Of a stretch of DNA of 64,000 nucleotides, positions 1 to 64,000 are shown one piece after another (position 1 is the stretch's first letter; the number at the start of each line of letters is the position of its first letter). Where the stretch lies: the NCBI RefSeq assembly GCF_026210795.1, contig NC_089439.1, positions 3,596,001-3,660,000 on the forward strand, written 5' to 3'. This DNA comes from Rhizophagus irregularis. Lineage: Eukaryota > Glomeromycota > Glomeromycetes > Glomerales > Glomeraceae. Made by a program: the position numbers and the translations under genes. The notes under the pieces are model-generated. The model was not told the DNA's origin. It searched no databases and saw nothing but the letters and a program-made list of their open reading frames with translations.

Positions 1-132
1 AAATATTTTGTAATATTAATTCAATATTAATACAATATTACTATGACATAGTTACGATATCAAATAAATGTCAAATATTTTTGTAATATTAATTCAATGT
101 TAATACAACATCACTACAATGTGGTTACATGA
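1..132. repeat. Two-copy tandem repeat, period about 72 bp
   Basis: The block at 1-58 recurs at 73-131 with small differences (both run from AAATATTTTG through TAATATTAATTCAAT). The rest, to about 300, is palindromic AT-rich DNA with several GATATC words. No coding potential seen. Confidence 0.6.
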
Positions 133-813
133 TAATATTTACATCGCATAATGATCGCAGCGATATCGCAGAGATATCGAACTAATTAATGTCGAATAAA
201 TACAGTTACGACTAACTTAACGATGTTGAATTTATTTTTTATCAAAATATCGTAATGATATCATAATGATATCATTGCGATATCTAATCAATATCGATTG
301 TAAACTCCAAGTTTCAGCAAAGTAATCCTGATACCAGCCTATGTGTCTATAAGTGGCATAACCAGAACAAATGTCTAGACTTTCATTATGTTTCAGATAG
401 AGAGAAGGGGAGATAAATATAGGCCTGTAAATCTTTTAGTAATTATGAAAGAAGATAAAAACCACTACTGTATTATTAAAGATCTTCACAAGTTAGTGTA
501 CAATCATAGTAAGCATAAAGGATGAAAATACATCTGCCGATATTGTCTTCATGTATACTCTTCAGAGATAAGATATAATAAACATTTACCAAAATGCAAG
601 GGTCTAAATAATGCCCCCAACGACCACAAATGCTGGTGAAGAATAGAAGTGTCAAAGCTTTCTATAATCATAAATGCATGCAACCAAATCCATATTGAAT
701 AATCTGGGATCTTGAAATGCTAACCGAAAAGCTGACTCCAGAAGAGAAAACAAAGTTAATCCATACAAAAAGGCTACAAATGCATAAGCCATGTGGTTAT
801 TGCTATGTGATTA

Positions 814-1774
814 CAGTCAACTCTCTTTATAGTCACACATTTGGGACAGTCCATATTTGGTGATTATAAAGAGATGTGACTATATAAAAAATTTCTTATA
901 TTTGTATATCATAATTCCGGCCCAAAATTAACATAATTTTAGCCAGAATTATACTTAAAACTTTATTGTATCGTACCTTAACCAATATTAATCGTAAAGA
1001 GATGATCTTACCGCCATTCGATTCGTCTTAATGAGACGGTTCTAATGGTATAAAATACGTCAAAATCCAATCACTAGATTAATTTCCGAAATTAAAAAAA
1101 TATTAATGGTTTTTGTGTAATAACTCTGCCAATATTGATCCTAGAAAGATGATCATACTACCATTCGATTCGTCTTGATGAGACGAATCTAATGGTATAA
1201 AATACATTGAAATCCAATCACTAGATCAATTTCCGAAATTAAAAAATATTAAATGGTTTTTAAGTAATAACTCCGTCAATATTGATCACAGAGAGATGAG
1301 CTTACCACCATTCGATTCATCTCGATGAGGCGATTCCAACGAGCTATAAATCGTCTTTTTACAATCACTAGGTACCGAGAAATCTAGCAAAATGTTAAAT
1401 GGCGCAGTAAACGTAAATCAAGAAATATTATAATGCCGATGTTTAACATTTTGTTGAATAACTCGTCAGCCAGTGATCCGAAAAGGATAAAACTACCACC
1501 ATTCGATTCGTCTCAGTGAGACGATTCTAACAAGCTATGATACATCTTTGTACGATTATTAGATGCCAAGTTATTTAATATATTCTTTATATAACTGTGA
1601 TTATAAACGGTTCTTTTTAATATAAGATTTTTGAGAATAGGTGTGATAGTGACTATAGATAGATTGTGACTATATAGGATAGATTTTAATAATAAAGTGT
1701 TTTGAACATTCAACTGGTGTGACTATATAGTAGAATGTGACTATAACGGGAGTGATTATAGAGGGAGTTGATTG
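814..1774. mobile_element. Non-autonomous Tc1/mariner-pogo (Tigger-like) transposon, TA-flanked
   Basis: Inverted ends CAGTCAACTCTCTTTATAG (left) and CTATAGAGGGAGTTGATTG (right strand, complemented) lie directly between TA dinucleotides at 812-813 and 1775-1776. The flanking polymerase frame is restored on removal with one TA. There is no transposase. The interior is occupied by diverged copies of a unit with the palindromic core described separately. The rightmost about 205 bp recur in inverted orientation at 32706-32912. Confidence 0.85.
955..1550. repeat. Four diverged tandem units with a GATTCGTCT/AGACGAATC palindromic core
   Basis: The core (for example CGATTCGTCTTGATGAGACG at 1158) appears near 1019, 1158, 1315 and 1505, each within a longer unit beginning with a TAATATTGATC-like word and followed by ATCACTAGAT-like words. 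Unit spacing grows from about 140 to 190 bp. The same core recurs in the elements at 9316-9851 and 17162-19379. Confidence 0.7.
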
Positions 1775-2501
1775 TATTCGTATAAATAGTTTACTTAACT
1801 ATGAAATTGTAAGTCACGATTTATATAGAGGACCTGATGCGCTAGAAAGATTTGTCCTCAAAATCAAAGAGAAACTCTTAGCTATCTAAGAAGATTTATC
1901 TGCACCGGCTGAAATGATAATGGCACCAGGAGACTTGAAGGTGTATAATGAAGTGACTGAATGCTGGATTTGTAAGTGACCTTTCTTAAAACCAGCACCA
2001 GAGGTAGTACAAAAACTTGAAAAAGTAAAGCATAATTTATTAGAAATCAAATAATGGGAATCATGTATGGAAAAGGAACATCCTGAAAAGAAAGAAGCGT
2101 AGAAAAGATACCGAGAAGCTTTAAGTGCACTTAATCGAAAGTAAAAGATTATGACTATATAAATGGAAACTATTGAGGTCCAGCCCATGATACTTGTAAT
2201 AAAAAGTTGTGGATAGGCTCTTTGAAAACTAAAGTACCCCTTATCTGTCATAATTTCTGGGGATATGACTTTCATTCAATTATAAAAGTTGTGAGCAAGT
2301 TCACAGCTGATAAGCTAAATTGCATCCCAGAGAATATAGGAAAGTACAAAGCCATAGATGTTAGCCAGCTCTGATTTCTTGATAGCTTTCAGCATATGGG
2401 AATGGGATTAGATAAATTAGTAGAATGTCTAGGAGGAAAGCCTAAAAAATTCCCCCTAACTATTAGGTACTTTACTGAGAAAGGCTATTCAATAGATAAG
2501 A

Positions 2502-4500
2502 TTAAGTTTCTTTTTTGAAAGGGCATTCAGAAGTTTTAGAGGAAACAATCGTGCTATCATCCAATTTTAGTGACAGTTCTTTCACAAGTCCCTGAACGAA
2601 AATGCCTTTTAGTAAGTGACAGTGATCCACTAGGAGAGTTAAAACAATGCAAAAAATAAGGCTTACTCTTATATTCCATGCCCAAGAAAGTGTAAGACGT
2701 AGCTTATCATAAGATGAATATAATAGAAGAAGTTTAAACGACTTCAGGAGATGAAATCGGTATATATCACGCTTTTCCATCATGTATATTCGAATCTCTA
2801 TCATGTATAGCTAATCAAAACAAAAATTCAGTATTCCCATGAAGACCAATTGTATATTGACAAAGGAACTTAAGACTTATCTCACTTGAATTCCGATAGT
2901 ATAAAGATTTGATGAATCTCTACTTACACCTCTAAATTTCTCTAATATATCATCCAATGTATCCTTAAGCATTCTTGGTAGCTGATATTTGTCAGACGTC
3001 CACTTTGTAAGGTCATATTTATGTGGGCCACCACATGCTAGTTCACAAACCACTTCTTGTTGATCAATTTTGCATAATAAATCCGCTAGATAACCTGTTC
3101 AAGACATTCTTTTAATATCTTTTTGTTTTCATTTCGTCTTCAGCAACTGGCGACTACTGTAATTTCTCCCCTAAAAGTTAGATATTTGAGTCTAGGAAAT
3201 GGAAGTAATGAGAAAAATTGAAACTTACTAAGGAACACGACAAAAACTGTTCAATTTTAGGGCACCCTGAAAAATAGGAATGACATATTCTTCAAACTAC
3301 TCTCTTTCCTCACAATCATTTTGTTGAATTAGGTTATATTCAGATTCAAAAGCATCTAGACTAAAAAAGATGGTAAATCATGCATTTAATGAAAGCTAAA
3401 CTTGGCAAAAGAGATTTACAATGTCCCAATAGCATGTTCAACCCAATACAGGATCTTCTTTCAGTCTTCTTCATTGTATGAAAAACCTTCATTATATTCT
3501 GGTACTTTTAAATCCCTTATTTTTACCCATTTATCATGGATCCATGAAGCTTCTATCAAAAACATAAATGTGTCAATATTTGTGGTCAATACTGCTTGAA
3601 TTTTTCAAATGCACTTTACTTAGTCACCTTGCTTCTTAATTTCTCACCAAGAGGCCCAAATAGATGATCACAAATTGATCTAATTTCTTCGTAATATATG
3701 GCATTAACTGCAGGTGCGTGGTCGGTCTGCTATAAGCTCCACCCAAAACTTGGGTTTGAACTTTTTTTCTATCTGTGAACAAGGAGTGAGATCTAAAATA
3801 AGGCTGTGCATAAGACTTCACAAAAATAGTAAGATTTAAAACTATTCAATAAACGTAATCTGTAGTGGATCTATTATCAAGAACAAAGCTTACTCGTATT
3901 TTGACATTGTTGATTTTGCATGATATTTTTCCATTACCGACATTATATGGGATGAAGGCAAGTCATCACCAATCTCAGAAAATAACCGCTTGTGAGTATT
4001 CTTTAATGGTACTAGCTATAGAGGAGAGAGATATTAGTAATTGATTTCAAAATTGAATATTACTTAACTGTTTGACATAAATAATAGGGCTACCACATTT
4101 AGTCTGAACTTGATAACTAAAAAAATCATACTTCGTCCTGATTAACAGTTGCATCGTTAGAATCGTGTTCAGATATAAAAAGCGGATTCTTAGCATTTAT
4201 GATTGTTTCTAAGACTATTATTCTGAGTCACAGAGAAAAAAATTAAATATGTAATGCATAGACGAGTTTGAATAAATTACCATCTTTCGTATCATTTCTA
4301 CCTAATAGGCTAGAATTGGGGAATTCTCTACTATCAACATGGATTCCATCATCCTCAGATCCATCATTGGGTAATTTTTCTTTTTCATCAAAGAATTTCT
4401 CTGAGATCTTAGTAGTAGTTGATCTAGCGTATTGTTGAATTTGCTCTGTTGTAACTGTGGCTATAGTTATGTGCTGAACTGCTTTGTACGGGAAATCACG
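2502..4500 (-). pseudogene. Broken member of a multi-copy, lineage-specific hypothetical gene family
   Basis: On the minus strand one can read in order, with stops, frameshifts and probable introns: STTTKISEKFFDEKEKLPND (about 4430-4370), HIMSVMEKYHAKSTMSKYE (about 3985-3900), FTDRKKVQTQVLGGAYSRPT (about 3780-3715), ASWIHDKWVKIRDLKVPEYN (about 3550-3490), a stretch ending LYWVEHAIGT (about 3430), then VVCELACGGPHKYDLTKW (about 3055-2990), and finally an uninterrupted 100-codon stretch (2804-2502) containing RDIYRFHLLKSFKL. I recognise this order from a repeated hypothetical family in Rhizophagus genomes but recall no name or function. Its tail collides with the polymerase fragment coming from the left. 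Plus-strand ORFs here are antisense shadows. Confidence 0.6.
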
Positions 4501-4539
4501 TCAAGAGTGAATTATTTAGTCTAGCATGTTATATTGTAA

Positions 4540-5036
4540 GTCGTTGAGCTAGATGTGTGTGTCACAGGCTCCACCCACCTCAGCCTCACGGCCTCACAGT
4601 ACCTACTTGGCCCCTATAGGGCTCAGGCATCCCCATATCTGTCACCATCTGTCACTTCCATCTGTTATATAATAATATACTAAAAAAGGATAAAATAAGG
4701 GAAAAGAGAGGAAAATAAGAGAGAATCAGAGGGGTATGACAGATATAACAGATATGACAGATGTTTCAGAAATATTGGAAGAGGATAATCTCCAGAAATA
4801 TTTTTGATTTTACCCCCTAGATCTATCATACTGTTATAAATCTGTCATATGATTAGGATTCAGTCTAATCATCTGTCAGAAGTAGTGAGATAACAAACCA
4901 GGTAGATTAACAGGTAGGTTAGCAGGTAGCTCCTAGAAGGTCTGTAAAACCAGTAAGACTAACTCTGTCCTGCCCGTCAGAAAAAATAGTAATTGAACAA
5001 TAAGTAAACCATAAGTAATATATAAGGATAGGCAAC
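4540..5036. other. Non-coding spacer with ATCTGTCA inverted repeats
   Basis: 4629-4675 carries repeated ATCTGTCA/CATCTGTTAT words; 4735-4770 carries the complementary TGACAGATATAACAGATATG. The two can pair across about 60 bp. Short direct repeats of AGGTAG follow at 4898-4928. It lies just upstream of the helicase/polymerase module and could be an end or control region of it, but no target duplication was found. Confidence 0.35.
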
Positions 5037-5495
5037 ATGTATACAGCAGAAAAGCTTGCAACAATCTTCGGCTGCACAGTCTCTGATCTTATACTAACTA
5101 TCAATAGGGGGATACTTCTTGAGCAATGCAGAAAGCAAAACCTGTTAAAAATCTCTGAATTTGTAGGCCACATTCTGGAACACATTCCAAGTAACAATTT
5201 CAGACCACATCTTTTAGAAGTCAATCCAATCTGAAGAGCTAAAGCTGAACAAGTACTCTGAAAGTGGTATAAAGAAGTAGAGAAGGTATACGACAGGGCA
5301 GTAGAAAAGAAATAAAAAGCGGGAGATGCTCTTGGTCGATCATATGAGGAGGAGGGTATTGGAAATCGTGAACTTTGTGAACTTGAATGGAAGGCATATG
5401 ATAAGGCTTGTAAAGAGATAACGGAAGCTAGAAAAGAGCAAATTATAGTAAAACAAGCTCTTGAGCGGTTTGGATTTCAGATATATGTGGATTGA
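5037..5495 (+). pseudogene. Small coiled-coil-like ORF at the head of the helicase/polymerase module
   Basis: A single frame of 153 codons from ATG 5037 to TGA 5495, broken by three in-frame stops (at 5232, then about 5260 and 5312). The first 65 residues (MYTAEKLATIFGCTVSDLIL...) are mixed helical; the rest is rich in Glu, Lys and Ala (for example EKVYDRAVEKK and CELEWKAYDKACKEITEAR), consistent with a coiled coil. No domain recognised. Same strand and compact spacing relative to the helicase 230 bp downstream suggest one polycistron-like block. Short 10-bp direct repeats (GACCGCAG/GACTACAG) lie between them at 5596-5627. Confidence 0.45.
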
Positions 5496-6238
5496 AAAAG
5501 GGGAAGGGAAGATTTAGAGCAGTCGTAAAGGTTTGTGGTTTATAGTTTTTTTTTACTCCTAGAAGATAACTGGGTAAGATCAGAGGACCACATGACCGCA
5601 GGACCGCAGGACTACAGGACTACAGGAGGGTAACCAGGTAGGAGTGCAGATTTTTGGAAAAAATATTCGGCAATTAAAGATTAGGTAACTATAAATTAGT
5701 ACTCGATTTGATAAAACAAAAAAATGACTGCCCAAACTAGCACTCAAGCTCAAGTTATTCCCAAATTTGGTGAACAAAAGAAGGCCTTCAGTATCGATAA
5801 GCTTAAATGGCTCATTAACGCTGCTAAAAGTATGAGTGTCCTTGATCAAGCTAAACGTTATCTTTGCAGTTACTTTATCCTCTGCTCTAACCCACATGAA
5901 GTCTTTATGTAGCAGTCAGAAATCAAGAATCTCGAACATATCCCTGATAAAAATATTAGTAAACTTATCCGTCCAATTACCAAAGTTTTTTACAAACAAT
6001 CTGAACAAGGTTCCTCACAAAAGGTCAAATTCAATATCAACAAATGGTTTATGATTGAATATAGCACTAGTCAAAATTGGTGCTATTGGGTACATATCAG
6101 ATACCTGATATGTGTATAATATATGTAATATATATGTATGATATTTAACAATACTACACATATCGGGTACCTGATATGTGTAGTATAAATGTAGAAAATC
6201 GGTGACACATCATGTAAATATCATATACACATCTTACA

Positions 6239-6432
6239 TATATCGGGTAGTCAAATATCAGTGACATATCTTATAGATATCATACATTTAACACACACAT
6301 ATCGGGTAGTAAAATATCAGTGACATATCTTATAGATATCATACATTTAACACACACATATCGGGTAGTAAAATATCAGTAATATATATTATAGATATCA
6401 TACATTTAACACACATATATCGGGTAGTAAAA
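6239..6432. repeat. 60-bp subterminal tandem repeat in CACTA-like element 1
   Basis: Three copies starting near 6239, 6299 and 6359, each with ATATCGGGTAGT, ATCAGTGACATATC and TAGATATCATACATTTAACA. Subterminal arrays of short words are typical of CACTA transposase-binding regions. Confidence 0.7.
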
Positions 6433-6474
6433 TATGTAAAATATTGGTAATATATATTTTTATTGTATACGTTT

Positions 6475-7404
6475 GACAATTTCATATTAAAACTAATAGA
6501 TTTATATCTCTTTTTTTTTATTTTAATTTGGGCTAAATGAAATTCAATTTTATTAAAATTTATAAATTTATTTACATAAAAGCAATAATACAAATCTTAC
6601 ACTATCTGCTACGTAAAATCAAATAAAGTTGAACATAATTATACTATGTAATATGTTAAGTTTTACTGAAAGTAGCAATGATAATAAAATTACCTCTTTG
6701 CTTGTTTTGTTATATCTGTTTATTATTTAAAAGAAATATCAGTGAAAATATTAGTAAGTATATTAATTAATAGGAGAAAATAAAATAGAAATGTTAATAA
6801 AAACGTTAGTGGTAAATATAGAAAATATTAGTAAAAATGTTAGTAAAAAGAAAGAAAAGTTAGTAAAATAGAAAATGTTAATAGGAGAATGTTAATAAAA
6901 ACATGTTAGTAGTATTTAATATTAATAGAAAATGTTAAGTGGTAGAAAACATTAGTGAGAGAAAAGAAAAAAAGTATTAGAACGTCAATAGAAAATGTAT
7001 ATATAAAAAGAAAAAAACAAGCATAATGAAAATATACCTTTATGTTTATTTCTAAATATAAAAATAAAAAAAAAATATATTAATATTATTTCATAATAAC
7101 TAAGTAAAAAGTTTGTTTTAAATAAAAAGTTTAAGAGAAAGGGCTTTTACGAAAGAAAAAAAAATAAACAAAGTGCGAAATATAAATACCGAAATCATGT
7201 GATCAATCGCCTAATTACAATAACAAATTCTGATTGGGCCATAGATTTTAACCGGATTATTATAATTAATAAAAAAAATGCATTTATACTATTTATACTA
7301 GAATTACACTGCAAGTTAAACTCTTTATCGCTTTAAATAATACAAAACCCTACTTAAATATACCAATTAGTCACAAATCGGGTACTTATCGGTAGCCTAT
7401 TTGT
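6475..7404. other. AT-rich interior of CACTA-like element 1, no gene seen
   Basis: 6720-7010 is built from repeats of AAAATGTTAGTAAAAA-like words on an A-rich background; the rest is low-complexity AT. No open reading frame worth calling. Confidence 0.4.
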
Positions 7405-7414
7405 CACCTATCAA

Positions 7415-8492
7415 TTAAAGAGCACCGTCGAGTCGAGTCGAGTTATATGTAAACTCGATTCGGCTGAGTTAAATCGAGTCGAGTCGAGTCAAGTTAAAAT
7501 TATAAAAATATAAACTCGACTCGATTCGAGTCAAGTTGGCCCGTCAAACCGAATTGAGTCGAGTCGAATTAAATCACGTGATTTTAATTCGGCTATGCTG
7601 ATCATTTCCTTTTTTTGGCGATAGCCATTCCACAAAATTCCATTTTTGTAATTTTCAAAAATTTTTCGTCTCGGATTTTGTGTAACATAATTTCCAAAAA
7701 AGGAAATTCCATAAATTTGGCCGGAATTATGTTTAATTCGGCTTAACTTGACTTGACTCGACTCGAATCGATTTGATTTGATTGTAATTTTCAACTCGAC
7801 TCGACTCGCGAGTCAACTTGACTCGTTTCGGAGCAACAGGGCGGACATCCCCATATTATCACGATATTGCCGATCATTTTGCCGATCACTTGTCCAATAT
7901 TATCACATTAAAAAATACCGTTGAATTAGTTTTTTCACAAATTCTACATAATAATGTATAAAATTTCGATTTTATTTACTTTATTTTATTTATTGTTAAT
8001 AAATTAGTTCTTAAAATAATTCATAAAGATTTTGTCAAATATCAGACATATATTAATTTTACAATAATTGTAAACATTTATTTAATGATAACTTTTGGGT
8101 TATCAAAAATTATCCAGGTTTATTTTAGCCATTGATTCTTGAATACCTAAATAATATACTGTAAAAGTTTCAAGTTTCGCCCGAAGATCTGTGGCTTCGC
8201 CCGAAGCTTCAAAGTCACGTTAGCAGATGATCGGCATATATATAGCATATATATTAATTATTGAAAATTTGACGTAAAATCTAACTTTGGAAACACACCT
8301 TATTTTGCCACAATACTTTTATATTAATTTATTGATAAATGAAACTATTAAATAAAATAATTTAACATAAATTGTCAGAACATTTATTGCTTGGAATAAA
8401 GCTTCAAATTTAACGTGATATCACTTATATCATGATCGGCAAGTGATCGACATTGTGATATAATGCATATCCGCCCTGTTTTTCGGAGTACT
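7415..8492. mobile_element. MULE-like MITE rich in GAGTC words, 9-bp duplication
   Basis: The ends are imperfect inverted repeats (left AGCACCGTCGAGTCGAGTCG; right complement AGTACTCCGAAACGAGTC) with long runs of GAGTC/GACTC. The flanks are ACCTATCAA (7406-7414) and ACCTATCAT (8493-8501), a 9-bp duplication with one change, as made by Mutator-like transposases. It is split near its right end by a second element and is related to 51292-52248. Confidence 0.7.
7835..8480. mobile_element. MITE with AACAGGGCGG ends, 9-bp duplication
   Basis: Ends AACAGGGCGGACATCC and its complement AACAGGGCGGATATGC, with further matching arms (GCCGATCACTTG on both sides). Flanked by TTTCGGAGC (7826-7834) and TTTCGGAGT (8481-8489). 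It is nested inside the right terminal repeat of the 7415-8492 element. The interior is AT-rich without ORFs. Confidence 0.8.
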
Positions 8493-8569
8493 ACCTATCA
8501 TGCATACCAGTCAACATGGTAAATCACTGATTTTTCGTAATATCAAATAATAAATATTTATTTAGAAAC

Positions 8570-9310
8570 TCCAAGAACCTACAAAAGAAAAAAAAAAGTA
8601 ATGTTACTAAGGAAAAAAAATAAACGTGAAACTCCTCCTTCCCCATTTACCTTTCACTAAAGTCCGGTTTGTATAATTCGTCTGGCGTTCCTACAATAAA
8701 AGAAAAAAATGTAACGTTAGTAATGTTACTAAAAGAAGTAAATTTCTCTCCCATTAATACCTTCACTCAAAAGTCTGGTTCGTAATTTCGTCCAGCTTTC
8801 CTACAAAAAAAAGAAAGAAACATTAGAAACGTTTCTTATTTAACATACATGACACACTACACCCACCCAACTTACATCAAGTGTAAGTCCGCCTTCTAAG
8901 AGTCTGGTGTCCTAGTCCTACAAAAAAACAAAGAAAGAAACGTTAGTACGTTTCTTTAATATTCAAAAACCAATTCCCCTCCCCTATTCCTAACATTATC
9001 CAAGTCCAGATTCGTTTTCAAGAGTCCGGCGTCCTAGCCCTACAAAAAAATAAAGAAAGAAACGTAAGTATGTTTCTTTACATAATATTAAAAAAACATT
9101 TTCCCCTCTTCCCATTCCTTACATTATCCAAGTCCGGGTTCATTTCCAAGAGTCTGGTGTCCTAGTTCTACAAAAAAAAAGAAAGAAACGTTAAAAACGT
9201 TTCTTAATTACAGTAAAACACATAACCCCAGTCTCCTTCTCCCACATTACCTTTATTGGTTCGACGGTTCGTCCTGGTCTTCAAGGTCCGGCGTTCTACA
9301 AAAAATAGGA
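8570..9310 (-). repeat. Array of about 6 intron-like hairpin units and micro-exons (minus strand)
   Basis: Read on the minus strand, each unit of about 110-125 bp has a GTAAG-like donor, a palindrome AAGAAACGTACTAACGTTTC or a variant, a T-tract, and TTTTTTGTAG. TACTAAC is exact at 8942-8948 (complement GTTAGTA). Sequences left between acceptor and next donor are about 45-50 nt and share CTAGGACACCAGACTCTTGG. The array faces outward towards the left end of CACTA-like element 1. The splice-signal order is read directly; actual splicing is inferred. Confidence 0.7.
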
Positions 9311-9315
9311 GTCCC

Positions 9316-9851
9316 ACAGGTTGAAAAGTGAAAAATCAGGCACCAATCGGTCACCAATCAGGTAGCTAATTGGTGACTGATTGGTGACTGATTGGTGCCT
9401 GATTGGCATTTTTGCCAAATACCGTCACCAATCAGGCAGTTTGCTAACCTTTGATCCAGTGATCAGAAAAAGATGAAATATAGCTCATTGGAATTGTCTC
9501 AACAAGACAAATCTAATGGTAGTAAAATCGCATTTCTAGGATTAATACTTGATGAGAAATTAAGTAAAATATAAAAATGAAAATGTATCATTTATATTTT
9601 ATTTAATTTTTTATTAACTATTAATCCTAGAGATGCGATTTTACTACCATTAGATTCGTCTTGTTGAGACGATTCCAATGAGCTATATTTGATCTTTTTC
9701 TGATCACTGGATTAAAAGTTAGCAAACTGCCTGATTGGTGACGGTATTTGGCAAAAATGCCTATCAGGTACCAATCGGTCACCAATCAGGTACCTGATTG
9801 GTGACCGATTGGTGCCTGATTGATGCCTGATTTTTCACTTTTCGACCTGTG
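9316..9851. mobile_element. CACAG-ended foldback (CACTA-like MITE), TCC duplication
   Basis: A nearly perfect 536-bp palindrome. It starts CACAGGTTGAAAAGTGAAAA and ends with the complement CACAGGTCGAAAAGTGAAAA, flanked by TCC at 9313-9315 and 9852-9854. The arms contain ATTGGTGACYGATTGGTGCC words; the middle carries the GATTCGTCTTGTTGAGACGA core seen in other elements. Confidence 0.85.
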
Positions 9852-9899
9852 TCCGACCTACAAAAAAAAAATAAAAAATGAAATATTTTTTTTTTAAGT

Positions 9900-10190
9900 A
9901 TTGATTTTTATTAGATTATCAATGATCAATAAATGATTGGATTCTAACCAAAACTTCACGTGATTTTGCAAAACCCTAGTTTCGGCAAGCAATCCTAGAT
10001 CGGATATTACACAGATGACTAGATTGACCGGATTGATCAGATAATCTGGTCAAATCCTATTTTTTTTTATTTTTTTTTAAAAAAAAATATTTTTTATTCT
10101 CCTTCGGTCTTCCCCTTCAGAATTCGGCTTAAATGGCTTAGGACGTTCGTTTTTCTAAGGGAACACCTTCCTGGAACTGGATTTCGGCTT
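9900..10190. promoter_or_regulatory. Possible divergent promoter between two intron-unit arrays
   Basis: This 300-bp stretch separates the left-facing array (ending about 9310, plus the inserted foldback) from the right-facing one (from 10195). It holds TTCACGTGATTTT at 9956, the E-box-like word that also precedes the BTB gene. A plus-strand first exon would end GGCTTGAAG at 10194 before a GTAAGT donor. Inferred from position only. Confidence 0.3.
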
Positions 10191-10194
10191 GAAG

Positions 10195-11045
10195 GTAAGT
10201 TAGGAGGAGGGGATTTCGTTTCTTTTTTGTTTTTATTTATTTATTTATTTTTCTAACGTTTCTCTTTATTCTTTTTTGTAGACTTTGGCTTCTTGGATTA
10301 TTTGGGATATTGGGTAAGTGTATGGGGTGGGTTTTTTTGGAATTTACTTTGAAGAAACGTACTAACGTTTCTTTTTTTATTCTTTTTTGTAGATTTTGTC
10401 TTCTCAGGTTTTTTGTAAGTGTGTGGGGTGGGTGTTTTCGAAATTTACTTTGAAGAAACGTACTAACGTTTTTTTTTTTATTCTTTATTGTAGATTTCGG
10501 CTTCTTGGATTATTTGGGATATTGGGTAAATGTGTGGGAATTCTTTCGGAATTTACTTTGAAGAAACGTACTAACGTTTCTTTTATTCTTTTTTTGTAGA
10601 TTTCGTCTTTCCAGGTTCTTTGTAAGTGTGTGGGGGTGGGTTTTTTCAGAATTTATTTTGAAGAAACGTACTAACATTTCTTTTTTTATTCTTTTTTGTA
10701 GATTTTGTCTTCCCGGGTTCTTTGTAAGTGTGTGACGGTGGGTTTTTTTGGAATTTACTTTGAAGAAACGTACTAACGTTTCTTTTTTTATTCTTTACAA
10801 TTGTAGATTTCGGATTCTTGGATTATTTGGGATATTGGATAAGTGTGTGAGGGTGGGTTCTTTTGGAATTTACTTTGAAGAAATGTACTAACGTTTCTTT
10901 TTTTATTCTTTTTTGTAGATTTTGGCTTCCTGGATTATTTGGGATATTGGGTAAATGTGTAGGGAGTTTCAGAATTTACTTTGAAGAAACATACTAATGT
11001 TTCTTTTTTATTGGGATATGGGTAGTGTGTGGGGTGGGTTTACTT
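10195..11045 (+). repeat. Array of 8 intron-like units separated by 22- or 32-nt micro-exons (plus strand)
   Basis: Donors GTAAGT/GTAAAT and acceptors TTTTTGTAG delimit micro-exons at 10282-10313, 10393-10414, 10494-10525, 10600-10621, 10702-10723, 10807-10838 and 10919-10950, that is 32, 22, 32, 22, 22, 32 and 32 nt. Each intron-like block is about 70-90 bp and holds GAAACGTACTAACGTTTC: the branch-point word TACTAAC sits in the middle of a palindrome (exact at 10461, 10569, 10771, 10886). One donor is mutated (ATAAGT at 10839). The 32-nt exons read ATTTCGGCTTCTTGGATTAT and on; the 22-nt ones ATTTTGTCTTCCCGGGTTCT and on. No long frame results. Confidence 0.75.
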
Positions 11046-12489
11046 TAAACAAACATAATAATTTTATTTTGGTTCAAATTAATAAATAATTTCATATTAC
11101 TATATAATAAACTATAAACTAATGAATATATTATGGCTTGAATTAAAATCCGAAAAAAAAAATTCGGTATAATAATAAAAAAATTATCGGATTGAACAGA
11201 TTCAATCCCAATTTTCTGATGAATTTCGGGGCATACCTATACCGTACTGTAGGTCATATATATGACATACTATGCCGAAACATTTCACTTTTCACCGATA
11301 TATAGATGCCTGATATATAATTGATAGCATAGATTTTGACCAGTATGTATCGGTGATATATTTGGTACCCGATGTGTACCCGATATATGTAACTGCCCGA
11401 TATATATCCGATTTATTACCGATATATAGGTGCCCGATATATACCCGATAGCATAGATTTTGACCAGTGTAGTACTGTATGTGTAGTTACCTGTGACTCT
11501 CAAAAATCCTATATCTTTAAGCTAGATGGCCAACTTTATCTCAATATCTTCCCAGGATTTCTCCATATCCTGCGTCCAATTTTCACCTTTGAGTCTATAA
11601 TCCATCAGGTGGTTAAATATCTTCTCTCATGTTCAGGATATCTGGTGTTCGGGTGATTGGAATCTCACTGAGTATATCATCAAGTGGTTAGCCGGTGTAT
11701 CTGCTAGAAGGAAAATGTACTCGATTTTCTACTTGAAATCCGGACAGGGTTGGGGTAAGAGTATTACAACAGATTTCATTCAACGTAGCGTCTTAGGTAC
11801 TCAACTCGTTTATAAGATTAGCGATTCTCAGACAATTCTTGGAAGTTTTAATAGGCAGTTACAGGTTAAGGTTCTTCTTCTTCTCGAGGAAATGTCCACA
11901 GAAAAAACACTGGTCGAATGAAGGGCTACCGGGTAAATTTCATATACCCGATAGCCCTATTATATGTTTTCGATTTTAACCTGAATGGCAGCTGATCGAT
12001 CCACCCGATTTGTGACCGGTTCTCGGCGCAGATCAGGTATAAGTCATGTGACTTTCAGGTTAGAACATAACGGTAAAGTGCTATATGAATATCGGGAGAA
12101 TTTCAGCAATCCGATATTTCTCCGAACTATTTATAATATTAGATGTATATTTGCTACATCGAAACCCGAAACTTATTATTTATTCATTTATATATACTAT
12201 ATATTATTCATTTATTTATTTATTTAACATAATAACATATATATATATTTATTTTATTATTATATTTTTAAAAATTATATTCGTTAATTTATCCTATTCT
12301 ATCTATCTACATTATGTTGTTAATGGTTTGGAATATTATTCCAGTTGGTTCGATTCCAACAAACAACTATTTTTCCCAAAGTTTTTATGCCAACTCTTCC
12401 GAACTATTGCCTACTAATACCAAACGAATTAAGCAGAAGATGGATATTAGATTGTGGTGGATTAGGTTGATTTTGACTTGGTAAAATTG

Positions 12490-14960
12490 TGAGTGAAATA
12501 TTATTTCGTTCTCTATAAAAAAAAAAGAACGTTTAGTAAACGTTCTTAACGAAAAAATATTAAAAAAAATAAGTTCTGGTACCTTGTGTCAATTTCATCT
12601 TGAGCGAATTACCTACAAGAAAACGAAAAAAGTAACGTTAAAAATGTTACAAAAAAAAATAGAAAAACCCTTCTATTTACCTTTCGTCCAAAGTCCAGTT
12701 CGTAATCTTGTCTGGCGTTCCTACTAAAAAAGAAAGAAACGTTAGTACGTTTCTTTAAAACAATTAAACACCATACACCGCATTATCCCATATACCTAAG
12801 TCCAGGTTCTCCCAAATTCCTAGGAGTCCGGTAATCTAAAAAAACAAAAAAAGAAACGTTAATACGTTTCTTTAACATAATTAAACACCAACGCTATACA
12901 CTTCCCCATATACTTTACCGGGTTCTTCCAAATTCCTAGGAGTCCGGTAACCTAAAAAAATGAAAAAAAGAAACGTTAATACGTTTCTTTAATACAATTA
13001 ATGCCATACACTCCTCCCATATATTTTACCGGATTCTTCCAAGTCCGGTAACCTAAGAAAATGAAAAAAGAAACGTTAGTACGTTTCTTTAACACAATCA
13101 AACGTCATACGCCACCCATATATTATACCGAGACTTCCAAGTTCCTAGGAGTCCGGTAACCTAAAAAAATTGAAAAAAAGAATGTTGATACGTTTCTTTA
13201 ACAGCCCCCATATATCTAAATCCGATTTATTGAAAAAAAATATTTAGTTTCGACAAAAAAACTTACCGAATTTAAATACCGAGCTCAACAAATCCTACAA
13301 AAAAAAAGAAAAAGAAACGTTAAAACGTTTCTTAATAAAAAAATAAAGTTTCGTAACGATTTTCGTTACGAAACTTACCATTTCGACCTTAGAGTACCAG
13401 AGCGGCGGAGCCTACAGATTCTACAAAAAAAAAATAATAAGAACGTTAGAAACGTTCTTTGAAAAATAAAAAAAATATTGAAAGTTTGAAACTTACCCTC
13501 TCTTAGGCCTTAGCATCCCAGTCCGGTATAAAAGTCGAAGGGACCTACAAAAATAAATAAAGAAACATTAGTAACGTTTCTTTAAAAAAAAAAATAAAAA
13601 AAAAGAATCGAAGTTTCAAAACGAAACTTCGAAACCTAACCGAAATCCAATATCCAGAGAGTATCTACAAAAAAAAGAAGAAACGTTAATATAACGTTTC
13701 TTACAAAAAAAAGAATAAAAAAAAAAGATTGTTTCGCAACGTTTAAACTTACCGTTTCGAAACACCGAGCCGAACACTTGAACCTACAAAAAAGAGAGAA
13801 ACGTTAATATAACGTTTCTCAAAGAAAAAATTTTTTTAAGTTTCGTAACGTAACTAAACGTCACGAAACTCACCGTCATTTCGAATTTCACAAGGCCGAA
13901 ATACTTGAACCTACAAAAAAAAGAGAGAAACGTTAATATAACGTTTCTTACAAAAAAAATAAATAAAAAATAAGTTTCGCGTTGTGAAACTTACCATTCG
14001 AGGTTTGCCATTTCGAAGCTCCCCACTTGAACCTACAAAAAAAAAGAGAGAAACGTCAGAATAACGTTTCTCAAACTCTCAAAGAAAAAAAAATTGTAAG
14101 TTTCGCAACGCGTTGCGAAACTTACCGTTCGTTTCGTTGAAAAATGAAAAAAGATATTTCGAAGTATACTTGAAGTATATCTTCGAAATGTCGAATTTAA
14201 TTTCGTCCGTCTAAGGAGCCGCCCAAAAGAAACCGAACTTAAAAAGAAAAAAAAACGAAACGTTAATAAACGTTTCGTTGAAAAAAAACAAAAAAAAAAT
14301 ATATTTCGAAGTATACTTCAAGTATACCTTCGAAATGTCGAGTAAGGAGCCGCCCAAAGAAGTCGAACCTAAAAAAGCAAAAAAAACGAAGCGTTAATAA
14401 ACGTTTCGTTGAAAAAAAAAACCCAAAAAGAAAGACATTTTGAAGTATATATACCTTCAAAATGTCTTATTGATTTCCGTCCGTCCAAGAAGCCAAGAAG
14501 CCGCCCAAAGAAGCCGAACCTAAAAGAAAAAAGAAACGAAACGTTAATAAACGTTTCGTTAGTCGAAAAAACAAAAAAATAATTATTTCGAAGTATACTC
14601 GAAGTATACCTTCGAAATATCAAGTTCCGTCTCCAAGGAGCTGCCCAGCCGAACCTAAAAAAGCAAAAAAAACGAAGCGTTAATAAACGTTTCGCTAGTC
14701 GAAAAAATAAAAAAATAAATTATTTCGAAGAAGTATACCTTCGAAATGTCGAATTCCGAACCTATACCTTCGGCGTTCTGGACCTAAAAAATAAAAAAGA
14801 ATATTAGTGCTAACGTTCATTAAAACAAATAAAAAAAATTTTTTGCTTACTCCGGAAGACTGGAACTAATTTAGATACCGGTATATGTCTTCGGCTTCCT
14901 TAAAGTCTCCAAGAGTCCGGCGTTTCCTTCAAAAGAAAAGAAGTCCGGAGACTACTAAAG
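12490..14960 (-). repeat. Longest array, about 18 intron-like hairpin units and micro-exons (minus strand)
   Basis: In plus orientation each unit shows CCTACAAAAAAA (acceptor complement), GAAACGTTAATACGTTTC (branch palindrome) and AAACTTACC (donor complement). From about 13.3 to 14.15 kb the donor is followed by its own palindrome, so GTAAGTTTCG pairs with CGAAACTT. Exact TACTAAC on the minus strand occurs at 12741-12747 and 13075-13081; other units have TTAAC variants. Exon-like segments share GTCCGGTAACCTA or CCGAACCT words and run about 25-50 nt. Between 14.15 and 14.75 kb the second hairpin changes to ATTTCGAAGTATACTTC. Confidence 0.7.
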
Positions 14961-15430
14961 TGAAACTTTTTAATCCGTTTCTGCATGTTGCAGATTATAT
15001 TCCGAACGTTGGACGAGCTTGCCAGAAGTTAGAAATTTGATTTCGAGTTAAATATTTGGTTCTTCAAAAGGTGTGATAAAAATTTATTTATTTAAAGTAT
15101 TGTAAGAAAAAAGTTAAAAAAAAATTAACTTTAAAGTGTAAAAAAAAAAGTTTATCAATTAAAAAAAAGATCGAAGATTTTTGTGGGAATAGAAATAATT
15201 ACATGCCGTAAATTATTCCAATGACCTATCAGACTACTGATAGGTATAATAAAATTTTCTGATATTTTAATGATATGTCTTTAAAAAATCAGATTTTTTT
15301 CATAAAATATTATTAAACATTTCGGATTACCGATACTTGTAAATGTTTAATATTGCCTATCATGCCATATCGGGTTTCTGATTATTTCCTGATATTTGAC
15401 CAATACGTTATTACCCGATATTTCATCATT
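14960..15430. other. Right subterminal part of CACTA-like element 2
   Basis: AT-rich DNA with GCCTATCA, TACCCGATAT and related words towards the end. No gene seen. Confidence 0.4.
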
Positions 15431-17744
15431 TGACCAGTGAAAGCTAGTGGAATAATCTGTATCGATCGTTGAAGGATAAGGTAACAGGCGATATAATGGA
15501 AATCCATGAAAAATATAAGACGCCAACATATTACAAAAACTTTATATTCACCATTGTCCTCACCAATGAAAATGCTCTCAGAATGGAAAATGATGATAGA
15601 CGCACAGTTTTCTTGGATGTATCACCATCCCGCAAGAAAGACCTGGAATATTTCAAAAAACTTGGTAATACAATGAAATATCCGGGTGTTAGTGAGGCGT
15701 TCTATGCATACTTAAGAGCCATTGCAGATGCTTATCCAGACTTCAATGGGAATCCACTATCTATGATAACATCTAAGCAGGATCACATCATATCGACTCT
15801 CCCACCTCTATTTCAATTCATAAAGGACACATACCTCATAGTAAAATCATATAATCAACTTACCTGTACAAGATTTTTATAGGGTATATGCTTTATACTG
15901 TGAAATTCATTGCATTTCACTCTTATTAAAGATAAACGCTTCTAGAATCCTATTAAATAAGTTGAGTATAAATAGTAATCAGACTTATGTAAATAAAAAG
16001 TTAACTCGAGTATATAGTATATCCAGAGAGGATCTTTACAAGAAATACCTCAGCAAAAACTGGATACATGAAACAGATGAAATCAATATAGAGGGAATTG
16101 ATATAGAGACTCCTAAGAAATTCGCATCTGACCTTAAAGCCTTGGAGAATTTCTTGGTAAATATATATAATCCAGCTAATAAGTCACAAGTACAGGAGAA
16201 ATCTGCTGAGGAAAAATCCGCACCTGTTATCGAAGAGCAATCAGTTGCTAAAAAGACTCCTCCACCAGTACCATCTAAACCTGATTATTTGAAGGTAAAA
16301 CCCGCACCTATCATTGATAAAAACCATATTTCTGAGGAATCTCCAGCTCCCATAGAGTCAGACACTGATGAAATTATAGACAGTTTCTCAGACTGTTATT
16401 TATCTGACAAGGAACCTGAACAAGAAGATGGGCTGCCTGCTGAGGAACCTGCACTTGAAGCTGTTGATGACTATGACATCTTAGATGACTTGCTATCTGA
16501 CTCAGATCCTATAATCACGAACCCAGCTCATGAACAACAACCCAAATCTCCTACATCTGTCACTAAATCTGATCCAGAACTAATTCCTAAAGAGCAATCT
16601 ATCCCAGAACCTGACACAGAACCAGAAATTGACTTGAATCCTGAACTAAAGGAAGGTACTCAAGTACACTGGGTTTGGCAAGAAAGACGCCGATGGGATC
16701 ATAAGTCATAGGTTAAGAATTCAAAGGACCAGGTCTTCAATGATTTTTACAATACAAGTAAGGAATTATGGGCTAAGTACCAAAACACATCAGACGAGTA
16801 TGATTGGGATATACTTGTGTTTGAGATAGAGGAATGTCCCACAGCACATGTTGAGAATGAGTACCAGTACTACCTTAGGGAAGTAGTAAATCGTTTCAAG
16901 GACTGGACCGAATAATGGGGACTTACCTAAAGCACCCAGTCAGGGCCTGGAAAATGCTTATATATGTAAGTACTGAGTCCGTTACCGGCATAGAAAAATT
17001 TTATGATGTAAGAATTTTATAATGCTTAATTTTGAGAAAATTTTATACTATGTAAGATAATTAAATTGCATATTTTTGGTATTATTTTAAAATACTAAGA
17101 GTTTCTAGTTGCTTATTTTTCATATTTATAGAACTTTTTAAATTATTATATATTGAATTTACAGTGGCAGCCAAATGTTATGCATCACCTGAAAAAAAAA
17201 TTAAAAATTTAGATATCTCATGATCTAAAAGTGATTGATGGCTAAAACTTAGAATTCTAAAATTAAAAAATTCAGGCTACCTATATGCAAAATTTAGTGT
17301 TAATTGATTGGCTAATTTATTAGTTACATGGCAATATGGCATTTAATCAAAAAGCTCTGATGCATTTCTTTTGATCGTTATGAAATTCTTGAAAAATCTA
17401 AAATTTTACGAGTTATTGATATTTTTTATGGTAAATTAAATGACAAATTAGGTAATAAACAGCTTAAATTACTAAATAGGTTAAAAAAAAGTCAATAATT
17501 CTTAATTAATTTATTTAGATAATATATTTGATAATTACTACTATGTTAATAAATATATTATAAAATTAATAGCAATATTATTATAAATATCCTAAAAAAA
17601 AAGTTTTTATTCATTTTCTTAATGGAAGAAATTATTTCAAAAAAAAAAAATTTTGTGCGATCTTATTCGTAAATATGAAATGTGATTTGGTAATGATCAT
17701 CATTTTACATAAATTCTATATATAGAAATAATATTTCATCATTA

Positions 17745-18022
17745 AGCCAGTTCATAATTGATTGAACGGGATATTTGGTCAGTTGCACTAAAAATTCAGA
17801 CCAATAAATTTAACTGTAAAATGATCAACTGACCGCTCAACGTGAACCACCAAAAACGTAGGTCGTTTTGGTCGAGTAGACAAAAATACTGACAAAAATA
17901 AACAAAGCCATAACTATTGGTTGCCTTATGTTTATCAATCAAACCAACTCAAAATTGAACTTTGATCATGAGATTAGTGTAACATGACCAAAAAAGCCGA
18001 TCGAACAATTATGAACTGGCCT
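17745..18022. mobile_element. MITE with AGCCAGTTCATAATT ends
   Basis: Left AGCCAGTTCATAATTG, right complement AGGCCAGTTCATAATTG, flanked by ATTA (17741-17744; 18023-18026). The uninterrupted opposite arm of the surrounding palindrome (near 18500) shows the empty site, confirming the boundaries. Confidence 0.75.
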
Positions 18023-18027
18023 ATTAT

Positions 18028-18500
18028 CTCAGCATCTAGCGATCACAGAAGGATAAAATATGGCTCATCAGAATCATCTCATCAAGGGTGGTAGCCACAT
18101 ATTTCTAGGTACGATAGGTGTGGAGTTATTCACTAAACTGTCAAAAAATTGGCATTTCTTTATTTGGTGTTTACTGTGCTGCAGTACGTTTTGATGTCTA
18201 ATTTCTCACTCATCGCACTTAAAGATATGAAATTACCGCCATTGGATTCGCTTTTATGAGATGATCCTGATGAGCTGTGTTTCATCTTTCTGTGATTACT
18301 TGATGCGAATTTATATGCCAAAACTTCCTGCAATACAGTAAACATCAAATAAAGAAATGCCAATTTTTTGACAGTTTAGTGAATAACTCCACACCTATCG
18401 TACCTAGAAATATGTACCTACTACCATTAGATTCGCCTTGATGAGACGATTCTGATGAGTCATATATGATCCTTCTGTAATCGCTAGATGCTGAGATAAT
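18028..18500. repeat. Palindromic centre of the mariner-type foldback
   Basis: GCATCTAGCGATCACAGAAG (18032) pairs with the complementary CTTCTGTAATCGCTAGATGC (18472); TGACAGTTTAGTGAATAACT near 18370 pairs with 18125-18145. The GATTCGCTTTTATGAGATGA and GATTCGCCTTGATGAGACGA cores sit at about 18245 and 18432. Confidence 0.65.
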
Positions 18501-18709
18501 GATGAAATATTATTTCTATATATAGAATTTATGTAAAATGATGATCATTACCAAATCACATTTCATATTTATGAATATGATCGCACGAAATTTTTTTTTT
18601 TGAAATAATCCCTTCTATTAAGAAAATTAATAAAAACTTTTTTTTTAGGATATTTATAATAATATTGCTATTAATTTTATAATTGTATATTTATTAATAT
18701 AGTAGTAAT

Positions 18710-19005
18710 AGGACCCCGGATATCTAATATAAAGGTCATAATGGACTTTTGGCCAAAAACACCCCTTTTTGCTGAAACTCAAAAAATCGTTTTTTGTAAA
18801 TATCTCAGCATCCAGTAATTCAATTTTAATGAACTTTTTTTTATTTTGTAGCCCTCATTTAGCTCTACAATTTAAAAAATATTCATCAAAATTGTACCAC
18901 TGGATGCCAAGATATTTACAAAAAACGATTTTTTGAGCCCCTGAAAAATGGGCCAATCTGCCGAAAGTGTGACTTATGACCTGTTTTGGAGATATCTGGG
19001 GTCCT
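18710..19005. mobile_element. Short hAT-like MITE (8-bp duplication GTAGTAAT)
   Basis: Ends AGGACCCCGGATATCT and complement AGGACCCCAGATATCT, flanked by GTAGTAAT at 18702-18709 and 19006-19013. The left arm of the surrounding palindrome (about 17540) shows the empty target. The interior is itself palindromic, around ACATTTACAAAAAACGATTT-like arms. The ends resemble those of the surrounding 3.5-kb hAT-like element, so one transposase may have moved both. Confidence 0.85.
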
Positions 19006-19639
19006 GTAGTAATTATCAAATACATTATCTAAATAAATTAATTAAAAATTATTGACTTTTTTTTACCCTATTTAGTAATTTAAGCTGTTTATTACCTAAT
19101 TTGTCATTTAATTTACCATAAAAAATATCAATAACTCTTGTAAAATTTTAGTTTTTTCAAGAATTTCATAACGATCAAAAGAAATGCATCAGAGCTTTTT
19201 GATTAAATGCCATATAACTAATAAATTAGCCAATCAATTAACACTAAATTTTGCATATAGGTAGCCTAAATTTTCTAATTCTAGAATCCTAAGTTTTGGC
19301 CATCAATCACTTTTAGATCATGAGATATCTAAATTTTTAATTTTTTTTTCAGGTGATGCATAACATTTGGCCGCCACTGTATAATTAATTTTTATTTATT
19401 TTCACTAACGGTAAGTATTAATTTTGTACTACATTTCACGATTTTATATAAATACATAAACAAAAATTTTTTTTTGATGGAATTTCAGTTTTTTTTTTTC
19501 AATGTTTTATTAATTATCTTTCAATAGTATCTTTTTAATTTTTATTAAACTCAGTGTATTATTTTTAATATAAAATTACTATATTATACATGTTTATTTT
19601 GTTATATAAAATTACTGTAAATATGTTTTACTTTAAAAT

Positions 19640-20165
19640 ATAATTTCACTACTCACCACTTTGGTTATATCAAATTATCTTTTATGCTTATTCAGCAAGT
19701 TAAATCTACTTGTATTTTAATTTTCATAAGGCTAAGTATGATATTTATATAGAAAAGCATATTTTTTATAACGGTAATAACTTTTAAATTTTTCACTTTT
19801 TCGTTTACAACTTCAGAGTGTAATTACACCACTTCGGTCAAATGAAATCGACTTTCTAAATTAATTGAAAGTTGTTTAGCAAGGTCGAAACTACTTATAT
19901 ATTAATTTTCATGAGTGTGGGTATAATACTTATGGAGAAAAGTGCATTTTTCATAACGGTACTAACTTCCGAATTTTTCATTTCTCCGTTTACAACTTCA
20001 GAGCGTAATTACACCCCTTTGGTCAAATGAAATCAACTTTCTAAATTAATTGAAAATTGTTCAGCAAGGTCGAAACTATCTACATATTAATTTTTATGGG
20101 TGTAAGTATAATACTTATGGAGATATTTACATTTTTTGTAATAGTATTAATTTCAAATTTTTCTC
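19640..20165. repeat. Satellite of about 185-bp period, three copies
   Basis: ACTTCAGAGYGTAATTACAC recurs at about 19810 and 19995 with GGTCAAATGAAATCGACTTT following; a more diverged copy precedes at about 19640. The same family recurs at 49210-49790. Confidence 0.75.
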
Positions 20166-23100
20166 TTACTGTTTATTAACTTTATTAATTGAATATTGTT
20201 AATCTACTTGTATATTATATTTAGTTTAGCTTCACAACATATTTAAAATTGGATTTAATAAAATATATTAATTAATAAATATATTTTATAAATTATATGT
20301 GTTATAATAAAAATTTAATTAGGTTAGAAGATTGATTTGCTTATTTTTATATAATTTTTAAGGTTAGATATCAACAATGCTTAGCGATCATAGTAAAACC
20401 TGTGCTTAGAGCTACTAATAAAAAATATTTTTGGGACCTTACCTATATAAGTATTTTCCGGGGTCCTACCCAGTCGTAAAGAACTTGCAGATATAATAAG
20501 AGCATACAAAGAGGATCATGATGCCAAGATTATCCCTACCCCTTCTGGTTATGAAACTATGAAGATAGACCAAAAGGATAAGGGTAAAGCACAAGAGATC
20601 CCAGAGGAGCATCCAAAGACTGATATGGAACATCAGTGGGAAGCTGCCAATAAATATGTAGACTGGAATGAAGAAGATCTTGATCATATATGTAGCAAAA
20701 TTGACTCCTTTTAATACCTCTTAGTTATCTTATATTTTTTATATAAAAAACCTATATTACAACTGAACACAATTCATAAATACATTAAATGGTTTATTCA
20801 GAGATTGTTCGTGCTTTACCTACAAGATCAGATATCAAAGAACTACAGTATTCAGGCGCAAGATTTTCTAGAGGAGCTATTGCTAGACTTGAACAGCGAC
20901 TTCAATCCCAGTATCTAACTCATAAATTTCAGATTCTGCTTTCCTATAAAAACTGAAAACCTGGTGGGTAGACATCAGGAAATGAACTGGTAAGTCTCTT
21001 CTCACTGTTAGACCATTATGATGAAGCACAACTACCAGACGACGCAGACCCTGATTACTTTGAATAATTCATAATTTATGTGAGAGATGCTCTACCGACT
21101 GCAGGAGGATGCAATGGGGAGCTAAATGATTGCCTGTATGAATGCCTGAAGCATATCTATGGTACATTCTCTAAAATACCTGAGACTATAAAGAAGCCCG
21201 AGTATATCAAAAAGGCATTAGGTCTCAATCGTGATGCTTCAGTTTCAGTCTCATATATGAATAAGGTTGAACAACTTGCAGGAAGCCTTGCACTTAATAT
21301 TGTAGGGGATTCCACTCAAATTTCCAAGAGCAAATCTGACAGATGCGCAACTCTCATCTTGTCTGAAGGCCACTACTCTCTTACACTGAATCCCGGAAGA
21401 CTCCACCCTAGTAAATTAGATAGATAACAAAAGTCTCCCTTTGTTTATCGTGAAGATGGGGTTAATAATATAGTAACAATATACAATGGTAAGACAGTTA
21501 AGTCTCTTTAATACAGTTGGACAGTTTCAGAAAGGTAAGAACTCTGATAGTTACTCCTTCATCCCTATCGAGAAGAATCGTAAAACTGGAATATATGAAA
21601 CACTTGAGGAAATATATCAAAGGATCTATGAAAAGCGGAATACTTTCCTACAGGCTACAAAGAGGTTTGGTTTAGGGATCGACTTATCTTATCACAACTG
21701 GTCTTACAAGAGAACAGCTCTCTGGTTTTTTGAATGATTAAGGGTAGGGTCTTTTGATCATATGGTTACACATATGTAACATAGTGTCGATCATAGCCAA
21801 AATTTTTTTGTCTTAGGTTTGCGATAATCAGAAGAAATGTGACAAGTAAAAAAAAAAATAAATGATCGTATTTTGAAAAAAAATCTTTCACAATATTGTA
21901 AAAGGACACTTTTATATACTTTAAACTTCTTTTTTCACTTTTCATATTAAATATAAATATTTTTAAAAAGAATAACTTTAACTTGTGACTTGCTCATTAC
22001 TTTAAAAGATTGCTCATTACTCGTTATAACTCAAGTGGTTCAAACTATCAAGTCGCCATACTTTACAATATTTTACTTAGATCAATACTCTATAACTTTG
22101 ACTTATTCAACTAAGGATGGTAAGACTAAAAAATTTAATGTTTATTAGGAGCTGTTTTAACATAACTTGAAAAATATATATGTTCTATTTTTAGTACACA
22201 TTCTATTTTTAGACTTATCTTACTTATGTTCTTTAGGTTAGAGAAAGTTGGATGGAATATCTTTTAAATGATAATAACCAACGTCAAAGATATTCTAGAC
22301 CAGGACGCACTATTTTTATTCGTGAAAATGATAGAAACTGGCAATATTTACCACAACATACTTTATTGCCAGATAAAAAATAAGAATAACGTATATTTGA
22401 TGACAAAAGTAGCTGAAATGGATGGTGATCTTGAACAAAAAGTTTTCATTCCATTTATCCCAGGTTATTGTATTTACACTAAATTGGGAGAAACGTTCTT
22501 CAAATTTAATTTGGAATGGTCTACTGAACAAAATAAAATATTATACAGATGGACTGATTATGCTTCTGATTCAAGTTTTACTAATATATATTCGACAAAC
22601 ACAAATTGCATATGATCTTAATAATTTACGAAAATATATTACTAATACTCCAGATATTAAATATACTGGTACAATTTCTATTACTTTCTTATTAGGTTTC
22701 ACTTGTAAATCAAATGTTCAATCATTACGAGGGTTTATTTCACACAATAATCTAACATTATTTCAAATGGATGGGGAGTTCTATCATGCAGAGAAAAAAT
22801 GAGACAAACTTCTAAAACAGGTAAAAAGAAAGTCCCAAGAAATACAACAGGATTTATACTTTGATGACCTAAATAACGGGAGAATAATTAAAGATGGATT
22901 ACCTATATCAGCAAATGGATGGCAAAGATCACAAATAATACAAGCTATGGGTGTAAAATTGGTAGAATCACAAAACCAAATTAATGAAATATGAAATGAA
23001 TTAAAAGTAACTAAAAAATGATTACGTAAATCATTAGATACAATTCATAAATTGAATAACCAATTGAAATCAGATTCTGAATCATCAGAGTATAGTATAA

Positions 23101-24179
23101 AAATCTTATTATTTATTGTTTTAATAAATTATTAATTATTTTTATGGTTTAAATTTTTTTTAGAGACAAACTAGAAGAAGATAACATAACTTCTGACACT
23201 AATGAATCTGATACCAATAGTATAATACAAAATCTTATTCAAAAATCAAAATTAGGTTCTACAATCCTCATTAGCACTGACGTATTTTTACAATTAATTT
23301 CTAATCAACCATGCATTATATGTTATGATACAAATAGTAGTAATCAAAAATTTAAAATCAAGACAAATGGATTAGGAGTTCAAGTTGATGTAAAGTGCCG
23401 ATCATGTTCCAATAGTATGGAATATTATAATGAGTAAAATGGTCAAGATTTTTCCAAGTGTATAACAGGTGCTGGTCTAATTGGTGGAGTAAATAGAGAA
23501 GAATTATGTTCAATATTAGCTTTTCTAGGAATTACAAAACAAAATGGCCATCAACAATATTATAATAAGCAAGAGGAATACTTTGAAAATTTGTATCAAG
23601 CAGCTGATCTTAGTGCAAATAATACTTTGAGAGAGGTATGTGATTATTTGCAAAATAAAGGTCAAGATCTTTTAGAAGTATCATTTGATTGTACATGGAG
23701 TCATGTTCAAGCTAGTGGTGAATTTATTTTTAATGGTGAATTAGAAGGTTCGTGTTAATTTTTTTTGAATTATTTATTTATATATCACATATAATGGAAT
23801 TAGATACTTTACAGAATATGAACATCGGCCTATATTAGCTTTTCATGTTGTAGAAAAAAAACGAGAATATTAGAATCAGAAAGGGAATGCAGTAATAATC
23901 CAAAAAGGCAATTATGATAAAAGTTCACAACAAATGGAACATGCAATATTAATTGCCATTGTTGAGAAAATTACTACTATAAAACAGGTCAAACAGATGC
24001 CATTGTCGTAAAATTTGCCTGGAATTTTTCTGGCAAATTGAGAATTATCCCAGTAAATTGGGGTAAATTGTGTTACAATTTTGGGATAATGGAGGACTTA
24101 CAATTTGGCAAATTTTGTCAAAATGACGGAATTCCTACAGAATTCCTAATTCAAATGTTGAGAAATTTTTCAGTAAATT

Positions 24180-24840
24180 ATCATTAAATTGGGGGAAATT
24201 TTAGGCAAATCTTTAGTAATGATATGCAAATGAAGTGCAAATTGTGGTGAATTTAGTTAAATTTTTAGTAATTTTATGCAAACGTAATGTAAATTGTGGT
24301 GAATTTTAGGCAAATTTTTAGTAATGCTATGCAAACGAAGTGCAAATTGTGGTGAATTTTGTTAAATTTTTAGTAATTTTATGTAAACGTAATGCAAATT
24401 GTGGTGAATTTAGTTAAATTTTTAGTAATGTTATGTAAATGAAGTGCAAATTGTGGTGAATTTAGTTAAATTTTTAGAAATGTTGTGTAAACGAAGTGCA
24501 AATTGTGGTGAATTTTGTTAAATTTTTAGTAATGTTATGTAAATTGTTGAAAATTTAGGTGAATTTTTCAGCAATATTGTGCAAACGTGTGGAAAATTGT
24601 AGCATTTTTTTGGTAAATGTTAGCTAAATTTAATGAAATTTAGGATAATTTCGGACAATTGAGTGAAAATATTTTACCGATTTTGGACAATTGAGTGTAA
24701 ATGGTATAAATGCAACATTTTCGGAGACAATTTAGTGAAATTTTGCAATAATTTTGGACAATTGAGTGAAATTTTGCAATAATTTCGGACAATTGAGTGA
24801 AATTTAGTAATAATTTTAAACAATTTAGTGTAAACGTTAT
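24180..24840. repeat. Tandem repeats in the left part of CACTA-like element 3
   Basis: About seven copies of a 60-65-bp unit with TTTTTAGTAATGTTATG, TGCAAATTGTGGTGAATTT and GTTAAATTT, then about five shorter units of TTTCGGACAATTGAGTGAAA. Individual units have diverged. No ORFs. Confidence 0.7.
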
Positions 24841-25029
24841 GACAATTTAAAACATTGATTTAATAATTTTACATAATTTATTACAATATTATTTATTAAC
24901 AAATGCACAATTATTATTTAATGATGAGAATCTATATTAATCTATATTCATCAGGTATCCAATGATCCATGGGTAATCTGCACCTCTAATTCATTTATGT
25001 ATCTAATGTCCGATGCCAAAGTAGAAGCT
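24841..25029. other. AT-rich spacer before the intron-unit array
   Basis: No repeat or gene seen apart from a short CAGGTATCCAATGATCC stretch. Confidence 0.3.
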
Positions 25030-26665
25030 GGTGAAAACCTACAAAAAAGAAAGTAAAAAAGAAATGTTAGTTAACGTTTCTTTTAATAAAAAAAATAAAA
25101 AATTAAGTTTCACAATGTAACATTGTGAAACTTACCGGTCGTTTCCATCATTCTAACGTTCAGAATCTATAAAAAGTAAAAAAGAAACGTTAAATAATGT
25201 TTCTTTTAAAAAAAAAAGAATAAAAATTAAGTTTCGCAATGTAACATTGCGAAACTTACCAGTCGTTTCCATCATTCTAACGTCCGGAACCTACAAAAAG
25301 TAAAAAAAAAACGTTAGGTAATGTTTCTTTTAAAAAAAAAGAATAAAAATTAAGTTTCGCAATATAACATTGCGAAACTTACCAGTCGTTTCCATCATTT
25401 TAACGTCTGGAACCTACAAAAAGTAAAAAAGAAACGTTAGGTAATGTTTCTTTTTAAAAAAAAGAATAAAAATTAAGTTTCGCAATGTAACATTGTGAAA
25501 CTTACCAGTCGTTTCCATCATTCTAACGTCCGGAACCTACAAAAAGTAAAAAGAAACGTTGGGTAATGTTTCTTTTAAAAAAAAAGAATAAAAAATAAGT
25601 TTCGCAATGTAACATTGCGAAACTTACCGGTCATTTCCATCATTCTAACGTATGGAACCTACAAATATTAAAAGAAAGAAACATTTAGTATCGTTTCTTT
25701 AAAAAAAAATAATTAAAAAAATAAGTTTCGCAATACAATATTGCGAAACTCACCGGTTCGTTTTGATTTCTATCATCCAAATGTCCGGAACCTACAAAAA
25801 GTAAAAGAAACGTACGTTAGTATCTTTTCTTTAAAAAAAAACATAATTAAAATTAAGTTTCGCAACAATTGTTGCAAAACTTACCAGTTCATTTCGAGTT
25901 TCAAATGTTCAGAACCTACAAAAAAAAGAAAGAAACGTTAGTTAACGTTTCTTTTAATAAAAAAAATTAATAAATTAAGTTTTGCAACGATTCATTGCGA
26001 AACTCACCAGTTTGTTTCATCCAAACGTCCAGAACTTACAAAAAGAAGGAAAGAAATGTTAGTTAACGTTTCTTTTAATAAAAAAAAAAATTTTAAAAAA
26101 AGAAAATATTACCTTCCTCCCAAAGTCCGGGTCATAATTTCGTCTGGCATTCCTACAAAAAGAAGAAAGGAAACGTTAGAAACGTTTCCTAAAAGGAATT
26201 AAAAAAAAAGTAAGTTTCGAACACGAAACTTACCATTTCACTTTCCGAAGTTGAAGACCTACACAAAAGAAAAATAGGAAACGTTAGAAACGTTTCCTTA
26301 CAAAAAAGAATTAAAAAAAAATTTTTTAAAAAAAAAGTTTCGAAACGAATGCTTCGAAACTTACCATTTTCGTTTCCTTGTTTCCTAAGTCAAAAATACC
26401 GAAAGACCTAAAAAAAAATAAAGGATCGTTAAAAAAACGATCCTTATAAAAAGTAAAAAAAAAAATTTATTTTAAAGTTTCAAAGCGAAACGCTTCGAAA
26501 CTTACCATAATTTCAGTTTGTTTCCCAAAGTCAAAACATCGAAAATCCTACAAAAAAGAAAGAAAGGAAACGTTAGAAATGTTTCCTTACAACAAAGAAT
26601 TAAAAAAAAATTTAAATTTAAAAAGTTTCGAAGCATTTCGCTTCAAAACTTACCATTGTTTTTCT
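25030..26665 (-). repeat. Array of 13 intron-like units with hairpin donors (minus strand)
   Basis: Plus-strand reading repeats CCTACAAAAAG (acceptor complement), GAAACGTTAGGTAATGTTTC-like branch palindrome, then a perfect hairpin AAGTTTCGCAATGTAACATT running into GCGAAACTTACC. On the transcript strand the donor GTAAGTTTCG is therefore the 5' arm of a stem-loop. Period about 122 bp in the first seven units. Micro-exons are about 30-45 nt; one is 25260-25290 (31 nt, GTTCCGGACGTTAGAATG on the minus strand). Thirteen donor complements (CTTACC or CTCACC) can be counted. Confidence 0.75.
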
Positions 26666-26960
26666 GAAAGACGGTTCTGGGAAGGAGAAAGGGAATGGGG
26701 AAGGAGTGGGAGAAAAAAGGGAAGGGGGAAGGGCGGAGGAAGAGGAAGGGGAGAAGAGGAGAGAAAGAGGGAAGGTGAAGGTAAAAGAAAGAGGGAAGGG
26801 GAAGGCGAGAGAAAAAAAGAGGGAAGGGGAAGGATAAAAGAAAGAGGGAAGGGGAAGGTGAGAGAAAGAAGAAAAGGGAAGGTAAAAGAAAGAGGGAAGG
26901 GGAAGGTGAGAAAAAGAGAGAAGGGGAAGGGTGAAAGAAAGAAGAGGTAAAGGCCGTGAG
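26666..26960. repeat. GA-rich minisatellite
   Basis: Units of GAAAGAGGGAAGGGGAAGGT repeat with small changes. A plus-strand frame through it (Arg/Glu/Lys/Gly repeats) is a composition artefact. On the minus strand it is a CT-rich leader just upstream of the intron-unit array. Confidence 0.7.
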
Positions 26961-26979
26961 AAAAAAAAAATTAAGCTTT

Positions 26980-27110
26980 TGCTAAAAAAAGCTTAATTTT
27001 TATTTTGGTTATACCGCAGCTGAAGCTGTGGTAATTATTAAGTAATATCACGTGATGCACGTGATATATAATTTTATATAAATAGGGGCTTTCCCTGCCC
27101 CGAAATTTTT
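26980..27110. promoter_or_regulatory. Promoter-like centre of CACTA-like element 3
   Basis: ATATCACGTGATGCACGTGA (27044) gives two TCACGTGA-type boxes; 25 bp on is TTATATAAATAGGGGC, a TATA box preceding a GC-rich start-like stretch (GGGGCTTTCCCTGCCCC, itself a hairpin). An inverted AAGCTTTT/AAAAGCTT and GCAGCTGAAGCTGTGG palindromes lie at 26975-27035. Placed between the GA leader of the minus-strand array and the plus-strand satellite field, it could fire in both directions. Confidence 0.45.
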
Positions 27111-27420
27111 CTTTTTTTATTTTAATAATTTTAAATAGATGTATATATATGCTTATATATACATATATATATATTTATTAACTAATACTTTACGAAAAGC
27201 CCCTCCTCTGTAAACAGGTAGAGGCCATAAAGTACCTATAGGGGGAGAGCCATTGCTGCTCCCTCCGCCTGTTTATAGTGACAAAAAGAGGGAGTCTTCA
27301 GTAGTAAGGTTTAGTATTAAATTACATCACAACACATCGTGTTGATTATTATAAATTTAATAATGTCTGTAATTTACAAATAAATAAAAATTATCTTAAC
27401 AATTTTAATGTAATTAAGTG
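27111..27420. other. Unusually GC-rich island, possible non-coding transcript
   Basis: 27200-27310 (GCCCCTCCTCTGTAAACAGG..., TAGGGGGAGAGCCATTGCTG) stands out from the AT background and has several self-complementary words (ACAGGTAGAGG/CCTCCGCCTGT). No ORF and no recognised RNA family; a SINE-like or leader RNA is possible. Confidence 0.3.
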
Positions 27421-28450
27421 TAATGCTACGTTATCCTGTGTAATTGTAGTATTTTTTTGTGTTTTTTAGTGCAATTCCACGTTTTTTAGTGCAATTCTGC
27501 ATTTTTTAGTGCAATTCCGCATTTTCTAGCATAATGTTACATTTTCCAGTATAACGTGAAATGTTTTTAAAAAATATGATAATTGTAGTACTTTTTAGTG
27601 TAATGCTACATTATCCAGTGTAATTGTGGTATTTTTTAGTGCAATTCCACATTTTCTAGCATAATGTTACATTTTCCAGTATAACGCGAAATTTTCTAAA
27701 AAATATAATAATTGTAGTACTTTTTAGTGTAATGCTACATTGTCTAGTGTAATTGTGGTATTTTTTAGTGCAATGCCGCATAATTTAGTATAATGCTACA
27801 TTTTTTAGTATAATTTAATGTAATGTGGAATTTTCCAAAAAATGTGATAATTGAAATACTTTTTAGTGTAATTTGGTGAAATGCTACATTTTCCAGTGTA
27901 ATGCCATATTATTGAGCATTTTCAAAAAAAAAATGTAACATTTTAATATTCTGACAAAAGTGAAACATTTGACCAAAAAAATATAAAATTTGCTAAAAAT
28001 ATGCAACATTTGACAGAAAATATAGAATTTTCATAAAAAATACACCATTTGCCAGAAAATTGGAATATTTGACAAAATTTGATTTTAATTGACAATGTTA
28101 CAACAATTTTATGAAATGTTGTTACAATGATGTCACATTGGAGATAAAATGCAGCATTTTCATAAAAATGCACCATTTGCAAGAAAATTGGAACATTTGA
28201 CAGAAAAAAAGCAAAATTTGATTTTAATGACAATGTTATAACAATGTCATAACAATATTACGAAATGTTACATTTGAGGTGTAATGTAGCATTTTCCCAA
28301 AATTTCATAAGATTTGCTAAATCAGACAATGTTGTAATAATGCTATTCCAAAAAATTGCTCAGCGTAATGTAGCATTTTCCACAATTTTCCACCATTTTC
28401 CAGGAAAATGGGAAATTTGCATTTTTTGAATTTTGGACAATTGTGCCCCT
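27421..28450. repeat. Right satellite field of CACTA-like element 3
   Basis: Repeats of TTTTTTAGTGCAATTCCGCA, AGTGTAATGCTACATT and, after 27950, AAAATGCACCATTTGC-type words in several orders. No gene. Confidence 0.65.
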
Positions 28451-31400
28451 TCAACCTGTGTAATCGAAAAATATAATATAAAACTAAATGTTGGAGTTGA
28501 TGGAGATCTCACTACGAATAAAACTTTGGGTTTATTAAATATTGTAAATCAAATCTTTGCTGACTTAAAACATAAAGCCAAGTTAGTACGATCAAAAATA
28601 GGTAATTAGTTGAAAACTTCATTTGTTAAACTTTAATAATATGAAACAAGTATTTACTATTTTTTTTATAGCATCTGATCGAAATTGGAAGCATCTTGAA
28701 CAGCAAATAATGAAATACTATACACGATGTGTTTATGCTACAGCTAGTAGAGCTAACAATCCAGATATATCAACTCCAACAGACGCTGAATTAGCATGAA
28801 TGCATACTGTTGGAATAGTATAACATTTGCGAGGTGACCATGAAAAATGCTGGCCTGAAGTGTGTTGGATTGTTGAAAATCCAGATCTTATACTACCAAC
28901 CCCCAATTTAGTTGATGTAAATAAAGACCAATGTTTACGTTTAGTGGAGTTTCTCAAAAGGATTACCAAATTGAAAGATGATCAAAGTTTAATAACTACT
29001 ATACGTACTAGTTATAATGAAGCTTTTAATCGTTTAAAATTAAATTATACAGAAAAAAAAACTGATTATCCCAAGTCATTCAAAGCACGTCATGCACTTT
29101 CTGTTATTCATAACAACAATGGTTTTGTAGATCTTTAACGCCAACTTCGTAAAGCAGAAGATTTGCCACAATTTTCTCTGCAAGATGAAAACAATTTATT
29201 GAAAATATGGAAACACTGAGATCAAAAAAGAAAAAGTAATATAATGGCAATTGAAAAAAGAAACCAAACAAAAGCAGAAAAAATTATTAATCAAAAAAAA
29301 AATTTAGAAACTTTTGATTTTACACAGGTAAAATATTATTATCAATTATTTATAATTTAAAATTATTTGATATATACTTTCAATTTTTCTAGGATTTAGT
29401 TCCATACGGACGACAAGTTTATAAAGAAATAAACAAAAGCAAATTTATACCATCATTTGCCAATTTAGTTCCGTCGTTTAAAACTTCATGTTTGAAATGT
29501 ATTGGGTATCAATCTTTCGCCAAAAAATATTCAAGTGGTTTATGTAACTTATGTGGGTTTTTGCTGAAAAATAATTTGCCAAGTTCTTTACCAAAATTAC
29601 GAAATCAACAAGCATCAAGTTCATCTTCATGTAGAGAATTAGCTATATCGTCTATTGTTCAATTTTTTGGATTTGAAAGATATAGAGAACTTCAATGCGA
29701 AAGTATAGAATCATTTTTATCTGAACAAAATACTTTGACTATACTAAGAACTGGCAGAGGAAAAAGTTTAATCTATGCAGCAGCAAGTATACTTTCTCAA
29801 GCATTAACAGTAGTTTTTACACCTCAAAAGTCGCTGATGGATAATCAAGTAGTAATAACAATATAATACTATATACTTTACAACAAATAGATATTACTAA
29901 ATTATTTTTTAATAATATATTAGCGTGAAATGGTTAAATTTGGCATACCAGCTGCTATGCTATATGTATCATCAGAACAATCACCACAAGTACAAGAAAA
30001 AATTGTTTCTGAAATTGCTTCAGGGTTGATTTGGATTTTATTCATAACCCCAGAAAAATACGTCAAAAATCTAAAGTTTCAGAATATGCTACAAAATATA
30101 TCTGAGGTCTACAGTTCGTAATTGATGAAACCCATTGCATTATTGGTTATGAAGGATTTCAGTAAGTAAAAAATGTTAAAAAATGTTACATTTATTATTT
30201 TAAATCATAAATATATAATCACCATTATTTTATAATAGAGATTCATGGCATCAGCTAAAATGTATCAAACAAGATTTTCCCTCTGTTCCTTTACTTGCAT
30301 TAACAGCTACATGTTCACCTGAAGATGCAGCTAAAATTGAGACAGTCTTAAAAAGACCAAACATGAAAGTTATTAGAAGTCCTATAATTCATCGTTAGGA
30401 TATTGCATTGGAAGTTCAACCAAAACCAATAGGGAAAAAAAAACTTTACCAGGCAGTGTTTAATCTTTTAGATAATCATGAAGGACGAGTAATTATATTT
30501 TCTGCTACCATTCAACATTGTATTGATATTACTGATGAATTGCGAAAAGCATTTGACCCTTCTATTGTAGCTATGTATCATGGAAAGATGTCTAGTTCAG
30601 AACAAACTGCTACCTCTAATGCATGAAAAAATGGAATAATTAAAATAATGTCAGCAACATCTGCATTTGGAATGGGAATAAATGTATCCGATATTACTTT
30701 AATAATACATACCACTTTACCTTTATCAAATGAACAATATGTACAAGAAATTGGACGTGCTGGTTGTTTAGGTCAAGGATCAAAAGCCATAATGTTCTAT
30801 TCACGTGAAGACATCCGTACTTTATTAGCAATTATTGGTGGAGGACAGGAAAAGTAAGTAAATCCAGATAATAGATAAATTAATAATTGTGTATCATAAT
30901 ACTAAAAAAATATTAGTTTGTCAAATCATGAGGAAATGCATCATTTATCAGATACCAACGTGACCCTAAATATAAAAAAGAGAAAAATTATGTTAATGGC
31001 ATTGTATGCAGATTCCATTTATGAATGCCGTCAGCAACTTACATACCAATCGTTCCAATGGTTATATGATCCTCCAATTTTACAATGTATGATTTGTGAT
31101 AATTGTTTGCGCCAAGAAAAGGATACACCTTCAATATATGATGCACAGTCTGAAGCTGTGCGAATGATACAAATAGTTATGCTTTTATTACAGCATATAA
31201 GAGACCCCCAAAATAACATGCATTATATTACACGAGAAGACATAATCAATGTTTTCTATAATAACAAAAATAACAATGTCAACCAAAAAAATTTGAATAA
31301 ATTATCTTTATATTCAGAAGCTCGAATTCAAACTAGGTTACGGCCACAAAAAGTTGGTATGTACCTGCTTGATTGGTTAATTACCGAGAAATTATATACC

Positions 31401-31767
31401 AATTTATTGAACTACGACGGTTATGTTCAGATTCCTCAATATTGACTTATATATGTAGAATAGAAGGAGTTAATGAAAATGCCGAAGATTTGATTTTAGC
31501 AAAAAATTGGAATTTGTATATAAAATAATAAAGAACAAAATTTTCGTAAAGCAAAATTATAAATATTTTATTTAAATTAATAATTATTTTTTATCGAAAC
31601 GTTAAATTTTTTATAAAAAAAATAATTATTTTCTATTGGTAACTCTAATTAGTTCTATTTTTAAATGGGTTACATGATCATCAGTTTGTCGATCACTGAG
31701 TCAACTAAATATCAACAAAAAGACCCTACCCTTAAGTGTAGGAGTTCCAGCAAATGATCCTTTTAAC

Positions 31768-32452
31768 AGAACCCCAGACATCATATATATAACTTACATT
31801 TGAGTTTTAGCAAATTCAATCAAAATTAGATTAAACTCATAATTTTAGATAGAGCAAATTGATTGAAAATTAATTAATAGTCATAATTATGAGTTTTAGC
31901 AAATTGTGTTGATTTTACAAAGTCATATTTTATATTTGAGCAAATTGGTACTTTTTTTTGAAGTTAACTTATCCTTTTTTTTAACTTTTATTGATAATAT
32001 TTTTAAAAATATTAGTTTTGGGGTCCAGGTTATATTTTGGCCAAAATTAAGTATAATTCCGGCCAAATTTAAGCATAATGCAGGCCAAAACCCGTCCGAT
32101 TAGTTTTGCAACATTTTTTTATTTTCAGTTTTTTGTGATTATCTTGGCATCCAGTGATTCGATTTATGCAGATTTTTTTTAATTTGTAGAGCTCGATGAG
32201 AGCTACAAAACAAAAAAGTTTGCATAAATTAGATCACTGAATGCCAAGATAATTGCAAAAAATGTGATTTTTTTTTGAAATTTAGGCCAATTTGCTAAAA
32301 AGTTACACTCATATTTTGAGTTTTAGCAAATTAGTATAAATTTAAAATGTGATAATTTGATTTTTAGAAAATTAGGTCTATTTTAGCAGGAGCAAAAAGT
32401 GCTAAATTCATGCAGATCAGTTATGAGTTATATATGTGATGTTCAGAGTCCT
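31768..32452. mobile_element. hAT-like foldback with AGAACCCC/AGGACTCT ends
   Basis: The left AGAACCCCAGACATCATATA and right complement AGGACTCTGAACATCACATA share about 30 bp including ATATATAACT. The 8-bp flanks (CTTTTAAC and ATCCAGTC) do not match, so one side may be rearranged; sequence right of it no longer continues the polymerase. Inside, 32140-32280 is a palindrome (CTTGGCATCCAGTGATTCGA pairing with CTGAATGCCAAG) related to the centre of 18710-19005. Confidence 0.6.
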
Positions 32453-32705
32453 ATCCAGTCAATATCCCTTTTTTCAAACTGCTTTCCAATAGCTTGGATT
32501 TCCCAGTATATATTCCCAATTGTAGTGGCATAATTTTTCCATCTCTTATATGCTTTTCGACGGAAAGGGCACTCCCCTTATGCCTTTTAACTTATCTACT
32601 TCTCGCTGCAATAAGGACAGTATCTGGGATTTTTGCAACAATGCGTTCAACTATTTCTACTAGTAACTGGTCCAACATGATGCTATGTTACTTATCCTAT
32701 AACTA
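32453..32705 (-). pseudogene. Unidentified coding fragment
   Basis: On the minus strand, LDQLLVEIVERIVAKIPDTV (about 32680-32620) continues after a frameshift into AYKRWKNYATTIGNIYWEIQ (about 32555-32495). Composition is protein-like but the family is not recognised. It is bounded left by the hAT-like element and right by a transposon end. Confidence 0.35.
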
Positions 32706-32912
32706 CAGTCAACTCTCTCTATAGTCACTTCTGCTATAGTCACATTCTACTATATAGTCACACCAGTTAAATGTTCAAAACACTTTATTATTAAAAACTA
32801 TCTTATATAGTCACAATCTATCTATAGTCACTATCACACCTATCCTCAAAAACCTTATATTAAAAAGAACCGTTTATAATCACAGTTATATAAAGAATAT
32901 ATTAAATAACTG
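32706..32912. mobile_element. Solo end of the 814-1774 transposon family
   Basis: Starts CAGTCAACTCTCTCTATAGT after a TA (32704-32705) and matches, in inverted orientation, about 205 bp of the right end of the first transposon with few changes, up to ATTAAATAACT. The other end was not found nearby, so it is truncated or was cut by later rearrangement. Confidence 0.75.
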
Positions 32913-33760
32913 TGTAATTGAGAAAACAAAAAAGATAAATTAAGTGAACATTTCAACTAAAATTACAAGTTTCAGTTTAGACAAAATAAGAAAAAGAAAG
33001 ATTCTAGGATTTCAAGTAAAAACTTTATGTATATACAAATAATACAATCATTCTTTTTTATAGCAAATTTTAATATAACGAATCTCACAATATAATAAAT
33101 CTTTAATGTAATATACATTTAATCATATAAAAAATATTATTCCACTTATAAATTCATAAATGTAAGTGATCTCTTTTATTATGAATTTCTTTATAATAAA
33201 TTTTTTTTTTAAATATAACAAAGATTTTTGCGAAATAAATTTTAATATAAAGGGCAATTTGATGCTGGTTTTATGGAATTTTTTTCAGATAATCAATTTA
33301 CTACTTTAATTCATTTTATCAAAAGATGGATAATTGATGTTTCAAAGTTTTCTTTACCTTTATAAGCAATGATGTTTTATAAATATTTTAATTTTTCTCT
33401 ATTTTACTGCATTATACCAAAATTTTCTGCTATACTGAATAAATTTATTATAGTATTAATAAATTTTCTCATAATAAAGACCTGATTAACCTAAACATTT
33501 ATTTTATTATATCAAGAACTGATTGTAATATAATATGATTATATAATACAATTATAATATATTTATTTATATAGGTATTTTAAAGGTAATAATTATATAA
33601 CAAATTTTTTTAATTTTAATAAAAAAATAAACTTTTCAAATATATTAGCAATTTTTTCAATAAAAATCTACACAAAAATTTATGCAAAATTTTCACAATA
33701 ATACAAATTAATAATTTATTGCATTAATTACTAATTTATTTATATAATTTTTTTTTTTTT
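32913..33760. other. AT-rich stretch, no gene seen
   Basis: Low-complexity AT DNA with ATAATAAATTT words between two transposon boundaries. Confidence 0.35.
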
Positions 33761-33796
33761 TTTTTAAATGTTGAATCATGTACTATTTTATTAGAA

Positions 33797-34134
33797 GGAT
33801 AAATCTAATTGTAACAGCCTGTTACGCATCTTATTTGTAACAACCCCAATTTTATCCAATTAAAATTTAAGATCAGGCGTAATGTAAACAAAAACAAAAG
33901 ATCAGTCGTGTAACTAAGACAAAAGAATTTTTTAAAAAATTTCAAGAAACTGCTTATAACTTAAAATTTTGTCTATGAAACTGTCTTAAATACATTAAGT
34001 AAAAGTTTTCCAAATTAAATTTTGCATATAAAAATTTTATTTGTGAAACACATATTAAATTTATTATTAAAAAAAAATAAAAAAAGGATGTTACAAATAA
34101 GATATGTAACAGGCTGTTACAAATACATTTTTTC
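33797..34134. mobile_element. MULE-like MITE, 9-bp duplication TTATTAGAA
   Basis: About 50-bp inverted ends sharing TTGTAACAGCCTGTTAC and ATCTTATTTGTAACA, flanked by TTATTAGAA at 33788-33796 and 34135-34143. Interior non-coding. Confidence 0.8.
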
Positions 34135-34288
34135 TTATTAGAATATATTTGGACTACATAATAATCACAAATATTTTATGAATGATACTTCCAACTCCAG
34201 GTCAGTCTGATCAAACATTAGATATTATATTACCAATAAAATTAAAATTAAGAATAAAAGTAACCAAAAAGTATAGCAAAATAATATA

Positions 34289-36781
34289 CAGTTAAACCTC
34301 GATATACTGAACTTCCGGTTCAGGGATAAAAGTTCGGTATATGGAAGGTGTTCGGTAAATCAAATTTTTTTTATATACTGAACTCTATAGGTAAACAATA
34401 AAAAGTTCGGTATATCGAAAATCATGTGATTTTTCATATAATATTCACGGTATAAAGATTGTTGAACTTTATTATGTAAAAAAAATACATTGATATAAAA
34501 TGTCCAAAAAATTATATTACTAATAAAATGTAAATGTTTCATATTATATTACTAATAAAATGTAAATGTTTCATATTATATTACTAATAAAATGTAAAAT
34601 GTTCATATTATATTACTAATAAATGTTCAAAAAAAAAATTATATTATCAATTAATTATAATATTAAGTCACGCACGATCCATCATATGTTTAACCAACTG
34701 TCTAATACCGATTGAACTCTACTATTTTTATTGAAACGAATAATTTGTTTTTTAAGATTATATAATATATTTCTGTTATTGAAGCTCCATAATAAAAGTA
34801 TCAGGTGGATTATCGAAAAGATAATACTTTGTCCAATGATGCTAATGCTTCTGAAGTGGATATTTTGGGTTGTAGAATTAATTCTTCTTCTTCAAGATCT
34901 GTTTCATTTGGTTTTACCATATTTACAATTTCTTCATCTGTAATTTCTTCTCCCCCATAATTATTATCATCATCAATTAAGATAAATTCCCTGGCACTCA
35001 TTAATCCACCAGAAATAAAATTACTATATTGATCCAATAATTTTTGGATCTCTTCTATTTCATTCAGGCCATCATCATTTTGTTCTTCATCGGAAGGTGA
35101 AGGTAAAGGTGAAGGTGAAGGTGAAGGTGAAGGTGAAGGTGAAGGTGAAGGCGAAATCGGCAAAATTCCAGTTTTTGACTAACAATTACGAATAGTTTCA
35201 CTTGTTACAGCTTCCCAAGCTTTTGCACAAAGTGAAATAGAGTCACTTATCTTCAATTTAGGAACTGGTATATTTAACTCCATTTCATTATCATAAGCCT
35301 CAATTCTATCTTTTATGAGTCTTTTACGATATTGTGCCTAAGATTAATAAATTATTAGAATATGTGCTATTAATTTTATAATCTAATTTATAATAAATAA
35401 TATACAAACCTTGAATGAATTAATAATGCCAGCGTCAGCAGGTTGCAGATGCGCTGTAGTATTGGGAGGCAAATAATGGATTGTAATATTTGTCAATAAC
35501 TCCGGATTACTAACAGAATGAACTGGTGCATTGTAGAGAAGGATCTTTCTATTTCGCCTTTTCATTCTTTGATTTAAAAGTTCTAAATATTTATTCCAAA
35601 TAGACGTTTGCATCCAGGCACTTTTATTCCAATAATAATCCACAGGGAGCTTTGATTTATCAATTCCTTTTAAATCTCTTGGCGTTTGATGCTTATGAAT
35701 GAAAAGTGCTGGAAGTTTAATAGAACCAGTTGCATTAAATGTTAATAAAAGTGTAACTCTGTTTTTCGATTTTTTTGTTCCGGAAAGAGGACCAGTAGAT
35801 AACGTTTTAGAAGGTTCTAACTCCCAATACAATCCTAATTAAATAAAATATTTTTATAATTTAAAATTATATTTATCATAATTATTCTTTAAAATTTAAG
35901 TTATATAAAAATTTTACCAGTTTCATCACAGTTAAACACGTCTTCAAGATCAAAGTTACTAATTAATTCCTGTAACTTTTCTCTTTCTTTGGATAATTCT
36001 TCTTCACTTGGTCCACTTTGAGCCTCACCATGTTTATTATATTGCTTAATATTGTGCCTTTTTTTAAAATTATTCAACCATCCTGCTGACCCAATAAAAC
36101 CTTCAATATTCATTAATTTCGCAAAATCAGCAGCTTTGGTTGTAATAATTTCTCCCGTTATAGTTTTATTAGCTGATATAGCATTTGAGATCCAAATTGC
36201 CAAAGCTTCTTCTAGTTCAGGAAATTTTGGTGATTTTTCTTTTTGTTTAGCTGTGTTAAAACTATTAAGTTCCATATTTAACCATTTGTCTTTATTTTTT
36301 AAAATGTCACAAACTGTATTTTTTTTTACACCGAATTTTTTCCCTATTTCTTCCTGTGATAATGATGGATTTTCTTGATGAAGCAAACATAATTCTTTCT
36401 TTTCTCCAAAGGTTAGAACTTTTCTTTTTTTTAACGTTGCTTCATTATTTACATTTTTTCTTTTTTGCTTCATAGCGCGGTAAAAAAAAAATCCGAACAA
36501 TTGATCAAATTGTTTAATTATAATCTACTGACGTGCCGATTTTGTGATTTTGTAACACCGATTTTACTAATCACGTGATCAGTTCGATAAATCGAAATTT
36601 TTTTTATTATGTTTTATTATAAACGGTTACTCAATAAAAATTCGGTATACATTATATAAAATTTTATATGATATTCGGTATATCGAAATTTTTTTAAATA
36701 TTATGAACCTGGTTCTTGAAAAAATGTTCGGTAAGTCAAGAGTTCGTTATATCATGGGTTCGTTATATCAAGGTCAGACTG
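34289..36781 (-). mobile_element. Tigger/pogo transposon, TA-flanked
   Basis: Ends CAGTTAAACCTCGATATACT and complement CAGTCTGACCTTGATATAAC between TA at 34287-34288 and 36782-36783. Subterminal GTTCGGTATAT words are repeated at both ends. About 2.5 kb with a single minus-strand transposase gene, the usual size and plan for this family. Confidence 0.9.
34810..36500 (-). pseudogene. Tigger/pogo DDE transposase, inactive
   Basis: Three exons: 36500-35918, 35834-35411 and 35337-34810. The likely start is the internal MKQKRKN near 36473. Residues after it form a pogo/CENP-B-type helix-turn-helix (LTFGEKKELCLLHQENPSLS, GKKFGVKKNTVCDIL), then a Tc5/CENP-B DNA-binding segment (GSAGWLNNFKKRHNI). The DDE core has NCDETG (first Asp, exon 1/2 border), PALFIHKHQTPRDL, and YLPPNTTAHLQPADAGIINS (third Asp). 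The position of the second Asp reads ILLYNAPVHS, with Tyr in place of the expected Asp. Exon 3 has a TAG after TIRNC where Trp is expected, then a six-base repeat giving (SP)n near 35096-35152 and an acidic tail. Catalytic loss and the stop make it dead. Confidence 0.9.
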
Positions 36782-37130
36782 TACTATAATCTAAAAGTAT
36801 AAACAAAAATAAAATATTAAAAGAAAAACAAAAACAAAAACAAAAATAAAATTAAAATTAAAATTAACAATAATTAATAAATTATATGTCTAAAATTATA
36901 AATAAAAATAAATATAATTGAGAAAAGAATAAAAATATTATTTTTGTATCCTATTAATCCAATAATTTTTTGCTCATGTATAACATAATCTTATCAACTT
37001 TCTTTTTATTGGAATCCAATCCTCACATATGTATTTCCTTACAAAGGTGTCCATAGATTTCTTTACCAAAGAGACTGATTTTTGTAATTGATCTACTTTT
37101 CCTATTTGTAAATCTTTAACTTTACTGTAT

Positions 37131-37410
37131 AGCACTGCCCAAAGTATTTCCCTTTGAGCATATCCCTACTTTAAAAGACCCGGGTACTTTATTAGATATA
37201 AAAATTTTGGCCTATGTTAATATTCGGGTACTATTCAATTTTAATCACGTGTAATTTATATAAGACCTGAGTACATATAAAAATTTATCATATTTAGTAT
37301 TTATTTTATTATATTGAAATTTAATCTTTGCATGGTAAAAAATTTATTTCTAATTATTCTAAATTCAAAAATCTATTTATAAAATCTGCGCAAAATTATT
37401 ATACTAGTTT
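37131..37410. other. AT-rich spacer with ACCCGGGTACTTTATTAG
   Basis: GACCCGGGTACT at 37187 and partly complementary GAGTACAT/ATTCGGGTACT words suggest another short foldback, but ends were not resolved. TCACGTG at 37243. Confidence 0.25.
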
Positions 37411-37496
37411 ATTCCCAATCTTAAATTATATTTTGATCTTCATTTCTTTCATAATATTCTAATTCACTATCTTCCGATTCACAATCACTATTATTT

Positions 37497-38976
37497 AAGG
37501 ATGGTGCTGCAAATATGTAATTGCGGAATAATTGTGATTTACGGTATTGTGAAACATTGCGAATTTTTAAATCTAAAATCTGCAGATCCGCAAATCTGCA
37601 ATTATCCGTAATTTCGCAAATATTCCACAAATCTGCAAATATTCAAAGTACCGCAATTCAATTGCAAAATATTTGCAGGATTGCGAAATAGTTGCAGATT
37701 TGCAGAATGTCCGCAAAAAAAACTAATTTTTTTTTAATAAAATATAATTTTTTAATTTAACTACTAAAAAATATATTTCCTCTTATTATTAATCATAAAA
37801 AAAACAATTATTTTTCATTAACAAAATTTAAAAAAAATGATTTTATTTTTTAGAAAAAAATGGATCAGTAATTTGGAAAAACTGCCAGAAACGGCATTTT
37901 CTCTTATTATAACTGCAAAAAAAAATGCTGGAACTAATAGTTCCGGCAATTTTAATAAAAAAATAAAAAAAAATGCCAGAAATAATAGTTCTGGCATTTT
38001 TATAAAAATTAAAAAAAAAATGCCAAAATCAATAGTTCCAGCATTTTTATATAAAAAAAAATAAAAATTGAAATGCCAGAACCAATAGTTCTGGCATTTT
38101 TAATAAAAAAAAGTCAAAAAAAATGCCAGAACCTATAGTTCCAGCATTTTTATATAAAAAATTTATAAAAATGTCGAGATTCATAGTTCTGGCATTTTTA
38201 TATAAAAAAAAATTTTTAAAAATGCCAGAACCTATTGTCCCAGCATTTTTATATAAAAAATAATTTAAAAAAATGCCAGAACCTATAGTTCTAGCATTTT
38301 TACATAAAAAAAATCAAAAAAAAATGCCAGAACCATAGTTCTGGTGTTTTTATGTAAAAAAAAATCAAAAGAAAATGCCGGAACTATAGTTCTGGCGTTT
38401 TTATGTAAAAAAAATTAAAGAAAACACCGGAAATGGTTCCGGCGTTTTTATGTAAAAAAAATCAAAAGAAAACGCCAGAACTATAGTACCAGCGTTTTTA
38501 TGTGAAAAAAATTAAAAGAAAACGCCAGAACCATATTACCAGCGTTTTTATGTGAAAAAAATTAAAAGAAAACGCTGGAACCATAGTTCTGGCGTTTTTA
38601 TGTAAAAAATCAAAAGAAAACGCTGGAACTATAGTACCGGCGTTTTTATGTGAAAAAAATCAAAAGAAAATGCTGGAACCATAGTACCGGCGTTTTTATA
38701 TGAAAAAAATCAAAAGAAAATGCCGGAACCATAGTTCTGGCGTTTTTATGTGAAAAAAATCAAAAGAAAATGCCGGAACCCATAGTTCCGGCATTTTTAT
38801 GTAAAAAAAAATTAAAAGAAAACACCGGAACCCATAGTTCTGGCATTTTTATAAATGTACGAAACTGACAGTTATGGGCAGCAATTAGAATTGCGGAATT
38901 GTGGGCTACTAACCGCAATTCAACTCCAAAATCTGCAATATTGCGGAATTTGAAAATCATTTGCGGACCCATCCTT
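37497..38976. mobile_element. MULE-like MITE with 10-bp duplication and hairpin array
   Basis: Ends AAGGATGGTGCTGCAAAT and complement AAGGATGGGTCCGCAAAT, with more distant matching arms full of TTGCGGAAT words. Flanks ACTATTATTT (37487-37496) and ACTATCATTT (38977-38986), a 10-bp duplication with one change. Its middle is a long tandem hairpin array. Confidence 0.8.
37905..38860. repeat. About 19 tandem hairpins, 50-bp period
   Basis: Each unit is AATGCCAGAACCATAGTTCT followed by GGCATTTTTAT and an A-rich spacer; the first half pairs with the second over about 12 bp. Loop and stem bases co-vary between units (for example CCGGAA with TTCCGG, CCAGAA with TTCTGG), showing that pairing is kept or copied. 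ORFs across it are composition artefacts. Confidence 0.8.
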
Positions 38977-39339
38977 ACTATCATTTTCTTTATCACTATT
39001 ATCATCATCTTAGAAGAATAACAATAAACATAAGTAAAGTATTGAGTATGAAGTAATATTATATATAAAATAGTTTTTAAGATCATATCATATAAGTTAT
39101 TTTTCATATAGGTTATATATTATATATAAGTTAAATTACATTCAACTTAATGATTTTTTTGGTATTTGGCAAATAATATAAATTTTATCACAAACTAATT
39201 ACTAAATTTACAATTTAACATATTTAATATGTGCAAATCATTTCCAGAGGATGATAATCTTAATATTACATATATTTTATTAATCATTTTTTAGTTTATT
39301 TATTTATTTATTTTTAGAAAACCGTGATTCCCATTTAGT

Positions 39340-39627
39340 GGGGATTTGTCTCGTTGTCACGTGATGTCTTTGTTTTCTGGTTAATTAAAAATTTGGCTAG
39401 ATTCGATAAGATACCTACTTATATGGATAGGTGCTGTATACACTGGAAAATTTTATGTCCGTTATCTGGCCAAAGGTAATTGTTTACTAAAAACATGTAC
39501 ATCAAATGCTATTGTTTCTTACTAAATATGAAAAACATTAGCAGGCCTAGAGGATATTTATTTAAGAGCGTAAAATTTGAAGATTTTGATATACATGCAT
39601 TTTTCCCCCCATATCTTATAATCCGTT
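39340..39627 (+). promoter_or_regulatory. Upstream region of the BTB gene
   Basis: TCACGTGATG at 39357 lies about 270 bp before the ATG. A 5'-leader intron is possible from GTAATTG (about 39476) to CATTAG (about 39541), with CTTACTAAAT as branch site. TATTTATTTAAGAGCG at 39555 is TATA-like. Confidence 0.4.
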
Positions 39628-40458
39628 ATGATTGTAAAGCAACAAGATTATGTAAATGAAGGAGATATTCTCCTAAGATCTAAAGATAAAACATTTCGTG
39701 TTCATAAATTAATTCTTTCGCTATCTTCCAAATTATTTAAAGATTTAATTGAATCATCTGAAACATCAAAACCTTCAACTAACGAAAATGTGAAAATCAT
39801 TAAACATTACTTAATTTCCCCATCGCTTGAAATATATGTAGATGGAGAAACTCCTGAATTGATCGAAGGAATGTTATCATTTCTCTATCCAGTAGAACAT
39901 TTTATGATAACCTGGGATAATATTTCGGATTTCTTACGAATTTCGGACAAATTTGAAATAGAAAAAATTAAACAATGTTGTAAAGACATGTTATCAAAAG
40001 AATTTCAATCTAACACTCTTTTAGCGATTAAATTAGCGGAAAAATATTCATTTCCAGATATTTATAAAGAATCATCTAAATTAATTTTAGATGATTATCA
40101 AAAATATTCTTCTGATCCACAATTTAAACTTCTATCTAAAGAGACACGATTAAAATTATATGAATGTTGGTTCGATTATCATAGTAAATTACAAGAATTT
40201 ATTTGTAAGTTTCATAAAATAGGAGTTCATCACAACGGTAGAACTATTAGTTTAAGGGAATATATTAGTAAGAAATTTCCAGCGACAACACTTTTAAAAC
40301 CTTCATTATTGATGGATATGTGTAAACAACAATTATCATTTGAAAATTATTATAATTATCTAAATATTAAAGAAAATTATCCTGAACGAATTTTAACTTA
40401 TGAACCATTATTTCAGAATGACGATAAAATGTACATTTTTATTGAATTAGATAATTAA
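39628..40458 (+). CDS. BTB/POZ-domain protein
   Basis: A 276-residue single-exon protein. Residues about 10-110 form a BTB fold: NEGDILLRSKDKTFRVHKLI (GDI/L strand, FxVHK), then LSLSSKLFKDLIE, the long strand LEIYVDGETPELIEGMLSFL and the tail to RISDKFEIEKIKQCC. A BACK-like helical region follows (LLAIKLAEKYSFPDIYKESS). No kelch, MATH or TLDc repeat is seen in this frame. BTB proteins commonly dimerise and serve as cullin-3 substrate adaptors; large BTB expansions are known in Rhizophagus. Start chosen as the first ATG of an uninterrupted frame directly after a T/C-rich leader. AATAAAAG polyadenylation-like signal at about 40524. Intact and without transposon scars, so probably functional. 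Confidence 0.9.
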   Translation: MIVKQQDYVNEGDILLRSKDKTFRVHKLILSLSSKLFKDLIESSETSKPSTNENVKIIKHYLISPSLEIYVDGETPELIEGMLSFLYPVEHFMITWDNISDFLRISDKFEIEKIKQCCKDMLSKEFQSNTLLAIKLAEKYSFPDIYKESSKLILDDYQKYSSDPQFKLLSKETRLKLYECWFDYHSKLQEFICKFHKIGVHHNGRTISLREYISKKFPATTLLKPSLLMDMCKQQLSFENYYNYLNIKENYPERILTYEPLFQNDDKMYIFIELDN

Positions 40459-40517
40459 TAGTTATGTATAAATAGTTTATATATTTTTTGTATGTCATTT
40501 CTTTGTTTTTATATTTT

Positions 40518-40540
40518 TAAATTAATAAAAGATTAAGTGA
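40518..40540 (+). terminator. Polyadenylation-like signal of the BTB gene
   Basis: TTAATAAAAGATTAAG follows about 65 bp after the stop codon. Confidence 0.4.
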
Positions 40541-40769
40541 TTTATATTTATCCTCTTAATTTTTACAGCGTAAAATGTCTTCTTGAAACTGACAATCCGT
40601 ACAAACTTGCTTTTATAATTTTAATTAGTAACATATATTTCTTTATTAATAAATATAATAACCGAAAAAAATAAAACTTGTTTATGCTTGATGACCATAC
40701 GAACTATGCATATTATCAATTTCTTATTTGAAAAAAAATTGTTATTGGTGCGTTAAAATTTGTGATATG

Positions 40770-41010
40770 TTGATTGAATTACCAAGGTTCAATCCCGTGA
40801 TCCGGAGTTAATCTGAAAGGATGATCCGGATAAGAAAATCCATAGATCATTATTTATACGTGGAGGTATTCTTCTATTCTTCTAAAAGTTAAGGATACAA
40901 GGAATAATTCTTTCATTATTTTCCGAGTTTTTTAAAATTATCGAAACCCTTAACTAATATGGAATTTTAGTATTAATAATTATGAACCATTAAACATAAG
41001 ATCTTCCATA
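40770..41010 (+). pseudogene. Remnant of a second BTB gene
   Basis: GGAGGTATTCTTCTATTCTT (40862) and AATTCTTTCATTATTTTCCG (40906) align with the intact gene's GGAGATATTCTCCTAAGATC and AATTCTTTCGCTATCTTCCA about 1.2 kb upstream, and translate as IILSLFSEFFKIIE against LILSLSSKLFKDLIE. The rest is unreadable. It looks like a tandem duplicate after strong decay. Confidence 0.45.
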
Positions 41011-42019
41011 CATTGTATTAAATGATATATAGCTATTTATATTTATTTTTGCTGTAGAAAAATAAGGTCGTATTCAATAACAAATTTTTTTTTTAGAATT
41101 ATATCAATTAGATTCACGTGACTATATATCACGTGATATTATACGCTTATAATTAAATTTGTAATTTTGAAAAAAAAAAGATTTGATAATATTGCAATAC
41201 TTTGTATTACCTTATTGTCCTGAGGTTTTCTTCTTAACATTAATTTTAATAAATATGATCATAAACTTGTGCTTGCAAAAAAAATTAAATTTTATTTTTT
41301 GTAGATGTTTAATTGCTTATGTAATAGTTACACAATATAAGGTCATTTTAGTATAATAATTAGTCATGAATTATAATATTTTATGTATAACTTGTAATTA
41401 CAAATCTTGAACTATGAAAATTTTTTTTAAAATTGTACAAAAAAAACATTTAATAATTATATGAATAAATAAGATATACAATTATTGTTTTTAAATATAT
41501 AATTATTTTTATATAATTATTTTTAAATATATAATTATTTTAAAATAAAACCATATTTTTTTTTAAATTAAATTGATAATAATATTTTTTCAATATATAT
41601 ATATATATATTAAAAATTGGTTAAATAGTTTGTTTTTAATATTTCAAAAATTAAAATTTAAGTAAACAATCAAATTAAATCATTATAATAAACTACAATG
41701 ATTCAAATATTAAAAAATGTAATATATATTGTTTTAAACATTGTGATATAGTAAAATTCAAGCATTTCTAAATCTTTTAGTTAAAGTGTTGTCTGAGTGT
41801 GAAAAACGCTGTTACACGAATCATGTGATATCACTATTAGTGTAATAAAAACGTAATTACAGATCGATTTTGTGTAACCAGACGCGTCATTACTTGATTT
41901 CCTAAACCGGCTCAACGTTACACAAGTAAACACATATAAAATTACCCAGCCCCTCAATAAAACAAAAACTTTTCCAATTTTTTTTTAACAGAAGGATTGG
42001 CAACTTTTTTTATATAAAA
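41011..42019. other. Intergenic region upstream of the SET gene
   Basis: AT-rich. It contains TTCACGTGACTATATATCAC at 41112, giving two TCACGTGA-type boxes 12 bp apart, and TCATGTGATATCAC at 41820. The leader just before the ATG is T-rich (CCAATTTTTTTTTAACAG). No gene seen. Confidence 0.35.
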
Positions 42020-44407
42020 ATGAATGAAAGAAGTAATAAATCCAAAAAAGATTATAGATTAGAACCATATCCAAAACATATTATTATTAATAAAATTCAA
42101 ACTCAAACTCATTTTGGGATTTATAATAATAATTCTATTGCATCATCATCATCTAATATAGCCAATAATAATGATGGAAATGATAAGGTTACAGCTGCTT
42201 TAATAGACTATACCAAAAATGAACAACGTAACACAAGCTTATTAGATCAAAATAATAATACGAACCAGTTTAAAAAATGTTCTAAAGATTATTTTACACC
42301 ACGCCAAATTTATCTTTGGGTAAAAGTTTTGGAACTTATTGTTCACTTATCTAAAGACTTAAATGAAAAATTAAATAATGATTTTATATCAAATAAATGG
42401 ATTAATCACCGGAATAAAATAAGGTTTAGAGTGTTTCTAACCTTTAAAAAATTAATTTAAATAGTTCAATTTTTTTTATCTCTTTAAGATTTTTATTTAT
42501 TTTTTCATTCTATTCCTTTCTTTTATCATTTCCTTTTTCCTTTTTATTTTAATAATGTAATAATATTTTTAGGAAAGGTTTAATAACAAATATTAATGAA
42601 GATGAAAAATTATTAATACAATCATACATTTCAGAAATTCACAGTGCTTCTTTTAAAGAAATTAGCTTTTCTTGGGAATTAATTCAAGCTATTGTAAGAA
42701 CTATTTTAATTAAATAAATATCTGTTTTAAATATATTATTAACCTTAAATTGATTCTTAATAATAGAGTGCAATTATATTTAGACACCCTAATCAAGTTT
42801 ATCCTCTTTGGGAAGAAATTAAGGTAAATTAAAATTGTAATGTATATTTTATTTTGATTGGTTTTATCCTTTTAACCTTTTCTTTCTCCCTATTAATTTA
42901 TAAATAGAGTAAAATTGTAATGAACTTGGATCCAGAGGATGAAAAAAAAAATTGTGTTGAAGTAATAATTAACAAACCTATCCTTAATTCAACAATGATA
43001 GTAAAGAATAAATTGGACGAATTAAAGTCATTCAGAGCAGTTGATGAAAGATTTGCTGAATTATGGGATCCAAGCATTCAACCACCAAAACTAAAATGTC
43101 CTTATGATATTATGAATATTATGGATGATGATATGATCCCACAACTTGAGGTTAATATGTTTTTGATTTAAAAAAAAATTTTTTTTTGTCTAATTTATTC
43201 TTTATATTTAAGTTTATCAAAGAAAATATAGTTCACCCGAATGTGAAACCACCAAACCTCTTGGAAAATTTCGCATGTGCTTGTGCTGACAATTGCCAGG
43301 TACATAATTACAGGTTGAATTTTCGATTTAAATTTCAAGATACCTTCAAATTTTAATTATAAAAAAAATTTTTACAATTTTTTTTAAAAAAATTAAATTC
43401 TTTAGAAAACGTCGGTGTGTCAATGCATGTTAATTGATGATGACTCACAAGGTATTACAAAAATCTAATCTCCATGTTGTACAGAATTTTTTTCAACTTT
43501 TAGCTAAATTACTTCTTTAGATGAAGGATTTCCATTTGATAACGATAGGCTGTCGCGGTCAGATATAGGAGCAATTTACGAATGTAATTCTCGATGTAAC
43601 TGTGATATGACTTGTCCAAATCGTGTTATACAAAGGAGTAAAAAGTTACCGAAGAAATTTCAGGTAAGATTAATAATTACCATTATATCTTTATGTAATT
43701 TTATTTAGCGTTGCTTTAATTTTTGTGTGCCAGATCTTTAAAACTAAAGAAAAAGGATGGGGAGTTCGATCATTACAATTTATTAAGGAAGGTGAATTCG
43801 TTATGGAACATGTTGGAGAAGTTATTGATGCAAGAATAGCATCATTAAGAGCTGTTTGTTACGATAAATTGGATACAATGAGTTATTTTGATTTGGATTA
43901 TGATTTCGATAAAAAAGAAAGGAGAAAAGTACTTTCGTAAGGGTCATCTTTTAACTATTTGATATCTATACTCTGAATAACATAATTTTTTTTTTTTTTT
44001 GATCGTTTTAGTTTGGATTCTAATTATTGGTGTGGAATAAGCCGATTCCTTAATCATTCATGTAATGCTAATTTGATAACTATCCCCGTAAGTTATTTAA
44101 AATTAAATTATTACCTTAATGTATTTTACTTATTAATTTTACACTTTATAGTTTTTTGTAGAGAATAAGGATAAGAGATGGCAAAGAATAGCTTTCTTTG
44201 CACAAAGAGACATTAAAGCATTTTCTGAACTTACGTTAGATTATAAAATAGAAAGTGATGAGTTTGATTGTTATTGTGGATCACAGTATTGTAGGTAAGT
44301 ACAAGGAAGGAAAGGTTATTTTAAAAATTTTTTTTTTTTTTTGGATAATTTATGTGATGAATGATATCAACTTGATTAAATTTTATAGATACACGAAAAA
44401 TAATTAA
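42020..44407 (+). CDS. SET-domain histone H3 lysine methyltransferase, KMT1/SUV39 (Clr4/DIM-5) type
   Basis: Eleven exons join without a frameshift into 513 codons: 42020-42423, 42573-42693, 42767-42823, 42908-43150, 43213-43299, 43406-43451, 43521-43663, 43734-43936, 44012-44087, 44152-44294, 44389-44407. Introns begin GT and end AG; the first donor (GTTTAG) is the weakest. The N-terminal 270 residues are polar with a poly-Asn/Ser stretch; no chromodomain is evident. Pre-SET cysteines are CACADNC (297-303), VCQC (308-311) and YECNSRCNCDMTC. The SET domain starts near 368 with KGWGVRSL (GxG cofactor loop), has RFLNHSCNANL (446-456) and LTLDY; post-SET is CYCGSQYC (500-507). The nine-cysteine pre-SET plus post-SET points to H3K9 methylation rather than H3K4 or H3K36, so it probably writes heterochromatin in the nucleus. 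It faces the CenH3 gene tail to tail, about 530 bp away. Confidence 0.9.
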
Positions 44408-44937
44408 AGATACAGGATAATTTCATGGAAATCTTTTTTAAGAATCATTAGATTAATAAAAATAATAATTATTATTATTATATATTTTGATCTGATTTTT
44501 TTTTTTTCATTACCCTATCCTTATTAAACGAACAAAAAAAAGGTATTTATATAGAAACATTGACATTGTCTAGAATAGACATTATTTAGTCTTTAATTTA
44601 AGGATATGAAATCTAATCTATATGAAATCTTATAGTTCCTTTTTTTTTAAAAAAAAAAACAAAAAATTAAAAATAAGAAAAAATAAAATGTGTTTAATGG
44701 ATTTGAAATTTATTTTGATCCAAGATTATTTTCTTTTTAACAAGTGTTCCGTTTATTTCTAATTATATAATGCTGAAATTTATTTCTACATACTGTAACA
44801 CTTCTAACTATAATATATTCATTTAGCTACGCCAAATAGCCAAATTAAACGGACCTTATATTGGAAGAAAAATTAAAAGAGAAACAAATTGCATCCGCAT
44901 GTATTACCAGAAAACAATAGGCAATCATTAAGCCTTT
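44408..44937. other. Spacer between convergent SET and CenH3 genes
   Basis: AT-rich with long T runs; shared 3' region of two converging genes. No ORF or repeat of note. Confidence 0.4.
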
Positions 44938-45710
<773 letters not shown>

Positions 45711-46480
45711 GTCTTCATGTTATATAAGCTTAGCTTAATCTTTTTTATGTATATAGGAAAAAAATTTCAAGAAAATACAACATACTTGGAATGAATACCC
45801 GAATCGAAGTTTACACCGTTACTTCTGTTGAAAGTTAAAACTCAAAAGTAATTCTTGGTAAAGAGAGGGTGAATTTAAGAAATTTAGAAGGTATGTGTTA
45901 CATTTTTTTTTAGTGATGTGATTGTTATTGATTAATTAATATTTCTACTGGAGATTTGAGGAACAATTCTTAATTAAAATTACTATTGTGGAGAAACATA
46001 GTCCTCATTAAATTCAAATTTATATTTAAAAATTTCTATAGACAAAAGTGTTTATGTAAAAATGCATAATATCCCTATATAATTATTTTATTTACTTCAC
46101 AATTCAGTAATTCAGAAAAGGTACAAATATCATGTATGTTTGATATCCATACGTTAGTAATTAAAAAGAGTAATATGAACTTTAAGACACGAAATTTTAT
46201 GAATTTGAAAAAAATGTGATTTGACTTTTTTGGAAATCAGAATAATCAGATAATCTCGCAGTATTTCCGCAGTTTTCGTTTACTGACAATAATATATAAA
46301 AAGATTATCAACAAATTACCATTTAATTTTCGTTTGAATTTCTAACGACAAACAAGTTGTTATGAAAATATTTCTAATAAAAAAAAAAGTATCATCTGTT
46401 GTTGAAAGTACTAAAAAATTAAAGATTAGGTATTAAAAGTAGATGTCCATGAGATCATCCTCTGAATTGTAGTGCTCTTT
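45711..46480. other. Upstream region of CenH3, no further gene seen
   Basis: Mixed AT DNA. Possible CenH3 promoter within the first 200 bp (AAGCTTAGCTTAATC at 45727), but no TATA or TCACGTGA box stands out. Confidence 0.3.
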
Positions 46481-46488
46481 CGCAAGCT

Positions 46489-47295
46489 TTATGGACAATA
46501 AAAAAAAGACTGTTCATTTTTATATATTCGGTTAGGCTTAGCTTCAAATATAAAACAAGAAGCCATTAAATAACAGAAGCTGGAAAGAATCTGAGTTAGG
46601 GCTCGACCCTTTAAACGTCTGCTGCTCCAATATTTTTCATTTAATTTAGCCAGTTCTTTACATTGATAAATAAAATTCATTTATAAGATAATCGCTTTGA
46701 ACTTCTATGCATACTTATTTCCTTGTTCCTGTAATTACAACGTTAAGCATTTTTTTTTTCTTCTTTACATGTTAAATTCTCAAATAGACTTGTTATATGT
46801 CAATCTCATTAAAAATATTCAAGAGCGACGGCTTCTTGATTATAATCAACAGAGAATTATCAAAATCCATACTATTCGCAGAGCTGTCAGAATCTGTATA
46901 TTGTTTTATCTTGTTTGGTCGAGATTTTCTAGTAAATATTCCAGAGATTCGATCTTGAAGTTGTTATCTGAAGTTAGGAGCATTTTAGATATATATTTTT
47001 AGGTATTTCTCGATCTTGCCAATATATGCAATATCATCTGTACGCTAAAGAGAGTTTTTAGAAAGGTAAATTTTAAAGCCATCAGGTGAAGCATCCAACT
47101 TACTGCAACTACTTCATCTCTTGGCGCAAGTTGGAAAATCTGTCTCTCTTTCTCATGCTAATGTTTTCATTACTTGCTTTATCAATAGCAAAAGTTGATA
47201 CTTTCATCAATACACACTTTACTTTACATTCTTTTTCTTATTCTTCAACTCTCTCGAAAGATGATGTTTTTAAGAAGGCTCTAGCCAACGAATAA
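46489..47295. other. Gene-like stretch without a convincing model
   Basis: Several short open frames of protein-like composition lie here: minus 46680-46489 (MNFIYQCKELAKLNEKYWSS...), plus 46697-47002 (ending LKLLSEVRSILDIYF), plus 47010-47063 (LDLANICNIICTLKRVFRK) and plus 47084-47203 (GEASNLLQLLHLLAQVGKS). I could not join them with credible splice sites. It may be one decayed plus-strand gene. Confidence 0.25.
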
Positions 47296-47299
47296 AGGA

Positions 47300-48690
47300 A
47301 TACTGTTATACTAAAATTAAGTATAGATTTGATAAACTTACAATAGATATAATTATGGTAAAAAAAAACATTATTACTATGTTAAATTTTGAATTGTAGA
47401 ATTAACCCACATTTTTGTGGAAAAATATTATCAAAAGATTTATCAATGATGATGAGTATAAACATTTCATGAATAAATGTTTGGAAAACCTTTCACAGAT
47501 AAAAGAATAAGAGACATATATACTGATCCAACCACACAATAGCTTCAACTAGATGACAATGGCATTAAGCGACATATATCTTTAAATGCAGAAATGAACA
47601 TATATTGGCCAGGATAATAGACCAGAAAAATAAAAAAGGGTGTTTATAGCAGTATCTAAAAGGTGTTGTTACTTATGTGAGCTGTATATCTATTTTTCAT
47701 GAAAACAAGGATATAATGTCATCATTTCTGAAATGCACAAGAAAATATATAAGATCTTATAATAGAAATGATTTAAGGATTTAAATTTACAGAATTAAGG
47801 TTTAAAATTTATTTATTAGCAAATCATTCAGTTATATCTAAAAAAATGTATTAGACCTTATAGTCTAATAATTACTTTATAATATTATCAATATTATTTA
47901 TTAAGTTTTATATTTTACTTTATTACATATGAGAAGATCTTGTTTACTTCTAATAGAGGTCTCTGGGAAAAATTTCAAATTTACTAGTAATTTTACCAGC
48001 GATCCTATTAGTTATTAATTGATTTAAAAAGAAAAAAAATTATAACAACTTAGTATAATATTTCCCTTTTAAGTGTAATTTACTATCTATATATAGTAGA
48101 ATCTTTAAAAATTCTCAATTATAAATTTTACTTTAGGTTTCTGGTAACTTATTTTATAAGTAAGCAGAGTTTTTATATTAGTAGATTTTATTCATTTATA
48201 ATATCATATGCTAATGCTAAGCTATCCTAATTAAAAATTATTTAAACAATCCTTTACTATAGAAAAGTAAAAAAAGTATTAAAAAGTCAATTTTAGTTTC
48301 TTTTAATATTTATTTTTAAAAATATCTTTATAAATAAAAAACTACAGAAGAAAAAAGAAGTTAGAATAAGATTTTATTAAAAAAAATAATAATAAAAATA
48401 GAAAAACAAGCTTAAAAATAAAAAAAACTTTTTGTTATAACTATTTATACAACTTATAAAATGATCTACTATAAGTTAAATGAATTGTTGACTATATTAA
48501 ATGAGTTAAAATGGATTTTTATATTAAGTTTTTTTTGTTTTAATATAAAAGTAAATCAAAAAATTTTTTTATTAATTTGTAAATTCACCTGATATAAAAT
48601 CCTATATATACTAATAAATTTAATATTAAATAAAAAATATTTTACTATATAAAACCATTTATAATTACGATAAACTAAACTTAGTTACTT
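47300..48690. other. AT-rich non-coding region
   Basis: Low-complexity AT DNA. No repeat structure or ORF worth calling. Confidence 0.35.
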
Positions 48691-48696
48691 ATATGT

Positions 48697-50262
48697 AAAG
48701 TTTTAAGTGGTCTGGATTGGTCCAGGTTGAAGAGTAATCTAAGACCAGATCAAAAAAATTACTTTATTTCAGTCTGATCTGGATTATATTAAAAGATAAT
48801 CTAGAATTAGATTAGACCAAACCAGTTATTTAATTCAGTTTAGTCCAATTCTATAATAAAAAATATTGCAAAAATATTTTTTAATTAAATTACTTTAAAA
48901 AAATATTTTGCAATATTTTTTCATTAAATTAATTATAGAAAGAATTAATTTAAAATTCACCCTAGGTTATTTTTTAATTTTAATCACTTCAGGTAAAATT
49001 CATTCCATTTGATTTGTGTTACATTTCACAATTTTTTATTTATTTATTTATCACGTTATGATTATAAAAAAAAAAATTTCTTTTTTAAAAAAAATTCTAA
49101 AAGCTTTGTTATTAACACATATTAAACACTTTAACTCAGTTTTGTTACTTATATCTTGTGAAGCTATAGGTATTTTATACAATTTGTAGTATATTTATTT
49201 CTAATTTTTTTTTGTGTTATATTTTCTAACTTCAGAGCGTAATTTCGTCATTTTAGTTAAATGAAATCAACTTTCTTTATTAAGTGAAAGTTGTTTAGCG
49301 ATATCAAAACTACTTATATCTTAAATATAATAAGCATAAGTATAATATTTGTGAAAATATTCATATTTTTTATAATAATAATAATTTTTGAATTTTTTGT
49401 TTTTTGGTTTGTTAATTTCAGAGCATAATTTTACTACTTTAGTCAAATAAAATCGACTTTCTTAATTAAGTGAAAGTTGTTTACTGATATCAAAACTACT
49501 TATATCTTAAATTTTATGAGCATAAGTATAATACTTGTAGAGATATTCGTGTTTACATAATGGCAATAATTTTTGAATTTTTTATTTTTTGTTTATTAAA
49601 TTCAGAGCATAATTTCACTACTTTGCTCAAATGAAATTGACTTTCTTTATTAAGTAAATTGTTCAGCAAGATGGAAATACTTAAATTTTAATTTTCATGA
49701 GTGTAAATATTATGTTTGCAAAGATATCCATATTTTTCATAATGGTACTAATTTTTGAATTTTTCTTGCTAAAAATATAATTTCACCATTTTGGTCAACA
49801 TTTTAGCTATCAAATTTTATAATGCTTTAATAAAGTAAAGAGGAAAATTTTTAATTTATTGGTAATTTTAGTTAATATAATTTATTAAAAAAATCAGTTT
49901 TACTTTACATGTATAAATTTTAAAAATCATATGATCAGGTAATTTTTACCTGGGGTGAGCATTAAAATTACTTTTATAGAAATATTGTAAAAACATTTTT
50001 TTTTTAAAAAAAAACATTTTGCAACATTTTTTTATTTAATAATTAAACAATTACAATGGTTTCAATACAAAGCTATTGTAAAAACTATTATTCAGTTCAG
50101 TCTAGTCTCAATCTGTTTAATTCAGTTTAAATTAGATTTATAATTCAGGACCAGATTAAATTAGACTAAATATTTTAGTTCAAGTTAAAGCATCAACCTA
50201 AACTAGACCAATCCTAATCTTTGGTCTGAATTACCAAATTAAAACCAGACCAATTAGAGTTT
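48697..50262. mobile_element. Foldback with GGTCTGGATTGGTCC arms
   Basis: Left arm GGTCTGGATTGGTCCAGGTT with repeated GACCAGA/TCTGGTC words to about 48850; right arm 50080-50262 has the complement, GATTAGGATTGGTCTAGTTT and TCTAATTGGTCTGGTTTT. Flanks AAGTTTTAA and GAGTTTTAC are a weak 9-bp match. The interior carries AATATTTTGCAATATTTTTT inverted repeats and the satellite listed next. Confidence 0.55.
49210..49790. repeat. Satellite related to 19640-20165, three copies
   Basis: TTCAGAGCGTAATTTCGTCA (49232), TTCAGAGCATAATTTTACTA (49418) and TTCAGAGCATAATTTCACTA (49602) start units spaced about 185 bp, each followed by GTCAAATRAAATYGACTTTC. Same unit and period as the satellite 30 kb away. Confidence 0.8.
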
Positions 50263-50829
50263 TACTCATAAGATATACTTAGAATTATACTATTATTTTC
50301 ATATTTTTTATTGATCATTTTAATTTTAAAAGTTTATAATATAATAATATTAAAATAAATAAAATTTTATCAGTTATTTTTATTTAACAAATTTTAAAAT
50401 TTATTTTTTTAATAATAAATTATTTAAAAAAGTCCTATTTTCTGTTTTTACTTATTTTTATTAAAAAAACAATTTTATATATTTTTTTTAACTTTAAAAT
50501 AAAACCTATAATAATTTATAATATAATAATAGATATTGTTAAATCTTACTGCAAGTGATTTTTATTGCAACAGCATTAGCAAATATTAATGTAATATTTT
50601 AAATTTTATCTAAAATTTTACTCTAATTTTAATAAAATAATAATTACCAGCAATAATATTTAGCAATACATTATAATAATTAGCAGTTAGTAGAAATATC
50701 ACACTTATCATAATTACTAATAAATTATGATTTTTAATTTTTTATATAAAATAATTTTTCTTTAATTATGTATTATAAAATTTAATATATTTTGTTCTTT
50801 GATTTTTATTTTATTTTATTTTATTTTTT
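50263..50829. other. AT-rich DNA forming the left arm of a distant inverted repeat
   Basis: 50680-50800 (for example AATTACTAATAAATTATGAT and TTTCTTTAATTATGTATTAT) recurs inverted at 53950-54010 and 54605-54660. Confidence 0.5.
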
Positions 50830-52330
50830 TAAATGTTGAATCATATACCATTTTATTAAAATATATTTGGACTACATAATAATCACAACTATTCTATAAA
50901 TAATACTTCTAGCTTCTGGCTAGTCTGATTAAATATTAAATATTATATCACAAATAAATTAAGAATAAAATTAAACAGTAAAAGTAAATCAAAATAAAAT
51001 ACTATAAACTAAAAATTAAACTAAAATAAAATATTATAAACTAAACATTAAATCAAAATAACATACTATAAACTAAAACTAAACTAAAAAGAAAAATAAA
51101 AGTAAAATAAAATTATAAATAATATTATAAATAAGAATAAAATTAAATGAGAATAAAAAATTAAAATTATTTTTTTTTTAAACTATTAATCCAATAATTT
51201 TTTGCTTATATATAATATAATCTTATTAAACTTCTTTTTTATTAGAATCCAATTCTTACATATGTATTTTTTTATAAAGGTATTCATTGATAGTGTTCTG
51301 AACGAATCAAGTCAACTTAAATTAATTTGCAAGTCAAGTTAAATCAAGTTAAGTTCAATTTAAAAATCTTTCTATCACGTAATGATGATTTGAGTTATAA
51401 GTCAATTCCGATTTGAGTTAATTCCAAATTTAAATTAATATTCAACTTGACTCAGATTAATCTGGTTTGAATAAAATCCACAATATTATTTCAGATTTTA
51501 ATATTTTTACAATAAAAATGTAAATAAAAATGTTTTTTACAATGGTTTTTTATTATACAATTAAAAAACATTGCAAAAAACATTTATTTTTTTTGTTAAT
51601 TTACAAGTAAAAAACATTTTGCAATATTTTTTATTAATAGAGTTAAAAAACGTGAAAAAATATTTTTTTTGTTAATTTATTAAATAAAAACATTTTGTAA
51701 TATTTTTTATTACAGTTAAAAAAATATTGTGAAAAATATTTTTTTGTTAATTTACAAGCGAAAAAATGTTTTTTTGTTAATTCATTAAATAAAAAATGTT
51801 TTTTTGTTAATTCATTAAATAAAAAATGTTTTGCAACATTTTTGTTAATGAAGATAAAAAAATATTATAAAAAACATATTTTATGAGTAAATAAAATATT
51901 TCACAACATTTTTTGTTAATGGAGTTAAAAAACGTTGCAAAGAACATTTTTATATATAAGTAAAAACATTTCGCAATATTTTTATTAATACTGTTAAAAA
52001 ATGTTACAAAACCGTTTTTTATCTGTAAAATTAAAAATTTTTAAAATAATTAAAAAATTATTATAAAAAACATTTTTTCAATGTTTTTTCACTTGTGTAT
52101 AATTGAGTCAAATCAAATTGATTTGAGTTGATGTTTTTTATGAATCAAGTCAAGTTAAGTCTAAAAATATTATAATTTTGACTGATTTTTCTGAGTTGAG
52201 TATAATTTTGTTTAATAATTAACTTGACTCAACTTGTTTGGAGCACTATTTATTGATTTCTTTACCAAAGAAATTGACTTTTGTATTCAATTTACTTTTC
52301 TTGTTTGTATATTTTTTGCTTTATCTGAAA
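50830..52330. repeat. Second copy of the dispersed repeat seen at 33761-37130
   Basis: AAATGTTGAATCATATACCA at 50833, ATATTTGGACTACATAATAA at 50866 and ATTAATCCAATAATTTTTTG at 51184 match the first copy. After the insertion at 51292-52248 homology resumes with GATTTCTTTACCAAAGA. It lacks the Tigger and the 338-bp MITE of copy one. Confidence 0.65.
51292..52248. mobile_element. MULE-like MITE related to 7415-8492
   Basis: Ends AGTGTTCTGAACGAATCAAG and complement AGTGCTCCAAACAAGTTGAG with AAGTCAAGTT-rich arms; flanks TTCATTGAT (51283-51291) and TTTATTGAT (52249-52257). The interior is a field of inverted AAAAACATTTTGCAATATTT words. The uninterrupted copy at 37050 shows the empty site. Confidence 0.75.
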
Positions 52331-52930
52331 GTTGATTTAAATTGTCCTTTATTTTGGATTCTGAAGTAATTTTATCTGTTTGAGTAATACCTTTCTCTTT
52401 TTCCATAAAATAACTTGTTTATTACATCTTGGTTTCCATACTAATTATTTAAATGCTAAAATGAACTGAATTAAGATATTGGTCATAAGCATCTGTACCT
52501 CAGTAAAAGATCTTTTAAAATCTTTTTGTAATTTGTTATTAAGAAAGTTTCAACTTTTACTTCCAATGCCAAGTGTTAGAACTTTTGGAATTTTTCTGAT
52601 TTTGCTGTAACTCCTAATATATCTTGTAATACATTTCTAATAAAATCTTTACCTTGACATTTAGTTTACTTTTGTTTTAAATATATAATTATAGATTCTT
52701 CAGTTGTAATCTCCAAAATTTTTTGGCAAGTCAATTTATAGACCTGGTATTTAAATAAGTAATTACAATTTTCCTTCTTATTACAGTTCATAACACATTT
52801 CATTTCCTTATAAAGCTTTGGCTTTCTTAATATTAAAATAGATCTTAAAAAAAGAATTTTATGAAATAGTTTTACTATAAAAGTTCACAAATAGTTAATT
52901 TGCATACTAATGCAATGAAACTCTTTGCAA
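52331..52930 (-). pseudogene. Decayed coding fragment of the dispersed repeat
   Basis: Minus-strand pieces such as LQKDFKRSFTEVQMLMTNIL (about 52545-52480) and CNKQVILWKKREVLLKQI (about 52430-52375) look protein-derived, but stops are frequent and no family is recognised. It is probably the body of the repeated element. Confidence 0.3.
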
Positions 52931-52934
52931 TAAT

Positions 52935-53965
52935 GGTTTTTGAACTTTATTTTATTAATATAATGCTTATATAAAAATTTATATTAAACTAACTTTTATA
53001 ACTTCAGCTTTTTAATTAAACTTATTAGTAATAAATTACTTTTAAATGCATAAATATATATATAGTTTTTTATGAAAAATCAGATTAATTATTGAGTAAA
53101 AAGCAAGTTTCTTAATAAAATTTATGGTAATCTAAAATTTATGATTTTTGCAAAAATTAGCTAATATTAAACTTATAAAAATTTATATAAATAATTACTA
53201 ATTTTTTTGTATAAACAAAATTTTAACTGCAAATAAATTACATATTATAATAAAGTAAAATTATAATTTAACTAATTTAATTAATTTTGAAAAGTTGTTG
53301 TTAATAGTAAAAGTATTTCAATAATCATTCAATATTAATATAATTTAATATATAATCATTTAAAAAGGTTATAAAATAGTATGAATATATTAATTATATA
53401 GAAATATTAAATAAATTATTATTACATAAAATGCAGATCATTTAGTTAATATATAAATACTAATTGAAATTTTGAAATATTTTACAAAATAATATTTACT
53501 AAAAATTTTTATACTATTTATAACCTTTTTAAATAATTATATATTAAATTGTATTAATATTGAATGATTATTGAAATACTTTTACTATTAACAACTTTCA
53601 AAATTAGTCAAATTATAAAATTTAATAAATATTACAAATATATAAAATTTTACTTTATTATAACATGTAATTTACAGTTAAAATTTTATTTATACAAAAA
53701 AATAGCAATTGTTTATATAAATTTTATAAGTTTAATATTAGTTAATTTTGCAAAAATCATAAATTTTATTAAGAAACTTGCTTTTTATTCAATAAGTTTC
53801 ATAAAAAATTACATATATTTATGCATTTAAAAGTAATACTTATCTATTACTAATAAGTTCAATCAGGAAGTTGAAGTTATAAAAGTTAGTTTAATATAAA
53901 TTTTTTATATAAGTATTGTATTAAAAAAAAAAAATATTTAAATAAATAAAATAAAACTCAAAGAA
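52935..53965. repeat. Large AT-rich palindrome
   Basis: 52935-53365 pairs with 53515-53965 in inverted order: for example ATTAAACTAACTTTTATAAC with its complement near 53885, and CAATAATCATTCAATATTAA (53320) with 53550-53575. A 150-bp loop separates the arms. The ORF at 53564-53830 is just one arm read in frame. Confidence 0.8.
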
Positions 53966-54014
53966 CAAAAATATATTAAATTTTATAATATGTAATTAAA
54001 GAAAAATTATTTTA

Positions 54015-54612
54015 TTTAATTGCCAATCTGCCTAAAATCGGCACTACGTTACTAATAAAATTCGGGGATAATAGTGATAATAAAAAAAAGCATTTTTTGC
54101 ATCTCACGCGCAAAATAAGTTTCAACCATTTTACAAACAGAAATATCATAAATACAATATTTTCTTTCATTTTATGACAAGTCATATTTGCCAAAAAATT
54201 TTATAATTATATTTCTGTAACTGGTTTTCTTTAACTTTCACTTGTTTTTAATAATAAAAATATTTCAAAAAAGCTTTTAAAAACAACTTTAGAAGCTAAA
54301 AATTATAGGGTTTTAATGTAAATAATGCAATATAGTAAAATGAAATATTGAAATTTCGTATATTTTAAGGTGTAAATCTGATGCGCGCACATAGTAAACT
54401 CATTATTTTGCATACAAATGTATAACTTTTTTTTGCAAATTCGTTTTTTTCAAGTATTTTTTCAGTATATCATATGATTTTTTTTTATAGTCAATATGTC
54501 ATTTATGAGATATCCTTTTTTGAAGTTTGTGTTCTAGCACAAAATCGGCAAATTTAACCCCGAATTTTATTAGTAACGCAGTGCCGATTTTAGGCGGATC
54601 TGCAATTAAAAA
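54015..54612. mobile_element. MITE with CTGCCTAAAATCGGCACT ends
   Basis: Left TTAATTGCCAATCTGCCTAA and right complement TTAATTGCAGATCCGCCTAA continue through AAATCGGCAC and TACTAATAAAATTCGGGG for over 50 bp. The inverted copy at 50735 shows the empty site. The duplication is not clearly resolved. Interior non-coding. Confidence 0.75.
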
Positions 54613-54699
54613 AATTAAAAATCATAATTTATTAGTAATTATAACAAGTGTGACATTTCCATTGACTGTTAGTATATTTTAAAATAATCTTTAAATAAT

Positions 54700-55500
54700 A
54701 CAAAAAAATATAAGAAAAAATTGTTTTTGAAGTAAAATAATAAATTTAATTGAACCAATTATACTTAATTATTGATTGGTTCCAATGATTCCAAATTTAT
54801 TTCATATTTTTATACAAACTTTGGATTCTTCCATCTATGAAATTAATGGTAAAAGTTAATTACTTCTACTGGTAAAAAGTAATCAGAATTTCAAAAAAAC
54901 TAATGATTACTATTATATATATAAATTATCAGTCTTTTATCCTATTTTTTTGTCAAAAAAAATAAAATTGTAAATATTTAACTATAAAAAAATCTGAAAT
55001 TCTGATACAGTATTTAAATTGTAGTTAATTTTATTAAAAAAAATTTGATACTTTTTTATTTGTTAAGAAAATTGAAGATCAAAATTTCTTTACTATATTA
55101 TAGCCCTAATCTTAATTTTAGTAAAAAAAATAAAATTCAAAATTAAGTTTAAATTATAATAATTATAAAGGATTATAATAAAGTCTTTTTAGTTTTAGTT
55201 TAATAATATGAAAAATATCAATTAAACCTAAAATTTATTTATTTTAGATTTTTGAGTCAACATTAATGTCAATTTATAGAAAAACTAATTAAGCAACAGC
55301 TGAATTTTTTAATAAATCAATTAAAGATATATTTTTATGTTTATTATTTTTTATTATAATTTTGATTGTTAATGGTTAAGAGCAATATTAAATCTTTATT
55401 GAAATTTTCAATTTTTTTATGGTTTTTTTTTGAAAACAAAAATCGATTGTGAGACAAGGAAATAAGATAAAAAGCTGAAATTTTATACACTTAATATTAA
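54700..55500. other. AT-rich region, no gene seen
   Basis: Low-complexity DNA; nothing supportable. Confidence 0.3.
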
Positions 55501-57460
55501 CCCATTCGGCAACAAATCTGTAAAATTTGAAGCAATTTCAATCACTGGTTTCTCATTTGTTGCATTTTTTGCAATTCCGATTACTTTTTGTCAGCACTGT
55601 ACATATCACCAGGCAGGTAAAACAAAAAATTCCAGTCACGTCCTGTGGAACGATATACTATAGATACACTAATCTTCATTGCCTTATTTTCGCCTCTTCT
55701 TATTCGTTCGTACAAGTTCTCAAGTTAAATTATATTCTGAGCGAATCCCAGATTATTTCCTCTCTATCTTAACTTTGTGATGCAAATAAAATTCTCGATT
55801 TCATGAAATAAGTAGTATAGTGTTAGTACAATGTCATGATCTTGATAGTTTCCTGAGGGAACAGTTTTTTGTCAAGAATAATTCACGTACCTTGATCACA
55901 TAATTAATTCAGACTGAGTTCTCATCGCCAAATATTTCGCATTGGTCTCATGCTGAAATCCGATATTGATTGTACGCGTAGCCTATAAACCGTCAGGTTG
56001 TAATATTCCATAGTTTTTTAGTCTGATCCAAGCAATGCTTATAATGTTGTTTCTAGAATTTTTGTGGCTTGAAGTTTAAATAACGGATTTTATCCATACC
56101 ATTGTCTACTTCGTATATGCGCAACATTTCACTCAAGTCTTTCTTAATCTTTAAGAAGAGAATGACCTCAATATTTTCCTTTAATCTCCTATAACTTGTT
56201 TGGTCATCTTGAGAAATTCCAGTCATTAATCTTTTCATTGCGAATAATTTTTTATTTGACTTTAATCACTAAAACATTTTTATAGATCTAGAGATTATCT
56301 AGGTACAATTGTTTTTGCTAATTAATTATTTATCCATTAAGACTATAGTATCAAATATCGTGAAATTTTGTTAATTTCGAAATAAAAATATAATAATGAA
56401 TCATCCAATTATAAATTAAAAAAACTAGAGTAGCAAAATATTTTGACTTTTTCACAAATTCGGTCGTATTTTACTTTTTAACTTCGTCCGCTAACGTGAG
56501 CGTCTCACTCTTTATACATACAAAAAAAAAAAGAAAAAATGTCTTCATAGCGCAAATGGAAAAGCACATCCATAAATAAGGTTCCATCAGATTTCCAAAA
56601 CCGGATTTTTGGCAGATAATCAGATCTGCTTTTGATAGAATGGTCTGGAACTTTAATTGTAAATAAAAGAAATCCAAGAATAAAACAAGCGATTATTTGA
56701 ATTATTTGAATTATTTTTGAAGTGAAAAAAAAAAATTATGTACTTACTGTATATGCGCCAATCCTGGGATTATCTGTTCGAAATTATCTGGAGGATATTA
56801 TCGTTCAAAGATTGGATCTGTGCTACAAGCCTACATACAACTAGTAATTTATGTATAGCTGCTTAGTGGAAATTAAAAATGTAATCCTAGAAAGAAAGTA
56901 TAAAGATTGTAATGAAATGCGTGTTACCAAAAAAATTATTTGAGTTTATCCACGTGATCTTATTGTAAAAAAACCGCTGTAGTTAACCTTCTCTATATTG
57001 TTCTCATTGGAATCTGTTATTGAAGGTTTATTATATAAAAAATATGAAATGTCCGTTACAAAGGTAGAAGATTCTGAAATTAACGAAAAAAGTTAACAAA
57101 TAGTCAAAGATATTTCCTACTCAGCGAATAAATTCAAATAAAATTTAGAAATTAAAACAGAAAATCATACTAAACTAATACTATATTACGTGAGCCATAC
57201 TCATGATTTAATCTAGAACCATTTACAGCTTATTTGGAAATATACTGTAAATCCCATGTATTTTAATTATATAAATCATCTTTCCAAACCAATCTATTCT
57301 GATTCTTTTCTTAGACTCATCCCTGCTGACGGATTTGTTAGTTCATTTGCGTTCAATTTCGTATTTTCCGAAAACCAAAGGAAATTCTTTCACTACTCCT
57401 TTTCTTAATATTATAAAAAAACAAATAAATTGCATAATTCTTAGGTCAGATAGATGATAA
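55500..57460. other. Higher-complexity region with broken gene-like pieces
   Basis: Base composition rises here. On the minus strand are a 61-codon frame 56238-56053 (LKENIEVILFLKIKKDLSEM), NIGFQHETNAKYLAMRTQSE (about 55960-55900) followed by an intron-like GTACGT...CTCAG, and 56677-56471. On the plus strand, LIPADGFVSSFAFNFVFSEN reads at about 57318. TCCACGTGATC lies at 56950, with a possible ATG at 57052. No intact gene could be assembled. Confidence 0.3.
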
Positions 57461-57462
57461 TA

Positions 57463-57719
57463 CCTGATTTGTAGAAAATACGTCACGTCCGACACGGATT
57501 CGTCAACACTCACTGGAAATACAAGAGATAGTAAAAGTGAAGGGTAAACATAAGAAGGAAAAAGTTCTGCTGGAATTCGCTGAAACTAATCACATTTTGA
57601 TGTTATGGAGATGTTGTCTTAGAATGAACGAGCCAAATTTCTATTATATGAAAGTGAAATTGTGCTTAAAATTTAAAGTAAAGGAATCGCGATTCGGGTG
57701 GAACTTTAATATTTATTAG
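57463..57719 (+). CDS. Hypothetical protein exon
   Basis: Open frame of about 85 codons from an acceptor-like TTTGTAG to a stop at 57717-57719, reading SRPTRIRQHSLEIQEIVKVK, KGKHKKEKVLLEFAETNHIL, LWRCCLRMNEPNFYYMKVKL and ending SRFGWNFNIY. The only ATGs are internal (57537). It may be a terminal exon of a plus-strand gene whose earlier exons lie in 57.0-57.4 kb. Family unknown. Confidence 0.3.
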
Positions 57720-57914
57720 CAAATATAAGATTGGTTATTAAATGACAGAATAAATGGGAAATAACAAAGAGATCTGAAGGGCCAATCAACCTGATAAGAA
57801 TTATTATTATATGACCAACGATTTGTTATTTCTCGTTTGTTTGGATTTAGAGTCTAATTGACACACCATCAAGAATATATGATCACTCGAGATATATAAA
57901 TCAACGATTTGATA

Positions 57915-58270
57915 ATGAGAATAAATGAGGATATTGAAATAAGAGCTTTAACTATGACTTTTAAAGAACAATTAGAACAATTAGAAACCACTGGCAGTGA
58001 AGGTCACAACTCATTGAACCGATTGCTTTGTTTAGCTAATAATATTACGTATAATCAAGGAAAATAAAAATGTCACCGTACTAATTAATGTACGTAGTAA
58101 AATCATATGGATAACTAACAATGATTTGCGAAAGGTTGTGATGGGGCTTCAAGCTGAAGCTCTGCTGATGCAAACTCACGAGTAAGCTACTGTTATTGTT
58201 TTTACTTTCTATGATACAAATTTTCTAATGTTTTGAATTTCCTAGGAACCATCGGTCCCAGAAAGTGTAG
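57915..58270 (+). CDS. Small three-exon gene, 80 residues, unknown function
   Basis: Exons 57915-58048, 58098-58181 and 58246-58270 give 81 codons with no stop. Introns of 49 and 64 nt have GTATAA...GTAG (branch-like TACTAAT) and GTAAGC...CCTAG. The product starts MRINEDIEIRALTMTFKEQL, continues EQLETTGSEGHNSLNRLLCL and, after the first junction, has DLRKVVMGLQAEALLMQTHE and ends HRSQKV. It is helical and charged, resembling a small subunit of a complex, but I cannot name one. AATAAAAAC follows at 58329. The joined frame across two independent introns supports a real gene. Confidence 0.5.
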
Positions 58271-58689
58271 AAGAATAAATCCTGTGCCTTGAATGTGAAA
58301 CATTGATGAACTTGAACGTAGATTCATAATAAAAACATTAGCACAACGTATTTTTTCCTGAGTATATATATTATTATTTGTTAATGAAAAGTAAAAAGAT
58401 CAATATATATATATTATATAGTTATTAATTGTAAAGAAAATATATATTTATTGTAACACAATATTGAGAATTAAATTACGAGATTATCTTTTTTTTTTAT
58501 TTTCTATTACACATCATATAAACAAACCCACCATGACTTTCAACCTACAAGTTTTATTTCAGTGATTACATGATATTCTATACAATAGTTACTTTCAGTA
58601 TTGTATCGAATGAGTAAGATGAAAACTAAAATTTCGAAATTGGTGACATTCTAATCATAATTTCAAATAACATTTTAATTAATATCATT

Positions 58690-58940
58690 TAAGCAAACCC
58701 GTGGAATACATCCTTATCAAGTGATGGAGAATGTACACAAAAATACAAATGTTCTTGTAATCCAGTACGCGATAGATCAATACACTTTCTCTTTATAATT
58801 CATCGCCATGTTTCAGATGGCAACTTGAAGAAGAGCTTAAGTTCGAACTTTTTTGAAGCAATTTTGAATAAATATCCTCGATTGAATGGAACAATAGATA
58901 CTATAAATAATATAGGTAATGTTGGGGAGGCGAAATAGAA
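58690..58940 (+). pseudogene. Unidentified coding fragment
   Basis: One frame stays open for about 75 codons, with SSDGECTQKYKCSCNPVRDR and NFFEAILNKYPRLNGTIDTI, to a TAG at 58937. There is no start codon. A Cys pattern (C-x5-C-x-C) is visible. Either an exon of an unrecognised gene or a decayed copy. Confidence 0.3.
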
Positions 58941-59156
58941 GCAATCTTAAAGGCTGTACGGAGAAGTAGAAAACATTTTGGTGAATCCAGATAATTTGTT
59001 TGTAATCGAAATTTGAAGGTTGGTTTCGAGTTATAATCAGCTGCGCCAGAATTGTTAATTGTCAAGTGTTTGTCGGTAAACACCATAAGTCTAAACCTTC
59101 CGGTCTAACAAAAATTCAAGTTTCATTTCTTTCCAGTTGTCTAGAGGTGTTTCATC

Positions 59157-59297
59157 ATGACACGTAGTGAAGGAATCAAATTTCAGTTCGATAAATATTT
59201 AGCAAATACCAAAAAGCGCGATAAAATCTTCCGGGCCTTCTCAAGAGACTTTGATATTTCATTCTCATACTCGTATGAATATCTAATCTTCGAATAA
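59157..59297 (+). CDS. Possible short ORF or terminal exon
   Basis: 46 codons from ATG 59157: MTRSEGIKFQFDKYLANTKK, then RDKIFRAFSRDFDISFSYSY to TAA. A splice-acceptor-like TTTCTTTCCAG lies at 59126-59136. Could be the last exon of the fragment upstream. Confidence 0.2.
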   Translation: MTRSEGIKFQFDKYLANTKKRDKIFRAFSRDFDISFSYSYEYLIFE

Positions 59298-59299
59298 GC

Positions 59300-60800
59300 C
59301 CAATCCTTATAACCAATACAAATATAAAGATTATTTGATTAAATCCGCTTCATTTGAATAATGTCTTTATTTTTAGGAAGATATAATGATACACCAATTT
59401 ATTAATAAAGTAAATAAAATATGGTTTTCATTAATATCCCTCTAAGGTTATATATTTTAAGGAGGTTGCACGCGCGCGAACTTCTTTACATCTAAATAAT
59501 ATGAATGATTTTTTGATATTTTCTCTTTCTTTCTTTTTTTTTTTAAAAAAAAAAAAGAAAGAAAAAAAAACGAGAAAAATACGAATGATATTGAGAAGGT
59601 TAAATAAAAGAATCAAGGCAATCACCTGATTTTTTCTAAAAATCGGCAACAATAACACTTTTACGCCAACATTTTCAGGTATACTTTGTTGATCATTTAA
59701 CGAATTAAGTAAGATAAATAATGTTTTTAAGGAGTGTATTATTCAAATATTGGGGCATGTTAGCATTTCACGTGAAATTAAAGATAAAAATGTTCGTTAT
59801 TTATAAAGTTTGTTAGCAATTACGTAATGAACCCAAGTTTGAGTAACCAACTCGATCATGTTCCCAAATCCCAATTTGGAACAAATTCAATCTGAAACTC
59901 AATGTTCAACTTAAATAGGCAAATGCTCTAACTTTGTTTGTTAGATTTGAAACATAGGTTTGGGCATAGAATCGTATTTAGGATATGGTTGAGTTTGGGT
60001 CACTACGGAGCCAAATAGAACATCGAGCATTATAGGAAATGATGCTCAAAAATTAGTCGCACCAACTTTTTTGGATATAAGATTCTATATTGGAAGCTGT
60101 CCTACCAAAAAGCACTTAATTTAATCCACTAATAGTGCTCGAATTCGAATCCGACCTGAAGTATACAAATCGACTGATAAAAATATTTACGTAAACCTAA
60201 TTTCGATCCTAATTCGAGCTGACCTGGAATTTTTAAAAATAATATTGCTATTTTCTTTGATTTATTCATTTTTGCAAATTATAATAATTATATATCAATT
60301 CGATATATCAGAAGTTAACTCAAATTAACTACAAAAACAAGTAATTTTCCTTACACAGATGATTACACTTTATATAGTAATGATACACACAAAAGCAGAT
60401 AGTAATTTAATTTTGATCCGCAAGTGTTTCATAATTTTTTGGCGCTAATTTCGTTAAATGATATTCAAGTTGTAGTGTCCTGTATTTAATATTATTCAAT
60501 TAAAACATTATACAGGTAAAATTTGAATTATTGCATTTAAAATCCGTTAATTGTAACTGGGTAATATTTTATAGAGAAAAGAATGTAAATTGGGAAATGA
60601 TTTATATTTATGACCTACCGAGATCTCGGTTTGATTTTAGACTACATATTTTAACCTCTATCAGATCTTCTGCCTGTAAAGGACTTTGCCTCGCTGGAAC
60701 GCTTAAAATTAATAATTGCCCTTACGCGTAATTGACCAATCATGTTGTTGGAGTTTTGTATCACGTGCGTTAATAAGGTGATCATCACGTTACTTAAAAG
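59300..60800. other. Region without a supportable gene
   Basis: AT-rich, with a T/A-run palindrome at 59520-59570 (TTTCTTTTTTTTTTT against AAAAAAAAAAGAAA) and a mixed stretch around 59820-60240 with words like AACCCAAGTTTGAGTAACC. TATCACGTGCGTT at 60753 lies about 75 bp before the next possible start. Confidence 0.3.
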
Positions 60801-60829
60801 GACTTGACGACTTGACGTTCGCTAAATAA

Positions 60830-61163
60830 ATGCCAGCTAAAGGTAATAAAATTCGCAAACTAACACATTACTTATAAAAGTTTATGACATATTATTAATT
60901 TATTGATATAATTATTTGTTTGTTAGCTTAAATTTCAATTCTAATGAAAATATGAAATTATATGAACGTTTTCTTTAATCAAAAATTTTGCTATTTTACA
61001 CCGATTAATGAAGATTTGCGAATCTATTCATTTGGATATAAAATGTGTAGTAGCATTACCACTTGTTTTATCAGAAAATTTAGCTCTCTTGCTCTCTTCG
61101 GAAATACATTATAACGGGTTTTATTTTCTAGTAAATAATAAAATGATACACGTTTATTTATAA
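60830..61163 (+). CDS. Possible tiny two-exon gene
   Basis: ATGCCAGCTAAAG at 60830-60842 ends in a GTAATA donor; joining to 61075 (after TTTTATCAG) gives MPAKENLALLLSSEIHYNGF and a stop at 61161-61163, 33 residues. The upstream CACGTG and the clean join are the only support; it may be the start of a longer gene with other exons. Confidence 0.15.
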
Positions 61164-61379
61164 TTTTAATAGACCTAGAGGTCCACTACTGTAAATAACT
61201 AAAGGTGATTGTGATAATAATAAGGGGAGAAGTGGTAGGTGTCTTATTGTAATGTAAGATTCCATTTTAAGTACCGTAAAATGCCACTTTTCTATTGCAA
61301 ATTGAGGACGAGTAACAACTATATTCAGCGCTATTTGGTTGTTATTTCTCAAATATGATGATTTTAGTACAGATTTTGT

Positions 61380-61540
61380 TTTTAACTAAAATATTTCAAA
61401 GAAGCGAATATCCTCAATCCTCATTATTTGTATTATCTGTCAGGATCGTATCCGTCTGCAAGCATTCCAATGTGGTTTCGAGCACATTTTGTTACTGGAT
61501 CTTTGAAGCCACAACGTAAAATAATGTAATTTATTATCAA
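61380..61540 (+). other. Protein-like stretch of uncertain strand and frame
   Basis: GC-richer than its surroundings; frames read CQDRIRLQAFQCGFEHILLL or SYPSASIPMWFRAHFVTGSL after an acceptor-like ATTATCTGTCAG at 61438. No model. Confidence 0.2.
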
Positions 61541-62455
61541 GATTACGAGCAAACAAGTTTTTATCCTACTAGGAAGCATATTTCTAATTGGCTAGTTCGA
61601 ATCTAGTCTAAGGTGAATCAGAAGTCAATTCTTTATAACTCAGCATTTTAGGCCTTTTTTTTGAAATTTTTATTTTAGGTCGAAATAAAGATAAATATAC
61701 TGTAAATGAGAATTCATTTTATCGCTAATAAAAAGAAATTAGATTATTGTATAACTAAGCTATCTTAGAATATAAATCGAAATTCATTTGATTTATCATA
61801 TTTATCCTAGGTTACATTTAATCTGAATTTGAAATAAAAAATAATAAAAATCGAATTTCATTAACAAGATTTCTGTCACGCTTATGACATTATTATCGCA
61901 ATAGCCTAATTTATATTTATTGTGCATCAGTTGTCGTCAATTTATCATTTATGCATCAAATTGAAATGCAACTTATACTGAAAATTTGCCTTGGTTGATC
62001 AGGAAAAACTACAAAAACTAAAGGAAGTCCTTTATCCCAAAATATTATATTACTATTGGGACAAAATAAATTCAAATTATAAAAATTTTTCATCAGATTC
62101 TTATATTGTAGAACACGAATTAGAAAAATGGTGCAAAAATTAAAACTAAACTTTCTGTATTAGTTATAGAAAACAGGTATGTTAAAAACACAACATAGTT
62201 GCTCAGCATGAGGAGCGGAAATGGGGCTATTGCCGACAAGGTCTTGTAGAAGAATTTGCAATGATTTGACTTACGTACGCCGGTAAGCGAGTTTGACATT
62301 AACCGGAATACCGATTTTAGCGTAGTTTTTTCGTGTCATTGAAGCGCGTATTGATGATGATACTAGATGAATTTTATATTTCATTTTGTAATTCTGTAAT
62401 ATGATAATATCATATTAAAATTTATTTTTTTACAAATTCTTTCGGAAGGGCGCTA
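61541..62455. other. AT-rich region, no gene seen
   Basis: Nothing supportable; 62220-62340 is locally GC-richer (GAGGAGCGGAAATGGGGCTA) without an ORF. Confidence 0.3.
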
Positions 62456-62459
62456 TTTA

Positions 62460-62563
62460 CGGGTAAAATACATTCGGGTAAATTATACATTTTCGGATAA
62501 ATTATATATTTTCGGGTAAATTATACATTTTCGGGTAAAATATATATTTTCGAGTAAAATATA
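62460..62563. repeat. Short minisatellite, about 20-bp period
   Basis: Five or six units of TTTTCGGGTAAATTATACA with small changes, directly left of the small MITE. Confidence 0.75.
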
Positions 62564-62565
62564 TA

Positions 62566-62651
62566 GGGCGTATGCTAGGAAAATTACCAAATAAACAATG
62601 AAATTCCATTGTCTAATTGGTCTTAGACACTCATTTTCCTAGAAAACGCCC
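62566..62651. mobile_element. 86-bp MITE, TA-flanked
   Basis: Ends GGGCGTATGCTAGGAAAAT and complement GGGCGTTTTCTAGGAAAAT between TA at 62564-62565 and 62652-62653. Fits a Tc1/mariner-type (Stowaway-like) miniature element. Confidence 0.8.
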
Positions 62652-62653
62652 TA

Positions 62654-63545
62654 TATATCGGGTGCTTATATTCGATTTTACAGTAAATTCATCTTAATAT
62701 TATTGTTATTAAACAATGATTTTTTAATTGTTTTTAAATTGATTGGTTTGAGAATGACAATACATTTTCCACACGTGATCATTTCACAAGATATTCATGG
62801 CCCGTGTACTTACCTCAAAGTGCAATAAAGCTACTACTTTCGGACCTCCTCAAATAACCATAGACTAATTAGTTCATCTATGGCCTAAAATCAAAATTAT
62901 AAATGGTCCATATGTATGACATTCGAAAAATAGTATTTTTTTTCGAAGATGAAATTCCGAATAAATTTGTTTTAAAAATATTCATGAATCGATAAATAAC
63001 TTGGTTGTAAAGCAAGTTTGATTTTTTAATTAATAAATTTAGTATTTTTTTTTAATCCAGACGAACAGACGAACGTAACATGTACATTATGATAGAAATA
63101 CTTTATTTCATCTAGAAGTCAGTTTCTAAACTGGAATAATAACAAAGATGAACGTTACAAAAAAGATAATCGAGTTGTAAACAAGAATCATGATATAGGA
63201 TTATGGGATTTTAAAATTAATTTTTAATATTCAGATACATGTAATAATCGATCAATTAATTCATTCCGAAACGAAAATTAACCATTATTGATATTTATTT
63301 GTACACTATCTGTTATTTTCTTGATGGAATAAAGCGTCCTATATATAGGGTAATATCTCGATTTCCATGTAATTTTTTCTATTTTATTAAAAATACAATT
63401 TTCTTATAAAATAATAATTTGAACAGAAGTGACGACAATGTCGATGAACTTGAAAAAATTTCTTCAAAACTATTTCTTTGAGGCAAAATTCACGTTAATA
63501 ATATTAGCCTTAAGAAGCTTATCCGTTAAGTAACCTCGGAGCTTC
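62654..63545. other. AT-rich region, no gene seen
   Basis: ACACGTGATC at 62773. CGTCCTATATATAGGGTAAT at 63340 is a short palindrome that partly matches the small MITE's end. No gene. Confidence 0.3.
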
Positions 63546-63548
63546 TTA

Positions 63549-63856
63549 TTACAGAGGAACCTTCATATTTTTCTTGACCTTTTCCTCACCTATTGCTTGA
63601 CGAATAGGATGATCTATATGGGTAATCGCTGAAATCAAATTGATGTTTTTCCGTAAAATTTATGCGCATAAAATCATGTGTAACAATTTATCATATTTCG
63701 TAGCATTTTTATGCTCTTCGGGTTCGAAATTGAACACTTGTTATAAAAAATTTCGTAGTGACTTACAGGTATATTTGTCATTTCTAGGTGCCAACGTCGG
63801 TAATTTTTTTTTTTTTTTATTTATAAATCCTTTGCTGATTGATTCTTCTTGTTGTT
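63549..63856 (-). CDS. 3' exons of a minus-strand gene leaving the right edge (partial)
   Basis: Exon 63628-63549 (stop at 63551-63549) joins through a GTAAGT...TTTCAG intron (63766-63629) to an exon from about 63856 to 63767. The frame reads EESISKGFIN, a lysine run, LPTLAPRNDKYTS, then ITHIDHPIRQAIGEEKVKKN and MKVPL-stop. The two exons agree in phase, but the upstream boundary is unclear because of a stop just before it and a poly-A stretch. No family recognised. Confidence 0.35.
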
Positions 63857-64000
63857 ATTAAATAGAATAAAGTCCGGTCATGTCATTCTATTATTACACT
63901 AAATTAGGTTAAATTGGTTTTAATATTTAAAAACGTGCTGCAGCTTATATAATATTATTGGTTTATGCTACGACTTTGAAATTCAGATCATCAAAATCAG

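Follow-up and report, generated by a model that had tools for sequence, protein, structure and literature searches.

Families of related spliceosomal introns have been described as introners (PMC9860276) and as symmetrical stwintrons (PMC8469720). In the excerpts of these papers used here, such introns are often structured or carry inverted repeats, and many families show signs of DNA transposition. Introners, according to the same excerpts, occur one by one in genes, and it is the introner itself that moves; a target duplication or an inverted repeat is present at the intron ends in many, not all, of their families. The schistosome micro-exon genes (MEGs) have many very short exons, which an excerpt of PMC10526429 gives as coding and mostly multiples of three in length, with long introns. 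Non-autonomous transposons of the hAT and CACTA (En/Spm) kinds have terminal inverted repeats and generate 8-bp or 3-bp duplications. The host genes of snoRNAs combine exons without coding sense with structured introns.

The DNA analysed here, referred to as the window, is a 64-kb stretch of the genome of Rhizophagus irregularis (positions 3596001-3660000 of contig C11). At position 10195 it carries a chain of intron-like units separated by micro-exons. On balance, the comparisons reported below suggest that this array probably belongs to a genome-wide class of mostly non-coding predicted transcription units that are borne by transposons and have been kept spliceable by long-term selection.

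The array at 10195 and the elements that carry such chains

The array and its carrier comprise the following features. Loci fetched from elsewhere in the genome are given L numbers.

6065..11469, no strand: CACTA-ended element of 5.4 kb carrying the 'A' and 'B' chains, with ends CACTAGTCAAAAT...ATTTTGACCAGTG and the 3-bp duplication TAG/TAG
9998..10194, plus strand: region common to the 5' subterminal part of the hAT-ended elements, holding exon 0 and a pyrimidine-rich stretch just 5' of the chain
10195..10918, plus strand: chain of seven complete intron-like units ('B' array), each having its donor, branch-point word and acceptor in that order
10282..10950, plus strand: seven micro-exons between and after the introns, of 32, 22, 32, 22, 22, 32 and 32 nt
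10352..10373, plus strand: branch-point hairpin of one unit, AAGAAACG-TACTAA-CGTTTCTT; later units have similar hairpins that are partly decayed
10951..11012, plus strand: truncated eighth unit with GTAAAT and TACTAAT, without the acceptor TTTTTTGTAG
11228..11239, plus strand: degraded hAT-like right end GGGGCATACCTA, resembling GGAGCATACCTCTA of L022/L029 without matching it in full

The seven plus-strand blocks of the 'B' array are located at 10195-10281, 10314-10392, 10415-10493, 10526-10599, 10622-10701, 10724-10806 and 10839-10918. The branch-point word is exactly TACTAAC in six of them and CTAAC in block 1. Five donors read GTAAGT, the others being GTAAAT in block 4 and ATAAGT in block 7 (at 10839), and the final ten bases of the acceptor are exactly TTTTTTGTAG in five blocks, with TTTATTGTAG in block 3 and ACAATTGTAG in block 6. 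An earlier reading of this DNA from its sequence only (the sequence-only reading) had counted eight blocks with all three signals; seven are indeed complete, ordered and on the plus strand, but the eighth is truncated and some of the words are inexact. It had also noticed that the segments left between the introns are exactly 22 or 32 nt long and belong to two sequence classes, and this is true of all seven exons.

For the 9998-10194 region, query part 157-257 recurs at 20 other places; ahead of the exon-0 part there is little else, and several of these places adjoin TAGAGGTGTGCTC ends. Strongly pyrimidine-rich tracts were seen by eye directly upstream of the first exon in several chains (26690-26947, L066, L073), and they may be promoter marks of the chains.

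That the array lies inside a transposon, as had been supposed from its sequence, is supported by the element ends and the target duplications. Two other copies of the 6065-11469 element are flanked by AAG/AAG (L027+L002) and TTA/TTA (L028+L010), and its central region is present in eight further copies of 87-97% identity, one of them partial. The 10195 array appears to be hAT-derived and to be riding now inside the 5.4-kb CACTA-ended element. The simplest history would be that an hAT-type element entered a CACTA-type element, and that the CACTA-type element then multiplied. Between the two chains of the element there is a foldback insertion of about 535 bp (9317-9851), a long inverted repeat with ends near CACAGGTTGAAAAGTGAAAAATCAGGC, which is missing in copies L002, L003, L010 and L026. 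The copy on contig C9 (L010, L028) lies next to or in the same 50-bp palindromic satellite that forms a tandem repeat at 37918-38853 of the window.

Both hAT-type ends, TAGAGGTGTGCTCYGG ... GAGCATACCTCTA, were found in 12 of the 27 loci examined. The 8-bp duplication is exact in six of these (L021, L022, L024, L029, L035 and L042), differs at one position in another three (L031, L056 and L057) and is missing from the remaining three (L041, L043 and L059). Ten of the 12 elements contain a chain of at least four units according to the finder described below; the exceptions, L031 and L035, have no run of four, though they carry 4 and 6 unit words. Relative to the ends, GTAAG lies on one strand in all 12 (6-21 occurrences against 0-2), whereas the acceptor words of L031 are even on both strands (4 against 4). 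Units of the 10195 type are also present in the hAT-ended elements L029, L031 and L035. L031, otherwise an element of the chain type, also has open frames of unassigned nature, the longest 185 aa, perhaps a nested insertion. The search for an autonomous hAT element with both a transposase and a chain gave none: the 35-aa remnant seen in L022 has no Pfam match, and hAT dimerisation matches (150 scored of 836 candidates) were set against the chains by a glance on contigs C1 and C2. The carriers are presumed to be hAT and CACTA elements from their ends and the lengths of their duplications.

Chains of intron-like units in the window and in the genome

The chain finder calls runs of four or more introns separated by exons of 15-80 nt; its words and exon bounds limit the chains that can be detected. 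Three versions were used: the first gave 223 introns in 34 chains, the second missed the 10195 array and the third was adjusted afterwards. The controls (reversed and shuffled sequences, gene loci and arbitrary regions) were rerun with the third version. In the window the finder detects 42 intron-like units in five chains, against none in the reversed window and none in five shuffled windows. The 'B' array is the sole plus-strand chain, the other four being on the minus strand. The word statistics also depart from chance. TACTAAC is present 24 times in the 64-kb window, with 9.2 expected, and none of 100 shuffles reaches 24. There are six strict three-word blocks (five in the 'B' array and one on the minus strand), compared with 0.005 per shuffled window (200 base shuffles). 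The remaining chains of the window and the second carrier are as follows.

8801..9250, minus strand: chain 'A', four units by the finder, divergent from the 10195 chain; the same arrangement is present in L002 and L003
11908..15439, no strand: second CACTA-ended element, with ends CACTGGTCGAATG...CATTTGACCAGTG and the 3-bp duplication AAA/AAA, weak, in a run of A
12613..14125, minus strand: chain of 13 hairpin introns by the finder, of several sequence families by eye, in the second CACTA-ended element
14211..14850, minus strand: chain of five hairpin introns by the finder, directly upstream of the 12613-14125 chain in the same element
25039..26653, minus strand: chain of 13 hairpin introns by the finder, several with a second hairpin right behind the donor

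CACTR ends and a 3-bp target duplication are present in both window elements, the AAA/AAA duplication being weak. The 11908-15439 element consists largely of 18 units in two adjoining minus-strand chains, of several families by eye, and has two copies that are 98-99% identical over the compared part (L001, L020). No element ends stood out among the inverted repeats around the 25039-26653 chain (25 of 133 pairs inspected).

Several other features of the window were recorded. A similar short palindromic end, TTGGAATCGAACCAACTGGAA...TTCCAA, was seen by eye after chains of different families (12310-12370, L004 and L006). A plus-strand frame (11500-16711) that may be interrupted by the chain-bearing element 11908-15439 includes a DUF5906-like domain (15448-15882), whose score falls just short of the curated cut-off. 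Further away there are pieces of RecQ-like helicase (29393-31445, plus strand; DEAD and RecQ zinc-binding domains, both just under their cut-offs), transposase pieces with CENP-B_N, HTH_Tnp_Tc5 and DDE_1 domains (35383-36524, minus strand), which we take to be pogo/Tigger-like, and a BTB-domain gene (39622-40458, plus strand).

The genome searched amounts to 146.7 Mb in 32 contigs. A search for donor, TACTAAC and acceptor, of the kind that the sequence-only reading had proposed, gave 247 matches to the strict pattern, against two for the reversed pattern. The stem class AAACG ... CGTTT ... TTTTNTAG gave 1240 matches against 40 reversed, and the counts for another pattern were 197 and 0. In the window and 60 fetched loci, most of them fetched because they carry such words, the finder detects 468 units in 63 chains, and none in the same DNA reversed; the gene controls and random regions were kept apart from this set. 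A chain was found in 47 of the 60 loci and none in the other 13, including L062 and L019. There are no chains by the finder in nine TCP-1 gene loci or in 12 arbitrary 5-kb regions, one of which contains one degraded two-unit stretch. Median lengths in the chains are 39 nt for micro-exons (within the 15-80 nt bounds of the finder) and 79 nt for introns. Since the pattern AAACG ... CGTTT ... TTTTNTAG, with its 1240 genome matches, is matched by only 113 of the 468 units (14 of the 42 in the window), a rough extrapolation suggests a genome total of about 4000-5000 units.

Structure of the units, their genomic context and their recent change

The best fold of the whole intron 10314-10392 has an energy of -16 kcal/mol (z -2.8) and includes the 10352-10373 hairpin. 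Among seven chain introns that were folded, z ranges from -2.8 to -6.9, and the branch-point hairpin is part of the best fold in six; the exception, 10622-10701, has a damaged stem and a best fold without this hairpin. A hairpin score of at least 14 is reached by 164 of 223 chain introns, from loci mostly chosen by the GAAACG stem, but by only 5 of 223 shuffled introns and 2 of 26 ordinary introns. The ordinary introns, predicted in TCP-1 genes, are a crude set: frame and splice words served to position them between Pfam exon hits, the scores of several are low, four gaps yielded none, and the 26 used have lengths of 55-145. None of them contains TACTAAC and two contain GTAAGT. A second hairpin directly behind the donor, with a score of at least 18, was found in 22 of 434 distinct introns, in none of 434 shuffled and in none of the 26 ordinary introns.

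A set of hits collected without regard to the stem was also analysed. Around the branch-point word, 24 of these 49 hits score at least 12, compared with 7.0 per cent of shuffled arms, and the other 25 score below 12. Arms pair better with their own partner (4.37 of 6) than with permuted partners (3.84 of 6, sd 0.10; 0 of 5000 permutations), although the rows are partly related and this is not a strict probability. An earlier cross-family stem test was weaker, with 5.45 of 7 for own and 4.70 of 7 for cross pairing at loci mostly picked by the GAAACG stem. Such co-variation of the hairpin arms fits long-term selection at the level of RNA.

The palindromes could instead act at the level of DNA, as transposase-binding or cruciform repeats, the intron-like appearance being a by-product. 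AAACGG-type repeats close to the ends of elements are binding sites of the Ac transposase, and AAACG palindromes ahead of an acceptor are frequent in this genome (1240 places). However, the palindromes keep to one strand and to one place relative to donor and acceptor. Their stem words vary widely, and pairing holds not only in GAAACG but in GAAAAG, GAACT, GGATCG and GGAACGG. The same plan is found in hAT- and CACTA-ended elements, and a role in DNA binding leaves the donor and the poly-T acceptor unexplained. We consider this explanation very improbable.

The sequence-only reading had suggested, as one possibility, that the element spreads intron-like units. Such units would resemble introners, mobile introns inserting into genes and into each other, and the chains do offer many related, structured introns; introners themselves often look like products of DNA transposition, in the excerpt of PMC9860276 used here. 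Ten isolated hits were fetched from the list of 1240 matches blind to their context. Six are in a chain of at least four units by the finder (L060 and L063-L067) and three in shorter or degraded chains recognized by eye (L061, L068 and L069); L062 is alone. Eight of the ten have no sense frame of 90 codons, and the frames of the other two, L062 (111 codons) and L066 (125 codons), have no Pfam match. Single insertions of the introner type in host genes were not seen, with 0 of 10 hits in a gene shown by frame or Pfam, in what is a small sample. The units lie in chains inside larger elements, the 26 ordinary introns are of another kind and lack the features of the chain introns, and in 9 of the 12 hAT-ended elements target duplications are present around the element as a whole. 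The idea that introns spread into ordinary genes finds no support, there being no sign of it in this small sample, and of all the explanations considered here an introner-like one seems to us the most improbable.

Recent change was followed in five copies of the array region, the window counted among them, with 92-96% identity to the window; L011 and L038 span only the part from 10254 on, and L026 (89.8%) and L003 (87.4%) were left out because of their low identity. There are 131 changes, of which 90 are C>T or G>A. Changed cells number 3 of 180 in donors, 9 of 230 in the branch-point core, 13 of 323 in the stem and 1 of 350 in acceptors, compared with 41 of 1416 in the rest of the introns, 51 of 917 in micro-exons and 13 of 1245 in the flank, mostly the 3' flank. 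When A/T sites are matched, the branch-point core has 4 of 165 cells changed, a higher share than the 3 of 933 in the rest of the introns. The recent copies are thus under no visible selection at donor or branch point, since the change rates of both are no better than that of the flank; only the acceptor is nearly unchanged. The claim that the splice signals are preserved better than anything else in the element is not supported by this comparison. The proposal that the element is shaped by selection for splicing is supported in part: the co-varying hairpin arms fit long-term selection on RNA, whereas the recent copies show no protection of donor and branch point. Per-position conservation over 140 and 56 aligned units was set aside as circular, the units having been gathered by their splice words.

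The main rival explanation is that the chains are amplified arrays without present function. Introns of an old transposon or host gene would have been caught in non-autonomous elements, multiplied and carried along, with nothing now selecting for their splicing, although they may still splice by accident. The lack of protection of donor and branch point in the five copies and the dominance of C>T/G>A decay agree with such an origin, as do the damaged donors and the truncated last unit, and similarity between tandem units of one family is expected from unequal exchange. It accounts less well for seemingly unrelated chains that keep the same word order and a hairpin with compensating arms, or for hundreds of units in which donor, branch point and acceptor have all stayed in place. 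Without selection at some stage it would also be hard to keep long chains of several families within one element (12613-14850). We regard functionless amplification as rather unlikely. The case for selection is made because seemingly unrelated families share order, strand, spacing and a compensated hairpin.

Coding potential, possible role and relation to known systems

The lengths of the micro-exons ignore the reading frame: among 382 distinct exons, 130, 141 and 111 leave a remainder of 0, 1 and 2, respectively, on division by three. Sizes peak at 22, 32 and 42/43 nt, about ten apart, with few families behind the peaks. Joined end to end, the seven 'B' array exons are free of stops in whichever of the three frames they are read, and their openness is uninformative on coding for that very reason. 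With exon 0 included, the window array is open for 96 codons in one frame, and the internal chain is open in one frame for 130 codons in L016, 94 in L007 and 65 in L009 (39-nt exons). The open frames of the window array, L016 and L007 neither prove nor exclude coding, as judged from sequence. Chains of the 42/43/32-nt type (L021, L023, L024, L039, L040, L042 and L044) contain 3-15 stops in every frame.

These data bear on the idea that the chains are protein-coding micro-exon genes, similar to schistosome MEGs or to repeat effectors, in which alternative splicing would produce variable repeat proteins. R. irregularis does have SP7-like effectors with repeats, as an excerpt of PMC11333574 reports, and the stop-free 'B' exons and the open internal chains of L016, L007 and L009 could be read in the same sense. 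However, openness in all three frames at once is uninformative, lengths spread evenly over the three remainders and chains interrupted by stops in every frame are not expected of coding exons, and the chains lie in elements in which no transposase was seen. Coding micro-exon genes are in our view improbable. A direct link to the SP7 effectors was rejected: the SP7-like repeats, in the same excerpt, are protein repeats, and no tie to the chains was found. A snoRNA host gene was likewise rejected as a candidate, no Rfam family, snoRNA or other, reaching its gathering score in the window and 20 loci.

We return to the preferred reading, a mostly non-coding unit kept spliceable over the long term. 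The anatomy of the chains is firm at the level of sequence, and from it we infer transcription, splicing and benefit. Transcription of the element would begin in its 5' subterminal region, and every short intron would be recognized as a unit by intron definition, which is usual for fungi. The hairpin might present the branch point to the spliceosome and bring it closer to the splice sites, which would allow many short introns to be removed in succession. Units would multiply inside the element by unequal exchange or slippage, and transposition would then spread them.

The likeliest advantage would be the element's own. A well-spliced transcript that looks intron-rich may be exported, and it may evade silencing triggered by poor splicing of transposon RNA; R. 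irregularis has a large RNAi machinery. It is possible, although we would not call it probable, that the chains define a new kind of selfish element. DNA transposons from two or more superfamilies would carry tandem hairpin introns and micro-exons as cargo, and their transcript would mimic an intron-rich host gene and thereby be expressed, exported or spared by splicing-sensing silencing.

If the chains are spliced, their transcripts would be among the most intron-dense of the genome and would come from elements without evident protein, and splicing itself would be the trait under selection. The genome would then offer thousands of natural variants with which to ask whether RNA structure at the branch point aids fungal splicing. 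It would also allow a test, in one symbiotic fungus, of whether transposons use good introns against silencing. In the open literature no title or abstract on intron chains as transposon cargo was found, and nothing joining 'Rhizophagus irregularis' with 'micro-exons' in that spelling, while the words 'introner' and 'Rhizophagus' occur together in PMC6142364; most subscription papers were outside this scope.

Among the known systems, the chains share with introners and symmetrical stwintrons the existence of related, often structured families of spliceosomal introns, but here the units are in tandem within a larger element, with micro-exons between them, and no insertion into a host gene was seen in the small sample. 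With the schistosome micro-exon genes they share the many very short exons; they differ in exon lengths that ignore the frame (130 of 382 are multiples of three), in their short introns and in their transposon carrier. They resemble snoRNA host genes in having predicted non-coding exons and structured introns, and differ from them in the lack of an Rfam match at gathering score in the window and 20 loci. The carriers themselves fit known kinds of transposon by their ends: like non-autonomous hAT and CACTA elements they have terminal inverted repeats, the corresponding duplications and no transposase seen, whereas their interior is largely a chain of intron-like units. The chain itself appears to be a new structural class, its defining features being shared by none of the known families considered, with the comparison to introners resting on a small sample.
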